Shown: positions 1-64,000 of the stretch, one piece after another | Numbering within the stretch: position 1 is the first letter of the stretch | Layout: each line of letters starts with the position of its first letter | From: Butyrivibrio sp. MC2013 | GTDB taxonomy: Bacteria > Bacillota > Clostridia > Lachnospirales > Lachnospiraceae | Reading direction: 5' to 3' | DNA: 64,000 nucleotides | Assembly (NCBI RefSeq): GCF_000424585.1 | Contig: NZ_AUKE01000014.1 | Location: forward strand, 47,019 to 111,018 | The notes under the pieces: model-generated | The model's database searches: none | What the model was told of the DNA's origin: nothing | What the model saw: only the letters and a program-made list of their open reading frames with translations | Position numbers and translations under genes: made by a program

Positions 1-444
1 TCGTCACTGGTCCTAAGTGATGATCAAACAAGGTTGTATGTGCTGGATTCCCAGCTGGGTGCTATACAGACCTTTGAGATCACTGATTATGGCAGGAATC
101 TCCTGGGGGCTCTAAAGTCCCACTACTACGGCGATTCACAGGGAGCTGACAGGCAGTGGGAGAAAGTGCTTAGCTACAACTCACAAAGTGAAGAAGCCTG
201 CATCGGCCTTGGCAAGACCAGGCTCAGAAACGGTGATTACAAAGCTGCAATGAAGTATTTCAAACTGGGGAATTGCAGAAAGTATTACTCCAAAGCCTTT
301 TGGTTTTACAGAAAAGAATATATGCAGAAGAACTTTGCCAGATATATTCTTCTCATCATTATTCCCTGCGGCATAGCTGCTGCTGTAACTATCATCAGGA
401 GACTTAGGAAATGGGTAGGTGAAGTGAAGTGCAAAAATATCTAG
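1..444 (+). CDS. C-terminal part of a TPR-like membrane-anchored protein (5' end outside window)
   Basis: The reading frame is open from base 1, so only the last 147 codons are present. The visible part starts with a strand-rich stretch (DDQTRLYVLDSQLG) that would fit the end of a beta-propeller. A TPR-like helical pair follows (WEKVLSYNSQSEEACIGLGKTRLRN is split across the two helices), then one membrane segment near the C-terminus (ARYILLIIIPCGIAAAVTII). The stop overlaps the start of the Yip1 gene, so the two are co-translated. The exact family cannot be named from this fragment. From its position it probably belongs to the exported sugar-use locus that follows. Confidence 0.7.
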   Translation, partial: SSLVLSDDQTRLYVLDSQLGAIQTFEITDYGRNLLGALKSHYYGDSQGADRQWEKVLSYNSQSEEACIGLGKTRLRNGDYKAAMKYFKLGNCRKYYSKAFWFYRKEYMQKNFARYILLIIIPCGIAAAVTIIRRLRKWVGEVKCKNI

Positions 445-1052
445 ATAGTCTGCTATTTGGCTTTCATGTAATATTTCATCCCTTTGACGGATTCTGGGAT
501 CTTAAAAGAGAAAAAAGAGGGACCCTTAAAGCTGCTCTGACCTTTATTGTCCTGACTATTTGCATGTATACGATAGAAAAGCAGAATACCGGTTTTCTGT
601 TTAATACAAACCGTCTGGAGGAAGTGAATGTATTTGTTGATATCATCACCGTGGGTCTTATGTTTGTCCTTTGGTGTGTATCCAACTGGTGCCTGACTTC
701 TCTTATGGACGGAGAAGGCAGGATGCGGGATATAGCTATATATACCGCATATGCTGTGATTCCTCTTCTTATCATACAGTTTCCCCTGGTCGGAGTGAGC
801 CATTTCATCACCCTGGAAGAGGGCACCTTCTATTATGTTTTTAGAAATATCAGCTATATCTGGGCTTTGGCTCTGCTCCTTGCAGGAATGAGCCAGACTC
901 ATCAGTACAGCATGAAAAAGACCTTATTTACCACTCTTTTGACCTTGCTGGGAATGATGATAATCACCTTCATAGCACTGTTATTTTTCAGCGTATTGAA
1001 CCAGATATTCGTATTTGTTTTATCCGTTTATAAAGAGATCAGATTCAGATAG
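429..1052 (+). CDS. Yip1-family integral membrane protein
   Basis: This 207-residue protein has about five hydrophobic segments and the Yip1-type opening (HPFDGFWDLKREKRGTLKAA shows the usual short cytosolic helix before the first membrane span). It starts at GTG 429, overlapping the previous gene by 16 bases. I recall Yip1-family proteins sitting next to DUF5696 and sugar ABC transporter genes in other Firmicutes, but their role there is unknown. A plausible job is a membrane scaffold for the exported proteins or transporter; that is inference only. Confidence 0.75.
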   Translation: MQKYLDSLLFGFHVIFHPFDGFWDLKREKRGTLKAALTFIVLTICMYTIEKQNTGFLFNTNRLEEVNVFVDIITVGLMFVLWCVSNWCLTSLMDGEGRMRDIAIYTAYAVIPLLIIQFPLVGVSHFITLEEGTFYYVFRNISYIWALALLLAGMSQTHQYSMKKTLFTTLLTLLGMMIITFIALLFFSVLNQIFVFVLSVYKEIRFR

Positions 1053-1067
1053 GGGAGTGACCGGGCA

Positions 1068-3674
1068 ATGATAGATAAGAGAAGGAATAGGATAATGAAC
1101 TGCTGCATGGCCCTGATAATAGCAGGAAGTGGCCTTTTGGCAAATGCTATAAAGGCCTGTGCAGATGAGCCCCTTGGCACTTCTGACAGGCAGCAGGCAG
1201 AGGATGTCCTGTCTGATATGTCACTTGTGGCTTCTGACTCTGAGCTGGAGCTATATATAGATCCTGTCACAACAGCTCTTGCTGTGAGAGTGAAGGCCAG
1301 TGATGACTACTGGTTTTCCAATCCACCGGATTGTGATAATGACAGCCTGGCAGGCGAATATTACAAGGGACTGATGAAGTCCCAGCTTATTATCAATTAC
1401 TTTAATGACAAGGTCCAGGAACAGACCATGGACAGCTATAACGACTCTACCTTTAAGGGCCAGTTCAGTATAGAAAATATCGAGGGCGGTGTCAGGGTCT
1501 TATATGAAATAGGAGAGCTGACTGACAGGTATGTGGTCCCTGGCATTATCAGCAAGGATCGTTTTGAAAGCTATCTGTCCAAAATGGATGAAAAAGCAGC
1601 CAAAAAAACAAAACGAAATTACTATTACCTGGACCTTGATGAAATGCATAGGGAGTCAGAAAAAAAGGAATACCTGGAAAAATATCCTGTTCTAAGTGAA
1701 TACCCGGTATATGTTCTCAGCGAAGGCGTAAAGGATTACAAGCTGGAAGAGCTTACAGACTATTTTGAAGCTGCAGGCTATAGCAGAGAGGATATGCAAA
1801 ATGATAATGCCACTAACGGATATATAAACGAAAATGATAAAGCGTTTTTTTCTATTCCTGTTGAATACCGTATAGAAGATGGGGATTTTATTGCAGAAAT
1901 AATACCGGATGAAGTGGAATATGACAGTCAAAGCTTCTATTTGACTACTATTTCCCTGCTTCCATACTTTGGCGCTGCATCATCAGGGGAAGAGGGATAT
2001 ATCTTTGTCCCTGACGGATCGGGAGCACTTATTGATTTTGATAATGGCAAGCTATCCGGTACTGCGCCATACCTTGGCTATTGCTATGGAGAAGACAAGA
2101 CTGAGCTGGCTGATGATAACAAAAAGTCAGAGCTTGATCAGAAGCTGTCAGTCAAAATGCCTGTATTTGGGATCAAAAAAGAGGATAAGGCATTTCTGGC
2201 GATCATAGAAAAGGGAGATGCAAATGCCACTATAAAGGCGGATATCTCAGGAAGAACAGATGATCAGAATAAGTGCTATGCGCTGTTTGACTATCTGACC
2301 TATGGAAGCGTCACCATGGATGAAGTCCTTGGAGCCAACAGCTTTCAGATCTATTCAAAGCCTGTTTTTCCGGAGAATTACAAGCTAAGATATGAATTTC
2401 TCTATGGGGAAGATGCTGATTATTCCGGCATGGCAAGGTGTTACCGTGACTATCTTTTAAACAGAGATATGTTGGGCTCAAAAGTGGATAAGGATACTGT
2501 GCCTCTGTATATCAGCTTTATAGGCGGGGCTAAGAAGTGGGAATCGGTGCTGGGACTAAAGCACAAAGCGCTGAAAAAGCTGACCACCTATGAAGCTGCA
2601 AAAAAAGCTGCGCAAGGTCTGATGGATAAAGGCGTAGATAATATCAAAATATCTTATCTTGGATGGACCGGGGGCGGTTATAAGGGGAGTTCCCCTGTAG
2701 CAGCCAAGGCAGCAGGGCTCCTTGAGAGCAAGGGATTATCTATAAAAGAGTTTGGACAGCAGATGAAAGAGCTTGATATCCCGCTATTTTGGGAAAGCGA
2801 CTTTCAGTATGTATACAAGGACAAAATCCTGGATGGATATCAGGCAGAAAGACATAGTCCCAGATATTACGATAATACCATAGTGAATTCATATAAATAC
2901 ATGATCCCCAATAATATGCGGGATAAATCTGCTCCGGAAGCCCATATGATAAGCCCCTATTATCTGGAGGAGATCACAGGGGATTACATGAAGGCTACTG
3001 CCAAATATGCTCTGGACGGGCTTGGGATAGGTTATCTGGCTTCTGATCTATACGGTGATCACTATGAAGCGCATTACGTGGACCGGCAGAGCGCGGTCTA
3101 TAGAAACAGCCAGGCTCTTGAAACGCTGTCTGAACAATACGAGGGCAGGCTCCTTGGCCAGAATGCCAATGCCTATGGCTTTAAATATCTGTCAGACATA
3201 TTGGAAGCTCCTATGGACAGTAACAGGTGCCTGATCATTGACGAGGTGATCCCCTTTTATGAAATGGTCATACACGGATATATAAGCTACGCAGGTGATC
3301 CCATTAATCTGTCTGATGATATAGAGGGAAGCATATTGAAAAGTGTGGAGTGCGGAGCAGGCTTGTCATATTGCCTTATTACTGAAGACAGCTCTGTACT
3401 AAAGGATTCAGGCTTTGATGAGCTCTATTCCGTCAGCTTTGACGACTGGGAAGAAAAGATGGTGGATAGCTGGAGTCGTGCAAACTCTGTGCTGGAGCGG
3501 CTGATGGACAAGAAGATCTTAAAGCATGAAAAGCTCATGGATGGTCTCTACCGTACCAGCTACGAAAACGGAGCTTGTGTGCTGGTCAATTACAACAATA
3601 CAGACCTGAATATAGACGGACAGACTGTCAAGGCCCGTGATTTTATTCTCGATGAGGGAAATAACTATGAATAA
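1068..3674 (+). CDS. Large exported DUF5696-type protein, possible glycosidase
   Basis: This 868-residue protein has an N-terminal signal sequence (MALIIAGSGLLANAIKACA, cleavage near residue 32). The middle of the chain (about residues 480-760) reads like a TIM-barrel carbohydrate enzyme: alternating strand and helix segments with GVDNIKISYLGWTGGGY, IPLFWESDFQYVY and GIGYLASDLYGD. A short C-terminal beta-sandwich-like end follows (GACVLVNYNNTDLNIDGQTV). It is the size and character of DUF5696 proteins. The start ATG 1068 follows a GGGGAG site. Its stop overlaps the start of the permease gene, so it is in the same operon as a sugar transporter. Catalytic activity is not shown by the sequence alone. 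Confidence 0.7.
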   Translation: MIDKRRNRIMNCCMALIIAGSGLLANAIKACADEPLGTSDRQQAEDVLSDMSLVASDSELELYIDPVTTALAVRVKASDDYWFSNPPDCDNDSLAGEYYKGLMKSQLIINYFNDKVQEQTMDSYNDSTFKGQFSIENIEGGVRVLYEIGELTDRYVVPGIISKDRFESYLSKMDEKAAKKTKRNYYYLDLDEMHRESEKKEYLEKYPVLSEYPVYVLSEGVKDYKLEELTDYFEAAGYSREDMQNDNATNGYINENDKAFFSIPVEYRIEDGDFIAEIIPDEVEYDSQSFYLTTISLLPYFGAASSGEEGYIFVPDGSGALIDFDNGKLSGTAPYLGYCYGEDKTELADDNKKSELDQKLSVKMPVFGIKKEDKAFLAIIEKGDANATIKADISGRTDDQNKCYALFDYLTYGSVTMDEVLGANSFQIYSKPVFPENYKLRYEFLYGEDADYSGMARCYRDYLLNRDMLGSKVDKDTVPLYISFIGGAKKWESVLGLKHKALKKLTTYEAAKKAAQGLMDKGVDNIKISYLGWTGGGYKGSSPVAAKAAGLLESKGLSIKEFGQQMKELDIPLFWESDFQYVYKDKILDGYQAERHSPRYYDNTIVNSYKYMIPNNMRDKSAPEAHMISPYYLEEITGDYMKATAKYALDGLGIGYLASDLYGDHYEAHYVDRQSAVYRNSQALETLSEQYEGRLLGQNANAYGFKYLSDILEAPMDSNRCLIIDEVIPFYEMVIHGYISYAGDPINLSDDIEGSILKSVECGAGLSYCLITEDSSVLKDSGFDELYSVSFDDWEEKMVDSWSRANSVLERLMDKKILKHEKLMDGLYRTSYENGACVLVNYNNTDLNIDGQTVKARDFILDEGNNYE

Positions 3675-4575
3675 GAAAATGCTAATGCCAAAGAAGGAGA
3701 CCATAGCAGGATACATGTTTATCCTTCCATTCCTCATAGGATTTTTTGCCTTCTTTGTGCCCATGCTCATAAAATCTGTGATCTACAGCTTCAGCAATAT
3801 GACAGTGGAAAGCGGCGGTTATGTCCTGAGCGGTGCTGCATCTAACGGATTTGAACACTATATCAGAGCTCTTTTTATCGATCCGGATTATAACAGGGAT
3901 CTATTAAAGGCTGTAAAGGACATGTTTTTAAATGTGCCTTTGGTGCTTATATTCAGCTTTTTTGCAGCTAATCTCCTTAATCAGAAATTCAGGGGAAGAG
4001 GGATAGCCAGGAGTATATTTTTCTTTCCTGTGATACTCACATCAGGAATACTGATGAGCATAGAAGCTTCTGACCTTCTCATATCCACGCTGGGGCCGGA
4101 AAATGCCTTATCCGCAGATGATGCCAATACTGTATTTAACGTGTCTCGTTTTTTGATCGAATATACAGGACTTCCCACAGCCCTTGTCATGTATCTCTCA
4201 AAGTCTGTGCTGGGGATATATGACATAGTAGTGGCTTCCGGTGTGCAGATCCTCATATTTCTGGCAGGACTCCAGGGTATATCACCCAGCCTCTTTGAAG
4301 CTTCCAATATGGAAGGGGCTACTGCCTGGGAAAACTTTTGGAAGATCACCTTCCCTATGATCAGCCCGCTAATACTGGTCAATTCCATCTATACCATCAT
4401 AGATTCCTTTACCAGTGCGGGGAACGAGCTTATGACTGTCATAAAGAGGACCATATTTACGGATGTGAAATTTGGCTACGGCTCCGCCATGGCCTGGATC
4501 TACTTCCTGGTGATCGCCGTCCTTATCAGCTCCATAAGCGTAGTCGTAGCACGTAAAGTATTCTACATGGATTAA
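3667..4575 (+). CDS. Sugar ABC transporter permease (MalF/LplB type)
   Basis: This 302-residue membrane protein has about six spans and the EAA loop for ATPase contact (SLFEASNMEGATAWENFWKI, about residues 212-231). ATG 3667 is chosen because it follows GATGAGGG at a good distance and overlaps the upstream stop; a longer frame would start inside the DUF5696 gene. It would pair with the next permease to carry an oligosaccharide. No ATPase gene lies in the window, which is normal for Firmicutes that share one MsmK-type ATPase. Confidence 0.92.
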   Translation: MNKKMLMPKKETIAGYMFILPFLIGFFAFFVPMLIKSVIYSFSNMTVESGGYVLSGAASNGFEHYIRALFIDPDYNRDLLKAVKDMFLNVPLVLIFSFFAANLLNQKFRGRGIARSIFFFPVILTSGILMSIEASDLLISTLGPENALSADDANTVFNVSRFLIEYTGLPTALVMYLSKSVLGIYDIVVASGVQILIFLAGLQGISPSLFEASNMEGATAWENFWKITFPMISPLILVNSIYTIIDSFTSAGNELMTVIKRTIFTDVKFGYGSAMAWIYFLVIAVLISSISVVVARKVFYMD

Positions 4576-4583
4576 GAAGGTGC

Positions 4584-5552
4584 ATGGTTATGAATAAATA
4601 CAAAGTAAGAATCAGGCTGACACTGCCTGCTATGTCGCGTTTACTCTGGTCAATCGTGAGAGCGGTCATAGTTTTTGGGATATGCTTTGTGATCTTATAT
4701 CCGCTATATCTCAAATTATCCGTTTCCTTTATGGATGAAAAAGACCTATATGATGCGACGGTACATTACGTTCCCAAAAACTTTACCCTGGATAATTACA
4801 AGAGGGTATTAGCTGGCCTTGAATATGGCAGAGCCTTTATAAATACTCTTGCGCTCTCTGCGCTGGTATCAGGCCTGCAGCTGTTTGCCTGCATGCTCAC
4901 AGCATACGGTTTTGCAAGGTTTTACTTCCCTGGCAAAAATCTCTTGTTTGCATGCGTGATCTTCACCTTGATAGTACCGCCTCAGATAGTGATGCTGCCT
5001 ATGTTCATGAATTTCAGATTCTTTGATCTCTTTGGTCTGTTTAAGAGGGCTATGGGACACAGTCTGAATCTCATAGACACTCCCTGGCCCCTGATCATAC
5101 AGGCTATGACCTGCATGGGCTTTAAGAACGGGCTCTATATCTACATGCTGCGGCAGTATTTCAAGGGCCTGCCAAAAGAGCTGGAAGAGGCTGCCTTTGT
5201 GGATGGCTGCGGAAGATTTCGCACCTTTATCCAGATCATGCTCCCCAGCAGCGTGCCTATGATGGTCACAGTCTTCCTGTTTGGATTTGTATGGCAGTGG
5301 ACCGACTCTTTCTACGTGGGTATGTATCTGCCAAAGGCCTGCCTCTTCTCCAATCAGCTCAGCTCCCTGGCTCAGGTCATGGCAAGGCAGTACCAGAATA
5401 TGAGCGGCAGCATGAATTTCGTCAGTCCCGGCTTTGCATCAATGGTCAATAATACCGGTTCTATACTCATCATGCTTCCTCTTATCATATTGTATCTCTT
5501 TTGCCAGAGCTACTTCGTAGAGGGAATCGAACGCTCCGGCATCGTGGGATGA
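4584..5552 (+). CDS. Sugar ABC transporter permease (MalG/YtcP type)
   Basis: This 322-residue carbohydrate ABC permease has six spans and an EAA loop (LPKELEEAAFVDGCGRFRTF, about residues 198-217). It lies 8 bases after the first permease and is the second half of that pair. ATG 4584 and ATG 4590 are both possible; the AAGAAGG site at 4574-4580 is better spaced for 4590. An imperfect GC-rich hairpin follows the stop before the glucanase gene, so partial termination there is possible. Confidence 0.92.
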   Translation: MVMNKYKVRIRLTLPAMSRLLWSIVRAVIVFGICFVILYPLYLKLSVSFMDEKDLYDATVHYVPKNFTLDNYKRVLAGLEYGRAFINTLALSALVSGLQLFACMLTAYGFARFYFPGKNLLFACVIFTLIVPPQIVMLPMFMNFRFFDLFGLFKRAMGHSLNLIDTPWPLIIQAMTCMGFKNGLYIYMLRQYFKGLPKELEEAAFVDGCGRFRTFIQIMLPSSVPMMVTVFLFGFVWQWTDSFYVGMYLPKACLFSNQLSSLAQVMARQYQNMSGSMNFVSPGFASMVNNTGSILIMLPLIILYLFCQSYFVEGIERSGIVG

Positions 5553-5629
5553 GTTGAGGCGCTCCCTCCCTGGGCAGCGCAGCAGGGAAGTGATGGCAGT
5601 TTATCGGTAACTATATAACGGGAGGGATT

Positions 5630-6475
5630 ATGAAAAAGAGAGTAACAATTGTGGGAACAGCAATGCTATGTACCCTTTTCTTGGGGGCATGTGCAGGTAT
5701 AAAGGAGAATGAAGTGGAAAACGAGATCAAATACGATTACGAAAACCTGAATTATGAGCTGGTATGGTCTGATGAGTTTGATTATGAAGGCAGGCCTGAT
5801 CCTGAGAAATGGGGATATGAGACCGGCTATGTCAGAAATGATGAGCTCCAGTACTACACAGAGGGAGACAATGTCAAAGTCGAAGACGGTGTTATGAAGA
5901 TAGAGCTCAGAAAGGAAGAAGATGGCAAAATCACCTCTGCAAGTGTCATGAGTCAGTACAAGGGCGACTGGAAGTATTGCAAGGTAGAGGTATCTGCAAA
6001 GCTTCCTCTGGGTCTTGGTACATGGCCTGCCATATGGATGATGCCCACTGATTCTGTATATGGCGAGTGGCCAAAGTCCGGAGAAATAGACATTTGTGAA
6101 CATGTAGGCTGTGATCCCGGTGTGGTAGTGAGCACAGTACATACAGGCAAATACTGCGGAGACAGCAAAAAGAGTAATTGTATCAGGAAAAAGGATGTGA
6201 GCGAGGAGTTTCATCTTTACGGCCTGGAGTGGCTTCCTGACAAGATGATCTTTACAGTGGATGGCAAGGAAGTCCTTACATTTGACCCTCTGAAATATAA
6301 TGACGGACTTACAAGCGATATATGGCCCTTTGATCAGCGCTTTTATCTCATACTGAATCTGGCATACGGGGGAAGCTGGGGCGGTATGAACGGAGTGGAC
6401 GATTCATATTTTCCGGCTGAATATCAGATTGAATATGTTCGGGTATATCAGAGCCCGGAACTTCAAAAAAGATAA
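5630..6475 (+). CDS. GH16 endo-beta-glucanase (laminarinase type), lipoprotein
   Basis: This 281-residue protein starts with a lipoprotein signal (LGAC, Cys21), so it should sit on the outer face of the membrane. The GH16 catalytic motif is complete: GEIDICEHVG gives nucleophile Glu152, Asp154 and acid/base Glu157. The substrate-cleft signatures ELVWSDEFDYEG and GTWPAIWMMP are also present. The EIDxxE spacing without an extra residue fits laminarinase/lichenase relatives acting on beta-1,3 or mixed beta-1,3/1,4-glucan. It sits between the permeases and the binding protein, which suggests it cuts glucan at the cell surface and the transporter imports the products. Confidence 0.93.
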   Translation: MKKRVTIVGTAMLCTLFLGACAGIKENEVENEIKYDYENLNYELVWSDEFDYEGRPDPEKWGYETGYVRNDELQYYTEGDNVKVEDGVMKIELRKEEDGKITSASVMSQYKGDWKYCKVEVSAKLPLGLGTWPAIWMMPTDSVYGEWPKSGEIDICEHVGCDPGVVVSTVHTGKYCGDSKKSNCIRKKDVSEEFHLYGLEWLPDKMIFTVDGKEVLTFDPLKYNDGLTSDIWPFDQRFYLILNLAYGGSWGGMNGVDDSYFPAEYQIEYVRVYQSPELQKR

Positions 6476-6529
6476 TGAAAAAGTAGGGTTTTCATTATAA
6501 ATCACACAAAAGAGAAAGGAAAAGAAGGT

Positions 6530-8029
6530 ATGAAGAAGAAAATCGTGGCACTGGTGTTGTCCACCGCGCTAACGGCTTGTGCTGTGGCTTGCGGGGGCGA
6601 GGCAAAAAAGGATGAAGCAGCAAATTCAGGGGAGGAGTCGCTTGCTGCTAATGAAGCTATAGAAGAAGAGTCTTCTGAAACTCCTCAGGCTTCAGAACCG
6701 GAAGAGGAAGAAGAGACGGAAGAGACCTATGACTTTGGGGGAAGGGTTGTAAGGATCGGTTCGTATTATGACATGACTCCCGATCCCTCTCAGAATGAGT
6801 TTTCAAGAGCTTACTCAGAGAGGATCAAATATGTAGAGGACAACTATAACTGCAAGATCGAGTTTGTAAATCTTGGAGAGGATTACGAGAAGGCCTATAT
6901 CACTTCTGTACTGTCAGGTACTCCTGTGTGTGATGCGGGATATATCCTGACCTACAGGCTCCTTCCTTCTCTTATAGAGGGAGGTATTGCATATCCTATA
7001 AGTGATCTGGGCGTGATAGATTTTACAGAACCTCAGTATTCCCAGCCTGTAACAGAGGCTTGCACATACAAGGGCAAGGTATATGCTCTGGCTCAGACAA
7101 GTGCAGAATGCCGTTACGGCATCTTCTATAACAAGACTCTCTTTGAAAGGTACAATCTTCCTGACCTTTATGAGCTTTATACCAAGGGTGAATGGAATTG
7201 GGACAAGTTCAAGGAGATAGCCCTGGCAGGCAATCAGGATCTGGACGGAGATGGCGAATATGATATCCACGGTTTCAATGAGAGACTGAGTCTGGCATGG
7301 AACTATATGGCTTCCAATAATGCAGATGCTGTTAAGAGCACAGATGCAGGTATTGAGCTGGCTCTTGAGACTCCTGAAGCTATGCAGGCTCTTGAAGCCT
7401 ATGCTGATTTTATGCAGAATGTGCCTCACCTTAGCGGCTGGCTGGGCGACTGGCAGAGCCAGATCTGGGACTTTAGAGATGGCAATTCCTGCATGTGTCT
7501 CGAAGAGTGGTGGATCGCTCCCGAGTATCTGGATGAAATGGAAGATGATTGGAGCTTTGTTCCCTTCCCTATTGGACCAAACGGCAGCGAATATGTTTCC
7601 TATGGTAAAGAATCATCACCCCTTATGATTCTCAACGGAATAGAAAAGCCTGAAGAAGTGGCACAGATCATAGACCTGATCTATCAGAGCTTCGAAGATG
7701 AAGAAGATTGGAATGATGCTATCGAAGCAAAGTTTGAAGCAGATGCAGATGATGCAGGTGCTGTAGAAGTAGTAATGGATCTGAAGGATAAGATACAGAT
7801 CTCACCTATCCTTGGCTTTTCAGAGCTGGATTCTATGGTAAATGAGATGCTGACCACTATTGAATATGGTGAAAATACACCTGCCAATGCGCTTGAGAGC
7901 TACAGATCATCTCTTGAGGCTGCGGTAGAAGATATTAAGACCCATGATTATTCCAATGATCTTCAGGAAGAGATATCTGAAGAGGAGGCTGCGGAATCTG
8001 AAGAGGATACATCAGAGTCCGATGACTGA
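6530..8029 (+). CDS. Sugar ABC transporter extracellular solute-binding lipoprotein
   Basis: This 499-residue protein has a lipoprotein signal (LTAC, Cys17), then an acidic linker of about 45 residues rich in Glu and Ala, then a family-1 solute-binding fold (WNWDKFKEIAL, IYGF-like HGFNERLSLAW, FRDGNSCMCLEEWW). The C-terminus is also unusually acidic (EEEAAESEEDTSESDD). It lies downstream of the GH16 gene and is probably the binding protein for the two permeases at 3.7-5.5 kb. A strong terminator follows it. Confidence 0.9.
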   Translation: MKKKIVALVLSTALTACAVACGGEAKKDEAANSGEESLAANEAIEEESSETPQASEPEEEEETEETYDFGGRVVRIGSYYDMTPDPSQNEFSRAYSERIKYVEDNYNCKIEFVNLGEDYEKAYITSVLSGTPVCDAGYILTYRLLPSLIEGGIAYPISDLGVIDFTEPQYSQPVTEACTYKGKVYALAQTSAECRYGIFYNKTLFERYNLPDLYELYTKGEWNWDKFKEIALAGNQDLDGDGEYDIHGFNERLSLAWNYMASNNADAVKSTDAGIELALETPEAMQALEAYADFMQNVPHLSGWLGDWQSQIWDFRDGNSCMCLEEWWIAPEYLDEMEDDWSFVPFPIGPNGSEYVSYGKESSPLMILNGIEKPEEVAQIIDLIYQSFEDEEDWNDAIEAKFEADADDAGAVEVVMDLKDKIQISPILGFSELDSMVNEMLTTIEYGENTPANALESYRSSLEAAVEDIKTHDYSNDLQEEISEEEAAESEEDTSESDD

Positions 8030-8076
8030 GAGTAAGCTGTTGTAATGACATAAATTACACTAAAGGGCTTATAAGT

Positions 8077-8111
8077 GGAGGGGATGGTATTTCCAGCCCC
8101 TCCGTATTTTT
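8077..8111 (+). terminator. Rho-independent terminator after the binding-protein gene
   Basis: The arms GGAGGGG (8077-8083) and CCCCTCC (8097-8103) pair perfectly, with an inner TGG/CCA, and are followed by GTATTTTTG. It ends the binding-protein message only 13 bases before the GH3 start, so GH3 expression depends on readthrough or on a promoter overlapping this region. Confidence 0.85.
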
Positions 8112-8123
8112 GAAACGAGGACG

Positions 8124-10358
8124 GTGCAAAAGCAAATGATAGAGGCAAAGCTCAAAGAACTAATAGAAGATATGTCGGTGGAGGAAAAAGTCGGGCAGCT
8201 CGTGATGCTGGAAGGCTCCTATTTTGAAAAAGATGCTCTGGTGACGGGGAATATCAATGAAAATAACTGCGATACAGAATCGTTAAAAGCCTTTGCCGGC
8301 AGTACTATTGGGATATCCGGAGCGGAAACGGTTCGCTCCATCCAGAAAAAGCAAATGGAAGATCAGCCTCATCACATCCCCATGCTATTTATGCTGGATG
8401 TGATACATGGCTATCGCACCGTTTTTACCTGTCCTTTGGGACAAGGTGCATCCTTTGATCCTGAAATGTCCCGGAAATGTGCAGAGATTGCTGCCAGAGA
8501 GGCCGCTGCGTCCGGGATACACATTGTCTTTTCTCCCATGGCTGACCTGGTAAGGGATTCCAGGTGGGGAAGAGTCATGGAATCTACAGGCGAAGATGTA
8601 TATCTAAACGGCAGGATGGCATCTGCCATGGTAAAGGGTTATCAGGGTGATAATGCAGGCGATCCTCTTAGAGTAGGTGCATGTGTAAAGCATTTTGCAG
8701 GCTATGGAGCTCCTGTAGCCGGCAGGGAATATTACAATGTGGAGTTGTCTGAGCATACCCTTAGAGAATATTATCTGCCTGCTTACCAAAAGGCAGTGGA
8801 AAGCGGCTGCGAGATGGTAATGAGTGCTTTTAATACCTGGAACGGTATCCCCTGCTCAGGCAACAGATGGCTGATGAAAGATGTACTAAGGGACGAGATG
8901 GGCTTTGATGGTGTAGTCATATCTGATTGGGGTGCTGTTGCAGAGATGACCATGCACGGCTTTTGTAGGGATAATAGGGAAGCTGCCGGGGCTGCACTTA
9001 AGGCCGGAGTGGATATTGATATGTGCGGCAATGCTTATGCGGAGCATCTTGCAGAGCTTGTGGCTAAAGGGGATATAGACAGCTCGCTACTGGACGAGGC
9101 GGTAATGAGAGTGCTAAGGCTCAAGAATAAGCTGGGGCTTTTTGAGAACCCTTATAAAGATGCGGATATCAGGCTGGAGAGAGAGATAATACTCTCTAAG
9201 GAGCATAGAGAACTGGCCAGGGAAATGGTGAGAAAATCTATAGTTCTATTGAAAAATGATAAATATGATGACGAAAATGTCCTTCCTTTGAAAAAGGGAA
9301 AGCTGGCATTTATCGGACCGTATGTGGATAATGCTGACATGGACAGCTCCTGGGCTGTAAATGGAGATGTCCTTGATCAGATCAGTATAAAAAAGGCTGC
9401 GCTGGAATTCTGGGATAAAGGTGACCTTCTCTTTGCAGATGGCTGCACAATGCTGGATAATCACACTGTCGGTGCCAGATACTACTATGAGGATGAGGCT
9501 TTTTGCAGCAAAAATGACTCTTTGTTAAAGCAGGCAGTGGAAGCGGCCAAATGCGCGGATACGCTCGTGTTGTGCCTGGGCGAACACAGGGCTCAAAGCG
9601 GCGAAGCATCCAGCAGGGCCCGGATAAAGCTTCCAAAGGTACAGCTTAATCTCCTTAGGGAACTGGCAAGGAGCGGCAAAACGATAATAACGCTTATATT
9701 CAGCGGAAGGCCTCTGGAACTTGAAGAGATATTAAAATATTCTCATGCCGTAATGATGGTTTGGCTCCCCGGCACAGAAGGTGGGCACGGGATAATGGAT
9801 GTGCTTACAGGTAAGCACAATCCATCAGCCAAGCTCCCCATTAGTATTCCCTACAACGAGGGCCAGCTTCCCATCTCTTATGATCAGTATTCAACAGGAC
9901 GCCCCCGCACAGGCATTCATACGGGGGAATATACCTCGGGCTATATTGATGTGCCCAACGAGCCGCTGCTTCCTTTTGGATATGGGCTTAGCTATACAGA
10001 CTTTAATATATCTAAGGTGAGTCTATCCTCTGATCATATGCTTGAAGATGGTACGATAACTGCCACTGTCAGGATCTCTAATCAGGGAGATGTGGAGGGT
10101 ACAGAGACTCTCCAGTTATACCTGCAGGATGTGGCAGCGAGCAGAGTCCGTCCTATCCTTCAGCTAAAGGGCTTTAAGAAGATCAGCCTGAAAGCAGGTG
10201 AGGAGAAGCTTGTAAGCTTTTGCATCAGCAAAGAGCAATTATCTTTTATCAGGGCTGATGGCAGCTACGGCTGTGAAGAAGGGATCTTTAGACTTTGGAT
10301 AGATAATAGCAGCAAGGTAAAAGAGCCTGTGACCTTTGAGCTTATAAAGAAAGGCTGA
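8124..10358 (+). CDS. GH3 beta-glucosidase
   Basis: This 744-residue cytosolic enzyme has the GH3 order: N-terminal TIM barrel, alpha/beta sandwich, then a fibronectin-III-like domain (about residues 640-740). The nucleophile is Asp268 in VVISDWGAVAEM. The substrate-binding KHF (189-191) and the RDSRWGR/ESTGED segments are also there. There is no signal peptide, so it should hydrolyse imported beta-gluco-oligosaccharides inside the cell. GTG 8124 or ATG 8136 could start it; ACGAGG precedes both. It closes the beta-glucan locus. Confidence 0.93.
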   Translation: MQKQMIEAKLKELIEDMSVEEKVGQLVMLEGSYFEKDALVTGNINENNCDTESLKAFAGSTIGISGAETVRSIQKKQMEDQPHHIPMLFMLDVIHGYRTVFTCPLGQGASFDPEMSRKCAEIAAREAAASGIHIVFSPMADLVRDSRWGRVMESTGEDVYLNGRMASAMVKGYQGDNAGDPLRVGACVKHFAGYGAPVAGREYYNVELSEHTLREYYLPAYQKAVESGCEMVMSAFNTWNGIPCSGNRWLMKDVLRDEMGFDGVVISDWGAVAEMTMHGFCRDNREAAGAALKAGVDIDMCGNAYAEHLAELVAKGDIDSSLLDEAVMRVLRLKNKLGLFENPYKDADIRLEREIILSKEHRELAREMVRKSIVLLKNDKYDDENVLPLKKGKLAFIGPYVDNADMDSSWAVNGDVLDQISIKKAALEFWDKGDLLFADGCTMLDNHTVGARYYYEDEAFCSKNDSLLKQAVEAAKCADTLVLCLGEHRAQSGEASSRARIKLPKVQLNLLRELARSGKTIITLIFSGRPLELEEILKYSHAVMMVWLPGTEGGHGIMDVLTGKHNPSAKLPISIPYNEGQLPISYDQYSTGRPRTGIHTGEYTSGYIDVPNEPLLPFGYGLSYTDFNISKVSLSSDHMLEDGTITATVRISNQGDVEGTETLQLYLQDVAASRVRPILQLKGFKKISLKAGEEKLVSFCISKEQLSFIRADGSYGCEEGIFRLWIDNSSKVKEPVTFELIKKG

Positions 10359-10399
10359 TACATAATTTGCCGCAAGGCTTAAAAGCTTTTGGCCCTGGC

Positions 10400-10427
10400 T
10401 AATTATGTAAGTCAAAAGATCCGATAT
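10400..10427 (+). promoter_or_regulatory. Possible sigma-D/sigma-28 type promoter
   Basis: TAAT at 10400-10403 and TCCGATAT at 10420-10427 are 16 bases apart. This resembles the motility sigma factor pattern TAAA-N15-GCCGATAT. It is 153 bases upstream of the DUF6033 start. The match is partial, so this is a weak call. Confidence 0.3.
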
Positions 10428-10579
10428 ACAGTATGAGATAGGTGTAAAAGTATCCTTTGGCACCTATTCATAGTGTATTTATTTGGAGCCTTATCTGTTA
10501 TTTATCTCATAAGCAGTAATAGGAGGGCTTCACGTCGAAAAGGATTTCGGCGGGCACCATCAACAAGGAGGTGGATTAT

Positions 10580-11461
10580 ATGAGTTCTATACAAGGTCTA
10601 TCTGCATATCAGCAGACCGGCAGATCCTGGCAGGCTGGAAGTACAGGCAAGGCAGGAAGCACTGCTGCGTCCTCGAAAGCGGCAGAAACAGCTTCCAAGA
10701 CGGCTGTGGAGACAAAGCCCTGGACGCCGCTGGATAGCGCAAGTTCCCTGGTTCCCAGACAAACTGAATATGGTAATACCATAGGCGATGTACAGCTGTC
10801 TGATAAGGCAAAGTCTTATTATGAACAGCTCAAATCCAAGTATCACAACCTGGAATTCATTGCTGTGAGTGGGGCTGTCAAGGATCAGGTGCAGAAGAAT
10901 GCTGCATCCTATGGTAATGCCAATAAGATGGTAGTCCTCATTGATGAGGAAAAGCTGGAGAAAATGGCAACAGATGAAGCCTTCCGTAAGAAATACGAGG
11001 GCATCATAGCCATGTCCTCAGCCAAAATCTCCCAGCTTGGCAAAAGCCTTCAGGGTAGCGGCTCACCTGTCACAAACTTTGGAATGTCTGTGGGAAGTGA
11101 CGGAAGAGAGAGCTTCTTTGCCACAGTAGACAAGAGCTTTGAGGCTCAGAACAAGATGGCCGAAAAGCGCGCTGCCAAAAAGAAGGAAGAAAAGGCTAAA
11201 GAGAAAAAGCTGGAAGAGAAGAAAACGGCAGAAAAACGTCTGGAGAAGGCAAAAGAAAAGAAAGCTGGTGAAGCCGGTGAAGCTGATGATGATACAAAGG
11301 CTGAAGGTGTAGCAGAAGAAAGGGAGTACGGCATCATAGAGGCAGGTTCTGTGGATGAGCTTTTGTCCAAGGTACAGACCTATTCCTATAACAATTCCAT
11401 GAACCATGTAATGGCTGATTCTGAGCGTATGCTTGGCGGACATGTGGATTTCAAGGGCTGA
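10580..11461 (+). CDS. DUF6033 family protein
   Basis: This 293-residue protein has a low-complexity Ser/Ala/Gly start, then a conserved folded region (about residues 65-190) typical of DUF6033 (VQLSDKAKSYYEQLKSKY, VLIDEEKLEKMA). A very charged Lys/Glu coiled segment follows (about 195-245), then a short conserved end. ATG 10580 is chosen because AAGGAGGTG sits seven bases before it. No signal peptide is visible. The function of the family is unknown to me. The next gene has similar composition and the same orientation, so they probably work together. Confidence 0.75.
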   Translation: MSSIQGLSAYQQTGRSWQAGSTGKAGSTAASSKAAETASKTAVETKPWTPLDSASSLVPRQTEYGNTIGDVQLSDKAKSYYEQLKSKYHNLEFIAVSGAVKDQVQKNAASYGNANKMVVLIDEEKLEKMATDEAFRKKYEGIIAMSSAKISQLGKSLQGSGSPVTNFGMSVGSDGRESFFATVDKSFEAQNKMAEKRAAKKKEEKAKEKKLEEKKTAEKRLEKAKEKKAGEAGEADDDTKAEGVAEEREYGIIEAGSVDELLSKVQTYSYNNSMNHVMADSERMLGGHVDFKG

Positions 11462-11498
11462 GCTTTATGAGCTCTTTATCAGAGCAGGGAGAATTTAG

Positions 11499-12623
11499 AT
11501 GAATATCTCTTTTAATAATCTAAATTCATATATACCCTATAACGGGAATAATAATATCCCGGGCTCTTTAAATGCCCGGGACAGCTCTCTGCGGCAATTT
11601 CTGCCTGCAGCAAGAGGTGAAAATGCGGATAAGCAAAATGCCTTTAGCTCCATCACAGACAGAATAAAGAATGATAAGGAAAAAAACTCCAGGCAGATGA
11701 GAAATCTCATCAGGGATATTAAGAAAAGCCCTGCGGAACAGGCTAATCCCTATTCTGCCACTATAAAGGACAAAGAAAACGGCTTCCTGCAGCTATCTGG
11801 TGCTCCCGAAGCAGAAAATGAAGATGAAAATGATGAGCCCGTAAAATACAGCAGCAGGGAAGTAGAGAGTAAGATCCAGAGAGCCAAATCTTCTACCAGC
11901 GCAGGTCTTGCAGTGATAGCAGCAAAGCGTAAGGTAAGTGAAGTGAAGCGGCAGATGGCAAGAGGCGATGGCGACCCGGAAGAACTGCAGATGGCTCTGA
12001 ATCATGCAAAGGGCATGGAGAGAGTAGCAAAGAAAAAGAAGCATCATCTGGAACTGGAAGAGCTGGTTGAGAATACAGGAAAGAGAGATGAGAAGCTCAG
12101 GGGGGAAGAACAGACAGCCTCTCAGCTGGAAAACATGGTGATCTCCGCTTGTGAAGATAAGCTTGCCAAAGCTGAAGAAGAACTGGCTGCTGAGCAGGAA
12201 GAAATGATATCTGCAGCCATTGAAGAGATGAAAGAGCAGGGCGAAGAGATCACGAAGGAAGCTCTGGCAGATTTGAATGATATGGTCTCTGAAATGACTA
12301 AAGAGACTATGGATGAGCTGGAAGAAAATATGGAGATCCTGGAGCTCATGGAAGTGGTAGATCCCCACATGAGTAAGGAAGACCTGGAAGATTTAAAGAG
12401 AAAGCATAGAGCCTCTGAAGAAAAAGAAATGGTAAAGCTTGATATGGACTATCTAAAGGCTATAACCAAGCATGAGCTTGAAAAAGCAGCAGAGGGCAGA
12501 TCTCCTGCGAGCGGCAGCGGCACTCATCCCATGCCCGCTATGCCTTTTGGCTCATTTACCGGTGCAGTCGCAAGCTCCGGTTTTTCAGCAGGCAGCGGTG
12601 GCGCCGTGGATGTACAGGTATGA
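11499..12623 (+). CDS. Coiled-coil protein of unknown function, partner of the DUF6033 gene
   Basis: This 374-residue protein has an Asn-rich start, a basic helical region (about residues 120-180) and a long Glu-rich coiled coil (about 185-330), ending in a Gly/Ser/Ala-rich tail. It has no signal peptide and no catalytic motif that I recognise. The start ATG 11499 follows GGGAG. It lies 37 bases after the DUF6033 gene and shares its charged, low-complexity style. The stop directly abuts the 55-bp tandem repeat, so the very last codons may have been altered by that event. Confidence 0.65.
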   Translation: MNISFNNLNSYIPYNGNNNIPGSLNARDSSLRQFLPAARGENADKQNAFSSITDRIKNDKEKNSRQMRNLIRDIKKSPAEQANPYSATIKDKENGFLQLSGAPEAENEDENDEPVKYSSREVESKIQRAKSSTSAGLAVIAAKRKVSEVKRQMARGDGDPEELQMALNHAKGMERVAKKKKHHLELEELVENTGKRDEKLRGEEQTASQLENMVISACEDKLAKAEEELAAEQEEMISAAIEEMKEQGEEITKEALADLNDMVSEMTKETMDELEENMEILELMEVVDPHMSKEDLEDLKRKHRASEEKEMVKLDMDYLKAITKHELEKAAEGRSPASGSGTHPMPAMPFGSFTGAVASSGFSAGSGGAVDVQV

Positions 12624-12750
12624 ATGACATAGAAGTGCATCCATGCACTTCTGAGCATGTCAGAATACATCCGTGTATATGACATAGAAGTGCATCCATG
12701 CACTTCTGAGCATGTCAGAATACATCCGTGTATATGACATAAAAGTGCAT
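12624..12750. repeat. 55-bp tandem repeat, about 2.3 copies
   Basis: Units begin at 12624, 12679 and 12734, each with ATGACATA. The first two units are identical by eye and the third is cut short at 12750. Each unit contains the palindrome AAGTGCAT-CC-ATGCACTT, so each can form an 8-bp hairpin. The array starts at the stop of the coiled-coil gene and ends inside the flavodoxin remnant. Confidence 0.9.
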
Positions 12751-12854
12751 ACGCTTGCCTCAGCGCCTGCGTCACTTATTCCTTTTGCAACAGCCTCAGC
12801 CATTGCCTGAGTATTACCACTTCCGGTCCAGTAAACAACCTTGATATTTTTCAT
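12750..12854 (-). pseudogene. Flavodoxin remnant (N-terminus only)
   Basis: Read on the minus strand from ATG 12854, the first 34 residues are a clear flavodoxin start with the FMN phosphate loop (MKNIKVVYWTGSGNTQAMAE: TGSGNT). The homology stops near 12750, where the 55-bp tandem repeat begins; a full flavodoxin has about 140 residues. An intact AAAGGA ribosome site lies upstream. The gene was probably truncated by the event that made the repeat. Confidence 0.8.
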
Positions 12855-12908
12855 GCTTTTATATCCTTTCTGAAAATTAATATTAGCTGAATTTAACTCT
12901 TGAAACAG

Positions 12909-12928
12909 ATGTTAGCTTATGCTAACAT
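12909..12928. promoter_or_regulatory. Inverted repeat upstream of the flavodoxin remnant
   Basis: ATGTTAGC and GCTAACAT form an 8-bp inverted repeat with TTAT between them, 55 bases upstream of the flavodoxin start. It could be a regulator site, for example for an iron- or redox-responsive repressor. No match to a known box is claimed. Confidence 0.35.
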
Positions 12929-12984
12929 TGTGATCAATAAACGGTGATGATAACTTTTATCACGCACTGGAAGACTGCAGGATG

Positions 12985-13011
12985 ACCCGTTTGGAGACGG
13001 GTATCTTTTTT
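12985..13011 (+). terminator. Terminator-like hairpin before the Fur-type gene
   Basis: ACCCGT (12985-12990) pairs with ACGGGT (12997-13002), followed by ATCTTTTTT. It could end transcription from the left or act as an attenuator for the Fur-type gene 45 bases downstream. Confidence 0.55.
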
Positions 13012-13055
13012 AACCGGCAGTTAGATAAGACTAATACATTAAAAGGGAGGACTAG

Positions 13056-13292
13056 ATGAGTGATGAGCAGATCATCGAGGCACTTAGACAAAGAGGAATG
13101 CGTATAACAAAACAGAGAAGGCTGGTAGCACGCATTATCGCGGATAATGACAGAGCAAGCTGCAAGGACATATGCTGCATGGTGAGAAGTAGAGATGGAT
13201 CCGTTGGCATTGCTACAGTATATCGCATGATCAAGGATCTGGAGGATCTGGGTATAATAGAGAGAATTGATATGATCAAACTTAATTACTGA
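13056..13292 (+). CDS. Fur-family DNA-binding domain without metal-binding domain
   Basis: This 78-residue protein is the winged-helix half of a Fur/PerR-type regulator: IIEALRQRGMRITKQRRLVA, then the recognition helix region (VGIATVYRMIKDLEDLGIIE). Family members have about 130-150 residues, with a C-terminal dimerisation and metal-binding domain that is missing here. Translation of the following bases in all frames did not show me a continuation. The start ATG 13056 follows GGGAGG. It may be a decayed gene or a naturally short, metal-blind DNA-binding protein. Confidence 0.75.
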   Translation: MSDEQIIEALRQRGMRITKQRRLVARIIADNDRASCKDICCMVRSRDGSVGIATVYRMIKDLEDLGIIERIDMIKLNY

Positions 13293-13391
13293 TAGGTCCA
13301 TATTCGATCTTGTGAAAGCATGGATCGATAAAATATGACAATTAGTCATATTTTGCACATTATAACTGCATATATCGGATATTAGAAATGA

Positions 13392-13448
13392 CTCCCTGTC
13401 TGTAAGATTATTTATGGAAACCATTATCTTACGGGCCGGGAGCTTTTT
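13392..13448 (+). terminator. Long terminator hairpin after the Fur-type gene
   Basis: The outer arms CTCCC/GGGAG enclose GTAAGAT/ATCTTAC and an inner TGG/CCA. The tail is CTTTTTG. It separates the Fur-type gene from the oxidoreductase operon. Confidence 0.65.
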
Positions 13449-13542
13449 GTTTGTTTTGGGCTGACCCTCCATCCCTTGCGGAAATGCCCGCTCCCGGTCT
13501 TGCGTGCTGATTTTGAGACGAGGAGAAAGGAAGTGGAGTAAG

Positions 13543-14838
13543 GTGAAATATGATGTACTTGTGGCAGGTGGCGGCCCTGCAGGTGTAGCAGCAGCTATAG
13601 CCAGTGCCAGGGAAGGGGCAAGGACACTGCTCATTGAAAAGGAAGCCTGTCTGGGCGGCATGGGTACTGTGGGAGGTGTTCCTGCATACGGGCCATTCTA
13701 TGATGAGGACATTGAGCTGATAGGAGGCATAGGTCAGGAACTCCTTCATAAGCTCATGGAGGATGACCTTATCCCGGAAAAGGCCAGGAACACCAGGTGG
13801 TATGCCATTGATTCCGAGAGACTAAAAAGACTCCTGGATGAAATGGTGGCAGATAACGGTGTCGATATCCTCCTGCATACATATCTGACAGGAGTGACTG
13901 GGGAAGATGGCCATCTGCTGTCTGTAGAGTGTGTTAATAAATCAGGTAAATTCAATATAGAGGCGGATATATTTATTGACTGCACGGGAGACGGAGACCT
14001 GGCTGTTATGGCAGGGGCAGGATATGAATACGGTGATGAAGAGGGCAGAGTACAGGCGGGCACGCTATGCTTTAAGATAGCAGGCTTTGATACTGATGCT
14101 TTCCTGAAATATGCACAGGAGAGCGGAGAAGATGGGAACCTTAGCCTGGCAGTGGCCAGGGCCAAAAAGGATGGTGCTTTTGTCCCTAATGAAATGAGCG
14201 TCTGCGGCATTGGTATATATGCGGACGGGGTAGCCAGCTTTAATTTTGGCCATGTATATAATATCAGGCCTCTGGATAGCGACGGACTGACAAGGGCTGA
14301 GATGGAAGCAAGGGCTGCGCTCCCAAGGCTTATGGAATTTATCCGAAGATATGTGCCCGGAGCTGAAAATGCAGTACTTGCAGCCTCCGGCCCCTGTATA
14401 GGTATCAGGGAGAGCAGGAGAATAGTAGGAAGGGACAGGGTGACTCGGGCCGATTATGATAAAAGAGCCAAACATGCTGACGGTATAGCAGCCTACAACT
14501 ATCCCATAGATCTCCATCCTCCTGTTCCTGCTTTGTGGGATGAGGATAAGAATAAGAGTCTCTATGTCACATCAAGATATAAACACGGCGAGTCCTATGA
14601 TATACCCTACGGTTGTCTTCTTCCCGCAGGGCTGTCCAACGTTATGGTTGCAGGCAGGTGTATCAGCAGTGACAGAGCCATGAATGCTTCTGTCAGGTTG
14701 ATGCCTATATGCTTTGGTACGGGCCAGGCAGCGGGAACGGCAGCTGCCCTGTGCACAGCGGAGGGCATAAAGCCCTGGGATCTGGATACGGACAGATTAA
14801 GGGATATGCTCATTGCCAATAAATGTATCATTGGCTGA
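13543..14838 (+). CDS. FAD-dependent oxidoreductase (FAD_oxidored family)
   Basis: This protein of about 431 residues opens with the Rossmann FAD motif VAGGGPAGVAAAIASAREGA and the following acidic strand end (LLIEKEACLGGMG). The C-terminal FAD signature is NVMVAGRCISSDRAMNASVR plus GTGQAAGTAAAL. GTG 13543 is chosen because it begins just before the FAD motif and follows GGAGTAAG; the frame extends further upstream without a conserved sequence. Family members oxidise or reduce varied, mostly unknown substrates. It heads the second sugar locus, 159 bases before the binding-protein gene, so a role in sugar or sugar-acid oxidation is an inference. Confidence 0.85.
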   Translation: MKYDVLVAGGGPAGVAAAIASAREGARTLLIEKEACLGGMGTVGGVPAYGPFYDEDIELIGGIGQELLHKLMEDDLIPEKARNTRWYAIDSERLKRLLDEMVADNGVDILLHTYLTGVTGEDGHLLSVECVNKSGKFNIEADIFIDCTGDGDLAVMAGAGYEYGDEEGRVQAGTLCFKIAGFDTDAFLKYAQESGEDGNLSLAVARAKKDGAFVPNEMSVCGIGIYADGVASFNFGHVYNIRPLDSDGLTRAEMEARAALPRLMEFIRRYVPGAENAVLAASGPCIGIRESRRIVGRDRVTRADYDKRAKHADGIAAYNYPIDLHPPVPALWDEDKNKSLYVTSRYKHGESYDIPYGCLLPAGLSNVMVAGRCISSDRAMNASVRLMPICFGTGQAAGTAAALCTAEGIKPWDLDTDRLRDMLIANKCIIG

Positions 14839-14917
14839 GGTGATGATATATGATGAAATAAGAGCAATGATTTGATCGTATATATTCTTACGTCAAAAAC
14901 TGAACATTACAGCGTCA

Positions 14918-14967
14918 TTTGATGAATTTACCCCCGAGGATCATTTCAATACAATGAACTCATCAAA
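14918..14967. promoter_or_regulatory. Spaced inverted repeat before the second binding-protein gene
   Basis: TTTGATGA (14918-14925) and TCATCAAA (14960-14967) are exact inverted repeats 34 bases apart, 31 bases upstream of the lipoprotein start. They could be a regulator site or a weak RNA stem. No regulator is assigned. Confidence 0.3.
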
Positions 14968-14997
14968 CAACAACCGCTGTATATGGGAGGGCAGTAA

Positions 14998-16464
14998 ATG
15001 AGAAGAAAAAAATTAACAGCACTGATAATGACTGGCACAATGCTGATGGGCCTGCTGACAGGATGTGGTCAGGACAGTAGCGAGGCTCAGACAGGAACTG
15101 AGATCAAGGCTGAGGAAACAGCCAAGGCTCAGGAAGAAAAAACTGCAACTAAGGACGAGGTCAAAGAAGAGGCAAAAGAAGAGTCAACGGGAGAAAAGAC
15201 CACTATCACAGTCTGGACCAAGGATCGTCACGATGCGGAGTACATGCAAAGCAAGGTTGATGAGTACAATGCCACTAACACTGACAATATCGAGGTAGTA
15301 TATGAGATCTACTCAGATAACTATCCTCAGGCGGTAGATATGGTATTTCAGAACGGTGATGCTCCGGATATCTTTGTATTCCAGGAGCAGATGTTCAGAA
15401 ATTATGTCAATGCCGGCAAGTATGCGGATATCACTCCTTTTATGGATGATGAGTTCAAAGAGACCTTTGGCTGTAATCTTATTGATGATTACAATGTGAT
15501 CGATGGTAAATGTTATTTTGTTCCTACGGCTGCTACGGTCTGCAGACTCTTCTACAACAAAGATATCTTTAAGAGAGTGGGCATTGATAAGGCGCCTGAG
15601 ACTCTGGATGAGATGGTAGAAGATGCAAGGCTGATCACATCACAGCTCTCCGGAGAAGGAATCTATGGTTTTGCGGCTAATATGAAGGGTGCTCAGTCAG
15701 CACTGTCCAGATCACTTATGAAGCAAGGCGAAAGAGAACTGGGTATCAAGTTTGGATATGACTTTGGGACAGGAAGGTATGATTTTACAGGATATGAGAA
15801 TCTGGTAAGCGCCTGGAGGACACTTATGTCTCCTGAATGCGCATTCCCCGGATGTGAGTCACTGGATATCGATCCCTTAAGGACTCAGTTTGCAGATGGC
15901 AAGATCGGTATGTATATCTCCTTTACCCATGCAGAGCCCGGTGTATATGCCAATCAGTTCCCCATGGAAGAGGAATGGGGCTGCGCACAGCTTCCTGTAA
16001 CAGACGGCAAGGTTGTAGGCGCAGAGCACTATCAGCCTATGAACGGCTATCTCTTTAATGCAGAGAGCACTCATCTGGAAGAGGCCTGGAAGGTATACCG
16101 TGCTATATTCACCAATGTGGATGTACTTAGGGGATATTATGAAGGCGGCTTTGGCATATCAACAGTACCTGCAGTCATAGAGGGTGCTCAGCCTGCCCAG
16201 TACTATCTGGACAATCCCGACCTTCTCATCTGTGACACCGATGCAGTATATCCTTCCACACCTCAGGAAGCCAATGTGGACGCTGTGATCGTAGAAGGCA
16301 TGAACATGTATGACAGCATGGCAGAACTGATTTGGGGAAATGGCGACATCGCGGCAGGTCTTCAGGATCTGACAGACAGATATAATACAGCCCTTGATGC
16401 AGGTATTGCAGAAGGCATTGGCAGCGAGATCAGGATTGACGGATTCGATCCTATGAATCCTTGA
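14998..16464 (+). CDS. Sugar ABC transporter extracellular solute-binding lipoprotein
   Basis: This 488-residue protein has a lipoprotein signal (LTGC, Cys23), a Glu/Lys/Ala-rich linker of about 45 residues, then a family-1 solute-binding fold (TITVWTKDRHDAEY, NGDAPDIFVFQEQMF, CRLFYNKDIFKRVGI). The start ATG 14998 follows GGAGG. The two permeases come next, after an attenuator hairpin, giving a complete importer without its own ATPase. Confidence 0.93.
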   Translation: MRRKKLTALIMTGTMLMGLLTGCGQDSSEAQTGTEIKAEETAKAQEEKTATKDEVKEEAKEESTGEKTTITVWTKDRHDAEYMQSKVDEYNATNTDNIEVVYEIYSDNYPQAVDMVFQNGDAPDIFVFQEQMFRNYVNAGKYADITPFMDDEFKETFGCNLIDDYNVIDGKCYFVPTAATVCRLFYNKDIFKRVGIDKAPETLDEMVEDARLITSQLSGEGIYGFAANMKGAQSALSRSLMKQGERELGIKFGYDFGTGRYDFTGYENLVSAWRTLMSPECAFPGCESLDIDPLRTQFADGKIGMYISFTHAEPGVYANQFPMEEEWGCAQLPVTDGKVVGAEHYQPMNGYLFNAESTHLEEAWKVYRAIFTNVDVLRGYYEGGFGISTVPAVIEGAQPAQYYLDNPDLLICDTDAVYPSTPQEANVDAVIVEGMNMYDSMAELIWGNGDIAAGLQDLTDRYNTALDAGIAEGIGSEIRIDGFDPMNP

Positions 16465-16476
16465 TGACAAGTATAT

Positions 16477-16540
16477 AAGGCCAATATTCAGGGGGATGCC
16501 GCAGCAAAATCCCGGTATCTCCCTTTTAATGGCCTTTTTT
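16477..16540 (+). terminator. Attenuator hairpin between binding protein and permeases
   Basis: AAGGCCA (16477-16483) pairs with TGGCCTT (16530-16536), followed by a run of T. Inside, GGGGATGCC can pair with GGTATCTCCC. Such a leaky terminator would let the binding protein be made in excess over the permeases, as is common in ABC importer operons. Confidence 0.7.
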
Positions 16541-16562
16541 AACAAGGGAAAGGACAAAGCAA

Positions 16563-17501
16563 ATGCATCAGAGCAATATAATATCTGCTTCGAAGAGAAA
16601 AAGGATCATCCTGGATAATCTTCGTTCATACAGTATGCTCCTGCCTAATCTCATCCTCTTCTTGGCTTTCTCGGTATATCCTGTCATATGGACTCTCAGG
16701 TTTGTATTTTACAGGTATGGCGGCTACGGAGCTTCTGTTCCGAAGTTTGTAGGCTTTGATAATCTGATCCGTGTATTTGGGGATCAGATATACTGGAAAG
16801 CGGTGAGAAATACCTTTGTATATGCGGGAGCCAAGATACTATTTATCATACCTGCAGCTTTTTTTCTTGCACTATTACTTAACAGGAAAAGAAAGGGCAA
16901 CGGTCAGCTCCAGAGCATCATCTTCATGCCTACCATCATGAGCTCTGCTGTTATGGGACTGGTCTTCTATCTGCTCTTTAATGTTTATAACGGGCAGATC
17001 AACAGATATCTCATGGACTGGAATATTATAAGTGGACCCATTAACTGGCTGGGTAAGGATCATGCCATGAAGACCCTGGTCATTACAGCTGTCTGGGGCG
17101 GTGTGGGCAATTATATGGTCTATTTCATAGCCGGACTTCAGCAGATATCCCAGGAGGCACTGGAAAGCGCCAGGATAGACGGCGCAGGAAGACTACAGAC
17201 TCTATGGTTTGTGACCATACCCATGCTGGGACCTATACTCAAGATCATCCTGATGCTATCTATAACAGCAGCATTTTCTGATATCAATACTGTAATGGTA
17301 CTTACTGAGGGCGGACCTACAAATGCCACTATGGTAATGGCTCTTTATGGTTACCAGTTCTTCTTTCCGGTGTCTGCGGGCACGTCCATTACTCCGCAGT
17401 ACGGCTACGGCGCTGCAGTCAGTACGGTATCAGCCCTTATTGCAGGGATAGTCACAGTGCTGTATCTGATACTGTCCAGAAAAATGGATGATGTTTATTA
17501 G
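16563..17501 (+). CDS. Sugar ABC transporter permease (MalF/UgpA type)
   Basis: This 312-residue permease has six spans, the family opening MLLPNLILFLAFSVYPVIWT and an EAA loop (SQEALESARIDGAGRLQTLW, about residues 196-215). It is the first permease of the second sugar importer and is followed after 14 bases by its partner. Confidence 0.94.
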   Translation: MHQSNIISASKRKRIILDNLRSYSMLLPNLILFLAFSVYPVIWTLRFVFYRYGGYGASVPKFVGFDNLIRVFGDQIYWKAVRNTFVYAGAKILFIIPAAFFLALLLNRKRKGNGQLQSIIFMPTIMSSAVMGLVFYLLFNVYNGQINRYLMDWNIISGPINWLGKDHAMKTLVITAVWGGVGNYMVYFIAGLQQISQEALESARIDGAGRLQTLWFVTIPMLGPILKIILMLSITAAFSDINTVMVLTEGGPTNATMVMALYGYQFFFPVSAGTSITPQYGYGAAVSTVSALIAGIVTVLYLILSRKMDDVY

Positions 17502-17515
17502 GAAGGAGCAGGGAT

Positions 17516-18358
17516 TTGAAAAAGACTAAGAATATGATCCTGGAGGCTGTAGCGAGCATATTTATCATAGCTATGGTCATATTTACCTTATATCCTGTTA
17601 CATATACAGTCATTGGATCATTTAAGACCAACAGTGAGCTGACTCTGGGCGGGAGCTTTTTGCCCAAGGTCTGGCACCCTGAGAATTATGTGCAGGCCTT
17701 TATCCAGGCTGATTTTATAAAGTATACCTGGAACAGCGTGACACTTAGTATATCAGTCATGGCTCTTGCGACACTGACTGCATCACTGGCGGGCTTTGTA
17801 TTTGCCAGAAGGGATTTTGCAGGTAAGAGATTCTGGCTAACCCTCTATACCTCGCTTATGTTCATAGCCCTGGGATCCGTAACCTTGTATCCTATCTACA
17901 ATCTGCTGACAACCTTTCATCTGAATAAATCCATGCTGGGTCTCATACTGGCACTTGTCAGCGGTCAGGCATCCAATGTGCTCCTTACTATGGGCTTTGT
18001 AAAAGGGATACCAAAGGAACTGGATGAAGCTGCTATCATAGATGGATGCAGTCTGTACGGTATATTCTTTCGCATCATATTGCCTCTTATCAAGCCTATC
18101 ATAGCTGTGGTCGCTCTCTTTGCCTTTAGACATGCCTGGAACGACTATATCACCACGCTGGTCATGACCATATCACTTCCCAGACTCAGGACTTTGACAG
18201 TGGCTGTAGTACAGCTAAAGTACGCAGTAAATGCTGCAGCGGAATGGCATATCATGCTGGCAGGAGCATCCATTGCCATACTTCCTATCATCATCGTATA
18301 TGCCTTTTGCCACAAGCAGTTTATAGGCGGTTTGACACTGGGAGCTGTAAAAGGTTAA
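17516..18358 (+). CDS. Sugar ABC transporter permease (MalG/LacG type)
   Basis: This 280-residue permease starts at TTG 17516 behind AAGGAGCAGGG. It has six spans and an EAA loop (IPKELDEAAIIDGCSLYGIF, about residues 163-182). It completes the second importer and is followed by the sensor kinase gene 43 bases later. Confidence 0.94.
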   Translation: MKKTKNMILEAVASIFIIAMVIFTLYPVTYTVIGSFKTNSELTLGGSFLPKVWHPENYVQAFIQADFIKYTWNSVTLSISVMALATLTASLAGFVFARRDFAGKRFWLTLYTSLMFIALGSVTLYPIYNLLTTFHLNKSMLGLILALVSGQASNVLLTMGFVKGIPKELDEAAIIDGCSLYGIFFRIILPLIKPIIAVVALFAFRHAWNDYITTLVMTISLPRLRTLTVAVVQLKYAVNAAAEWHIMLAGASIAILPIIIVYAFCHKQFIGGLTLGAVKG

Positions 18359-18401
18359 GATTCAAAGAAGAGGCGTGTTTGCAAGCAGGTAAAGGATTAT
18401 T

Positions 18402-20216
18402 ATGAAGGTATTTGGTAATCTGCGATTTCGTACTAAGCTTATCATAGTGTCTGTGATGATCCTTATCTTTAATAGTGTCATCAGCGGCGGTTTGTATTAT
18501 AACAGAGCCTACGGGGATACTCTCAGGAATTATTATTCCAGCTCTGAAGATATGGTATCGCAGATGAAGATGCAGCTCTCTGGTGAAATGAGATCCATTA
18601 CCGGCAGGGTCTACGCCATTGTTAATAATCTTTCTTTTTATACCCCCATGTCCCAATATCTTCAGAATCCTGACTCTATCAGTTATGTGAAGCTGATGGG
18701 CGAGATGTCTGATGTTATATCTGAATTTTATCAGGGAGACCGTTATGTCCACTCGGTGAGTATAGAGACCGAACACGGGAGCTTTGATAATTTCACCAGG
18801 ATAAGGGAGCATGATTTTCATTTCATGGAATCCTTTATGCATGATTATTTCCTGGAGAATCCGGGGGAGACTATATGCAGGTATCCTGCCATGAAGTCGC
18901 CTATCTTCAAGGGGAGTGAGCTTGTGATACCTGTGGTATACAGATTCCGTATCAGCCAGCAGGATCTCTATATCGTAGTGAGCCTGCAGCAGTCGGAGAT
19001 AGAAAAGTTCCTAAAGGACACCTATGACTCCTATGACAGCATATTTATCGCAGATGCAAAAGGGGAAAATGTGCTGGGCTATGATGAGGATAAGGCTGCT
19101 ATCCTTGCGGGCTTTGAAGAGCTGGATGAGGAGATGAAAGCTCTGTGCAGGGAAGTGGAGTATAATGGCGAAAACTACCTTGCCACCTTAGCTGTGATGA
19201 GCGGCAGCGGCTGGAAGATATGTGCACTTAAAAAGGCAGACTCTCTGGTAGGTGATCTAAAGCAGCTAAGAATATTCATACTGATCCTGATGCTGGTATC
19301 TGTAGCTGTGAGCATAGTCCTGATAGTGATAGTGGTGCGGGGGATGACAGCGCCTCTGGGGAGACTCAGCGAACTTATGAACAGGGCCAGCAAAAGTGAG
19401 AACTTTGATAAACGCTTTGATTATCCCTATACGGATGAGATAGGAGCTCTTGGTCAAAGCTTTAACTATATGACAGATAAGATAGACCATCTCATTGGAG
19501 AACTTGGTGCCAATATAGAAGAGCTAAGGGAGGAGAAGGAAAGGGTAAAGCTGGTTGAGCTGCAAAAGAGGAAGGCAGAGCTAAAGGCTCTGCAGGCTCA
19601 GATCAATCCCCATTTTCTCTATAATACCCTTAATGCCATAACCTGGCAGGCTACGGATTCTGAGGTACCGGAGATAGCAGTGCTATCCAACTCCCTGGGT
19701 AAGTTCTATCGTGTGAGTCTTAGCGGCGGCAGAGAAGTGATCACCATAGGCGAAGAACTTGAGCATGTGAGAAATTATCTAAGGATCCAGGGGATACGTT
19801 ACAAGGACAAGCTGCAGTACGAGATGGATATAGAAGATGGCGTGGAATCATTATACACCATCAAGCTGATCATACAGCCTCTGGTGGAAAATGCTATCTA
19901 TCACGGCATCAAACCTAAAGAAGGTATAGGACATATAAAGATAAGTGTCAGGAGGCTTGTGCAGGCCGGAAAGAGGTTGCTGCAGATCCTGGTGGAAGAC
20001 GACGGAGAAGGCATAAAAGAGGACAGGCTTATTGTGATAAGGCGGGGACTCACATCAGGCTATGCAGGGCAGGGAGACGGCTATGGCATCTACAATGTTA
20101 ATGAGAGGCTGAAACTTGGCTATGGCGACGACTATGGACTGACTATTGATAGTGTATCCCATAAGGGTACAAGAGCGATCATCCTGATGCCCATCATGAC
20201 CACCGAGGAAGGATGA
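18402..20216 (+). CDS. YesM-type sensor histidine kinase
   Basis: This 604-residue kinase has an N-terminal membrane span, a long extracellular sensor domain (about residues 35-285), a second span (IFILILMLVSVAVSIVLIVI), a HAMP linker, then the LytS/YesM-type phosphoacceptor QINPHFLYN (His404) and an HATPase domain (LVENAIYHGIKP, DDGEGI, GYGIYNVNERL). With the following AraC-type regulator it forms the two-component system that normally controls the neighbouring sugar transporter. Confidence 0.95.
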   Translation: MKVFGNLRFRTKLIIVSVMILIFNSVISGGLYYNRAYGDTLRNYYSSSEDMVSQMKMQLSGEMRSITGRVYAIVNNLSFYTPMSQYLQNPDSISYVKLMGEMSDVISEFYQGDRYVHSVSIETEHGSFDNFTRIREHDFHFMESFMHDYFLENPGETICRYPAMKSPIFKGSELVIPVVYRFRISQQDLYIVVSLQQSEIEKFLKDTYDSYDSIFIADAKGENVLGYDEDKAAILAGFEELDEEMKALCREVEYNGENYLATLAVMSGSGWKICALKKADSLVGDLKQLRIFILILMLVSVAVSIVLIVIVVRGMTAPLGRLSELMNRASKSENFDKRFDYPYTDEIGALGQSFNYMTDKIDHLIGELGANIEELREEKERVKLVELQKRKAELKALQAQINPHFLYNTLNAITWQATDSEVPEIAVLSNSLGKFYRVSLSGGREVITIGEELEHVRNYLRIQGIRYKDKLQYEMDIEDGVESLYTIKLIIQPLVENAIYHGIKPKEGIGHIKISVRRLVQAGKRLLQILVEDDGEGIKEDRLIVIRRGLTSGYAGQGDGYGIYNVNERLKLGYGDDYGLTIDSVSHKGTRAIILMPIMTTEEG

Positions 20217-20295
20217 GAGCTTAGGATATGCAGGATGGCTGCTTGATCACCTGCGCACATTGGCCCTGGGGATATATGATGACATGGAGGTATAT

Positions 20296-21957
20296 ATGGA
20301 GCATTACGATATAGTCATAGCTGATGATGAAGCATATGTTACGGAGCTTTTGGCCAAACAGCTCAATCAGGAAGGCAGCCCCTTCCATGTGGTGGGCAGA
20401 GCCCAAAATGGCCAAGAGGCACTGGAGATAATAGAAAAAGAGAGCCCCGATATCCTCCTGACAGATATCTGCATGCCGGTCATGGATGGACTGGAATTGA
20501 TAAGAGAGCTGCACAGAAAAGGGATCAGGGTAAAGCCTGTGATCATAAGCGGCTATGACGATTTTGATTATGCAAGGCAGGCTATGTCACTGGGAGTTAC
20601 AGATTATCTCTTAAAGCCTTTTTCCAAAGAAGAGGTAATTGAGGTACTAGAGAAGATTGCTGCAGACATAGACCATCAGGAGATGCTGATGAACAATATC
20701 CATCAGATGGAGCTGGCGCTGGAAGACTCAAGGCAGCTATATCTGGAGCAGTTCTTCAGAAGGATACTGGATGATAAGATATCTGCCTCTGAAATAGAAA
20801 AAGAGGCTCCGGGGCTGGGTCTTAATGGGAAGATCAGCCGTGTGGCTGCGGGGATCATACGTATGAGCGCTCCCGGGGGAAAACATGAGAAAGAGCTTAC
20901 AGGTCTTTTGGATTCTGTAGGGGATAATATTTTTGGCGAGAAAGTATCTGTGTATTTCCTGAATATGGGCGGCAGGCAGATAGTGGCCGTATTCCTTGGG
21001 ACCTGCAGCAATGATCTGAGCTTTAAAAGGGCCATCGCAGATGGCATGGGCTCTATAAGAGAGAGCCTTGCCAGATATTATGACTATCCCTTTGGCTGCG
21101 TGGTGGGAGGCATATATGAAGATATGTCCGGTCTGTCTCGCTCCTACAGGCAGGCTATGTCCGTATGGAAGACCATGCTGGATTACGAGCCCCTGCCTAT
21201 ATTTTATGATGATCTGGCAGGGGAAAAGGCTGATGAACAGTCATCTGCAAAGCGCCCTACAGAAGCGGAGGGGCAGCTCCTTCGCGCTATAGAGATGGGA
21301 CAGGAAGACAAGGCGGGAGAGATCCTATATGAGATACTTCGCTATTATGAGGGGATCCATGTAGACCAGGGAGAGTTTGTCAGTGTATCATTGGCTGAAA
21401 TGGTCTTTGATATATCCGATGCTCTGCAGAAAGCAGGCGGAGCTGATCCTCTATGGGAGGATGAGGAGCTGGTGAAATATCTTAAAGAGCATTTTGAATA
21501 TGGAAGTCTTTGGGATACTCACAGGGCGCTCCAGCAGTATATATCCAGATGCTGTAGCCGTTTTGCCATGATAAACGAGAAGCAGGGTGATCGGATTGTA
21601 TATCAGGTAAAAGAACTTATAGAACATAATATATCTAACGAAGAACTGAGCCTGGAAAGCGTCTCCGGAATGCTCTACTTTTCTCCCAATTATGTGAGAC
21701 AGATCTTTAAGCAGATAACCGGGGAGAGCTTTATGACTTATCTCATACGAAGGAGAATGGAGACTGCAGGAGAACTTTTGCGTAATGAAGAGGTCATGAT
21801 CCAGGATGTTGCTGCTATGACGGGGTATAGCAATCAGCGCTATTTTGCAAGCTGTTTCAAAAAATATTATGGAACTACACCAACAGACTATAGGAGGGGG
21901 AAAGATGGGAAAGATGTATCCGGGGCTGCATTCAAGCAGCGTGGTAAAGAGGTTTGA
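20296..21957 (+). CDS. YesN/AraC-type response regulator
   Basis: This 553-residue regulator has a receiver domain at residues 1-125 (phosphoacceptor Asp57 in LLTDICMPVMDG; IISGYDDF; Lys in DYLLKPFS), a long linker domain, and two AraC helix-turn-helix motifs at the C-terminus (LESVSGMLYFSPNYVRQIFK; IQDVAAMTGYSNQRYFASCF). ATG 20296 follows GGAGG at five bases; the frame upstream lacks a better site. It should activate the second importer and GH130 gene in response to the extracellular sugar. Confidence 0.95.
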   Translation: MEHYDIVIADDEAYVTELLAKQLNQEGSPFHVVGRAQNGQEALEIIEKESPDILLTDICMPVMDGLELIRELHRKGIRVKPVIISGYDDFDYARQAMSLGVTDYLLKPFSKEEVIEVLEKIAADIDHQEMLMNNIHQMELALEDSRQLYLEQFFRRILDDKISASEIEKEAPGLGLNGKISRVAAGIIRMSAPGGKHEKELTGLLDSVGDNIFGEKVSVYFLNMGGRQIVAVFLGTCSNDLSFKRAIADGMGSIRESLARYYDYPFGCVVGGIYEDMSGLSRSYRQAMSVWKTMLDYEPLPIFYDDLAGEKADEQSSAKRPTEAEGQLLRAIEMGQEDKAGEILYEILRYYEGIHVDQGEFVSVSLAEMVFDISDALQKAGGADPLWEDEELVKYLKEHFEYGSLWDTHRALQQYISRCCSRFAMINEKQGDRIVYQVKELIEHNISNEELSLESVSGMLYFSPNYVRQIFKQITGESFMTYLIRRRMETAGELLRNEEVMIQDVAAMTGYSNQRYFASCFKKYYGTTPTDYRRGKDGKDVSGAAFKQRGKEV

Positions 21958-22900
21958 GGGAGGAAGGCCTATCCTTAGCAGTAAGGACATACCCTACGAA
22001 GCAGACTGCATATTTAATGCAGGAGTTGCCAAGTATCGAGGCAGATATGTGATGCTCTTTAGAAACGACTATCAGTTTGATGGCAAGGGCGCTTTTGGAA
22101 GGACTGTGATAGGACTTGCCTTTTCGGATGATGGCATCAAATGGAAGGTGGAGGATAAGCCCTTTCTGACTCTGGAGGATATGGGGGATGAAGAGATCAC
22201 CAGAGTATATGATCCAAGGCTCACTGTGATAGAGGATAAGTGCTATATCTGCTTTGCAGTAGATACCAGGCATGGCCTTAGGGGCGGTATAGGTGTTACT
22301 GAGGATTTTAAGCATATGGAGCTTTTATCAATGACTGTACCCGATAACCGCAACATGGTCCTTTTCCCTGAGAAAATCGATGGTAAATTTGTACGTCTGG
22401 AAAGGCCCTTTCCTGTATATTCCAGAGGAGGTATAGACAGGTTTGATATATGGATGTCCAGGTCCTATGATATGAAATACTGGGGAGAATCAGAGCTTCT
22501 TATGGGGGTGGAGGATGTACCCTTTGCCAATGACAAGATAGGACCCGGCGCACCTCCTATCAGGACAGATGCAGGCTGGCTGACTCTCTTTCACACTGTG
22601 GATATAGACCATTCGAGGGGGAAGAATGGCTGGGAAGAGAGGTGGCAAAAGCGCTACTGCGCAGGAGTGATGCTTCTGGACCTTGAGGACCCTTCCAGGA
22701 TCATAGGCATGAGCAAAGAGCCCCTTATTGCTCCGGAGACAGCCTATGAAACAGATGAGGGCTTTAGGACCAATGTGATCTTCCCGGGAGGTCTGATTCT
22801 TGAGGATGACAAAACAGTGAAGATCTACTACGGAGCATCGGATACCGTGGAGTGCCTTGCGACTGCCAGGGTAGAGGATCTGATAGAGTTATGTCATTGA
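21905..22900 (+). CDS. GH130 glycoside phosphorylase (mannoside phosphorylase family)
   Basis: This 331-residue five-bladed propeller enzyme shows GH130 signatures: DCIFNAGVAKYRGRYVMLFR, RVYDPRLTVIEDKCYICFA, ERPFP and GPGAPPIRTDAGWL. GH130 enzymes split beta-mannosides (Man-GlcNAc or beta-1,4- or 1,2-manno-oligosaccharides) with phosphate to give mannose 1-phosphate. ATG 21905 follows AGGAGGGGG and lies inside the regulator gene, overlapping it by 53 bases in another frame. The overlap implies tight co-expression and points to a mannoside as the substrate of the second importer; the exact linkage cannot be read. Confidence 0.88.
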   Translation: MGKMYPGLHSSSVVKRFEGGRPILSSKDIPYEADCIFNAGVAKYRGRYVMLFRNDYQFDGKGAFGRTVIGLAFSDDGIKWKVEDKPFLTLEDMGDEEITRVYDPRLTVIEDKCYICFAVDTRHGLRGGIGVTEDFKHMELLSMTVPDNRNMVLFPEKIDGKFVRLERPFPVYSRGGIDRFDIWMSRSYDMKYWGESELLMGVEDVPFANDKIGPGAPPIRTDAGWLTLFHTVDIDHSRGKNGWEERWQKRYCAGVMLLDLEDPSRIIGMSKEPLIAPETAYETDEGFRTNVIFPGGLILEDDKTVKIYYGASDTVECLATARVEDLIELCH

Positions 22901-22930
22901 ATTGAAAACTTATATTGACTGTACCTGAAA

Positions 22931-22980
22931 CGGCAGTGCTTCTTACCTTGTTTAAAGCTTGTAAGAGCACTGCCGCTTTA
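22931..22980. terminator. Bidirectional terminator between convergent genes
   Basis: CGGCAGTGCT (from 22931) pairs with AGCACTGCCG (to 22975), extended by TTAC/GTAA. It lies between the stops of the GH130 and GH13 genes and can serve both strands. Confidence 0.8.
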
Positions 22981-24639
22981 TTAGTCTTTATATCTGTATA
23001 TCCTGCATTCAAAGGGTCTTAGAAAGCCTCTGATATGGCCTTCTTTTTCATAATTGCACAGGACGAGCCTGGCTTTTTTGCCTATATATTTGTCGGGTCT
23101 TTTGAGCTTTACAGGAAGGCGCGAGAAAGAGCATATGATCAGATAGCTCTCATTATCCAGGCACCTGTCATATACATATAGCTGCCTGTCCTTTGGGAAA
23201 TACTCTTTGTATTTGCCATAAATGAGAGTGTCTGAGCTCTTCCTTAGTTTCAGGCATTTGCGGTAGAAATTCAGTATGCTGCTCTCATCCTTTTCCTCAC
23301 CTGCCACATTGATCTTTTTATAATTGGGATTTACATAAAACCAGGGGCGCACGGTGGAAAAGCCTGCATATTGGGAGTCATCCCACTGAACAGGCGTGCG
23401 GGCAGAATCTCTGCTGGATAGATGTATCCTCTTTAATCTTTTATCGGGGTCTTCCTTTTTGTGATAATTGTAATAGTTATTTTTGGAGGATATGTCCATG
23501 TAATGCTCTATGGAAGGCAGGCGGATATTGGTCATGCCGATTTCCTGGCCCTGATAGATAAAGGGAGTACCCTTTAGGAAGAGGTAGCAGGCGGCCAGCA
23601 TCTTGCCGCTTTCCTTCCAGTAATAGTGACTTCCATAGCGACTGATGATCCTGGGATGGTCGTGGTTTTCCATATAGAGGGCATTCCAGCCCTTGCCCTC
23701 CAGAGCATACTGCCAGCTGGAAAAGGCTTTTTTGAGCTTGGGCAATGAGAAGGGCCTGTGCATGTACTCTGTATAAAAACAGTCAGCCATCATATGGTCA
23801 AAGGAGAACATCATATCCAGTGATTTGGTGGGACCTGTGAGATAATCCATGGCTGTCTTTATGGTAGTCATGGGTCCTTCGCCTACCTGGAAGCAGTCAT
23901 ATTCATTGCAGACCTGTCTGAATTCTGCAAGGTACTCGTGGATATGGGGACCGTCCTTGTAATGGGGCATTCCCTTGGCAGCAGGCAAAAAAGGCAGACC
24001 GTCAGGCAGTCCTTCTTTTTTGGAAATGAAATTGATGACATCTTCTCTAAAGCCGTCAACACCCATATCCAGCCAGAAGCGCATGATGGACTTTACTTCT
24101 TCTCTGACCTTTGGATTATCCATATTTAGGTCAGGCTGCTTTTTGGCAAAGATGTGCAGATAGTACTGGCCTCTCTCGGGAACATATTCCCAGGCCTTGC
24201 CTTCAAAGAGGGAATCCCAGTTATTGGGCTTATCCCGCCAGATATAGTAGTCGCTGTAGGGATTGTCAGCTCCTTTTTTGCTCTCGATAAACCAGGGATG
24301 CTCATCGGAGGTGTGATTGATGACCAGGTCCATGATGACCTTGAGGCCCAGCTCGTGGGCTTTATCAAGGACCTTCCTGAACTGATCCAGGTCACCGTAA
24401 TCGGGATGGATATCCTTGTAATCGGAGATATCATAACCATAGTCGGCATTGGGAGAGGGGTATAGGGGCGAAAACCATATACCGTCTACGCCCAGGGACT
24501 TTATATATTCCAGCTTGTCATATACGCCGTACAAGTCACCTATACCGTCTCCGTCACCATCAGCAAAGCTTCTGATCCAGATCTGGTAGAAGCTCATCTT
24601 TTTGTACCAGTCACTCTTTGTCACTGTTTGTGAATTCAT
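22981..24639 (-). CDS. GH13 alpha-glucosidase (oligo-1,6-glucosidase type)
   Basis: This protein of about 552 residues has the GH13_31-type regions: DLVINHTSDEHPWF, the nucleophile segment MGVDGFREDVINF, the acid/base in CFQVGEGPM, and the third Asp in LYMENHDHPRI. Arg-rich SRDSARTPVQWDDS near residue 420 is typical of oligo-1,6-glucosidase, trehalose-6-phosphate hydrolase and sucrose isomerase relatives. ATG 24639 follows GAGGT and overlaps the end of the glycosyltransferase gene by 29 bases, so the two are one operon. No signal peptide is seen; it should hydrolyse short alpha-glucosides in the cytosol. Confidence 0.93.
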   Translation of the reverse strand: MNSQTVTKSDWYKKMSFYQIWIRSFADGDGDGIGDLYGVYDKLEYIKSLGVDGIWFSPLYPSPNADYGYDISDYKDIHPDYGDLDQFRKVLDKAHELGLKVIMDLVINHTSDEHPWFIESKKGADNPYSDYYIWRDKPNNWDSLFEGKAWEYVPERGQYYLHIFAKKQPDLNMDNPKVREEVKSIMRFWLDMGVDGFREDVINFISKKEGLPDGLPFLPAAKGMPHYKDGPHIHEYLAEFRQVCNEYDCFQVGEGPMTTIKTAMDYLTGPTKSLDMMFSFDHMMADCFYTEYMHRPFSLPKLKKAFSSWQYALEGKGWNALYMENHDHPRIISRYGSHYYWKESGKMLAACYLFLKGTPFIYQGQEIGMTNIRLPSIEHYMDISSKNNYYNYHKKEDPDKRLKRIHLSSRDSARTPVQWDDSQYAGFSTVRPWFYVNPNYKKINVAGEEKDESSILNFYRKCLKLRKSSDTLIYGKYKEYFPKDRQLYVYDRCLDNESYLIICSFSRLPVKLKRPDKYIGKKARLVLCNYEKEGHIRGFLRPFECRIYRYKD

Positions 24640-26152
24640 CAATCTTACCTCTGAATTTTTCAAAACCATCTTTGACGTCAGTTGTCAGATCTTCAAAATT
24701 CTCTCTGATATCGCTTCGCATCTCTTTGATGTTGTCTTTGATATCAGTTCGCATTGTGTCTATGTTGTCTTTGATATCAGTTCGCATGGACTCAAGGTTG
24801 TCTCTGATGCCGTTTGTGAGATCATCAAGGTTGCCCTTAAGATTATCTGTAAACTCCTGGAAGTTGTCCCTCATGCCTTCGTATATGGTCCTGGGCTGGT
24901 CTACAAACACCTTCCTGGTACCGTTTAGTACCATGGCTGCGGAGTTTGTCAGGTACTCCAGGCTCTGATGCTTTCTGTGACCAAAGTCTCCTCTAAGAGC
25001 CATCTCATGGATCTCTTCATAGCGTTTGTAAGCTATTCCTACAGCATCCTCCCAGGAGATGTATATCTCGTCCATGGCATGCATTCCCACATCCTTCATA
25101 TGATCAGGATCTGCGGCCAGCCTTGTAAGGAGCTCTGCCATGGCCTTTGGCGTTTCATCTATGATAAAGCCGTTCCTGTCATGGCTGATGCCCTCGGCAG
25201 CACAGGAATCCTTGATAAGGACGCTTGCCAGGCCGCAGGCTGCAGCTTCTCTTACCACTATGCCGTTGGTGTCATATACGGAAGGGAAGAGGAAGAGGTC
25301 TGCTCTGGTATTCCAGGCTCTTAGCTTTTCTCTGTCATGCTCCGGACCTGTGAAGATGACCTTGTTATCTATATTGTACTCCTTGGCTAGCGTCTGCATC
25401 TCTTCCAGGTCTGCACCTCCTCCCACAAATACCATGCGGAAGTCTATGCCGTTATCATGAAGGAGCTTTAGTGCATCCAGTATCAGAGGCAGCCCCTTGT
25501 ATTTCATGATCCTGCCTACGAAGAGGAACAAAGGGACGCCCTTTGGCAGGTCATAACCTTCGCTTGCCGCGGCAGCCTCCTTATCACTGACTTTGCCCTT
25601 TGGGAAATCCACTCCGTTTGGCATGACACGGTATTCTCCTTCAAAGCCAAGGGATTCCAGGTTCTTGCCGGCGCCTTTAGATACTACCCATACATCGTCG
25701 CAGGCTTCAATATTTTTGACCATGGTCTTTATGGTCTCTTTGCCCAATATGCCTTCGCCTACAGCTCTTGCAATATCCACATCGAATTTGGTGTGGTAGG
25801 TAAAGATGATGGGGCGACCGGTCTCTTTTCTTAGTATCCTGGCCAGGATAGTGGAGGAAGCAGGGCAGTGGCTGTGGATGATATCAGGGGAGCCGCCCAC
25901 GATCTCAGCAATCTCTCTTATGGCAAGAGGATTACCGGTCCTGTAACCCTTGATAAAATCTGTGGTATCAAAGCTTGGGTAGTCTATTACCCGGTAAGGA
26001 TATGAACCGTAATCGGTATCCGGATACCTGGGTGTGGCTACTGTCACATTTGCACCGTATTTATCAGTCAATACTTCCCCGTAGTTCATGACTACATTGG
26101 CTACGCCGTCTATTACCGGCGGGAAGGAATCGTTTAGTAAGCAGATATTCAT
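24611..26152 (-). CDS. GT4 glycosyltransferase, diacylglycerol glucosyltransferase type, with 11-residue-repeat tail
   Basis: This 513-residue protein has a GT-B fold in its first ~390 residues: LLNDSFPPVIDGVANVV, HSHCPASSTILAR, FVGRIMKYKGLPLILDAL and the EX7E region VYDTNGIVVREAAACG. These are typical of 1,2-diacylglycerol 3-alpha-glucosyltransferases that make membrane glycolipids. ATG 26152 follows AGGAG. The last ~80 residues are seven units of exactly 11 residues with consensus [DE]N[LIF]x[DES][MLF][RT]xD[IVL][KR], ending in a short acidic tail. Such repeats form amphipathic helices that bind membranes. The repeat is also visible in the DNA. Substrate is inferred from family only. Confidence 0.88.
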   Translation of the reverse strand: MNICLLNDSFPPVIDGVANVVMNYGEVLTDKYGANVTVATPRYPDTDYGSYPYRVIDYPSFDTTDFIKGYRTGNPLAIREIAEIVGGSPDIIHSHCPASSTILARILRKETGRPIIFTYHTKFDVDIARAVGEGILGKETIKTMVKNIEACDDVWVVSKGAGKNLESLGFEGEYRVMPNGVDFPKGKVSDKEAAAASEGYDLPKGVPLFLFVGRIMKYKGLPLILDALKLLHDNGIDFRMVFVGGGADLEEMQTLAKEYNIDNKVIFTGPEHDREKLRAWNTRADLFLFPSVYDTNGIVVREAAACGLASVLIKDSCAAEGISHDRNGFIIDETPKAMAELLTRLAADPDHMKDVGMHAMDEIYISWEDAVGIAYKRYEEIHEMALRGDFGHRKHQSLEYLTNSAAMVLNGTRKVFVDQPRTIYEGMRDNFQEFTDNLKGNLDDLTNGIRDNLESMRTDIKDNIDTMRTDIKDNIKEMRSDIRENFEDLTTDVKDGFEKFRGKIDEFTNSDKE

Positions 26153-26183
26153 ATTGTGTCTCCTGACGATCATTATCTTTTGA

Positions 26184-26296
26184 GCTCACTCGCTGCCGTG
26201 GTCTAACCAGCGCTGCTGCAGAAGTTATTTCCCTCGTACACTGCGTGAAATAATCTTCTGCAGCAGCGCTGGTTTGATTCATGATAGCGAGTGAGC
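26184..26296. repeat. 113-bp palindromic element (short form)
   Basis: The ends GCTCACTCGCT (26184-26194) and AGCGAGTGAGC (26286-26296) are exact inverted repeats. Inside, the 20-bp arm AACCAGCGCTGCTGCAGAAG (26205-26224) pairs perfectly with 26255-26274, extended by TTATTTC/GAAATAA after one bulged base. The element fills the gap between the divergent glycosyltransferase and membrane-protein genes. It shares its ends and GCTGCTGCA-AAGTTATT core with the 307-bp element at 30897. Confidence 0.85.
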
Positions 26297-26410
26297 ATCG
26301 TAAAGCTTATATGTTTCTTATAATGTTGATTATGATTTGTGATATCTATATCATATTAAGTATACGACATAGCCGATTTGGATAAAATGCTTGGGAAGGA
26401 AGTTTTGGTG

Positions 26411-27526
26411 GTGGATAAGAACAAGCGAATTGGAAAAAAGCTACTTAACTGTCTCGCAATGATCATTCTGGTGATCGCAGGCGTAGTAGCTGCTGCAAAG
26501 ATATGGAATATATATACAGAAAGCAGGGATAAGGAACGTGCAGAAAGCAATGCTCTTAGTTATATAGAAAGGAAATACGGCTTCACTCCCGTTATCGTAA
26601 GCAGCAAGCGATATATCAGGCACGATTATGATTTTGGGCTGTTCATAAGCCATACATCCAAGGCTACTGATGAATACCGCGTTGATATGATGTATGATGA
26701 CCGGGCTTTTAGTGTTTTTATCCCTTATACTCATGAGACAGATGAGGGAAGGGATGATTATCAGAGCGATGAGATATGCTCTGCCATAGAGGATGGAATC
26801 GCATCGTACTTTGACGGCGAGGTCCTGGCTGTGGATAATTACCAGGATAATAAGATATTGAGCAGGTATACTGTTTCTGAATATTATGATGGAACAAATA
26901 TAGATGCCTTTACCGGGGAGTACAGAGATTATTATATCTATACTACAGGGGCTGACCTTGCAGATACTGAACTTTCCAAGCTTTCAGAAGACTTGGGGGC
27001 TGATAATATATATATCTTTGACTGCAGGTCCAAAGAGGCTTTTGGAGAATTGTATGAGCAGGATCCCTTTGAAATCCTGATACCTAAGATAGCAGACATA
27101 TCCATAGACAGCTGCCTGCCCTATCTGGATGAGGTCCTGATAGGGAAAGGCGGCCCGGAGAAAGAGTATCAAAAGGTCCGGCTTGGAGAATATGGCGGAT
27201 TTATCTATAGCGCTGACAAGGCAAGTGATATTACAATCAGTGAGACTTTAGACCTGGACCCTGTCAAATGGGATAAAGACTGGATAAAAGAAGCTGTGAC
27301 AGAAAGCTGCTCTCTTTCAGCTGACGGTAAGCTCATAATATACTATCCAAAGGCAGCAGGAGCTGATGCCGGTCAAAAACTGACCCTTCTCTATACATAT
27401 ATTGATAAGGATGGCGCCCGAATATATAAGACCAGTCATGACAGTTCTGTATCTGATAGCTACTACATGTTTTATATAAGCGAAGAAGAAATAAATGGTC
27501 TGGTATTTGCAATGGCAAGCTATTAA
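26411..27526 (+). CDS. Membrane-anchored protein of unknown function
   Basis: This protein of about 371 residues has a basic start and one N-terminal membrane span (CLAMIILVIAGVVAAAKIW), then an extracellular region rich in Asp, Glu and Tyr without cysteine pairs or a catalytic motif that I recognise. Starts GTG 26408 and GTG 26411 both follow GGAAGGAAG. It is transcribed away from the glycosyltransferase. I do not recognise a family. Confidence 0.6.
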   Translation: MDKNKRIGKKLLNCLAMIILVIAGVVAAAKIWNIYTESRDKERAESNALSYIERKYGFTPVIVSSKRYIRHDYDFGLFISHTSKATDEYRVDMMYDDRAFSVFIPYTHETDEGRDDYQSDEICSAIEDGIASYFDGEVLAVDNYQDNKILSRYTVSEYYDGTNIDAFTGEYRDYYIYTTGADLADTELSKLSEDLGADNIYIFDCRSKEAFGELYEQDPFEILIPKIADISIDSCLPYLDEVLIGKGGPEKEYQKVRLGEYGGFIYSADKASDITISETLDLDPVKWDKDWIKEAVTESCSLSADGKLIIYYPKAAGADAGQKLTLLYTYIDKDGARIYKTSHDSSVSDSYYMFYISEEEINGLVFAMASY

Positions 27527-27626
27527 GTCAGATGATATGGAATTAATGCTTGTAAGATACCGGGCTGGGTCCGGATCATATACGGCTGATCCACATTAGA
27601 CATAAAAACGCGGGGAGGACTGGCAA

Positions 27627-28430
27627 ATGAGGAAAAACGGCTGTGTGGAAGTAGGTAATACTGATATGTATTATGCGGCTTTTGGCGAAGGGGCAAAGAT
27701 ACTGGTTGTATTACCCGGTTTATCAGACGGCTTTTGGACCGTAAAGGGGAAAGCATGGCTCCTTGCAGGTTCATACAGGCGTTTCTTTAAAGACTATACA
27801 GTCTATATGTTCAGCAGGAAAAATGATCTTCCAAAGAAATATACAATAAAAGAGATGGCTGATGATCAGGCGCTGGCAATGAAAAGCCTGGGGATAGATA
27901 AGGCTATGGTCATGGGAGTATCCCAGGGCGGGATGGTGGCCCAGCTCCTGGCAGCAAATTATCCGGAACTGGTGGAGAAACTGATACTGGTGGTGACAGC
28001 TCCCTATGCCAATGACACTATAAAAAGCGTAGTTTCAAAGTGGATAGATATGACAAGTTCGGATACGCATGCGGCTCTCATGCTGGATACAGCTGATAAG
28101 GTATATACCAGGGAGTATAACGAGAAGAATGGTAAATACCTTTCTCTGGTAGCCGGATTAACAAAGCCTGCAAGCTATGACCGCTTTCTATCCAATGCTA
28201 ATGCGATACTTTCTTTTGACGCGAGAGAAGAGCTGCCCAAAATAACATGTCCAACCCTTATCATGTCAGGAAACAGGGATGAAACAGTTGGAAATGATGC
28301 TCCATATGAACTGAATGCAGGTATTGCAGGCAGTGAACTGATGATCTTTGATGGCCTGGGACATGGCCTTTTTGAAGAAGATAGGGAATTCTATAATAAG
28401 GTATATGATTATTGTGAGTCTTATAGATAA
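27627..28430 (+). CDS. Alpha/beta hydrolase
   Basis: This 267-residue protein has an alpha/beta-hydrolase fold. The nucleophile elbow is GVSQGG (in MVMGVSQGGMVAQLLAANYP), the acid is likely in CPTLIMSGNRDETVG, and the histidine is in FDGLGHGLFEE. The N-terminal oxyanion strand is VVLPGLSDG. There is no signal peptide. The start ATG 27627 follows GGGGAGG. Substrate unknown; esterase, lipase or C-C hydrolase activity is possible. Confidence 0.88.
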   Translation: MRKNGCVEVGNTDMYYAAFGEGAKILVVLPGLSDGFWTVKGKAWLLAGSYRRFFKDYTVYMFSRKNDLPKKYTIKEMADDQALAMKSLGIDKAMVMGVSQGGMVAQLLAANYPELVEKLILVVTAPYANDTIKSVVSKWIDMTSSDTHAALMLDTADKVYTREYNEKNGKYLSLVAGLTKPASYDRFLSNANAILSFDAREELPKITCPTLIMSGNRDETVGNDAPYELNAGIAGSELMIFDGLGHGLFEEDREFYNKVYDYCESYR

Positions 28431-28434
28431 AATG

Positions 28435-28479
28435 CTCCCCGGAGAAGGCATTATATAGTCTGCTCCGGGGAGTATTTTT
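28435..28479. terminator. Bidirectional terminator between convergent genes
   Basis: CTCCCCGGAG (28435-28444) pairs with CTCCGGGGAG (28463-28472), followed by TATTTTT. It separates the hydrolase gene from the convergent GH4 gene. Confidence 0.85.
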
Positions 28480-28491
28480 GAAAGGAAAGAA

Positions 28492-29826
28492 TCATTTGTA
28501 CATTGACATATATTCGCCGTGAGCTTCTATGAGTTCATCCATCATCTTCTTCATATCAGAGATTGAGAGAGCGGCAGCGCATCTGGGCTCTAGCATTATG
28601 GCGCGGAGGATATCCTCTTTTCTCCTGGTTCGGGCAGCCTCTATGGTGAGGAGCTGGGCATTTATATTGGTCATGTTCATGGCTGCAAGTACAGGCGGTA
28701 GGCTTCCTATGCGGGTAGGGTGGATACCGTATGCGTCTACCAGGCAGGGCACTTCTACGCAGGCATTCTCAGGAAAGTCTGCTATAAGGTGTCCGGTATT
28801 AAGGACATTACCGCCTATGGAGTAGGGCTTTCCCGTTACAACAGCTTCCATGATGTAGGAGGCGTACTCGCCTGAACGCTCATGGCTGAGCTTATTGTCG
28901 GAGAGGAGCTCATTGCTCCTGCTCTCCCAGTCTTTTATCTGATTTATGCAGCGCCTTGGGTACTCATCCAGAGGGATGTTGAATTCATCAATAAGCTCCG
29001 GGTATTTCTCTTTGATATAAAAAGGATTGTATTCAGCGTTGTGCTCACTGGATTCAGTACAGTAGTAGCCAAGCTTATCTATATAATCATAGCGGACCAT
29101 GTCATTATGCTTTTTTGTCTTATTTTTCTCCGCGGCCCTTCTTTTGATCTCGGGATAGAGGTCATTGCCGTACTTATCCTGTATAGACAAGAGCCAGGCC
29201 ATATGGTTGATGCCTGCTATGAGCTCTTTTCTCCCTTCCAGCTTGTCCTCCATGTCAAGAGCGGATAGGAGTCCGTGGGAGCAGCACTGTACGCTATGGC
29301 AGAGGCCTACTGTCTTGATGCTGCTGTAGCGGCTGACATAGCCTGTGAGCATGGCCATGGGATTGGTGTAGTTCATAAAGAGGGCATTCGGGCATACCTC
29401 CTCCATGTCACGTGTAAAATCTTCCATGACAGGGATGGTACGAAGGGCACGCATGATGCCGCCTATACCCATGGTGTCGGCGATGGTCTGACGTATGCCG
29501 TATTTCTTAGGGATCTCAAAGTCAATGATGGTGCAGGGATCATAGCCGCCTACCTGTATGGTATTGACTACAAAGGTAGCATCTCTGAGAGCATCCTTTC
29601 GTTTGTTCGGGCCCAGGTAGGAGGATATCACAGCCTTGCCGTCATTGACGTTTTTGTTGAGAGTAGTGATCAGACGGTAGCTCTCCTCCAGCCTCTTGCC
29701 ATCAATATCATAGAGGGCTATCTCGCAATCCTTTAGCGCAGGAGTAGATAATACGTCTCCTGCAACATTCTTGGTAAATACAGTGCTTCCGGCACCCATA
29801 AGGGTGATCTTGAGTTTCGGGCTCAT
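28492..29826 (-). CDS. GH4 NAD-dependent alpha-glycosidase (MelA/AglA type)
   Basis: This 444-residue enzyme has the GH4 Rossmann start (KITLMGAGSTVFTKNVAGD) and the catalytic-site segments MNYTNPMAML, GLCHSVQ (Cys and His for the metal ion) and GINHMAWL. These are typical of alpha-galactosidase/alpha-glucosidase members using NAD and Mn2+. ATG 29826 begins right before the NAD motif; GGAGG lies 12 bases upstream, and the longer open frame is non-conserved. It is divergent from an AraC-type regulator that probably controls it. Confidence 0.9.
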   Translation of the reverse strand: MSPKLKITLMGAGSTVFTKNVAGDVLSTPALKDCEIALYDIDGKRLEESYRLITTLNKNVNDGKAVISSYLGPNKRKDALRDATFVVNTIQVGGYDPCTIIDFEIPKKYGIRQTIADTMGIGGIMRALRTIPVMEDFTRDMEEVCPNALFMNYTNPMAMLTGYVSRYSSIKTVGLCHSVQCCSHGLLSALDMEDKLEGRKELIAGINHMAWLLSIQDKYGNDLYPEIKRRAAEKNKTKKHNDMVRYDYIDKLGYYCTESSEHNAEYNPFYIKEKYPELIDEFNIPLDEYPRRCINQIKDWESRSNELLSDNKLSHERSGEYASYIMEAVVTGKPYSIGGNVLNTGHLIADFPENACVEVPCLVDAYGIHPTRIGSLPPVLAAMNMTNINAQLLTIEAARTRRKEDILRAIMLEPRCAAALSISDMKKMMDELIEAHGEYMSMYK

Positions 29827-30080
29827 AGGATCAATTAACCTCCGTTTGTAATATGACCTTGCTTTCATGCATATTTGACGCAGCAGATTGGGCATGAAAG
29901 AAGGTTGTTGGCCTTTCTTTGGTAAAAAGATTAAATTGCTGCTATTTGTATATATTTGATTCTTATATACTATTTGCTTTAAAGCTAAATAAATCATAAC
30001 ATATAGATGTATCAATTCTATTGGATAATGGAATCTATATTTGGTAATAGGGAAGATGCATCAGGCGAAAGGCGGGAAGG

Positions 30081-30887
30081 ATGAATGTAAAGAGTAAGCA
30101 CATTGTAAGAGAACAGATCATGGGACAGCGCTATGCAGGGCGTAGTATATACAACGACCTGCTACCTGTCATATATGGCTACGAAGCCTGCAAGCCAGGG
30201 CACAGCTTTGGACCGGCAGTGAGATCCCATTATCTATTGCATTATGTACTTGAGGGAGAGGGCGAGTTTATTAGAAGAGGAGAGACCTACAAGGTTCATA
30301 AGGGAGATATCTTCGTGATAGAGCCTGATGAAGTGACCACCTACAGGACTGGAAATATAAAGCCTTGGGAATATTCCTGGCTGGGCTTTGAATTTTTGGG
30401 AGGGCAGCATCCTGCCTGCCTTGATAGTCCCGTGATCCATAAGGCACCTGTAAGGCAGATATTTACTCAGATCAAAGAGCACCTTTCAGATGAGGAATAT
30501 AACGAGAGGATATTCATACTCTGCTGCGAGCTTATGATGACCCTCTCTGCCCGCACAGGCAGTGGCAGCAGGGACAATGATTATGCGGAGTATACCAGGA
30601 ACTATCTTGACAGAGTCTATATGCAGCATGTGACCATACAGGAGATCGCAGACTCCCTTTTTATAGACAGGAGATACCTCACAGCACTCTTTCATGACAG
30701 CTTTGGGCTATCACCCAAGGAGTATCTTACAGAACTAAGGCTAAGGAAAGCTACAGAGTTTCTGGAACTGGGCTACAGCGTCAGCGAGACAGCCATGATG
30801 ACAGGCTTTGGGGATATAGCCAACTTCTCCAGAAAATACAAAGCCTACCACGGTGTCTCGCCCTCAAGGACCGGGAAAGGCAGGTAA
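30081..30887 (+). CDS. AraC-family sugar-responsive regulator
   Basis: This 268-residue regulator has an N-terminal cupin-like sugar-binding domain (GEGEFIRRGETYKVHKGDIF) and two C-terminal helix-turn-helix motifs (IQEIADSLFIDRRYLTALFH; VSETAMMTGFGDIANFSRKY). It is transcribed away from the GH4 gene across a 254-bp AT-rich gap that must hold both promoters, and is probably its activator in response to an alpha-galactoside or alpha-glucoside. Confidence 0.93.
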   Translation: MNVKSKHIVREQIMGQRYAGRSIYNDLLPVIYGYEACKPGHSFGPAVRSHYLLHYVLEGEGEFIRRGETYKVHKGDIFVIEPDEVTTYRTGNIKPWEYSWLGFEFLGGQHPACLDSPVIHKAPVRQIFTQIKEHLSDEEYNERIFILCCELMMTLSARTGSGSRDNDYAEYTRNYLDRVYMQHVTIQEIADSLFIDRRYLTALFHDSFGLSPKEYLTELRLRKATEFLELGYSVSETAMMTGFGDIANFSRKYKAYHGVSPSRTGKGR

Positions 30888-30896
30888 GACATGTTT

Positions 30897-31203
30897 GTTC
30901 ACTAGCTGGGAGAAAGGATAGATGCTGCTGCATAAGTTATTATCCACGTTCGCAGTACTTCAAATGGTGTTTTACTTTATTCTTCCGCAGCCTTCCTTTT
31001 AATGCGCCACACTCGAAAAAACTCCGGGCTTTCAGCCCGTTCAGACAATTTTCTCGTGGGCGCTTTGAAGGCTGCGTATGAAGAATAAGTAAAACCTATA
31101 TTCTTGGATAAAGCTTCCAAGAATATAGTCCATTTGAAGTAAAGGCTCACTTTGTATAATAACTTATGCAGCAGCGTGCTGGCATTTTATACAGTGAGTG
31201 AAC
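30897..31203. repeat. 307-bp nested palindromic element (possible structured RNA or palindromic mobile element)
   Basis: The arms nest from outside in: GTTCACT (30897) with AGTGAAC (to 31203); a perfect 20-bp stem (30924-30943 with 31156-31175, GCTGCTGCATAAGTTATTAT); a perfect 11-bp stem (30957-30967 with 31130-31140); a 16-bp stem with one bulge (30969-30985 with 31080-31095); a perfect 10-bp stem (30986-30995 with 31067-31076); and a CGGGCT/AGCCCG hairpin at 31025-31039. A separate 13-bp hairpin sits on the 3' side (31096-31128). No open reading frame explains it. It fills the gap between the AraC and CcdA-TlpA genes. Its ends match the 113-bp element at 26184. Confidence 0.85.
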
Positions 31204-31245
31204 TTAAGTAAGTTTTTTCTTACCTGCTTAATATTTTCTGCGTAC

Positions 31246-31275
31246 TTGATAAGAAAATTGTACTGCCTGTATCAT
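31246..31275 (+). promoter_or_regulatory. Probable sigma-A promoter for the ccdA-tlpA gene
   Basis: TTGATA (31246-31251) and TATCAT (31270-31275) are 18 bases apart, about 85 bases upstream of the start codon. Confidence 0.5.
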
Positions 31276-31359
31276 AGATAGAGATGATTAATAGTTATAG
31301 CAATGAACTGCAGAGTGAAATATAGATTATTGTAAATGATTGTGATTTTAGGAGATGCT

Positions 31360-32727
31360 ATGGATCTTTCATCAAATATCAGTTTGCCATTTATAACAGT
31401 TTTTATTCAGGGGCTTATCAGCTTCTTCTCTCCCTGTGTGCTGCCTCTTATCCCTATATATCTGGGATATCTCTCAGGTGGTACGGCCTCAAGGGATGAG
31501 GATGGGAGATATCATTATGACCGCAAAAAGGTCATGGTAAATACCATCTTTTTTGTTATAGGGATCAGCTTTGCTTTCTTTCTTCTGGGTATAGCTATGA
31601 CAGGTATTGGCAGGTTCTTTAGTGGGAATCAGCTGCTCTTTGCGAGGATAGGAGGCGTCATAATATTTTTCTTTGGCCTCTATCAGCTAGGATTCTTTGG
31701 AGATAGCAGGCTCCTTAGTGCTGAGTACAAGCTGCCCATCAGGCTGGACGGTATGCAGATGTCTCCAGTGACAGCGCTTATAATGGGCTTTGTATTTAGC
31801 TTTGCCTGGACTCCCTGCGTGGGCCCTACTTTGTCCAGCGTGCTGATACTGGCTTCATCAGCCTCCAGGACTGCCACGGGCTTTATGCTCATAGGGGTGT
31901 ATACACTGGGATATGTGATACCCTTTATAGCTATTGGCCTATTTACTTCCCAGCTCTTGGAATATCTGAGCAGACACAGGAATATTGTGAAATATACAGT
32001 GAAGATAGGCGGAGCATTGATGCTGCTCATAGGTCTGCTCATGTTCACAGGGACCATGAATGACATCAGCGGCTATATGACCAGGATCACAGCTTCGAAT
32101 AGCGCTGGTATGGATGTGAAAGATACTGACTATGACAGCAGTGATGAATCAGAAGATGTTCAGTTTGATAATGATACAGCCACTCAGTCAGAGGATGCTA
32201 TAGAAGATGTAGATACATCTGATGCAGCTAATGTGGATAGATCAGCTGATGATGATGCTGATACTGTTGCGGAGGAGGAACTGATCCCTGCTCCGGATTT
32301 TACTCTTACAGATCAGTATGGTGAAACCCATAGTCTGTCTGATTACAAGGGCAAGATCGTATTCATGAATTTCTGGGCGACCTGGTGCCCGCCATGCAGA
32401 GAAGAGTTGCCATATATCCAGGAGCTCTATGAGGAATATGCTTCCCTTGAGGATAGTGACGTGGTATTTCTGGGAGTGACCTTCCCGGATCTGGGGAGTG
32501 AGACCAGTGTCAGCGGCGTGACTGAGTTTATGGATGAGAATGGATATAGCTTCCCTGTACTTATGGATACTGAGCACGAGCTTATGGCGCCTTATTACAT
32601 CACGTCCTTCCCCACTACCTTTATCATAGATCCTGATGGTAAGGTGCTGGGCTACATACCAGGAGGTATGACGAAGGATATCATGGAGGATGTGATCGCT
32701 CAGGCAAGGGATATAAGCGGATCATAA
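31360..32727 (+). CDS. CcdA-TlpA fusion: thiol-disulfide electron carrier with exported thioredoxin domain
   Basis: This 455-residue protein joins two functions. Residues 1-230 are a CcdA/DsbD-type membrane domain with six spans and the paired cysteines in FFSPCVLPLIPIYLG and FAWTPCVGPTLSS, which pass electrons from cytosolic thioredoxin. An Asp/Glu/Ser-rich linker of about 75 residues follows. The C-terminal ~140 residues are a TlpA/ResA-type thioredoxin fold with NFWATWCPPCREE and the cis-Pro in SFPTTFII. It would reduce extracytoplasmic disulfides. ATG 31360 is chosen because AGGAG precedes it; an upstream ATG at 31336 has no ribosome site. Confidence 0.92.
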   Translation: MDLSSNISLPFITVFIQGLISFFSPCVLPLIPIYLGYLSGGTASRDEDGRYHYDRKKVMVNTIFFVIGISFAFFLLGIAMTGIGRFFSGNQLLFARIGGVIIFFFGLYQLGFFGDSRLLSAEYKLPIRLDGMQMSPVTALIMGFVFSFAWTPCVGPTLSSVLILASSASRTATGFMLIGVYTLGYVIPFIAIGLFTSQLLEYLSRHRNIVKYTVKIGGALMLLIGLLMFTGTMNDISGYMTRITASNSAGMDVKDTDYDSSDESEDVQFDNDTATQSEDAIEDVDTSDAANVDRSADDDADTVAEEELIPAPDFTLTDQYGETHSLSDYKGKIVFMNFWATWCPPCREELPYIQELYEEYASLEDSDVVFLGVTFPDLGSETSVSGVTEFMDENGYSFPVLMDTEHELMAPYYITSFPTTFIIDPDGKVLGYIPGGMTKDIMEDVIAQARDISGS

Positions 32728-32850
32728 AATGGAATAAATATGTTTATTTTGCTGCTCTAAGTCTTCACTAAATGGGGCGCAGTCATTATACTATACTCTC
32801 GTAGTGATCATATGGCAGCAAATGCTGCAAAGGAGAGTGTGTAAATAATA

Positions 32851-33666
32851 ATGATTGATGCTTATGAAACTGAAAGAAGAGAAAAAATCGTAACTGTATG
32901 GAATGTGATTACGGCGTTTGTGATGCTATCCCAGGTAGGGGCAATCATCTTAAGACATACAAATGTGATCAGCCCAAAGATCATGTTCATGCTGCTGGGT
33001 ACCCTGCCGTGGATCAGATTTATATATGCACTGATCTTTTCAGATATAACAGTATGGAATGAATATAACAGGAGAAAAAGTGAGCACCAGGTAAGGAAGA
33101 CCAAAGAGTGGAAAAGGACTCATATATGCTTTTTCACCGGCTATGCTTTTATAGTACAGGACATCATCTTCATCTATGATATCTTTGCAATGATGATGGA
33201 GATACAGATACACAAGGGTTATAAAGTCCTGCTTATGATCTGGCTGGCAGTACTTGTGCTGATGCTGCTCATAGGATATATGCGTATAAGCGATGATGAG
33301 AAGAAGCTGCAGATGGGCTATTATGGTGTTCTTATGGCAATATTTATAGGACTGACTGTTAATACCAGCTGCTACTATCTAAGCAGTGCTCCAAGGTACG
33401 AAAAATGCTCATATCTGTCCAGGTCTTATAGCAAATCCAGGAAGGGACCGGCCACATATTATGTGACTGTAGAGCTGGCAGATGGCAGTACAGCAGAGAG
33501 CGAGGTTAGTAGTAGCCTCTATAAGGCTGCTAGTTATACCGATCTGGTAGCCAGCATAAGTGATGGCCCTTTTGGCATCGAGTATCTTAGAGTACACGAA
33601 TTAACCCCGCATTATGATTGGGGCGAAGTGCTAAAGAACAGGATTGAAAGTATCAAAAACGAGTGA
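32851..33666 (+). CDS. Four-span membrane protein of unknown function
   Basis: This 271-residue protein has about four membrane spans in the first ~180 residues (VITAFVMLSQVGAIIL; IMFMLLGTLPWIRFIYALIF; VLLMIWLAVLVLMLLIGYM; YYGVLMAIFIGLTVNTSCY), then a soluble C-terminal domain of ~90 residues. The start ATG 32851 follows GGAGAGTG rather far upstream. I do not recognise a family. It lies just before the TPP riboswitch and is transcribed separately. Confidence 0.65.
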   Translation: MIDAYETERREKIVTVWNVITAFVMLSQVGAIILRHTNVISPKIMFMLLGTLPWIRFIYALIFSDITVWNEYNRRKSEHQVRKTKEWKRTHICFFTGYAFIVQDIIFIYDIFAMMMEIQIHKGYKVLLMIWLAVLVLMLLIGYMRISDDEKKLQMGYYGVLMAIFIGLTVNTSCYYLSSAPRYEKCSYLSRSYSKSRKGPATYYVTVELADGSTAESEVSSSLYKAASYTDLVASISDGPFGIEYLRVHELTPHYDWGEVLKNRIESIKNE

Positions 33667-33683
33667 ATTGATATATTTGTCAC

Positions 33684-33711
33684 TTGACATCCCTAAATAT
33701 CCGGATAAAAT
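33684..33711 (+). promoter_or_regulatory. Promoter of the thiamin operon
   Basis: TTGACA (33684-33689) and TAAAAT (33706-33711) are 16 bases apart and lie just upstream of the TPP riboswitch. Confidence 0.7.
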
Positions 33712-33765
33712 AGGAAAGGTCGAGAGGCTGTGACGGTTAGTATATAACCGCATGGTAATAACTAA

Positions 33766-33860
33766 ATAGTAGCGGGAGCTTGTATACAGGCTGAGAGGAA
33801 GGTGTGACCTTCGACCGAGAACCTGATTTGGATAATGCCAACGTAGGGATGCCTGTTTAG
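33766..33860 (+). ncRNA. TPP riboswitch (THI element) aptamer
   Basis: The conserved TPP aptamer core is present: GGGAGC, then CAGGCTGAGAGG, then GACCGAGAACCTGATTTGG, then ATAATGCCAACGTAGGGA. A terminator follows at 33887 and the thiamin genes after it, so thiamin pyrophosphate should switch off transcription. Confidence 0.96.
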
Positions 33861-33886
33861 AGCATAGTGAATAGGAATAACACGTA

Positions 33887-33917
33887 CGGAGTACCCTGTC
33901 GGGTGCTCCGCTTTTTT
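33887..33917 (+). terminator. Expression-platform terminator of the TPP riboswitch
   Basis: CGGAGTACCC (33887-33896) pairs with GGGTGCTCCG (33901-33910), one G-T pair, with CTTTTTT after it. It lies 26 bases after the aptamer and 48 bases before the thiW start. Confidence 0.9.
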
Positions 33918-33965
33918 GATGCATTTTCAGGTGTATCAGAGTTTCCTGCTGACGGGAGGAGAAAT

Positions 33966-34499
33966 ATGAGAAAGTACAATTTGCTTCGAATGGTGATGAT
34001 GGGAATGCTAATTGCAATAGGCGTGGTGATATCACCGCTCCTTAGAGTGGAAGGTATGTGCCCCATGGCTCATCTGATCAACATTACTGCAGCAGTGTTT
34101 CTGGGACCTGTAGATGCCTTTGTGGTAGCGCTTTGTATAGGCGTGATCAGGATGGCAGTGATGGGGATACCACCTCTTGCTCTTACGGGAGCAGTGTTTG
34201 GGGCAGGCCTCTCCGGGATATTGTACAAGCTGTCAAAGGGCAGGATCTGGGCTGCAGTAGTGGGAGAGATCATAGGTACAGGTATCATAGGTGCTATAGT
34301 GTCATATCCTGTTATGACCTATATCTGGGGAAAGACCGGCCTGACCTGGCTCTTCTACGTTCCTTCATTTATCTGCGGTACTCTGATAGGTGGCAGTATT
34401 GCTGCAATATTTCTGTACCAACTGCAGAGAATGGGAGCTCTTAGCGTTATAAGGCAGAGACTGGGATCATATAAAGAGACAGAAAGGAGAGCTGCATGA
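33966..34499 (+). CDS. thiW: ThiW, ECF transporter substrate-binding subunit for the thiazole precursor
   Basis: This 177-residue membrane protein has about five to six spans and the ThiW family look (LLRMVMMGMLIAIGVVISPL, GMCPMAHLINITAAVFLGP). ThiW is the predicted S-component for hydroxyethylthiazole uptake with a shared ECF module. ATG 33966 follows GGGAGGAG; the longer frame would start inside the riboswitch. Its stop overlaps the thiM-thiE start. Together with thiM and without thiG/thiH/thiS in the window it indicates thiazole salvage. Confidence 0.9.
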   Translation: MRKYNLLRMVMMGMLIAIGVVISPLLRVEGMCPMAHLINITAAVFLGPVDAFVVALCIGVIRMAVMGIPPLALTGAVFGAGLSGILYKLSKGRIWAAVVGEIIGTGIIGAIVSYPVMTYIWGKTGLTWLFYVPSFICGTLIGGSIAAIFLYQLQRMGALSVIRQRLGSYKETERRAA

Positions 34500-35947
34500 T
34501 AGTGCATGAGGATTTATCCATAGCCGGGGATCACATAAAGGATATGCGCAGAAAACCTTTGATACACATTATTACCAATCCCATTGCAATGGCAAGATCA
34601 GCCGATGCTGTACTTGCAGTGGGAGGAAGGCCTATTATGGCAGAGCATCCCGGGGAAGTATCAGAGATCACAAAGACTTGTGATGCCCTTTTGCTCAATC
34701 TGGGCAACATATCCGATGTCAGGATGAAGGCGATGACACAAGCTGCGGAAACGGCAGATGAGACAGCTATACCCGTGGTAGTGGATGCTGTGGGTGTAGC
34801 ATGCTCAAAGCTTAGGCTGGACTATATGAAGGGGCTTCTAAAAAAGCACAATATCACCGTGATCAAGGGTAACTATTCCGAGATCAAAAGTCTCTATGAT
34901 GAGCAGTACAGATCTTCAGGAGTGGATGCGGCACCTGACCTTACTATCGAAGAGATAAGAGGCTGCGCCATTGAAATATCTGCAAGGTATGGAACGATCG
35001 TGGTGGCAACAGGTGAATGGGACCTTGTTGCTTGGGGCGATGAATGTGTGGAGCTGGCAGGAGGCAGCAGTCAGATGGGCAGCGTGACAGGCACGGGATG
35101 CATGCTGGGAGCTGTTATAGCAGCATATCTTGGTCTGTATGATCTGCCTGACTATTCCATGCGCAGACATATGGATACTGTGATCAGAGCCTGCAGCTTT
35201 TTTAAGAATTGCGGAGAAGAGGCTGAGACCGACAAGGGCGGCGGGAGCTTTTTGACTGCTCTGGCTGATGCCCTTGGAAGAGGACATACTGTATCCTCTG
35301 AAATAAGGACGGAGAGGAGAGCCTTGGATACCAGCATGTATCTTATCACTGACAGCAGCGGCTGCAATGAAGAGGAATTTCTGGAGAAGGTGGAGGATGC
35401 TCTTAAAGGCGGAGTGACCATGCTGCAGCTAAGGGAAAAGGATAGGAGCTGCGCAGACTATATAGATCTGGCGATCAAGGTCCATGATATAGCAGCGGCA
35501 TATAATGTGCCCCTTATCATAGATGACAGAGTGGACGTGATGCTGGCAAGCGGAGCTGAAGGAGTGCATCTTGGAGCTGAGGATATGCCCCTTGAAATGG
35601 CCAGGAGGATCATAGGTCCCAAAAAGATCCTGGGTGCTACTGCCAAGACTGTAGAGGCAGCAATGGCAGCTGAGAAGGCAGGGGCGGATTATCTGGGAGT
35701 AGGTGCTATCTATCCTACTACAACCAAGGTAAAGACAGTGCTCACGCCTGTGGAGACACTAAAGGATATATGCGGATCGGTATCCATACCTGTCAATGCT
35801 ATAGGAGGCCTTAATGCTGATAATCTCTCTGTGCTAAAGGACAGCGGAATAGCAGGAGTATGCGCCGTATCTGCTATCATGAAGGCGCCTAGCCCAAGAG
35901 AAGCGGTATCCGTAATGAAAGGAGCTGCATGGGCAATATGCGGGTAG
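34496..35947 (+). CDS. thiM-thiE: ThiM-ThiE fusion: hydroxyethylthiazole kinase and thiamin phosphate synthase
   Basis: This 483-residue protein joins two enzymes. Residues 1-270 are hydroxyethylthiazole kinase (PLIHIITNPIAMARSADAVL, GGRPIMAEHPGEV, VVDAVGVACSKLR, GSVTGTGCMLGAV with the ATP-site anion hole). Residues ~280-483 are thiamin phosphate synthase (MYLITDSSG, GVTMLQLREKD, VPLIIDDRVDVMLAS, GVHLGAEDMP, GAIYPTTTK, VNAIGGLNADN). The fusion phosphorylates salvaged thiazole and couples it to HMP-PP in one polypeptide. It starts within the thiW stop (ATGA). Confidence 0.95.
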   Translation: MIVHEDLSIAGDHIKDMRRKPLIHIITNPIAMARSADAVLAVGGRPIMAEHPGEVSEITKTCDALLLNLGNISDVRMKAMTQAAETADETAIPVVVDAVGVACSKLRLDYMKGLLKKHNITVIKGNYSEIKSLYDEQYRSSGVDAAPDLTIEEIRGCAIEISARYGTIVVATGEWDLVAWGDECVELAGGSSQMGSVTGTGCMLGAVIAAYLGLYDLPDYSMRRHMDTVIRACSFFKNCGEEAETDKGGGSFLTALADALGRGHTVSSEIRTERRALDTSMYLITDSSGCNEEEFLEKVEDALKGGVTMLQLREKDRSCADYIDLAIKVHDIAAAYNVPLIIDDRVDVMLASGAEGVHLGAEDMPLEMARRIIGPKKILGATAKTVEAAMAAEKAGADYLGVGAIYPTTTKVKTVLTPVETLKDICGSVSIPVNAIGGLNADNLSVLKDSGIAGVCAVSAIMKAPSPREAVSVMKGAAWAICG

Positions 35948-36738
35948 TCCTGACAATAGCAGGAAGTGACAGCAGCGGCGGCGCCGGAGTGCAGGCAGAT
36001 CTCAAGACTATGACAGCTATAGGTGTATATGGCATGACCGCCATCACTGCCCTGACAGCTCAGAATACCATGGGGATCAGCGGGATCATGGAGGTGAGTC
36101 CTGATTTTGTCACGGATCAGATAGATACATCCATAACTGATATACCACCTGATGCAGTGAAGATAGGTATGCTTCCCAGGAGAGAGCATGTGATAAGGGT
36201 GGCAGATGCAATTAAGCGATATAGCCTTAAGAATACTGTCCTGGACCCTGTGCTCTCATCTACTTCCGGAAGGAGTCTTACTGCTGACGGTGCCTTATCA
36301 GCAATGAAAGAATATCTTTTGCCTATAGTAAGCCTGATAACTCCCAATCTGCCTGAAGCAGAGCAGCTTACCGGTATGAAGATAGAGGATAGGGATGCCA
36401 TGGAGAGAGCTGGGCGTTTCCTGACAAGCAGCTATGGATGTTCTGTACTGATAAAGGGAGGGCATCTAAAGGGGGATCCTTGGGATCTGCTATTTATAGA
36501 TGACAGGATCATAAGCTATCCCGGGGAGAGGATCGACAATCCCAATACCCACGGGAGCGGCTGTACCCTGTCATCAGCCATAGCTTCATATCTGGCACTG
36601 GGCTTTGATATGCCATGTGCAGTTTCAAAGGCAAAAGAATATATTACAAGAGCAATAAGTGCAGGGCTTGATCTGGGTCGGGGGAACGGCCCGATGGATC
36701 ATATGCTTGGCAGCAGGAATGACATATTATCAAAATAA
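35929..36738 (+). CDS. thiD: ThiD, hydroxymethylpyrimidine (phosphate) kinase
   Basis: This 269-residue ribokinase-fold enzyme has LTIAGSDSSGGAGVQADLKT at the start, the substrate lid DPVLSSTSGRSL, PNLPEAEQLTG and the catalytic NTHGSGCTLSSAIA. It makes HMP-PP for the ThiE domain. The start overlaps the end of the thiM-thiE gene by 19 bases. Confidence 0.96.
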   Translation: MGNMRVVLTIAGSDSSGGAGVQADLKTMTAIGVYGMTAITALTAQNTMGISGIMEVSPDFVTDQIDTSITDIPPDAVKIGMLPRREHVIRVADAIKRYSLKNTVLDPVLSSTSGRSLTADGALSAMKEYLLPIVSLITPNLPEAEQLTGMKIEDRDAMERAGRFLTSSYGCSVLIKGGHLKGDPWDLLFIDDRIISYPGERIDNPNTHGSGCTLSSAIASYLALGFDMPCAVSKAKEYITRAISAGLDLGRGNGPMDHMLGSRNDILSK

Positions 36739-36804
36739 TGATCTATATACTTGATGAATAAGTAATATAGCTTGGCTAAATAATTGATCACAGAAAGGAT
36801 AAAT

Positions 36805-38106
36805 ATGAGCTATACAACACAAATGGACGCAGCAAGGCAGGGCATAATAACTCCCGAGATGAAGACTGTGGCAGAGAAGGAATACAGAAGCGAAGAAGAG
36901 ATAAGGGGACTTCTGGCAGCAGGCCAGATAGCTATACCGGCAAATAAGCATCATAAGTGTATCAATCCCGAAGGCGTGGGCAGCATGCTCAGGACCAAGA
37001 TCAATGTAAATCTGGGAGTATCCAGGGATTGCAAGGATCATGACATAGAGATGGAGAAGGTAAAAGCGGCTGTGGGCATGGGAGCAGAAGCTATCATGGA
37101 CCTGTCCAGCCACGGAAATACACAGCCTTTTCGCCGGAAGCTGGTGGCAGAATGTCCTGCAATGATAGGTACTGTTCCTGTATATGACAGCGTGATCCAT
37201 TACAAGAGGGATCTGGCCAGCCTCACAGCCAGGGACTTTATAGATGTGGTAAGGCTCCATGCGGAGGATGGCGTGGATTTTGTGACGTTGCACTGCGGCA
37301 TCAGCAGGAAGACCATAGAGCAGATCAAAAAGCATAAGCGCAAGATGAACATAGTCAGCAGAGGAGGGTCACTTATTTTTGCATGGATGACCATGACAGG
37401 ACAAGAAAATCCTTTCTATGAGTATTACGATGAGATACTGGAGATATGCCGTGAGCATGATGTGACTATATCTCTGGGAGATGCCTGCCGACCGGGCTGC
37501 CTTGCAGATGCATCGGATGTGTGTCAGATTGAAGAGCTGGTACGCCTGGGAGAACTGACAAAGAGAGCCTGGGACAGGGATGTACAGGTCATGGTGGAGG
37601 GACCTGGACACATGCCTATGGATGAGATAGCTGCCAATATGAAGCTGCAGCAAAAAATCTGTATGGGAGCTCCCTTCTACGTACTGGGGCCTCTGGTTAC
37701 AGATATCGCTCCGGGCTATGACCATATCACATCGGCAATAGGCGGCGCCATTGCTGCGCAAAACGGAGCTGCCTTTCTCTGTTATGTGACTCCTGCAGAG
37801 CACCTGGCACTGCCAAATGTGGAGGATGTTAAGCAGGGCATCATAGCTTCCAAGATAGCTGCTCATGCTGCAGATATTGCCAAGAAGATCCCTCATGCCA
37901 TAGATATTGATAATGCCATGGCTGAAGCAAGACAGTGCTTTGACTGGGAGAGGCAGTGGGACTGCGCCATAGATCCCGAGACTGCAAGGGCCATAAGGGA
38001 TGACCGCGCGCCTGAGTATGATGATACATGCTCTATGTGCGGCAAGTTCTGTGCTGTGCGCAGTATGAATAAGGCATTGAACGGGGAATATATAGATATT
38101 CTTTGA
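36805..38106 (+). CDS. thiC: ThiC, hydroxymethylpyrimidine phosphate synthase
   Basis: This 433-residue radical SAM enzyme makes HMP-P from aminoimidazole ribotide. It has [39 protein letters not shown] and the C-terminal iron-sulfur motif [11 protein letters not shown] 36805 follows AGAAAGGATA; an earlier in-frame start is unlikely. It gives the cell de novo pyrimidine synthesis, while the thiazole part appears to be salvaged. Confidence 0.97.
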
Positions 38107-38116
38107 CAATAATATA

Positions 38117-38145
38117 TTGACAGGAAGTATATGCTGTCATACAAT
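38117..38145 (+). promoter_or_regulatory. Promoter of the riboflavin operon
   Basis: A perfect TTGACA (38117-38122) and TACAAT (38140-38145) are 17 bases apart, immediately upstream of the FMN riboswitch. Confidence 0.85.
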
Positions 38146-38162
38146 AGCGACAATTGAATCAA

Positions 38163-38270
38163 TTCTTCAGGGCAGGGTGTGATTCCCTACCGGTGGTATA
38201 GCCCACGAGCCGCAAGGCATGATTCGGTGAGATTCCGAAGCCGACAGTATAGTCTGGATGAAAGAAGATA
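38163..38270 (+). ncRNA. FMN riboswitch (RFN element) aptamer
   Basis: The RFN core is present: CTTCAGGGCAGGGTG, ATTCCCTACCGGTGGTA, AGCCCACGAGCC, ATTCGGTGAGATTCCGAAGC, GACAGTATAGTCTGGATG and the closing GAAAGAAGAT. It precedes ribD and should lower riboflavin gene expression when FMN is high. Confidence 0.97.
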
Positions 38271-38293
38271 TTAGTTTATTTATGTGACTATGT

Positions 38294-38326
38294 AAGCTCT
38301 GAGATATTTTATCTCAGAGCTTTTTT
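38294..38326 (+). terminator. First terminator after the FMN riboswitch
   Basis: AAGCTCTGAGAT pairs perfectly with ATCTCAGAGCTT, followed by a T run. It is the expected expression platform of the riboswitch. Confidence 0.9.
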
Positions 38327-38347
38327 AAAACTAAATAAACTTATTTT

Positions 38348-38373
38348 GCCCCGGAGTGATCCGGGGCTTTTTT
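38348..38373 (+). terminator. Second terminator after the FMN riboswitch
   Basis: GCCCCGG pairs with CCGGGGC around AGTGAT, followed by TTTTTT. It follows the first terminator by 21 bases and still precedes ribD. Confidence 0.85.
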
Positions 38374-38447
38374 ATTAGATCAGGCAGTGAGTGGTAATTG
38401 CTGCGGCTGGGAGAAGCATGGACCTGATGATGAAAATGGAGGAGTAG

Positions 38448-39545
38448 ATGAAAGATATCGATTATATGAGACGGGCTCTGGAGCTTGCAAAGATGGGCGA
38501 GGGCTTTGTAAGTCCCAATCCTATGGTAGGCGCTGTGATAGTAAGGGACGGGATGATAATAGGCGAAGGCTATCATGAGTGCTACGGCGGCCTTCATGCA
38601 GAGCGAAATGCGCTCAAAGACTGCAGGGAAAAAGGCTATGATCCGGAAGGCGCTACCATGTATGTAAGTCTGGAGCCCTGCTGTCACTACGGAAAAACGC
38701 CTCCCTGTACAGAATCCATCATAGAAAGCAGGATAGCAAGGGTGGTCATAGCCTGTCTGGATGTGAACCCGCTGGTAGCAGGCAAAGGGGCAGAGATCCT
38801 AAGGAAAAATGGCATAGAGGTAGAAGTGGGGCTCATGGAAGAGGAAAGCAGCTACCTTAACCGTGTTTTTATCAAATATATGTCCACAAAGCTCCCTTAT
38901 CTGGTCATGAAATATGCCATGACAGCTGATGGCAAGATAGCAACATCAAAAGGCGAGTCAAAGTGGATAACAGGGGATAAGGCAAGAGAAAGAGTACACG
39001 GCCTTAGGAAAAGCCTGTCAGGGATCATGGTCGGGGTATCTACAGTGATCGCAGATGATCCTTCTCTTGATTGCAGATTGCAGGAGGAAGCACGTGACCC
39101 TGTGAGGATCATATGTGACAGCAATTTACGGACTCCCCTTGATGCTAAAGTGGTGACAACTGCAAGGACTATCACAACAGTTATCGCTACTGCCGCTGAT
39201 GACAGAGACAGGATCGCTGAATATGAAAACAGAGGCTGCAAGGTCCTGCAGCTTCCAAGGACTGATAAAGGCGTTGATCTAAAAGTGCTAATGGCAAAGC
39301 TTGGAGAAATGGGGATTGACAGCATCCTGCTGGAAGGAGGCGCAACTATCAACTACAGTGCCTTAGAGAGCAGGATAGTGGATGAAGTGCACATCCACAT
39401 TGCCCCAAAGCTTTTTGGCGGAAGCGGTAAATCTCCTGTAGAGGGGGCAGGCATATCGGATATAAATGATGCAGTCAGATTAAAGCCTGCAGCAGCATAT
39501 TGGGCTGGAGAAGATCTGATCATTGAGAATGAGGTGCTTTATTGA
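38448..39545 (+). CDS. ribD: RibD, bifunctional riboflavin deaminase-reductase
   Basis: This 365-residue enzyme has an N-terminal zinc deaminase domain (residues 1-145: GLHAERNAL, SLEPCCHYGKTPPC) and a C-terminal reductase domain (KYAMTADGKIATSKGESKWI, LLEGGATINYSAL). It carries out the second and third steps of riboflavin synthesis. ATG 38448 follows GGAGG. Its stop overlaps the ribE start (TGATG). Confidence 0.97.
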   Translation: MKDIDYMRRALELAKMGEGFVSPNPMVGAVIVRDGMIIGEGYHECYGGLHAERNALKDCREKGYDPEGATMYVSLEPCCHYGKTPPCTESIIESRIARVVIACLDVNPLVAGKGAEILRKNGIEVEVGLMEEESSYLNRVFIKYMSTKLPYLVMKYAMTADGKIATSKGESKWITGDKARERVHGLRKSLSGIMVGVSTVIADDPSLDCRLQEEARDPVRIICDSNLRTPLDAKVVTTARTITTVIATAADDRDRIAEYENRGCKVLQLPRTDKGVDLKVLMAKLGEMGIDSILLEGGATINYSALESRIVDEVHIHIAPKLFGGSGKSPVEGAGISDINDAVRLKPAAAYWAGEDLIIENEVLY

Positions 39546-40168
39546 TGTTTACAGGAATTATAGAGGAGCTTGGAAAGGTCAGGGAGCTAAACAGGGGCAG
39601 CAGGCAGCAAAGACTGACAGTTGAATGCAGTAAGATCCTTGAGGATATCCACATTGGAGACAGCATTGCGGTAAATGGCGTGTGCCTTACCGTGATAGAC
39701 CATGATAAGAACAGCTTCCTGGTTGATGTGATGAATGAGACCTTTGTGCGATCAAGCCTTGGAAGTCTCCAAAAAGGCAGTAGTGTAAATCTGGAGAGAG
39801 CTATGCCATCCAATGGACGCTTTGGAGGACATATAGTCTCGGGACATATAGATGGCACAGGCAGGATAAGAGCAAGGCGGGAAGATGGAAATGCTGTATG
39901 GTTTGAGATTAAGGCTGGCCCTGAGATCATGAGATATATCGTGGAAAAGGGCTCTGTAGCAATTGACGGCATCAGTCTGACTGTGGCAAAGGCCACAGCT
40001 GTGAGCTTTTGGGTATCGATCATTCCCCATACGCTTGGAAATACGGTCCTGGGTGATCGTAGAGTGGGAGATACTGTGAATCTGGAAAATGACATAGTCG
40101 CAAAATATATAAATAAAGCGCTTGAAAAGGAGATGTTATGGAAAGAGCTATCATTGAACAGGCTATAA
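39545..40168 (+). CDS. ribE: RibE, riboflavin synthase alpha subunit
   Basis: This 207-residue protein has two lumazine-binding repeats: [11 protein letters not shown] with [13 protein letters not shown] and the second repeat with [15 protein letters not shown] and [12 protein letters not shown]. It dismutates dimethylribityllumazine to riboflavin. The start ATG 39545 overlaps the ribD stop. Its last 31 bases overlap ribBA. Confidence 0.96.
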
Positions 40169-41334
40169 AAGACCTGAAAGAGGGCAGGGTCATCATGGTG
40201 ATGGATGACGAGGGCCGGGAAAATGAAGGGGATTTTATCTGCGCTGCAGAATTTGCCACAAGAGAAAATGTTAATCTTATGGCATCAGTTGGAAAGGGCC
40301 TTATATGCATGCCCATGAGCGAGGAAATTGCTGCAAGGCTCTCGCTTCCGCCCATGGTAAGGCACAATACGGATAATCACGAAACTGCATTTACCATATC
40401 TATTGATCATGTTGATACGACTACGGGTATTTCTGCAAAAGAACGTGCTTTTACTGCCAGGAGCTGCGTCCTGGATGATGTAAAAGCCAGTGATTTTAGA
40501 AGACCCGGACACATGTTTCCCCTTGTGGCCAAAAAAGGCGGAGTCATAGAGCGTCCGGGACATACCGAGGCTACTGTGGATCTGATGAAGCTGGCAGGAC
40601 TCAAAGAATGCGGTCTATGCTGCGAGATCATGGCTGATGATGGCAATATGATGCGAGGCGATGCACTGAGAAAGCTGGCAAAGGATATGGGCATTACATT
40701 TATCACCATTCCCCAGCTTGTGGAATACCGCAAGGTTTATGACGAGCTTGTAGAGTGCGTTTCCATTGCCAAGATGCCCACAAGGTACGGCGAATTCATG
40801 GCGCACTGCTATATCAACAAGATAACCAATGAGCATCATGTTGCTCTGGTAAAGGGTGAGGTTGGAGATGGTAAGGATCTGCTCTGCCGCGTACATTCCG
40901 AATGCCTCACAGGTGATGTATTTGGTTCTATGAGATGCGACTGCGGTCAGCAGTTTGATGCAGCCATGAAGGCTATCGCCAGAAAGGGCAGGGGAGTCCT
41001 CTTATATATGCGCCAGGAAGGCAGGGGGATAGGGCTTGTAAATAAGCTTAGGGCATATAAGCTGCAGGATGAAGGTATGGATACTCTTGATGCAAACATT
41101 GCCCTTGGTTTTCCGGGAGACCTGAGAGAGTATTACACAGGAGCACAGATACTTAGAGACCTGGGTATACATTCCCTTCTGCTGCTCACCAATAACCCTG
41201 ACAAGGTATATCAGCTTGAGGATTATGGAATGGAAATATCAAGAAGGCTGCCTATTGAGATGGAAGCAAATACTTATGATATCAGATATTTGAAAACCAA
41301 GAAAATACGCATGGGACATATGTTGGAGGTGTAA
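40138..41334 (+). CDS. ribBA: RibBA, DHBP synthase / GTP cyclohydrolase II
   Basis: This 398-residue enzyme has the DHBP synthase half ([32 protein letters not shown]) and the GTP cyclohydrolase II half with the zinc cysteines in [18 protein letters not shown] and the active-site [11 protein letters not shown]. It performs the two entry steps of the pathway. ATG 40138 follows AAGGAGAT. Confidence 0.97.
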
Positions 41335-41337
41335 AGA

Positions 41338-41802
41338 ATGAAGACTTATGAAGGAAAGCTGGTTTCATCAGACATTAAAGTAGGAATTGTAGTAGCGAGG
41401 TTCAATGAATTCATAACCTCTAAATTATTGGGAGGAGCGATTGACGGACTAAAACGTGAAAATGTAAAAGATGAGGATATCGAAGTGGCATGGGTACCCG
41501 GTGCGTTTGAGATCCCTCTTATTGCCAAAAAGATGGCAGACAGCAAAAGGTACGATGCTATCATCTGTCTTGGCGCTGTGATCCGCGGTGCAACTTCTCA
41601 CTATGATTATGTATGCGCAGAGGTATCAAAGGGTATAGCCCAGGTAAGCCTTAATGCTGATATCCCTGTGATGTTTGGGGTATTAACAACTGACACAATA
41701 GAACAGGCTGTTGAACGTGCAGGCACAAAGGCAGGAAATAAAGGCTTTGAGTGTGCCCAGGGAGCAATAGAGATGGTGAATCTCATTCGTTCGTTGGGAT
41801 AA
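41338..41802 (+). CDS. ribH: RibH, lumazine synthase
   Basis: This 154-residue protein has the lumazine synthase motifs [49 protein letters not shown] and [19 protein letters not shown]. It condenses the two riboflavin precursors. It lies 3 bases after ribBA and ends the operon. Confidence 0.97.
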
Positions 41803-41898
41803 AATAATTATCATTAATTCGATAATTTCTTCTATATGTGATAAAATACTGAACTATGGGTTGGGTATTTTATATTGGGGTTTTAGGGAGGAATTGTC

Positions 41899-42615
41899 AT
41901 GCCAAGAATAATCTATTTATTTGTAATGATGATCATGACTCTGATACTGGCGGCCTGCAGTAATAAGCCGGACGGATCCGCAGATCCTGGTGCTGAGGAA
42001 GCAGCTATGGCAGAAAACGGGTCAGATGCAGCCGATGATCAGTCGGGAGCTGGCGATGAAGTGGCTGGTGAAGACGAAGTGCTTCCTGAAGCCAGAGCTC
42101 TTAATGATGGCGAGGGCATAGCTCCTGATCTTGATATCAGCGGATGCGACACTTTTACACAGATAGTGGATCGTAAGCTGGAAGACGGGATGGGCTATGA
42201 TAATGTCAGGATTGGCGAGGAAGATGTGCTCCTGGTATCAAGCGGATGTTTTGACAATGACGGCAATGGTCAGATGGCAGCGATAGATTCCACTATCTAT
42301 ATGTATACTGATGATTCCATAGTAATGATAGGTAAGGTCACCTGCGGAGGCACAGCATATCCCCTTTGCGTAAAGGATGGATATCTGATCTGCGGTGCTA
42401 ACCACTGGATCAGCAAAAGTACTATAAAGGATGGTAAGCTCCTATTGGTAGATGAGTCCTGGGCAGAATTTTCCGAAGACGGAGAAGATGCTTATTATCA
42501 TTATGATGTAGAAAAAGATGAGGTATCGGTAGTCAGCGAAGAAGAGTTCTGGAAGAGCTTTGATATTTTGGAAGATGCAGAACTTATTGAATACGCGGTG
42601 GTTCATAGGGATTGA
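41899..42615 (+). CDS. Lipoprotein of unknown function
   Basis: This 238-residue protein has a lipoprotein signal (LAAC, Cys20), an acidic Asp/Glu/Gly/Ala linker of ~55 residues and a small beta-rich domain (VLLVSSGCFDNDGNGQMAAI, KVTCGGTAYPLCVKDGYLIC) with a pair of CGG/C motifs that could form disulfides. I do not recognise a family. It has its own ribosome site (GGAGG) and lies between the riboflavin operon and the SDR gene. Confidence 0.7.
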   Translation: MPRIIYLFVMMIMTLILAACSNKPDGSADPGAEEAAMAENGSDAADDQSGAGDEVAGEDEVLPEARALNDGEGIAPDLDISGCDTFTQIVDRKLEDGMGYDNVRIGEEDVLLVSSGCFDNDGNGQMAAIDSTIYMYTDDSIVMIGKVTCGGTAYPLCVKDGYLICGANHWISKSTIKDGKLLLVDESWAEFSEDGEDAYYHYDVEKDEVSVVSEEEFWKSFDILEDAELIEYAVVHRD

Positions 42616-42708
42616 TATAGACTCAAGAAATAAAATGACATTTGTGCTATGATAAAAACAGTTAGACTAAGTTAATATAAGTTGTATTATTTTTAGAAAG
42701 GAGCATAT

Positions 42709-43482
42709 ATGAAAGATTATTTTGATCTCAAGGGACAGGTTGCTGTTGTAACCGGTGCGTCCACGGGACTTGGCGTTCAGATGGCAAAGGCGCTGGCTAA
42801 CCAGGGAGCGAACATAGTATGTATGGCACGTCGTCAGAATCTCATTGATGAAGTTGCATCTGAGATCAGCAAGGAATATGGAGTAGAAGCCATAGGAGTT
42901 AGATGCGATATTACTGACACTGAGGCTGTCGAAAAGGCAGTGGATACTGTTATGGAAAAGTTTGGAAGAATAGACATTCTTATCAATAATGCAGGAACAG
43001 GTGCTGTAGCACCTGCTGAGGATATCACAGATGAGCAGTTTGCCAATGAAATGAATATTGATCTGTTTGGATCGTTTAAGGTAGCACGTTCTGTTGCAAA
43101 GAAAGCGATGATCCCAGCAGGTTATGGACGCGTGATAAATATTGCATCAATGTACGGCTTGGTAGGAAATAAGATAGCCGGTTCAGCACCTTATCATGCT
43201 GCCAAGGGCGGTGTAGTTAACCTCACCAGAGCACTTGCAGCAGAGTGGGGCAAGTATGGTATAACTGTTAATTCTATTTGTCCCGGATATTTCTATACAC
43301 CACTTACACAGGAAACTCTTGATTCGGACTTTTTCCAGGCAAATGCTAAAACTATGATTCCTATGGAAAGATATGGAAATGAAGGCGAACTGGATTCCGC
43401 TGCCATTTTCCTTTCTTCTCCTACATCAAGTTATGTTACCGGTGTAATGCTTCCGGTTGATGGCGGATATACATGTATGTAA
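42709..43482 (+). CDS. SDR-family dehydrogenase (gluconate 5-dehydrogenase-like)
   Basis: This 257-residue classical short-chain dehydrogenase has the cofactor motif TGASTGLGVQMAKAL, NNAG, the catalytic Ser (NIASMYGLVG), YxxxK (YHAAKGG) and the C-terminal GVMLPVDGGYTCM. An Arg after the second strand (CMARRQN) suggests NADP(H). Related proteins act on keto-gluconate or other sugar acids; the substrate here is not certain. A terminator follows. Confidence 0.93.
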   Translation: MKDYFDLKGQVAVVTGASTGLGVQMAKALANQGANIVCMARRQNLIDEVASEISKEYGVEAIGVRCDITDTEAVEKAVDTVMEKFGRIDILINNAGTGAVAPAEDITDEQFANEMNIDLFGSFKVARSVAKKAMIPAGYGRVINIASMYGLVGNKIAGSAPYHAAKGGVVNLTRALAAEWGKYGITVNSICPGYFYTPLTQETLDSDFFQANAKTMIPMERYGNEGELDSAAIFLSSPTSSYVTGVMLPVDGGYTCM

Positions 43483-43530
43483 TATAATATCTAAGGCTGT
43501 ATTGTAGTAAAGGAATATGATATCATTATA

Positions 43531-43576
43531 AAAAGCAAAGGTGCTTACAGAAATGTAGGAGACCTTTGCTTTTTTT
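43531..43576 (+). terminator. Terminator after the SDR gene
   Basis: AGCAAAGGT (43534-43542) pairs perfectly with ACCTTTGCT (43562-43570), followed by TTTTTTC. Confidence 0.85.
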
Positions 43577-43612
43577 CTATTTATAGAAAACAGGTAGCAG
43601 GAGGAAGTGGCC

Positions 43613-46183
43613 ATGGCAGCATTTGAAAGAATACTCTCCGGAATACCGGAAATGGACAAGGCTCTTGATAATATCAGGCTTGGAGACAATGTAGTATTCA
43701 GAGTTTCTGACCTTTCAGAGTTTAAGCTCTTTGTAGATCCCTATTTAGAGCAGGCCAAAAAGGACAGGCGAAATATCATTTATTTCAGATTTGCCACTCA
43801 TGAGCCGCTGGTTGAGGATTGCCCTGAGGTAAAGACATACAATGTGCCTCTTACCCATCGCTTTGAGACCTTTACAGTAGATATCCATAATATTATTGCC
43901 AAAGAAGGTAAAGATGCTTTCTATGTATTTGACTGCCTGTCAGAGCTGCAGATACGATGGGCTACTGACCTTATGATGGGCAATTTCTTCAGAGTGACCT
44001 GCCCCTTTCTCTTTATACTGGATACTGTAGCTTTTTTTCCCATAATCAGGGGCAAGCATTCTTTTTACGCAATAAATAAGATCCTTAATACTACGCAGCT
44101 CTTTTTGGATGTGTATTCCGATTCAAAAAATGTATATGTGCGTCCTGAGAAAGTATGGAACAGAAATTCTGAGACCATGTTCCTTCCCCATATCTACAGG
44201 AAGGACAAGGGGAGCTTTGGGCCGATCCTGGACGGAGTCCAGTCCAGCCGATTCTATCAGCTTCTTGATAATTTTCAAAGGCCCGGAGAAGATCAGTATA
44301 TTGATTTTTGGGATAAGTTTTTTAATAAAGCCAGGCTGCAATATGACAATGATATGGACATGACTGACTCCTGTAATGTGATGTGCAATATCATGATGAC
44401 CAGAGATGAGAAGATGAGACTTATGGTCAAAAAGCATTTTAAGCCCGAGGACTATTTTACAGTCAGAAGCCATATGATAGGAACAGGGCTCATAGGGGGT
44501 AAGGCATGCGGCATGCTGCTGGCCAGGGCGATAATCCGTAATGATAGCCCGGAGATAAATGAGGTGCTTGAACCTCATGATTCATTCTTTGTGGGCTCGG
44601 ATGTTTATTATACCTATATCGTCGACAATGAATTCTGGGATCTGCGCATTCGTCAGAGAACGGAGGAAGAGTATTTTGCCCTGGCGGATGAATTTGCAGA
44701 CAAGCTCAGGCAGGGTTCATTTTCCGAGGATCTTCAGACTCAGTTTAAGCGTATTCTGGAATATTATGGCCAGGATCCCTTTATAGTACGCTCAAGCAGT
44801 ATTCTGGAGGATGGATTTGGTAATGCCTTTGCAGGTAAGTATGAATCAGTTTTTTGTGCTAACAGGGGTAGCTTGGAAGAAAGGCTCGATGAATTTGAGA
44901 ATGCTATAAGAACTGTTTATGCAAGTACAATGAGCCTTTCTGCGCTTGATTACAGAAAGAGAAGGGGACTAGACAAAAGAGATGAGCAGATGGCACTTCT
45001 GATCCAGAGAGTGTCAGGCTCTTATTACGGGCCATACTATATGCCCTGCGCCGCAGGAGTGGGCTATTCTTATAGTCCATATAAGTTTCTGGCCGGTATA
45101 GACCAAAAAGCAGGTATGTTAAGACTGGTCATGGGACTTGGAACATCAGCTGTGGACAGGACTATGGGCTCGTATCCAAGGCTTGTGAGTCTGGACATGC
45201 CCGAGCGCACTTCCTCTGTAACTGTGACGGAGAAACACCAGTTCTCCCAGAGGGCAGTGGAGGCTATGGATGTAAGTGATCATGTGCTTAAACGCCTGGA
45301 ACTAAAGGATATTGAGAGTAAGCTCCCTATGTATCTGATGAACACTCTATTGGAACATGATATTGATGTGGAGAATTCACTTAAAGAGCGGGGGATATAT
45401 CGTGATATAAGATTTATTTCCTGCCGGGGACTGGTAAAGAAGCAGGTCTTAATGTCTCAGATGCAGATGCTCATGCAGATAATCCAAAAGGAATATGAGC
45501 ATCCGGTGGATATTGAGTTTACCATGAATCTCTCCGAGAACGGAGAATATTCTATAAATCTCTTACAATGCAGACCCCTTCAGGTAGCAAGGGATGCAGC
45601 AAATGTATCGGTGCCCGAAAATGTCAGTGAAGAGGATATCATCCTTGAAAGCATAGGTTCTTCAATGGGACTTTCAAGAAATATGCCTGTGGATCTTATA
45701 GTGTATGTGGATCCCAAGAGATATTACAATATGCCCTATGCTGACAAATCGCGAATTGCCAAGGTCATAGGTAGGGTGAACTGGGCGTTTAGAGATCAGG
45801 GAAGGCATATGATGCTGCTGGTACCGGGACGTATCGGGACTTCGTCTCCTGAGCTTGGTGTGCCCACATGCTTCTCTGATATCAGCGAATTTGAAGCGGT
45901 ATGCGAGATAGAGGAAAAGGAAGCAGGCTACAATCCGGAGCTTTCTTATGGGAGCCACATATTCCAGGATCTGGTCGAGTCAGATATTCTATACACAGCT
46001 GTATTCTCGGGAGAGAAAACAGTTCATTTTGCACCGGATAAGCTTGAGGGGGACAGAAATATAACCCTGGAATTTACCGATACCAAGGGAGACGAAGAGA
46101 TTGTAAAGGTATACGACATGAAGGACTCCGAATGCGTACTTTACTATGATCTGGAAAAGAATCATCTGCTTGTAAAGAAATAA
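43613..46183 (+). CDS. PEP-synthase-like ATP-grasp protein with a KaiC/RecA-like N-terminus
   Basis: This 856-residue protein has an N-terminal ~230-residue domain resembling a RecA/KaiC fold that starts FERILSGIPEMDKALDNIRL, but without an obvious Walker A lysine. The middle (about residues 290-660) is a PEP/pyruvate-binding ATP-grasp domain (VGGKACGML-like GLIGGKACGMLLARAI, DPFIVRSSSILEDGFGNAFA, GKYESVFCAN, LLQCRPLQ). The C-terminus has no TSH-type phosphohistidine swivel domain and no PEP-binding barrel. ATG 43613 follows AGGAGG. It may phosphorylate something other than pyruvate or act as a regulatory protein. Confidence 0.8.
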   Translation: MAAFERILSGIPEMDKALDNIRLGDNVVFRVSDLSEFKLFVDPYLEQAKKDRRNIIYFRFATHEPLVEDCPEVKTYNVPLTHRFETFTVDIHNIIAKEGKDAFYVFDCLSELQIRWATDLMMGNFFRVTCPFLFILDTVAFFPIIRGKHSFYAINKILNTTQLFLDVYSDSKNVYVRPEKVWNRNSETMFLPHIYRKDKGSFGPILDGVQSSRFYQLLDNFQRPGEDQYIDFWDKFFNKARLQYDNDMDMTDSCNVMCNIMMTRDEKMRLMVKKHFKPEDYFTVRSHMIGTGLIGGKACGMLLARAIIRNDSPEINEVLEPHDSFFVGSDVYYTYIVDNEFWDLRIRQRTEEEYFALADEFADKLRQGSFSEDLQTQFKRILEYYGQDPFIVRSSSILEDGFGNAFAGKYESVFCANRGSLEERLDEFENAIRTVYASTMSLSALDYRKRRGLDKRDEQMALLIQRVSGSYYGPYYMPCAAGVGYSYSPYKFLAGIDQKAGMLRLVMGLGTSAVDRTMGSYPRLVSLDMPERTSSVTVTEKHQFSQRAVEAMDVSDHVLKRLELKDIESKLPMYLMNTLLEHDIDVENSLKERGIYRDIRFISCRGLVKKQVLMSQMQMLMQIIQKEYEHPVDIEFTMNLSENGEYSINLLQCRPLQVARDAANVSVPENVSEEDIILESIGSSMGLSRNMPVDLIVYVDPKRYYNMPYADKSRIAKVIGRVNWAFRDQGRHMMLLVPGRIGTSSPELGVPTCFSDISEFEAVCEIEEKEAGYNPELSYGSHIFQDLVESDILYTAVFSGEKTVHFAPDKLEGDRNITLEFTDTKGDEEIVKVYDMKDSECVLYYDLEKNHLLVKK

Positions 46184-46200
46184 GCCTCTAAAGCTGATTC

Positions 46201-46283
46201 ATGACAGGAAAGTTGGTTAATGAGTCATAAAGTGGAATGACGTTATATCTGAATCTAAAACACTAAAACCCAATACATCTATC
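46201..46283 (+). repeat. 83-bp direct repeat R3, copy 1 (carries the tail of a lost pyridoxamine-oxidase-like gene)
   Basis: This block matches 55001-55083 at 81 of 83 positions by eye. Its first 30 bases encode MTGKLVNES and a stop, the last nine codons of the gene at 54539. The rest of that gene is not here. The two copies flank the DegT-ACP operon and the SMR gene. Confidence 0.9.
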
Positions 46284-46313
46284 CACATAGACCAGTACTG
46301 ACGCCAGTCGCTA

Positions 46314-46367
46314 GTGGTCTATTACTTTGCCCAAAACCAGGTGCGCAGGACAGGGGAAATGGACCAC
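46314..46367. other. Hairpin-forming intergenic sequence
   Basis: GTGGTC(T)ATT (46314-46323) pairs with AATGGACCAC (46358-46367) in one mismatched stem. Its role is unknown. It lies between R3 and R1 in the 350-base gap before the DegT operon. Confidence 0.45.
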
Positions 46368-46438
46368 AAACCCCGTCCCTAGGTAAAACTGAGGGCCTCT
46401 TTATATATGGTATGTCAAAAGCCCTATGAAAAGTGAGA

Positions 46439-46497
46439 GTTTTTACAAAATAGCCTTAACATGGTAATATGTATTCTGCTTTGTTAGAGCTATTTTG
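46439..46497. repeat. R1 element, diverged copy D
   Basis: GTTTTTACAAA, then the stem GCCTTAACA with TGTTAGAGC around the loop TGGTAATATGTATTC, then CTATTTT. The loop and flanks match the other R1 copies, while the stem differs in compensating ways. It lies 36 bases before the DegT start and may contain a terminator or leader. Confidence 0.7.
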
Positions 46498-46532
46498 GTG
46501 TTTGACAGCAAGGTAGTTTTGGTGATTTTTTT

Positions 46533-47774
46533 ATGGGCAATGTTATGATTGGTAATTTGATCAAGTACAGCAAACAATTGAATAATAATGACGTGTTTAT
46601 GAATGAAGCGTTGCAGATGGAAAAAGCAGCTAGTGTCGGCAAAAGAATTCGCCTGTTTTATCCCAAATATCATGTCGAGGAATGCCTTGCTCAAATCAGA
46701 GAATGTCTTGAAATTGGCTGGACAGGCAATGGCTTTAAAACTGAACAGTTTGAAGAGGTATGGATTAAATATACAGGGCAGAATAATGCACTGTTTCTGA
46801 ATTCTTGTTCAGCTGCTTTGGAACTGGCACTAGATGTACTTAAGACAGAGTACGGATGGGATGATGGCGATGAGGTTATAACTACTCCAAACACTTTTGT
46901 ATCCACAAATCATGCAATACTTCATAATGGGCTGAAACCGGTTTTTGCAGATATTGACGACACAAACTGCCTTGATCCTTTAGATGTTGAACGCAAGATG
47001 AGCCAGAAAACTCGTGCTGTTCTTTTTGTCGGAATAGGCGGAAATGCAGGCAGATATCTGGATATTGCAAAGATTTGCATGGAAAATGGTCTGAAGCTTA
47101 TTCTGGATGCTTCTCATATGGTTGGTACAAAGATTAGGGGAGAGGTCGCCGGAAGGGAAGCAGATGCGGTCTGCTATTCGTTTCAGTCAGTAAAGAATCT
47201 TACGACTGCTGATAGTGGTATGCTCTGTTTTAACAAGCCGGAATTAGGTAAGCAAGCCAGAAAAAAAGCCTGGCTAGGGATTAACCAAGGAACCTATGAA
47301 CGTAATTCTGAAAATGCTTATCGTTGGAATTATGATGTGGAATATATAGGTTATAAGTATCAAGGCAATTCTGTTATGGCAGCTATGGCTTTAGCCCAGT
47401 TTCAATTTCTTGATCAAGATAACGCTATAAGGGATAAAGTAGCATCATATTATGATGAAAAGCTTGCGCCATACAGAAATCTTGCAATTCCTGTCCGAAT
47501 CCCCAACGATTGCAAGTCTTCTCATCATCTGTATCAGATACTTGTAGATGATCGGGATCGGATGATTGATAGAATGAATGAAGCGGGTATAGAATGCGGT
47601 GTTCACTATGTTTCCAACACCAGATACAGCATGTACAGTTACGCTAGAGGAACATGCCCTAGGGCTGAATACGTGTCAGATCATGTCATTTCATTGCCTA
47701 TTCACGCAGCTCTGACAGATTCAGAAATACAATACATTATAAATACCCTTATTGGGATACTAAAAGAGGAATGA
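46533..47774 (+). CDS. DegT/DnrJ/EryC1-family PLP sugar aminotransferase
   Basis: This 413-residue enzyme has the family opening (GWTGNGFKTEQFE), FLNSCSAALELAL, LILDASHMVGTKIRG and the PLP lysine K221 in SFQSVKNLTTADSGM. These enzymes put an amino group on NDP-keto-sugars. The start is uncertain: ATG 46533 has no clear ribosome site, and the conserved part begins about residue 37. It heads the operon and would make an amino sugar for the following transferases; no NDP-sugar dehydratase is in the window. Confidence 0.9.
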   Translation: MGNVMIGNLIKYSKQLNNNDVFMNEALQMEKAASVGKRIRLFYPKYHVEECLAQIRECLEIGWTGNGFKTEQFEEVWIKYTGQNNALFLNSCSAALELALDVLKTEYGWDDGDEVITTPNTFVSTNHAILHNGLKPVFADIDDTNCLDPLDVERKMSQKTRAVLFVGIGGNAGRYLDIAKICMENGLKLILDASHMVGTKIRGEVAGREADAVCYSFQSVKNLTTADSGMLCFNKPELGKQARKKAWLGINQGTYERNSENAYRWNYDVEYIGYKYQGNSVMAAMALAQFQFLDQDNAIRDKVASYYDEKLAPYRNLAIPVRIPNDCKSSHHLYQILVDDRDRMIDRMNEAGIECGVHYVSNTRYSMYSYARGTCPRAEYVSDHVISLPIHAALTDSEIQYIINTLIGILKEE

Positions 47775-47777
47775 AAA

Positions 47778-48986
47778 ATGAAAATAGGATTAATAAGCGA
47801 AGCATATCCACCTATGTCCGGCGGAGTTGCAACATCTGCTCAAAGAGTAGCCAGAAATCTTGTAAAAGCAGGAAATGATGTTACTGTTTTGACATTCGAG
47901 AATACACATGAAGTGACAGAGCAGGATTTGCTTATCAGGGAAGAAGATAAGGGTGTCACTGTATATCGGATCGGGCCGTTTTTTCTAAAAAATCCCACCA
48001 TTCCTGCCGGAGGTGTATCTGAGAAATATAAGGCGGTATTAAGACGAAGAGCATTTAATCAGATGATCAGAATCCTAAAAGATGATATGCCGGATATACT
48101 GTTGTCATTTTATGTTATCAATGCAGGCTTCATCGCCCAGCTTGTGGCCAATGAATTAAAACTTCCGGTAGTTGCGGGGGTTAGAGGAAATGATATAGGA
48201 CGAAATATATTTGATATCACTCGTTTTGCTCCTGTGTATTGGGTCATGGACAGTGCTGATGCTATCGTATGTGTTAACAATCATTTGAGAAATCGGCTTC
48301 TTATAGCGTATCCGGATATGTATAAAAAGAGTCTTGTAATAAAGAACTCGTATGATCTTGCTAGTCTTAGAAAGACAACTGACAAAACCGGCACAAGGGC
48401 TGATCTTGTTGAAAAATACAACTGGAATAAAGAGGACCTGATTCTGAATTTCACAGGATCTTTAAGAGAGAAAAAAGGTGTTGTGACGCTCTGCCATGCA
48501 CTGGACATTATCAATGCTCAAGAAGACAAAGTGCGTCTTCTGGTTATAGGACCTGATCTGGGCAATGTTGAAAGGAAACTTATAGGGGATATTTGGGACA
48601 AACTGAAGGAGAAAAATATCATACAGGTGACTGGGCAATGCGACAGAGCTGAAGTACCTCGTCTTATAGCAGCTACCGACGCAGGATGCTTCCCGAGCAG
48701 TGATGACGGAATGGCAAACGGAGTTTTGGAAAACATGGCTTTAGGTATCCCGGTGATCGGAACTGAAATATTTGGAGATGTACTGACAAATTTACATGAT
48801 GGGATAATTATACCCGTTGATGATAAACAGGCTCTTGTCGAAGCTATTCTTACCCTTTATGCTGACAGAAATCTGATCAGTATTATGGGAAAGAAAGCTG
48901 AAGATACGATAGCCCATGAGTTTACACCTGAGATTGAGGCAGAAGCATATATTAGACTATTTAATAAAATATTGAAAAGAAGATAA
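47778..48986 (+). CDS. GT4 glycosyltransferase
   Basis: This 402-residue GT-B enzyme shows SEAYPPMSGGVATSAQRVAR at its N-terminus, FTGSLREKKGVVTLCHAL in the nucleotide-sugar half and the EX7E-like region DDGMANGVLENMALGIPVIG. No signal or membrane span is seen. It starts 3 bases after the DegT stop. It probably transfers a sugar (possibly the amino sugar made by DegT) to an unknown acceptor. Confidence 0.9.
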   Translation: MKIGLISEAYPPMSGGVATSAQRVARNLVKAGNDVTVLTFENTHEVTEQDLLIREEDKGVTVYRIGPFFLKNPTIPAGGVSEKYKAVLRRRAFNQMIRILKDDMPDILLSFYVINAGFIAQLVANELKLPVVAGVRGNDIGRNIFDITRFAPVYWVMDSADAIVCVNNHLRNRLLIAYPDMYKKSLVIKNSYDLASLRKTTDKTGTRADLVEKYNWNKEDLILNFTGSLREKKGVVTLCHALDIINAQEDKVRLLVIGPDLGNVERKLIGDIWDKLKEKNIIQVTGQCDRAEVPRLIAATDAGCFPSSDDGMANGVLENMALGIPVIGTEIFGDVLTNLHDGIIIPVDDKQALVEAILTLYADRNLISIMGKKAEDTIAHEFTPEIEAEAYIRLFNKILKRR

Positions 48987-48992
48987 AAAGTA

Positions 48993-50588
48993 ATGGGTAT
49001 ATGTATAAAATATGCAGATATAGTAATTACTACGGTTGCGGATAAGTTCATACCGCTTTGTACCGAAACACGCAAGCAGAATAGCAAGGCTTTTTTTTCC
49101 TCTCTGGAATCTGACAGCGCTAGTGAGCAATGGATAAGGGAGCACAGGTATGACCCAACAGATACGATTCTTGCGGTTACTACTGCAGATGATCAGTTCA
49201 TAGGTACAATAGGATATACCGTGAATGGTGATAGTGCAGATATAGGAAGGCTTGCAATTTATCTGCCTGCTATGAAGGAGTTCATTTATAAGTATGGGAA
49301 AGAGAGAGCCTCAGTGATCATGAGAGATGCATGCCGTGCTGTGCTCGACTATGTATTTCTCAACTTTCGTGTTTCATATATCACGGCAAGCGTTTTGGAG
49401 ACCAACTCTCTGTCTCGCAAGATATGTACAGATCTGGGCTGCACGGTATGGAAACATGAGAATGAAGGAAGTGATGAGGTCATTTTCAGAATGGACAGAG
49501 AACTCTTCCTAAAATCTCTTCGCAAGTATTGCCTTTTTTATCAGCACAATATCATAGAGAACACACATTATGCTGTTTCAGATGTGCTTTTGGCTTTGAT
49601 GGAAGCAGGGGTAAGGTATGATTTTGCAGCAAAGACAGTGATGAAAAACGAGATCTACGCTGCTATGGGCAATCCTGATGTTATTACTCTTGATAAATTA
49701 CCTTTTTACAAGGATTTTTATAAAAAATATAATTTGATACACGTTGTTTATGATGGTGAACCGGCACTGATGCTGTGCGCAGCAGCATATGTATACGGAA
49801 TCCCTTATATTCTCTCTTTTCAGGGAGGAAATGATACCAATTCCAAGATATTTCAGCCTGCTCTTACAGAGAAGACTATAAATGTTTGTGATCATGCTGC
49901 AATGGTTACGGTTGTGTGCGAAAGCGACTGTAGGATACTGACTAGTCTGGGCTTTAAAGGAAGAATTGCTGTTTTTCCTCCGACCATAAGAAAAGACCAC
50001 GAAAAAAAAGGAAATAAGGATAGGTATCGTATTGCTGTTGTGGGCAGGTTTATCCCCAAAAAAGGAATAGATATCGCCATCAAGGCTCTACGTTATATGC
50101 CGGAGCAATATAAGTTGGATATAATCGGGGAAGGTGAACTGGAAAAAGATCTTAAAGTGCTTGCAGAGCAATGCAACGTAAATGATCGCATAACCTGGCA
50201 TGGCTTTCTTCCAATGAACGAAATGAAAGCGGTTCTGGATGAATGTGGTATACTCTGGCATCCTGCAAGAAAAGATATCACCGGAAATGCAGAAGGTATT
50301 CCGCAGATCCTTTTGAATGCCATGCAGGCTGAAACTTGTGTTGTCACCACAGCGAGCGGTCACATAACAGATCTTATATTGGATGGCATCAATGGAATAA
50401 TTGTTCCGCCAGATGATCCTGAAGCGCTTGCTCATTCTACCATGACAAATATTGCTTGTATGGAGCGTTATATAAAGACAGCTGCCTGCAGTTTGGATGA
50501 GTATGATATCAAAAATGCCAGGGTGAGATGGACAGAGCTGTATCGTAATATAAAACTTATAAATAAAGGTGAGTTTGAGGGAATATGA
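48993..50588 (+). CDS. GNAT N-acyltransferase fused to a GT4 glycosyltransferase
   Basis: This 531-residue protein has two parts. Residues 1-175 resemble a GNAT acyltransferase (DDQFIGTIGYTVNGDSADIG, then a helix and ASVLETNSLSRKICTDLGC, the acetyl-CoA-side region). Residues 180-530 are a GT-B enzyme (LSFQGGNDTN, VVGRFIPKKGIDIAIKAL, IIGEGELEKDL, NAEGIPQILLNAMQA). The union suggests that an amino sugar is N-acylated and transferred by one protein. It lies 6 bases after the previous gene. Confidence 0.85.
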   Translation: MGICIKYADIVITTVADKFIPLCTETRKQNSKAFFSSLESDSASEQWIREHRYDPTDTILAVTTADDQFIGTIGYTVNGDSADIGRLAIYLPAMKEFIYKYGKERASVIMRDACRAVLDYVFLNFRVSYITASVLETNSLSRKICTDLGCTVWKHENEGSDEVIFRMDRELFLKSLRKYCLFYQHNIIENTHYAVSDVLLALMEAGVRYDFAAKTVMKNEIYAAMGNPDVITLDKLPFYKDFYKKYNLIHVVYDGEPALMLCAAAYVYGIPYILSFQGGNDTNSKIFQPALTEKTINVCDHAAMVTVVCESDCRILTSLGFKGRIAVFPPTIRKDHEKKGNKDRYRIAVVGRFIPKKGIDIAIKALRYMPEQYKLDIIGEGELEKDLKVLAEQCNVNDRITWHGFLPMNEMKAVLDECGILWHPARKDITGNAEGIPQILLNAMQAETCVVTTASGHITDLILDGINGIIVPPDDPEALAHSTMTNIACMERYIKTAACSLDEYDIKNARVRWTELYRNIKLINKGEFEGI

Positions 50589-51484
50589 AAGAAAACTGGG
50601 AAGAGTTTGTGACTTCGAAAAAGAATGATCCTCTAACGCAGGAATCACTTGAAGATGCTTTGGCGGTACTCACACTCTCTGAGGCTCCTACTCTGACTGC
50701 AGCCGGAGGCCAGGGTCTTCTTTATAAGGTGGAAATCGGTCATGCTCAGTATTTCATTAAGATACCATATTATTCCAGGCATAAAAGCATAGAAGTTGCA
50801 AGGCACAACATCCTGAAAGAAGCGATCGTACTTGAAAGACTAAATGAAAACGGAGACTATGAATATGTTCCCAAACTGCTGTGCTACTCAAGGAGGGGGA
50901 ATTATCTTATCCGTGAGTATATTCCGGGAGCTATCTTAAATGATTGTATAAAGCATGCGTCTTATGACGAGAGAAAGAAACTTCTTGAGCAGGAATATGT
51001 GATGGCGCAGAGTTTATTCAAGACATTTCATGATCATAAAGAAGGAAGCATGGTTATTCGTGACTTCAAACCTGCCAATATCATATCTGGGGATGATGGA
51101 GGACTTGTGATAATAGATTTCGGCAGCGTAAAAAGAGAAGATGAGTTAAATTCTCATAAGCCCCAGAATATGAACAGGTTTCTCGGAACAGGTAAATATC
51201 TCCACTGGCCGCTTGAGCAGATGGTCGACAATGGGATAGACGCAGACCGCAGAGTGGATTATTTTGCCTTCGGAGTTATGGCTTTTTATACACTATTTAT
51301 TGAATCTCCGTTTGACAATAAAGAACAGGATTATGACAAAGCTGCTGCAAAGTACAGGACACAGTACCATATGGCTGGAGAGAGACTGGATTCTCTGTGC
51401 AAATCTGACCCGGAAATAGATAAATGGAAGGACATCATAATGAGTGCCCTTGAAACAGATATTGATAAAAGGAAATTTCTATAA
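50585..51484 (+). CDS. Protein-kinase-fold enzyme
   Basis: This 299-residue protein has an almost complete Ser/Thr-kinase catalytic core: glycine-rich loop AGGQGLLYKV, the lysine K59 in YFIKI, the catalytic loop VIRDFKPANI (D160, N165) and the DFG in VIIDFGSV (178-180). It has no membrane span or sensor domain. The start overlaps the preceding stop (ATGA). It may phosphorylate a small molecule, a pathway protein or the carrier product; the catalytic residues argue that it is active. Confidence 0.88.
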   Translation: MKENWEEFVTSKKNDPLTQESLEDALAVLTLSEAPTLTAAGGQGLLYKVEIGHAQYFIKIPYYSRHKSIEVARHNILKEAIVLERLNENGDYEYVPKLLCYSRRGNYLIREYIPGAILNDCIKHASYDERKKLLEQEYVMAQSLFKTFHDHKEGSMVIRDFKPANIISGDDGGLVIIDFGSVKREDELNSHKPQNMNRFLGTGKYLHWPLEQMVDNGIDADRRVDYFAFGVMAFYTLFIESPFDNKEQDYDKAAAKYRTQYHMAGERLDSLCKSDPEIDKWKDIIMSALETDIDKRKFL

Positions 51485-52968
51485 TGGAAGAAAAAACGGG
51501 AATTGATCCGGAAGTTAAAAACAGATTGTTGAAACAGCTCGAAAATGGTTCAATAGGAGAGCTCATCAAAAAAACCGCTGAACTGTACGAAGAACGTGAC
51601 GCATTTCTGGTCGTGACGTCTGAACTGGATATTCAGTTTGGAGTGTCGTACCGAGATTTCTGCGAAAACATTTATAGAATCGCCGGATTTATACGTGAGC
51701 GATTTTCCTCAAATAAGCATATTGCCTTAAAGGGTGCCAACTCTTTTGAGTGGGTCTGCTTGTATTTGGGAATCATTATAAGTGGTAATATTGCTGTTCT
51801 GCTTAATAAAGATGATGAAGGAGAGACCCTGGAAAAAGAGCTGAAGAAGACAGATAGTGATATTATGCTCACATCCGGTGAAAAGAATACAGGTTCCTCA
51901 ATACCGGTATATCATTTTCGGGAATTCATTACAGAAGCGGTTGCCCATGATGAATTGATACCGGACCAGAAATGTGATTCTTCCAGAATCTGTACTTTGA
52001 TAGGAACTTCGGGAACAACCGGAGAAAGAAAATATTGCATGCTGACCGAAAAAGGCATACTGCAGTCAGCTCTTAACCTCTGCCATGCTGTTCCTTCAGA
52101 TGTACATGGGTATGCTATTTCGATTCTTCCGTTTTTTCACAGTTATAGCCTTTCATGTGGAATCATATACCAGCTTATTGAGGGCAACACAACAGTCATT
52201 GGAGTACCTGACAGTAGTCTGATGGCGGCAATTAACCATTTTTATCCTGCCTATCTAATCTTCGTCCCAAGTCTTCTTTTTGCGCTGAGGTTTTATCTGA
52301 ACAGTCTTTCTAAGGAAGAGAGCAATCTGGTCAGGAATAATATTCGGACTGTATTTTGTGGCGGAGCGCCTCTGACTGCTGAGATGGCAGAATGGTATGC
52401 AGGTAATAAGATAGAACTTATCACCGGGTACGGAATGACAGAATGCGCCCCAATAATCGCGGTTCATTCTCGGACGAATTTTGATCCCTATTCTGTAGGC
52501 TGCATCTGCAAGGCGTTTGAATACAGGATAGTAGATGGAGAGCTTGAGGTCAGAGGGCCTCAGATCATGAAGGGATATTATGGAGATGAGAAGTCTACCC
52601 AGGCGGTTTTTCATGATGGATGGTTAAGAACAGGAGATCTGGTCAGACTGGACGCTCAGAATAGACTGATCATCACTGGCAGGAGAAAGAACATCATAGT
52701 GCTTTCTAACGGGGAGAATATTAGTCCGGAAGAAATCGAAAACATTTTGATGTCGAATCCCGGTATTGGCTATTGCAGGATATGGGGAAAAGAGAATAGT
52801 ATAATTGTTGATATTTATTCAGGAGTTTACAGCGATGATGAAGTTTACAGGATAGTTTTAAAGGCAAACGGTCTGCTTCCGGCTTATAAAAGCATAAAGA
52901 GAATCAATATTCTTAAGACAATGCCGGATACCGTCGAACTTGGAAAGGTAAAAAGAATTGAGTATTGA
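51484..52968 (+). CDS. AMP-forming acyl/aminoacyl ligase
   Basis: This 494-residue adenylate-forming enzyme has the P-loop-like core motif TLIGTSGTTGERKY (about 172-185), ITGYGMTECAPI, the RTGDLVRLD motif and the hinge TGRRKNIIVLSNGENISPEE, ending with the Lys region ELGKVKR. It activates a carboxylate with ATP; the adjacent carrier protein is the expected acceptor. ATG 51484 overlaps the kinase stop (TAATG). Substrate cannot be read; short-chain acyl or amino acids are both possible. Confidence 0.92.
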   Translation: MEEKTGIDPEVKNRLLKQLENGSIGELIKKTAELYEERDAFLVVTSELDIQFGVSYRDFCENIYRIAGFIRERFSSNKHIALKGANSFEWVCLYLGIIISGNIAVLLNKDDEGETLEKELKKTDSDIMLTSGEKNTGSSIPVYHFREFITEAVAHDELIPDQKCDSSRICTLIGTSGTTGERKYCMLTEKGILQSALNLCHAVPSDVHGYAISILPFFHSYSLSCGIIYQLIEGNTTVIGVPDSSLMAAINHFYPAYLIFVPSLLFALRFYLNSLSKEESNLVRNNIRTVFCGGAPLTAEMAEWYAGNKIELITGYGMTECAPIIAVHSRTNFDPYSVGCICKAFEYRIVDGELEVRGPQIMKGYYGDEKSTQAVFHDGWLRTGDLVRLDAQNRLIITGRRKNIIVLSNGENISPEEIENILMSNPGIGYCRIWGKENSIIVDIYSGVYSDDEVYRIVLKANGLLPAYKSIKRINILKTMPDTVELGKVKRIEY

Positions 52969-53200
52969 TGAGATTAGAGAAAAACTGATTCTGATAATTG
53001 AAAGAGGAAGTGGCAAAGCAGGTATTAGGCCTGACATGGATTTGATCCTGGACCTGGGACTTGATTCCATAGGTTATTTTATTCTCCTTGAAAACGTGGA
53101 AAGAGAATTTTCGGTAAAGTTTTCAAATCAGGATATTTTTACTGATGTGACGACTGTCGAAGAGTTGAGCTGTAAAATAAGGGATTTGATGAATGACTGA
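52958..53200 (+). CDS. Acyl/peptidyl carrier protein
   Basis: This 80-residue four-helix carrier has the phosphopantetheine site DLGLDSIGYFIL (Ser37). It starts at TTG 52958 inside the ligase gene, with GGAAAGG upstream, so the two are translationally coupled. It would carry the acyl group activated by the ligase. There is no housekeeping fatty-acid gene nearby, which marks it as a dedicated carrier. Confidence 0.92.
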   Translation: MSIDEIREKLILIIERGSGKAGIRPDMDLILDLGLDSIGYFILLENVEREFSVKFSNQDIFTDVTTVEELSCKIRDLMND

Positions 53201-53747
53201 GAGCAAAGGCAGATTGTTTCTGGCAAGACATGGGGCCACTGAATGGACATCCCAACATAGATTGACCGGGTGGGAGGATCTCCCTATTTCGGAAATAGGA
53301 AAAGAAGAATCATACAACTGTGGCGCTTATTTGAAGAAACAGGGGATTGTATTTGATAGAGCATATACTTCTGACCTGCTCAGAGCGAGTCAGACTCTTG
53401 ATATAATTTTAGATATCATAGGGCAGAAGAATTTGTCGATAATATCAAATAGTGCTTTAAGAGAACAGTTTTTTGGCTCCTCCCAAGGAGCAAGCCACAT
53501 GGAAAGAAGAAGCACAGGCTTTCAAATGGATCCGGCAGCCGAGACGGCGGAAGATTTTAGAGAGAGGGTTCACAAGTTCTTCTACGATGAGATAAATCCG
53601 AAACTTGAGGAGGGAGAGATTGTTCTCGTTGTGACACATCAAAGAGTTATTCGCGAAATTGTTACATGTATCAGTGGAAACAATGGTGCATCGACTCCTG
53701 ATTTCGAAAAGTGGGAAACCGGAGAAGTTCGCCAGGTGAATATATAG
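53193..53747 (+). CDS. Histidine-phosphatase (phosphoglycerate mutase-like)
   Basis: This 184-residue enzyme begins with the RHG motif (LFLARHGATEWTSQHRLTGW, His13). It also has DRAYTSDLLRASQTLDIIL, an acid in ALREQFFG and the second His in LVVTHQRVIREI. The size and motifs fit a small-molecule phosphatase. It overlaps the ACP gene and is the last gene of the operon, where it might remove a phosphate from the product or undo the kinase. Confidence 0.92.
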   Translation: MTESKGRLFLARHGATEWTSQHRLTGWEDLPISEIGKEESYNCGAYLKKQGIVFDRAYTSDLLRASQTLDIILDIIGQKNLSIISNSALREQFFGSSQGASHMERRSTGFQMDPAAETAEDFRERVHKFFYDEINPKLEEGEIVLVVTHQRVIREIVTCISGNNGASTPDFEKWETGEVRQVNI

Positions 53748-53792
53748 TTCATACAAAGACCTGCAGTATTCCGTTGTGTTTGTATTGGATTA

Positions 53793-53840
53793 TTGATCGG
53801 TACAATCATTAGCTTTTCTATAGGATAAAAAATGAAAAAG
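53793..53840 (+). repeat. Short direct repeat R4, copy 1
   Basis: TTGATCGGTACAATCATT and the following A/T-rich leader up to ATGAAAAAG match 55084-55133 closely, with small gaps. In copy 2 the ATG starts a real gene; here it leads into a broken acetyltransferase tail. Confidence 0.75.
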
Positions 53841-53997
53841 CTGCTCTTATGCTATTGGATACTATGCAAAAGAAGGTTTTGAAGTTGTCTCAGAACTGTT
53901 TATGGAAGATGGTATCCCACATGTGAAGATGGAAAGATTAGTATTATATGAAGATTCGAAAAGATTGATAGAACGTTATATTCGAATATTTTCTTGA
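53836..53997 (+). pseudogene. GNAT acetyltransferase remnant (C-terminal end)
   Basis: In one frame the sequence reads AIGYYAKEGFEVVSELFMED and then GIPHVKMERLVLYED to a stop at 53995-53997. This is a typical GNAT C-terminal end. The N-terminal two-thirds are absent, and the piece is joined to the leader of the R4 repeat. Confidence 0.7.
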
Positions 53998-54041
53998 CAA
54001 CAAAGCTCGTTACCCAGTATAGTTGATGAAACAAAACAAAC

Positions 54042-54127
54042 AGACGCCCATTGCTACCGAGTAGTGGGATTAACGTCATTTCTTTACCGTTAGGTCTTAG
54101 CAGGTAAGGAAATGGCGTATTTTATTT
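54042..54127 (+). promoter_or_regulatory. Structured leader with terminator before the SMR gene (possible guanidine-responsive riboswitch)
   Basis: A hairpin with CTAC-CGA-GTAG (54047-54068) is followed by a 16-bp stem, ACGTCATTTCTTTACC (54073-54088) with GGTAAGGAAATGGCGT (54103-54118), and TATTTTATTT. The loop TTAGGTCTTAG could pair with the ACC of the first hairpin. The two-hairpin, terminator-type layout ahead of a guanidinium-type SMR exporter suggests a guanidine-IV-like riboswitch. The class assignment is from memory and unproven; the terminator is clear. Confidence 0.5.
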
Positions 54128-54185
54128 CCGCGAGCAATGAGGAAAATTAACATGCTTGCATAGACATTTGACGAATGCCGCGAGA

Positions 54186-54207
54186 GTCTGAAATTTTAAT
54201 TTCAGAC
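54186..54207. promoter_or_regulatory. Perfect 22-base palindrome directly before the SMR ribosome site
   Basis: GTCTGAAATT and AATTTCAGAC are exact inverted repeats with TT between them. They end four bases before GGAGG. It could be a repressor site or an RNA stem that modulates translation. Confidence 0.45.
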
Positions 54208-54221
54208 CTATGGAGGTTTCT

Positions 54222-54542
54222 ATGAAGTGGATATATTGTTTTATTGCAGGTGCTCTTGAAATTACGTGGGCGGTAACTATGAAAATGTCCGATGGATTTA
54301 CGCTACTGATTCCATCTATAATAACCGGCATCGGGTATATAGCCAGCGCTGTATTTCTTTCGATAGCGTTGAAGCAGCTACCGCTGGGAACAGCATATGC
54401 CATGTGGACCGGTATGGGAATTGTTGGAACCACGCTGTTGGGAATATTTCTTTTCCATGAAAAGCTTACAGTTCCACAGGTGATATGTGTTATTCTGATT
54501 GTAGTTGGAATAGCAGGACTTAAGATTTTGGCGAAAGAATGA
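54222..54542 (+). CDS. SMR-family exporter (Gdx/SugE-like)
   Basis: This 106-residue protein has four membrane spans, the conserved Glu in the first (GALEITWAV) and the Gdx-type signatures KMSDGFT, LPLGTAYAMWTGMGIVGT. These favour guanidinium export over broad drug export. ATG 54222 follows GGAGG. Its stop overlaps the start of the following gene (ATGA). The leader upstream may control it. Confidence 0.9.
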   Translation: MKWIYCFIAGALEITWAVTMKMSDGFTLLIPSIITGIGYIASAVFLSIALKQLPLGTAYAMWTGMGIVGTTLLGIFLFHEKLTVPQVICVILIVVGIAGLKILAKE

Positions 54543-55030
54543 GGTTGTTAAGGATGTTTAGAGAAATGCGTAGATTTAAACAGCAAGTGTCAGAAGCTGA
54601 GTGCATTGAAATTTTAAAAAGTACCAAGAGAGGTGTCTTATCTGTAATTGGAGATGATGGTTATCCATATGGAATGCCAATCAATCATTATTATTGTGAA
54701 GCTGATGGCAAGCTTTATTTTCATGGAGCCAAGGCTGGACATAAGATTGATGCCATCAAGGCTTGTAACAAGGCAAGCTATTGCGTTTACAACGACGGTT
54801 TTCGAAAGGAAGGGGATTGGGCTTTAAATATCACTAGCGTCATCATCTTTGGTAGAATTCATCTGGTAGAAGATGATGAGGTTGCCCTTAGAATATGCTC
54901 TGAGCTAACAAAGAAATTTACAGATGATCAAGAGTATCTGGACAAAGAGATTAAGAACTCATTTCGTAACGTTCAATGTTTGGAATTTGTACCAGAGCAT
55001 ATGACAGGAAAGTTGGTTAATGAGTCATAA
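54539..55030 (+). CDS. Pyridoxamine 5'-phosphate oxidase-family protein (NimA-like)
   Basis: This 163-residue split-barrel flavin-binding protein has GVLSVIGDDGYPYGMPINHY and KLYFHGAKAGHKIDAIKAC, typical of the nitroimidazole-resistance-like PPOX group. It overlaps the SMR stop by four bases. Its last nine codons are part of the 83-bp repeat R3, whose other copy sits at 46201 without the rest of the gene. Confidence 0.9.
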   Translation: MRLLRMFREMRRFKQQVSEAECIEILKSTKRGVLSVIGDDGYPYGMPINHYYCEADGKLYFHGAKAGHKIDAIKACNKASYCVYNDGFRKEGDWALNITSVIIFGRIHLVEDDEVALRICSELTKKFTDDQEYLDKEIKNSFRNVQCLEFVPEHMTGKLVNES

Positions 55031-55083
55031 AGTGGAATGACGTTATATCTGAATCTAAAACACCAAAACCAAATACATCTATC
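55001..55083 (+). repeat. 83-bp direct repeat R3, copy 2
   Basis: It covers the end of the pyridoxamine-oxidase-like gene and 53 bases after it, matching 46201-46283 at 81 of 83 positions. It directly abuts R4 copy 2. Confidence 0.9.
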
Positions 55084-55133
55084 TTGATCGGTACAATCAT
55101 TATCTTTTCCATTGGAGAAAAAATATGAAAAAG
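55084..55133 (+). repeat. Short direct repeat R4, copy 2
   Basis: It matches the leader at 53793-53840 and ends with the start codon and first codons of the TIGR04076-type gene. Confidence 0.75.
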
Positions 55134-55487
55134 TGGTATGACGAAGAATATGAATTTACAGTAGAAGTAACAGGCTTTTTGCATGGAGACCATACGGAAA
55201 GATATTGCCGTAATGGTGAAGAGATTGGGGATGTATATAAATGTACCTATGGGTGTCCTGTCAATAGGGATGGTTATGGAATCTGTTCGAAGACAATGAT
55301 GATGCTATTTCCTTTGATGGAAGCCGTTAGAAGCGGCGGGGATCTTACAAAAGTCGGCGGTGATGGAAAATACTCCAAAACTGTTGTGTGTCCGGACGGA
55401 TGCGTGATATTCAAACTAACGGCAAAACCATTGGGGAATGAAAACTTTCATACAGGAGGTTTCTGGGATTATCCTGATGAAACATAG
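55125..55487 (+). CDS. TIGR04076-family small protein
   Basis: This 120-residue protein has the family pattern YKCTYGCPVNRDGYGICSKT, a GGDL segment and VCPDGCVIFKL. The cysteines are conserved in the family, but its function is unknown. The gene occupies the space between R3 and a short ACATAGACCAGTA sequence. The other R3 copy at 46201 is followed by that sequence with no gene, so it looks like a removable cassette. Confidence 0.85.
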   Translation: MKKWYDEEYEFTVEVTGFLHGDHTERYCRNGEEIGDVYKCTYGCPVNRDGYGICSKTMMMLFPLMEAVRSGGDLTKVGGDGKYSKTVVCPDGCVIFKLTAKPLGNENFHTGGFWDYPDET

Positions 55488-55580
55488 ACCAGTATCTTTT
55501 GTAACAAGCTATATTGAGACCAGAGGTTCTTTATGGGGAAGCGTATAGCATTAAGAATGGAGAGATTGGAGGGGTAAACC

Positions 55581-56102
55581 ATGTTAGAAATATTAAAAGC
55601 GAGGTTTCAGGATAATAAGAATCTTCATATGGAACTGAGTTGGCTTGACGTGGAGAAACGTTTACTTGAGCATCCGGGCTCCATGGATGTTTTGAGAAGG
55701 ATGGAGGAGAGCGGAGGAGAACCGGATACCATCGGCTATGATGAAAAGACGGGAAAGCTAATTTTCTGCGACTGCGCAAAGGAGTCCCCTTCTGGGCGCA
55801 GAAGCCTGTGCTATGACGAAAAGGCATTACAGGGGCGTGCTAAAAACCCGCCATCAGGCAGCGCCGAATGGAAAGCAAAAGAAATCGGCGTTTTGATCAT
55901 GACGGAGGAACTCTATCGCCGACTGCAAAGTCTCGGGGAATTTGATTTGAAAACGTCAAGTTGGATCACTACGCCGGATGATATTCGCGACAAGGGCGGT
56001 GCATTGTTTTGCGAACGACGTTACGGAAGGGTTTTCACATTCCATAACGGGGCGGATTCGTACTATTCCGTGCGCGGGTTCAGAGGCTATACGCTTATAT
56101 AA
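55581..56102 (+). CDS. DUF4256-family protein
   Basis: This 173-residue protein has the DUF4256 signatures ESGGEPDTIGYDEKTG, CAKESPSGRRSLCYDEKAL, YRRLQSLGEFDLKTSSWI and HNGADSYYSVRGFRG. Family members are single-domain cytosolic proteins of unknown function. The start ATG 55581 follows GGAGGGG. It is slightly short compared with the ~185-residue family length, but both ends look intact. Confidence 0.88.
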   Translation: MLEILKARFQDNKNLHMELSWLDVEKRLLEHPGSMDVLRRMEESGGEPDTIGYDEKTGKLIFCDCAKESPSGRRSLCYDEKALQGRAKNPPSGSAEWKAKEIGVLIMTEELYRRLQSLGEFDLKTSSWITTPDDIRDKGGALFCERRYGRVFTFHNGADSYYSVRGFRGYTLI

Positions 56103-56148
56103 ATTCTGATTGTAGAGCGATTAAATACAGTAAAATGTTCCACTCGCC

Positions 56149-56427
56149 ATGGTTCGTTATAGCGCAAGAGGTTGCGGGAAAAAGCAGGAGTTTGTTAATT
56201 CGTACAAATTCAGAGTAAATGCTAATGGTAAAAGCGTAGACATTTGGCTGATCTACCGTTGCAAGAAATGCAAGCATTCCAAAAACCTCACGATTTATGA
56301 GAGGACGCATCCTGGAAGGATTCCGACGGAATTGTTTGAATGCTTTATGAATAATGACATGGAGACTGCTATGGAATATGGCAGAAATATAGACTTTTTG
56401 AAGAAAAATAATGCTGAATTTAAGTAA
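56149..56427 (+). CDS. DUF1062-family protein, apparently truncated
   Basis: This 92-residue frame matches the middle of DUF1062: FVNSYKFRVNANGKSVDIWL and YRCKKCKHSKNLTIYER, with the zinc-ribbon-like CxxC. DUF1062 proteins usually have ~180 residues; the N-terminal strand and much of the C-terminus are missing. No good ribosome site precedes ATG 56149. It is probably a gene fragment. Confidence 0.7.
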   Translation: MVRYSARGCGKKQEFVNSYKFRVNANGKSVDIWLIYRCKKCKHSKNLTIYERTHPGRIPTELFECFMNNDMETAMEYGRNIDFLKKNNAEFK

Positions 56428-56469
56428 ATGACGGCTGGACTTAGGTCCGGCAGTTTCTAATTGGAAGGT

Positions 56470-56632
56470 AAATCCGTCCTGACATGGTAATATATATTCG
56501 CTGTGTCAGGACTATTTTTATGTCATAATAGATAAATGGTGCCCGGCGTGGTACTCGGTACAATAAGCTGAGATAACAAATGGCTTAAATAAAGCATTTT
56601 TAAAAGGAGATACATAAAAAATGAAACTAGGC
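56470..56632. repeat. R1 element, copy A
   Basis: It contains AAATCCGTCCTGACATGG, the stem GTCCTGACA/TGTCAGGAC, the conserved loop and TATTTTTATG, followed by about 110 bases shared with copy C to ATGAAACTAGG. It separates the DUF1062 fragment from the DUF3791/DUF3990 module. The ATG at the end opens only 17 codons. Confidence 0.85.
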
Positions 56633-56731
56633 ATTGCTGCTTTTTTGATGATTGCAGAAAGACCAAACAAGTAGATAAATACAATAGGTAATGGTATTAT
56701 TAAATAGAAGATTATTAGAAGAGGAAGTGCT

Positions 56732-56950
56732 ATGAGCTATCAGAGAAGATTGATAAATTATACAGTTGCATGTGTTAATGAGTTTGCTGAAGCTTTTAAT
56801 TTGAATGTTAAAGAAGCATATAGATATCTTCGAGATTTCAAGGGAATAGAGTTCCTGAAGGATTTCTACGAGGAAGAGCATCTTTTATCATTTGATAATG
56901 TGGTTGAAGATTTACAAGCTCTTTGCCGGAGAAATGGAGGAACTATATGA
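56732..56950 (+). CDS. DUF3791-family small protein (possible antitoxin)
   Basis: This 72-residue protein has the family pattern AYRYLRDFKGIEFLKDFYEE, then a His and FDNVVEDLQALC. DUF3791 proteins occur next to DUF3990 proteins. Here the stop overlaps the DUF3990 start (ATGA). The small size and coupling fit an antitoxin-like partner. Ribosome site GAGGAAG. Confidence 0.82.
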   Translation: MSYQRRLINYTVACVNEFAEAFNLNVKEAYRYLRDFKGIEFLKDFYEEEHLLSFDNVVEDLQALCRRNGGTI

Positions 56951-57453
56951 TTCTTTATCATGGTAGTAATGTTGATATACAAAATATCAGCTTGTCAGCT
57001 TGCAGACCATATAAGGATTTTGGTAGGGGATTCTATTTAACAGATATTCCGGAACAGGCTGAGCGCATGGCAGAACGAGTTGCTAGGATTTACGGTGGTG
57101 AACCTGTACTCAATATTTATGAGATAGATGATTCTTTTTTGGATTCCTCTAGTCTTAGAATCAAAAATTTTGGTGAAGAAACAACGGAAGATTGGGCTCG
57201 TTTTGTAATGAATAATAGGAATAGAGGCTTTGAGAATTATTCAGATCCATTGTGCAATTTCGATTCTAAGTATGATATCGTAATTGGACCTGTTGCGGAT
57301 GATAATATGGCAATGCTGTTTAGACAATATGAAGAAGAAGTTATAGATTTTGATACGCTTCTTAAAGGCATGATATATAAAAAGACATCTTCACAGTATT
57401 CATTCCATACACCTGCAGCTATTTCATTATTGAGGAAAATTAGTCATGAATGA
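56947..57453 (+). CDS. DUF3990-family protein, ADP-ribosyltransferase-like (possible toxin)
   Basis: This 168-residue protein opens ILYHGSNVDI and has FGRGFYLTDIPEQAERMAER, the His-Gly and Gly-phi-Tyr features of ADP-ribosyltransferase folds such as DUF3990. Later YDIVIGPVADDNMA is conserved in the family. ATG 56947 overlaps the DUF3791 stop; a longer frame exists but starts inside that gene. It is likely the effector of a toxin-antitoxin-like unit; target unknown. Confidence 0.82.
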   Translation: MILYHGSNVDIQNISLSACRPYKDFGRGFYLTDIPEQAERMAERVARIYGGEPVLNIYEIDDSFLDSSSLRIKNFGEETTEDWARFVMNNRNRGFENYSDPLCNFDSKYDIVIGPVADDNMAMLFRQYEEEVIDFDTLLKGMIYKKTSSQYSFHTPAAISLLRKISHE

Positions 57454-57676
57454 GAAAAAGCAACTAATAGAGTATGCTATTCAGGATATTGTTGAAATGA
57501 TCTCGAAAGATCAGAACGTAGAATATGACGAGGCTATGAACTTCTTTTATGAATCAGAGGTTTTTGATAAGCTTCAAGATGTAGAAACAGGGCTTTATCG
57601 TGAAAGCTCTGCTTATATTTATGATTTATATAAAGATGAGTTGAACTTCGGGCATATCGTTCAAGCTGAAATATAA
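57446..57676 (+). CDS. Small helical protein, third gene of the DUF3990 module
   Basis: This 76-residue acidic protein starts inside the DUF3990 gene (8-base overlap), so it is translationally coupled. It has MISKDQNVEYDEAMNFFYES and LYKDELNFGHIVQAEI and resembles DUF3791 proteins in length and in its amphipathic helices. It may be a second antitoxin-like partner. Confidence 0.7.
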   Translation: MNEKKQLIEYAIQDIVEMISKDQNVEYDEAMNFFYESEVFDKLQDVETGLYRESSAYIYDLYKDELNFGHIVQAEI

Positions 57677-57713
57677 TAATCGCCAGAAATTTAGAAGCTG
57701 ATTTGATGGATTT

Positions 57714-57815
57714 CACGTTTTTACAAATCCGTCCTGACATGGTAATATATATTCGCTGTGTCAGGGCTATTTTTTGTCGTAATACATAAATGGTACTCGT
57801 CGTGGCACTCGGTAT
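57714..57815. repeat. R1 element, copy B
   Basis: CACGTTTTTACAAATCC, the stem GTCCTGACA/TGTCAGGGC with the conserved loop, and TATTTTTTGTC, followed by a shortened form of the downstream block with TGGCACTCGGTA. It follows the DUF3990 module. Confidence 0.85.
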
Positions 57816-57862
57816 GGTACTCGATATTCGGGAGACCTAGAAAAAATATCAACATTATTTCA

Positions 57863-57886
57863 TTTGTAACAAGCTGTATTGAGACC
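57863..57886 (+). repeat. Short repeat R5
   Basis: TTTGTAACAAGCTGTATTGA and GACC match the sequence at 55498-55521 with one difference. R5 lies just before R2 copy 1 here and just after the TIGR04076 gene at the other site. Confidence 0.65.
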
Positions 57887-57906
57887 CAGGTTAGCAGATA
57901 GATTAC

Positions 57907-58026
57907 ACAGCATCGGATAGTCAAATGTCCGGTGCTGTTTTTTTTACGCCATGCTTCTATTAGCCAAAAACGAAAAAATATTGAAAATGGCTAATAGGTA
58001 TAAGATTCCGAATTTAAATGTAAATG
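57907..58026. repeat. 120-bp direct repeat R2, copy 1
   Basis: It matches 61974-62093 with five differences by eye. It contains a terminator (ACAGCATCGG with CCGGTGCTGT and eight Ts) and a second hairpin (ATTAGCCA with TGGCTAAT). It flanks the TetR/esterase cassette on its left and serves as a terminator on the plus strand. Confidence 0.9.
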
Positions 58027-58040
58027 ATTTCTTATGCGGT

Positions 58041-58577
58041 TTAAGAAGCATCACCTTTGTTTTCGTTCCCTTGGTGAGCAAGTGCAAAGAGAGCCTTTAA
58101 TTCATCGCCGCTTTCCTGCATACCGCGTTTGATCCATTCCAGCATCCATCCGTAAATGCCATATGCCCAAAAAGATTTCATATATGCTTCAAGGTTGGGC
58201 ATTTCAGGCATTATCTGAATGGTGCTAATTATGGTTTCCATCATGATGGAGGACATACCTGCGTTACAGAGAATGGTATAAAATTCTCTATGATCACGGT
58301 AAAAATCGAATAATGAGGGGAACAAACTCTCCGGCGTTGATTCGGGGTTAGACTCATATAGCCTTCCCCATTCCTTAATGAGCCGGTCCGACTCTTCTTT
58401 CAGAATATCCTCTTTATTCTGGTAGTTGCGGTAAAAAGAGACGCGTCCGATTTCGGCTTTGCTTGTTAGTTCGCTGACAGAAATATCGGAGAGAGGCTTC
58501 TCCTTCAGAAGATCAAGAAGCGCAGTTAGGATCTGCTTTTTGACATATGTATTTTTTTGTTCATTGTTCATATTCAT
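58041..58577 (-). CDS. TetR-family regulator
   Basis: This regulator of about 178 residues has an N-terminal TetR helix-turn-helix (ILTALLDLLKEKPLSDISVS, then AEIGRVSFYRNYQNKEDILK) and a TetR_C-type ligand domain. ATG 58577 is chosen because GGGAGG lies upstream; the start of the longer frame would lie between the operators. It is divergent from the pectin-acetylesterase-like gene, and two matching palindromes lie between them, so it probably represses both. Confidence 0.88.
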   Translation of the reverse strand: MNMNNEQKNTYVKKQILTALLDLLKEKPLSDISVSELTSKAEIGRVSFYRNYQNKEDILKEESDRLIKEWGRLYESNPESTPESLFPSLFDFYRDHREFYTILCNAGMSSIMMETIISTIQIMPEMPNLEAYMKSFWAYGIYGWMLEWIKRGMQESGDELKALFALAHQGNENKGDAS

Positions 58578-58614
58578 GCGATGAAACAAACCTCCCGAAT
58601 ATGTATCATTTTGC

Positions 58615-58658
58615 TGAAACACTTGTATCGTCGCCGGGTTTATGATACATTTGTTTCA
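58615..58658. promoter_or_regulatory. Pair of TetR operator-like palindromes
   Basis: 58615-58630 and 58643-58658 share the 16-base pattern TGA(A/T)ACA-NN-TGT(A/T)TC(A/G) and have centres 28 bases apart. TATGAT at 58641-58646, a good -10 box for the rightward gene, overlaps the second site. Confidence 0.6.
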
Positions 58659-58680
58659 ACAGCTTGTCAAGGAGGATACC

Positions 58681-59796
58681 ATGAAAAAGGTCATGAAAAT
58701 TGTCGGCATTACTATAATTGCGGTTGCGGCGATTGCAGCGATTATTGTAGGAGTGATACTTAGCAAAACTGTTTTTGTCAAACATCCGGAGCTCAAAGGC
58801 GAACCGGAGATTGGCAAGTGGTATCGTATCACCCCGGAGGGGACAATATCTTCTGACGGAAGCGAATGGCATGGACTCATCAGACTCGGATCTGAGAATA
58901 AGGTCGTGGTATACTTTTTCGGCGGTGGTGCAAGCATCAACGGTTATACTTCCGAGCACGGTAAAGAATTTTTTGCTACGACAGCAAAAGTCCAGGATTT
59001 CGTTGCTTCCGGAGGAATAGGAAGCACTTCGGAAGAGAATCCTTTCCGTGATTGGACTTTTCTTGTTCTGCCATATGCCTCCGGAGATTTTCACAGCGGA
59101 ACAGGCGAGTATCATTACATGGACGGCAGCAAAGAGAGGGTGGTATATCATAACGGATATAACAATTATTCGGCTTTCATGGATGCGGCTATGCCTTATG
59201 TTGGCAATCCAGACACTTTACTGGTAACTGGTTTTTCTGCGGGCGGATTTGCGACATCTCTTTTGGCGGACGATGTGATTGACAGGTTTCCTTCTGCGGA
59301 AAATATCACGGTATGTGTGGACAGTTCACTGCTTCTCTATGACGGATGGCATGAGACGGCTGACGGATTATGGAAAACACCAACAGTAATTGCCGATCGA
59401 CTGGTTAGTGATAATCTGGTACTTGATAGTCTTATCGCTTTATACAACAAACGGGGTGATACCGTTAAAATCCTGTTTGACTGCTCCTATCGTGATGATA
59501 CATTGCAGGAGTATCAGGCGTATATTAGGACCGGGATGATGACAAGAAGCAAGGAAAATGGAGACCTGTTCCAGAAGGATCTTGCAGAGATGGTTGATGG
59601 ATTACAGGAGAACATCCCCGGTGTTGGCATATTTATTTGGAAATATGGTGAGGATCCGGAAACGCATAATACGCAGCATACTATCATATCCAGTAATGTA
59701 TTTGACAAACTCGAGGACGAAGTCAGTGTGGCAGATTGGATTTATGCAGCTGTGAACGGGAATGTTCAAAGTCATGGATTAGAGCTCCTCAAATGA
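58681..59796 (+). CDS. Pectin acetylesterase-family hydrolase, membrane-anchored
   Basis: This 371-residue protein has one N-terminal membrane span (VGITIIAVAAIAAIIVGVIL). The outer domain has the pectin-acetylesterase/NOTUM-type motifs VVVYFFGGGASI and the nucleophile TGFSAGGFATSLL, with a His in HNTQHTII near the end. It should remove acyl groups from a glycan outside the cell. ATG 58681 follows AAGGAGG. It heads a cassette of three hydrolases. Confidence 0.86.
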   Translation: MKKVMKIVGITIIAVAAIAAIIVGVILSKTVFVKHPELKGEPEIGKWYRITPEGTISSDGSEWHGLIRLGSENKVVVYFFGGGASINGYTSEHGKEFFATTAKVQDFVASGGIGSTSEENPFRDWTFLVLPYASGDFHSGTGEYHYMDGSKERVVYHNGYNNYSAFMDAAMPYVGNPDTLLVTGFSAGGFATSLLADDVIDRFPSAENITVCVDSSLLLYDGWHETADGLWKTPTVIADRLVSDNLVLDSLIALYNKRGDTVKILFDCSYRDDTLQEYQAYIRTGMMTRSKENGDLFQKDLAEMVDGLQENIPGVGIFIWKYGEDPETHNTQHTIISSNVFDKLEDEVSVADWIYAAVNGNVQSHGLELLK

Positions 59797-59818
59797 TAGA
59801 AAACAGTAGGAGGTCGGA

Positions 59819-60781
59819 ATGCGAAAGATCATGAAGATTGTATTGATTTTGCTGGGTGCCATACTCATCCTGCTTATAGCTGGATTTTTTTACATTAAAT
59901 CGAAGCTTCCAAATGGGGGCGGAAATAATGACATCACGGAAGGGTATTATGAGCGCTTTCAGTCTGATGAACCACTGGAGATGCGGTACGCAAATCCGGG
60001 TTCATTTGAGACAAGCTACACCGAGTTTACCTCTGATAATGAATCCATCGGAAAGGTAAGAGTCTGGTATCCGACAGAATTGGAAGGCAGTGATAAAATT
60101 TGGCCGATGATCATGGTTGTTAATGCCAGCGGAACGCCTGCTTCATCCTATGAGCCATTCTTTCTGCGTCTTGCTTCATGGGGCTTTGTAGTGGTTGGCA
60201 ATGAAGACGGGCAGACCGGAAACGGTCAGACAGCATCCATTACATTAGATTTCATGCTGAATGTTCCGTCTGACAGCGTTCTTGCAAGAAAAACAGATTA
60301 CCATAACATGGGAATCATCGGATACTCCCAGGGAGGAGCCGGTGCAATCTGCGCAGTGACGAAATATGAAAATGGTGCGTATTACAAAGCTATGTTTACC
60401 GGAAGTGCTGCGTATCCAACACTTGCCAGAAACATGGGCTGGGAATATGACGCCTCTAAAGTGACGATCCCTTATTTAATGGTAGCTGGAACGGGAAAGT
60501 CGGACGATTCCGGGTCTGATCCTGAAACAAGCTATGGAGGAGTTTCCCCACTTTCAGCACTTACATCGAACTACAACAGTATCTCTGATGATGTGCAAAA
60601 GGTGCGTGCAAGAGCTGTTGGCGCTGAGCATGAGCAGATGCTGATGCGTTCGGATGGATATATGACAGCATGGATGCTGTATCAGCTTGCAGGAGATGAA
60701 GAGGCGGCTGCAGTCTTTGTTGGGGAAAATGCAGAAATCCTGCATAATAATAACTGGCAGGATGTGGAGAAGAATCAATGA
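59819..60781 (+). CDS. Membrane-anchored alpha/beta hydrolase (dienelactone hydrolase/lipase-like)
   Basis: This 320-residue protein has an N-terminal span (IVLILLGAILILLIAGFFYI) and an alpha/beta-hydrolase domain with nucleophile GYSQGGAGA, an acid in GTGKSDDSG and a His in GAEHEQMLM. It resembles exported lipase/cutinase-like hydrolases. It lies 22 bases after the previous gene and overlaps the next one by four bases. Confidence 0.88.
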   Translation: MRKIMKIVLILLGAILILLIAGFFYIKSKLPNGGGNNDITEGYYERFQSDEPLEMRYANPGSFETSYTEFTSDNESIGKVRVWYPTELEGSDKIWPMIMVVNASGTPASSYEPFFLRLASWGFVVVGNEDGQTGNGQTASITLDFMLNVPSDSVLARKTDYHNMGIIGYSQGGAGAICAVTKYENGAYYKAMFTGSAAYPTLARNMGWEYDASKVTIPYLMVAGTGKSDDSGSDPETSYGGVSPLSALTSNYNSISDDVQKVRARAVGAEHEQMLMRSDGYMTAWMLYQLAGDEEAAAVFVGENAEILHNNNWQDVEKNQ

Positions 60782-61809
60782 ACGACAAAAAGAAGAAAAC
60801 GATTCGGAAAATATTGATCATATTTATAGTAATACTTGCGGTTCTGGCAGGAGGGATATTGTTTGTCCTGACACATACGCAGATCATTGTTGGTATGATT
60901 CAAAAGCTATCGGCAAGTACAGTGAATACGGCCAATCTCTATGAGCCGCTTGAAGAACCTATGGAAGGCTTAAAGGACAATGGACAGTATGTCATTACAG
61001 AGGTCAAGTATTCTGAAAACTATCCGAACAGCTACCTTGATATCACCTATCCAAGCAAGGATAGGGATGCATCAAATCCGACGCTTATATACTTTCATGG
61101 TGGTGGCTTTTTCGGTGGAAGCAAAAGTGTAGGAGATCCGCTTGCTGAGAGTGATGCTACGGCGCTGTTGGATGATATTTGCGCAGAAGGGTTTAATCTT
61201 GTAAATATTGACTACGTGTTGGTGCCGGAATATCATTTCCCGGATCCCTTGGTTCAGGCAAATGAAGCATTTCGATTTTTGATGGATCATTCGGAAGAAT
61301 ATCATTTGGATATGGACAGGGTGGTGATTATGGGATCATCTGCCGGCGCAATCATGACAAGCCAGCTGGGAAGTGTTGTTACTAATCCAGAATACGCTTA
61401 TACTTTGGGAATTACTCCTGCATTAAAGCCGGAGCAGATCAAAGCGGTTGTTCTTGATGATGCCCCTCTTGCATATAACAAGTTTTCTTTAGGAACAAAG
61501 ATCCTTGTCGGAAACTATGTAAAGGGTTCAATATTCCTTAATCGTGAGGAAGTAAACAGATATAACAACATTCTTTGGGTTGATTCTAATTATCCGCCTG
61601 CTGTTCTAATGGGAAGTGAATATTACGTGGATATGCGCGATATGGATAAGGCCCTGACAGAAGCAGGAGTAGTACATGAATTGATCGATCCTCTTGCAGA
61701 AAGAAATATGGAGATGCAGCATTGCTTTGTTGCTTCGGAACGAGTGAACGATGTTGCGAGGGATGCATTTGAAAGGATGATAGCGTTCATTAAAAGTCAG
61801 AAGAATTGA
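60778..61809 (+). CDS. Membrane-anchored esterase/lipase of the HSL type
   Basis: This 343-residue protein has an N-terminal span (ILIIFIVILAVLAGGILFVL), the oxyanion motif YFHGGGFFGG, the nucleophile MGSSAGAIM and a His in EMQHCFVASE. It is an HSL/BD-FAE-type carboxylesterase. The start overlaps the previous stop (ATGA). With its two neighbours it probably trims ester groups from an extracellular polysaccharide or antibiotic-like compound. Confidence 0.9.
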   Translation: MNDKKKKTIRKILIIFIVILAVLAGGILFVLTHTQIIVGMIQKLSASTVNTANLYEPLEEPMEGLKDNGQYVITEVKYSENYPNSYLDITYPSKDRDASNPTLIYFHGGGFFGGSKSVGDPLAESDATALLDDICAEGFNLVNIDYVLVPEYHFPDPLVQANEAFRFLMDHSEEYHLDMDRVVIMGSSAGAIMTSQLGSVVTNPEYAYTLGITPALKPEQIKAVVLDDAPLAYNKFSLGTKILVGNYVKGSIFLNREEVNRYNNILWVDSNYPPAVLMGSEYYVDMRDMDKALTEAGVVHELIDPLAERNMEMQHCFVASERVNDVARDAFERMIAFIKSQKN

Positions 61810-61854
61810 TTTTAAAAAAGGTCATAAAACTGACATAGCAAACAAATTGTTGAG

Positions 61855-61882
61855 AAAGATCGGGAAACCGGTCTTTTTCTTT
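61855..61882 (+). terminator. Terminator of the esterase cassette
   Basis: AAAGATCGG (61855-61863) pairs with CCGGTCTTT (61868-61876) around GAAA, followed by TTCTTTT. Confidence 0.8.
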
Positions 61883-61973
61883 TACATAAAAACCTGCTCC
61901 GGAGAATACTGAACTGCTTTCGCAGAAGCACAGGCTCGTTCTTGCCTAACTTCGCATGGAGGACAGTTAAATA

Positions 61974-62093
61974 ACAGCATCGGATAGTCAAATGTGCGGT
62001 GCTGTTTTTTTTATGCTATGCTTCTATTAGCCAAAAATGAAAAAATATTGAAAATGGCTAATAGATATAAGATTCCGAATTTAAATGTAAATG
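61974..62093. repeat. 120-bp direct repeat R2, copy 2
   Basis: Direct copy of 57907-58026, including the terminator and the ATTAGCCA/TGGCTAAT hairpin, on the right side of the TetR/esterase cassette. Confidence 0.9.
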
Positions 62094-62103
62094 CTTGAGT
62101 GAA

Positions 62104-62155
62104 GATGTGAATTCCACTGTAAAGTTAAATTCCACAGTGAAGACTAAATTCCCAT
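62104..62155. other. Three spaced AATTCC motifs, possible remnant of a mobile-element end
   Basis: GTGAATTCCACTGT, TTAAATTCCACAGTG and CTAAATTCCCAT occur in series with AAGT/AAGA between them. Such spaced repeats occur at ends of some transposons. No transposase is nearby, so the assignment is weak. Confidence 0.3.
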
Positions 62156-62179
62156 AAATCGTCACAATTGTCACTACAC

Positions 62180-62349
62180 GTTTTTACAAATCCGTCCTGA
62201 CATGGTAATATATATTCGCTGTGTCAGGACTATTTTTATGTCATAATAGATAAATGGTGCCCGGCGTGGCACTCGGTATAACAAGCTGAGATAACAAATG
62301 GCTTAAATAAAGCATTTTTTAGAAGGAGATATATAGAAAATGAAACTAG
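62180..62349. repeat. R1 element, copy C
   Basis: GTTTTTACAAATCC, the stem GTCCTGACA/TGTCAGGAC with the conserved loop and TATTTTTATG, then the long downstream block shared with copy A up to ATGAAACTAGG. The ATG opens only seven codons. It closes the esterase cassette on the right. Confidence 0.85.
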
Positions 62350-62839
62350 GGATCGTTATTTGAACGCCTTTTTCATATATCTCCATATAAAACATTAAAT
62401 CTATTCAAAACCGCATAAATACTTCATTTGCGGAAATCCCAACTCTGATATAACTTGATAAAGATTCATATATTTTATAAAAAAATGGCACTCGTGTGGC
62501 ACTTGGTGGCACTCGATATGGCACTCGATGGCACTCGTTTTTGGGTAGTCCTATGAGGGAATACTTCATGCCATTTTTGGTAACTTTCTAGTTTAAAAGT
62601 CCCAAATTAGCATTTAATAAATCAATTTTGAAAAATGGTATTTTTATCTGACCGGAAATATATCGAATCCATGTTGCTGATTAGTTTAAATTATGTACGA
62701 TAATAGCAACAAACATGGTAAAAACATACATAAACTTAACCCGACAAGACAACTCTATGATGATAAGTTAAAAATATGTATAGAAATGCTATGTAATAGA
62801 GTAAAATACGACAAATAATTAACATCATGGAGCGAGTAT
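62350..62839. other. Gene-free stretch with short tandem TGGCACTCG units
   Basis: No convincing gene is seen in this 490-base AT-rich stretch. It contains five TGGCACT(C/T)G units at 62486-62537, also found singly in the R1 blocks. A 41-codon frame at 62692-62817 has no ribosome site. Confidence 0.6.
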
Positions 62840-63379
62840 ATGAACTTATATTATGAACTGTTACAATATCCAATTTTTTCCATGAAAGAGGTTAATGGTC
62901 TGTATTCAAGTGAACGGACAGCAAGGATTGCATTAGGAAAGCTTCTGAAGGAAAATATGGTGCTGAAAATTCGAAATGGGTTATATACGTGTCTTAGCGG
63001 TGAAAATGGCGGACCAGTGGCTAACAGATTTCAAATTGCCAGTGTTATCACTCCATCTTCATATGTATCACATCATACAGCGTTTGAATATTATGGAACT
63101 GCCGATCAGGTTTTCTATGAGGTTTATGTTGGCTCAGAGACACGTTTTCACGACTTTGAATTTGATGGGTACACTTATCATTATGTAAAAGAACAGATGA
63201 AGGAAGGTATAGTTTTTCCGGAATTTGGCGGCGGCGTGAGGATTACAGATAAGGAGCGGACGATAACGGACTCCATAAAGGATATGAATCTCATTGCCGG
63301 GCTGGAAGAGGTGCTTTCATGTCTCGTGTCTGCGAACAGTATTGATGAAACAAAAATGTTAAAATATCGTAAGCGGTAA
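62840..63379 (+). pseudogene. AbiEi-like antitoxin gene, 3' end cut by an IS66 insertion
   Basis: The 179-residue frame has an N-terminal winged-helix (IFSMKEVNGLYSSERTARIA, VLKIRNGLYTC) and the AbiEi core (SYVSHHTAFEYYGTADQVF, VRITDKERTITDSIKDM). The intact family members are usually longer, and the last codons (YRKR and stop) are made by the IS66 left end that begins at 63369. The toxin partner (AbiEii) is not visible, probably lost or beyond the element. Confidence 0.8.
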
Positions 63380-63458
63380 ACAAAACGCGTCTTTGAACAG
63401 CCTTCCAAAATCATTAGTATTCTCTTAGAGAAACTATTGGTTTTGGAGGGCTTTTATT

Positions 63459-63902
63459 ATGGACAAATTTGTGATGGATATTAGGCTTAAGCAATGGATC
63501 CCAATCCTTGAAGCTCAAGCCAGCAGCGGACTCGACAAGCAGACTTTTTGCAAACAGCATGGGATCAGCAGAGGTCTCTTCTTTAAATGGCAGAGGATTC
63601 TCCGCGAAAAGATGGCCGAAGGGTTTGATCCTGCTTCCATCTCGCTTCCTGCTATTACTGATAATGGCACTGGAGACATCAAAAATAACGAACCCGTGTT
63701 TTATGAGCTGTCTCCTACAGCCCCCTGCAGCCTGGCAGAAAACAGCAAGCCAGTTGAAAATCTCGCATCTGATGCTGGCTTTTTAGCTCCGAAGAATGCA
63801 TCTGAAGTTACCATCTCTTATGGTGGCTTTTCAATAAATCTGTCAGGTGCCGTTGAAGAAGCCTCGCTCAAATCGATTCTCAGGGCGGTGAAGCATGCTT
63901 AA
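63459..63902 (+). CDS. tnpA: IS66-family TnpA accessory protein
   Basis: This 147-residue protein has the helix-turn-helix SGLDKQTFCKQHGISRGLFF at its start, a variable middle and a short conserved end (LSGAVEEASLKSILRAVK). It is one of the three IS66 transposition proteins. ATG 63459 follows GGAGGG. Its stop overlaps tnpB by eight bases. Confidence 0.9.
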   Translation: MDKFVMDIRLKQWIPILEAQASSGLDKQTFCKQHGISRGLFFKWQRILREKMAEGFDPASISLPAITDNGTGDIKNNEPVFYELSPTAPCSLAENSKPVENLASDAGFLAPKNASEVTISYGGFSINLSGAVEEASLKSILRAVKHA

Positions 63903-64000
63903 CTCCAATGGACTGACATTCTCCAAGATAGTATTGCTGATTGGTAAATGTGACCTTCGCAAAGGAATAGATGGATTAAATTCAATCATCAAATATAAAT
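63895..64000 (+). CDS. tnpB: IS66-family TnpB, 5' part only
   Basis: The first 35 codons read MLNSNGLTFSKIVLLIGKCD and then LRKGIDGLNSIIK, with the DLRKGIDGL signature of IS66 TnpB. The gene runs off the window edge. It overlaps tnpA, as is usual in this family. Confidence 0.92.
   Translation, partial: MLNSNGLTFSKIVLLIGKCDLRKGIDGLNSIIKYK

Follow-up and report, generated by a model that had tools for sequence, protein, structure and literature searches.

What product do the seven + strand genes at positions 46533 to 53747 make together, and how did they come to lie at this site of the window, that is, of the whole 64,000-nucleotide stretch of Butyrivibrio sp. MC2013 DNA analysed here? The genes are separated by 3 to 6 bases or overlap by 1 to 11, which confirms the tight operon described in a sequence-only reading of this DNA. 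They encode, in this order, a DegT/DnrJ/EryC1/StrS sugar aminotransferase (413 aa, 46533..47774; PF01041, 273 bits; SFQSVK motif), a GT4 glycosyltransferase (402 aa, 47778..48986; PF00534, 81.9 bits), a GNAT domain fused to a second GT4 (531 aa, 48993..50588; PF00534, 107.7 bits), a Ser/Thr-protein-kinase-like enzyme (299 aa, 50585..51484; PF00069, 56 bits), an AMP-forming ligase (494 aa, 51484..52968; PF00501, 152.9 bits), a phosphopantetheine carrier protein with a TTG start and a GLDS site (80 aa, 52958..53200; PF00550, 33.8 bits) and a histidine phosphatase of branch 1 (184 aa, 53193..53747; PF00300, 103.3 bits). Their catalytic motifs are intact where checked. That reading had also noted that polymerase, flippase and dehydratase genes are absent, which is borne out for the seven operon genes by the Pfam search, and that no described pathway has this set, in keeping with our literature search, which turned up no paper describing it.

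The whole operon lies inside a block of 7,509 bp that was apparently inserted (46284..53792, + strand), as the sequences flanking this block recur directly joined elsewhere in the window. The left flank repeat R (46201..46283), consisting of the tail of a pyridoxamine-oxidase-like gene and the sequence following it, has a second copy at 55001-55083 (97.6% identity over 83 bp), and the right flank repeat T (53793..53840) has one at 55084-55133 (88% over 50 columns). These second copies abut at 55083|55084 in an uninterrupted, operon-free arrangement (55001..55133), and each is the sole further match of its repeat in the genome at E <= 1e-3; the core pattern of T has 2 matches in the window against 0 expected. 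Since R and T are directly joined there, 46284-53792 would have entered between such sequences, and the operon block hence looks like a discrete insert that came in as one piece.

The ends of the block carry no direct or inverted repeat of >=18 bases within 45900-54600, and the left-end hairpin is a weak one, equalled by 8 of 200 shuffles (z -1.94). Immediately ahead of DegT lies a repeat element that forms a hairpin (46439..46496, + strand; fold z -3.26) and resembles, in diverged form, elements near 56478, 57733 and 62196; its core has 4 matches in the 64 kb against 0 expected. The PPDK_N gene upstream occurs in 41 of the 79 genus genomes, our own included, and in the 10 others that were inspected none of the seven genes was found at 1e-8 within 5.3 to 15.0 kb downstream; as these same relatives also lack the window's other downstream genes, they do not represent clean empty sites. 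The GC content of the operon genes (0.37-0.43) overlaps in range with that of 24 other window genes (0.38-0.50), so that the difference is only suggestive. No RNA element ahead of the operon was detected by Rfam at gathering scores, promoter-like sites were not above shuffles (34 versus 41.4), and terminator-like sites numbered 12 versus 10.0. The sequence-only reading does not mention the apparent insertion; the uninterrupted flank copy lies in the same window.

Regarding the product, the enzymes for sugar supply and acylation give the first indications. The closest solved structures of the DegT protein are TlmJ (5uid, 178 bits), then ArnB (1mdo, 144 bits). Keto-sugars could be supplied by any of 10 PF16363 matches in the genome, and the carrier could be served by one phosphopantetheinyl transferase match, both of which are ordinary since all 14 control genomes have the former kind of match and 10 of the 14 the latter. 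Against the MenE model the ligase reaches 187 bits, against long-chain acyl-CoA ligase 177 bits and against amino-acid adenylation 95 bits, all below the respective cut-offs (for TIGR01733, 95.2 bits against 317.4). By score it thus resembles acyl-acid ligases more than amino-acid ligases, which makes an aminoacylated product less likely. The earlier proposal of a carrier-built glycoside with an acylated or aminoacylated amino sugar, toggled by phosphorylation, is thus partly supported: the tight operon and its gene content hold, the acylated sugar, its assembly on the carrier and the toggling stay predictions, and the aminoacylated variant is weakened. The GNAT domain is a predicted acyltransferase (PF13302, 34.6 bits against a cut-off of 25.4). 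The phosphatase is nearest to phosphoglycerate mutases, its best relative of solved structure being 1fzt (88.6 bits), so that it may act on any of a range of small phosphate esters.

The predicted kinase is a member of a rare family, which accounts for 24 of the 26 clusters listed when 5.8 billion proteins were searched; P0025 and P0026 were omitted from the 26 kinase rows when the family alignment was made. Among 79 genus genomes there are 13 matches at 1e-15, our own included, and since the 12 others reach <=66 bits in longer frames, compared to 413 bits for our own, the family is absent from all 78 other genus genomes searched. At 1e-25, with the first few candidates per genome scored, the genome of MC2013 stands alone in each of three overlapping draws of genomes, 398 from the phylum, 391 from the class and 392 from the order. 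In the tree, P0008 groups with the window's kinases (support 0.93), and the generic kinases P0025 and P0026 fall beside P0024 with deep supports of 0.115 to 0.77, so that the edge of the family is not sharp. With its catalytic motifs and canonical fold, the enzyme falls into the Ser/Thr protein kinase superfamily, and a protein target fits this fold as well as a sugar does. WaaP and POMK sugar-kinase structures are missing from the 50 fold matches listed, which excludes nothing.

It had been suggested in the sequence-only reading that a joint occurrence of ligase, carrier and kinase genes with DegT and GT4 in other genomes be looked for. Our co-occurrence test covered GNAT-GT4, kinase and ligase, with a shared contig inferred from equal contig sizes. 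For 4 of 23 kinase clusters, the longest contig is identical in size to that of a GT4 relative (66663, 18120, 8115, 2866), compared to a mean of 0.057 and a maximum of 2 in 20,000 jittered null sets; the values were copied by hand, one ligase value being entered twice, and 67 of 68 GT rows were used as P0044 has no value. At 66663, a close relative has one and the same contig size for GNAT-GT4, kinase and ligase (84-90% identity; ligase 84%), and by this indirect criterion three more distant relatives appear to have GT4 and kinase together. In addition, public sequence data contain a GT4-kinase fusion in one chain, P0043, the GT4 part of which belongs to the same GT4 subfamily (354 bits) and the kinase part of which belongs to the same kinase family (197 bits, versus 78.8 bits for the top generic kinase in the loci retrieved), both with profiles built without P0043. 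This fusion is known from a single protein of a single contig, and an assembly error is possible. The outcome for joint conservation is hence split: GT4 and kinase look like a conserved pair, apparently kept in three distant relatives and fused in P0043, whereas the company of the ligase is confined to the one close relative. Among the best 120 of 7,764 ligase matches (own row excluded), no distant co-occurrence with GT4 or kinase was seen, and scanning 84,980 species genomes with short patterns returned 18 ligase loci of 22-29% identity, in the fetched stretches of which none of the other six operon genes matched at 1e-4 except for DegT in the archaeal locus L038.

The acyl-transfer part is less widely shared. 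The structure model of GNAT-GT4 (pLDDT 84.8) has the GT4 structures BshA, PimA and HepE among its best Foldseek matches. When 18 of the 68 GT rows were aligned to the protein of the window, 12 of these relatives (P0034-P0045) turned out to lack the GNAT part; P0033, the size partner of P0008, is a GT4 of equal length that aligns across the GNAT part also, and the Pfam GNAT model gave no match in P0032 and P0033 and a score below the cut-off in P0030. Because of this patchy distribution, acyl transfer lies outside the conserved core.

A conserved GT4-kinase pair could also be read in regulatory terms, namely that the kinase acts as a protein kinase on the GT4 or a partner and switches glycan synthesis, with the phosphatase being metabolic. 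The canonical Ser/Thr protein kinase fold and the Stk1/PknB-type proteins among the sequence matches would fit, and the P0043 fusion would keep such a regulator beside its target. However, the kinase of the window shows no match to a sensor, PASTA or FHA domain, and the block encodes a histidine-type phosphatase, not a PP2C-type protein phosphatase. From our point of view, this explanation is unlikely, albeit one to be taken seriously.

We give even chances to the explanation that the 7.5-kb inserted block makes an acylated amino-sugar glycoside, the GNAT-GT4 and kinase pair glycosylating and then phosphorylating the product. After entry of the block as one piece, DegT would aminate a nucleotide-linked keto-sugar, with the dehydratase supplied from elsewhere in the genome; the ligase would activate a carboxylic acid and load it onto the carrier, and the GNAT domain would transfer that acyl group, or acetyl, onto the amino sugar. 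The two GT4 enzymes may then add sugars to an acceptor, the kinase may phosphorylate the glycoside or its acceptor, and the histidine phosphatase may remove a phosphate, either to complete the pathway or by acting on a sugar phosphate. Our best reading is a cytosolic pathway to an amino-sugar glycoside that is acylated via the carrier, receives a phosphate and can lose it again. One could further speculate, more tentatively and at clearly less than even chances, that a GT4 and its partner of Ser/Thr kinase fold form an undescribed two-enzyme module for phosphorylated glycosides, a bacterial counterpart of the protein-kinase-fold glycan kinases, which here would have arrived in a compact cassette with its own supply of amino sugar, acyl ligase and carrier and whose product is toggled by the phosphatase.

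Neither an acceptor nor an exporter was found within the block by Pfam, which speaks against our preferred explanation. It can also be imagined that host transferases attach the modified sugar to a surface protein or polymer, as in surface or flagellar glycan decoration. Viosamine islands are described as using DegT, acyltransferase, glycosyltransferase and ACP for flagellin (PMC3927599), and L038 joins DegT, GT4, an LpxD-like acyltransferase, ACPS, ACP and a related AMP-ligase. Yet the block has no flippase or polymerase, and no flagellin or surface-protein family was found in the 30 window proteins scanned, which lie to the right of the first 30 kb; we regard such decoration as quite unlikely.

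Still less probable is an aminoglycoside-like antibiotic cassette, in which the kinase would keep an intermediate phosphorylated and harmless in the cell and the phosphatase would free the active glycoside. The set of DegT, GT4, ligase and carrier resembles in kind that of butirosin, and kinase and phosphatase do share one operon, but the block has no cyclitol-making enzyme and no exporter, and the kinase stays below the cut-off of the aminoglycoside phosphotransferase model (APH; PF01636, 20.5 bits against 23.2, versus 56 bits for Pkinase). PMC6804068 cuts both ways, with three putative phosphotransferase genes in a streptomycin cluster but none detectable in the butirosin cluster.

Other origins and functions were considered and set aside. 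Phage origin finds 2 of 3 proteins weakly matched in PHROGs (48 and 34 bits), and no relative was confirmed when viral contigs were scanned for patterns from the kinase alignment. As for plasmids, 11 records match the kinase, all at <60% identity and 10 of them annotated as Ser/Thr kinases, and 413 match GNAT-GT4, none over 80% of it. A known defence system seems improbable, the PADLOC matches being of a generic kinase kind (30 families, best 67.9 bits, most of the 25 listed being models of the anti-phage kinase PD-T4-6), with none for the other six proteins. Lanthipeptide maturation is rejected as lyase and cyclase domains are missing and no precursor-like ORF was seen in the two intergenic flanks.

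Overall, the analysis adds to the sequence-only reading the apparent insertion, the rare kinase family and the probable GT4-kinase pair including the P0043 fusion. If our preferred explanation is true, this pair would represent a dedicated means by which bacteria attach both sugar and phosphate to a small molecule or surface group; such a role is, to our knowledge, seldom assigned to bacterial kinases of protein-kinase fold. The apparent insertion with its uninterrupted flank copy would then show the gain of a pathway in one step, and the small enzyme set makes this pathway directly testable in vitro.

Several named systems share parts of this set. In butirosin-type side-chain loading (BtrJ/BtrI), an AMP-ligase charges a stand-alone carrier on the way to an amino-sugar product; unlike there, the block is without a cyclitol synthase and its ligase is nearer to acyl-acid ligases by score. 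The best NCBIfam match of the kinase is the LanL kinase domain (57.7 bits against a cut-off of 650), but compared to LanL/LanKC the kinase stands alone, with 299 aa and no lyase or cyclase domain. L038 of Methanomassiliicoccus MXMAG1 combines a DegT relative (30%), GT4, ACP, a related AMP-ligase (24%) and an acyltransferase within ~6.5 kb, and differs by its LpxD-like acyltransferase, LuxC/LuxE and own ACPS and by the lack of a kinase or phosphatase match at 1e-4. The viosamine island of Pseudomonas syringae likewise has seven genes (vioA, vioM, vioT, vioS, vioB, vioR and acp) and brings together the aminotransferase VioA, the acyltransferase VioB, the glycosyltransferase VioT and an acyl carrier (PMC3927599); DegT (PF01041), carrier (PF00550) and glycosyltransferase (PF00534) also stand in one operon here. 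The acyl group of the island is tied to VioS and VioR, whereas the operon has no KAS III or ketoacyl reductase domain in its seven genes and an AMP-ligase instead, and, unlike the island, it has two GT4s, a GNAT-GT4 fusion, a kinase and a phosphatase. By analogy, the best reading is that the pathway would work like the Pseudomonas viosamine island, with the ligase as acyl source and with kinase and phosphatase added.

The seven + strand genes at 46533-53747 form the tight run that the sequence-only reading had described, with gaps of 3, 6, -4, -1, -11 and -8 bases, and encode in order a DegT aminotransferase, a GT4 glycosyltransferase, a GNAT-GT4 fusion, a Ser/Thr-type kinase, an AMP-forming ligase, a phosphopantetheine carrier and a histidine phosphatase, with motifs present wherever they were checked. 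That reading had imagined an acylated or aminoacylated product. The ligase reaches 187 bits with MenE and 177 bits with long-chain acyl-CoA ligase, both acyl-acid models, and 95 bits with the model of amino-acid adenylation, each score lying below its cut-off; on this ranking, an acyl group is the better guess for what the predicted ligase activates, and an aminoacyl group is less favoured.

The operon is preceded by genes for thiamine and riboflavin, an SDR gene and the gene of an 858-aa PPDK_N protein, and is followed by genes for an SMR transporter and a pyridoxamine-oxidase-like protein. An ORF listing covered the left 30 kb of the window, and the family scan the remainder. A TPP riboswitch precedes the thiamine genes and an FMN riboswitch the adjoining riboflavin genes (33762-41802). 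The 858-aa protein (43607-46183), whose sole Pfam domain is the PPDK_N ATP-binding domain (295-676), without any other phosphoenolpyruvate-synthase domain, has matches in 41 of 79 genus genomes at 1e-50, the source genome counted. At 56923-57676, a DUF3990 gene is directly followed by a 76-aa ORF, a pair that we take to resemble a two-gene toxin-antitoxin-type unit.

The 83 bp of the left flank (46201-46283) are repeated at 55001-55083 with 97.6% identity and the about 50 bp of the right flank (53793-53840) at 55084-55133 with 88% identity, and at this second site (55001-55133) the two copies abut with zero bases between them. A whole-genome search at 1e-3 found no further match to either flank anywhere in the source genome, and the core of the right-hand repeat has two matches in the window, with none expected. 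From this arrangement, the simplest reading would be that 7,509 bp (46284-53792), comprising operon, leader and trailer, were inserted between two neighbouring sequences, and that an uninterrupted duplicate of the insertion flanks stands 1.2 kb further on. The left flank copy holds only the tail of the pyridoxamine-oxidase-like gene. No repeats of at least 18 bases were found at the ends of the block.

Four copies of a hairpin-forming element, about 58 bp long, occur in the window (46439-46496, 56478-56518, 57717-57773 and 62180-62236), and it is also present on contig C36 of the source genome. The window copies all lie on the + strand within the right-hand 18 kb (four core matches, none expected), and the one preceding the operon (46439-46496) is diverged and still folds. 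The element sits between groups of small genes; it may act as a terminator or as a site of recombination, or may be an intergenic repeat of the ordinary kind. Just 3' of the operon, 53848-53937 is 85-86% alike to stretches on contigs C36 and C19 of the source genome and, judged by eye, resembles the decayed remnant of a gene for a GNAT acetyltransferase.

The kinase is rare. With a profile of 24 clusters at E <= 1e-25, the source genome was the sole match in 398 phylum, 391 class and 392 order genomes, draws that overlap and in which the first few candidates per genome were scored. At 1e-15, the 79 genus genomes gave 13 matches, of which the 12 from other genomes (frames of about 565-580 aa) reached at most 66 bits versus 413 for the source genome's own; the single kinase sequence at 1e-5 matched in 151 of 397 family genomes, the best foreign score being 46.5 bits. 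The GT profile at 1e-40 matched the source genome alone among 254 phylum genomes, and a short-pattern scan of 84,980 species genomes, which may omit the source genome and its near kin, returned no ligase match above 29% identity.

A search of 5.8 billion proteins gave 26 matches to the kinase. Of these, 24 form a single compact family, made up of the window's kinase itself, two members with 84-87% and 21 with 32-42% identity by alignment. One source assigns a member, P0022, to Streptococcus suis. The tree of kinases places P0008 with the window's group (support 0.93); its deep branches have low support, and two generic kinases, P0025 and P0026, stand beside P0024. The GNAT-GT4 protein has 68 matches, scored among the 7,999 candidates with most shared words. 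Seven (P0027-P0033) cover 80-100% of it, P0029 being shorter (424 aa), and P0034-P0045 align without the GNAT part; the Pfam GNAT model falls below cut-off in P0030 and has no match in P0032 and P0033, though they align there.

Four of the 23 other kinase clusters have a longest contig exactly equal in size to that of a GT4 cluster (66663, 18120, 8115 and 2866), versus a mean of 0.057 coincidences and a maximum of two in 20,000 trials with kinase sizes jittered by up to 10%, which indirectly points to shared contigs. More directly, the 671-aa protein P0043 joins in one chain the GT4 subfamily of GNAT-GT4 (2-347; 354 bits) and the rare kinase family (369-648; 197 bits, the highest-scoring generic kinase in the fetched loci reaching 78.8), with both profiles built without it; as it is one protein from one contig, an assembly error is possible. 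P0033, the partner of P0008, is a GT4 with the length of a GNAT-GT4, as in the window, and in the pairs P0006/P0036 and P0014/P0037 the GT4 is without the GNAT part and the kinases belong to another clade. Among the best 120 of its 7,764 matches, the ligase shares its longest-contig size with such a pair solely in the close relative (66663). Because of this, GT4 and kinase would be the conserved core, and the amino-sugar, acyl and phosphatase genes a local supply.

Built on observed genes, motifs, flank arrangement and fusion, the pathway imagined here takes its enzyme roles from protein families or from analogy. DegT, whose closest solved relatives are TlmJ (178 bits) and then ArnB (144 bits), would produce an amino sugar from a keto-sugar that PF16363 proteins elsewhere in the source genome could supply (10 matches, best 484 bits; all 14 control genomes match too). 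The carrier could be primed by the one phosphopantetheinyl transferase that the search of the source genome matched, at 60.5 bits; 10 of 14 control genomes have such a match as well, and genes of both kinds are ordinary. Ligase and carrier may then furnish an acyl group for transfer to the amino sugar by the GNAT domain, by analogy with Pseudomonas syringae viosamine, for which the carrier and VioB are proposed in acyl placement (PMC3927599). Least certain, the kinase might use the glycoside as its substrate, and the phosphatase the product of the kinase.

Among the literature matches listed, with subscription journals mostly outside coverage, no description of the seven-gene set was found; the observation of the sequence-only reading stands and its interpretation is supported in part. 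As far as the consulted part of the source goes, the viosamine island shares DegT, glycosyltransferase, acyltransferase and carrier with the operon, but is without its ligase, kinase and phosphatase (PMC3927599). An archaeal Methanomassiliicoccus locus (from MXMAG1; 4494-14521 of the stretch fetched) shares DegT, GT4, carrier (ACP) and AMP-ligase, and its neighbourhood adds an LpxD-like acyltransferase, ACPS, LuxE and LuxC, besides an SDR. For an archaeon, such an acyl-amino-sugar-like cluster is unusual, and its composition supports, by analogy, a role of ligase and carrier as putative acyl supply of an amino-sugar pathway. Overall, the operon appears to belong with the known carrier-acylated amino-sugar cassettes, and its unusual part is the GT4-kinase module.
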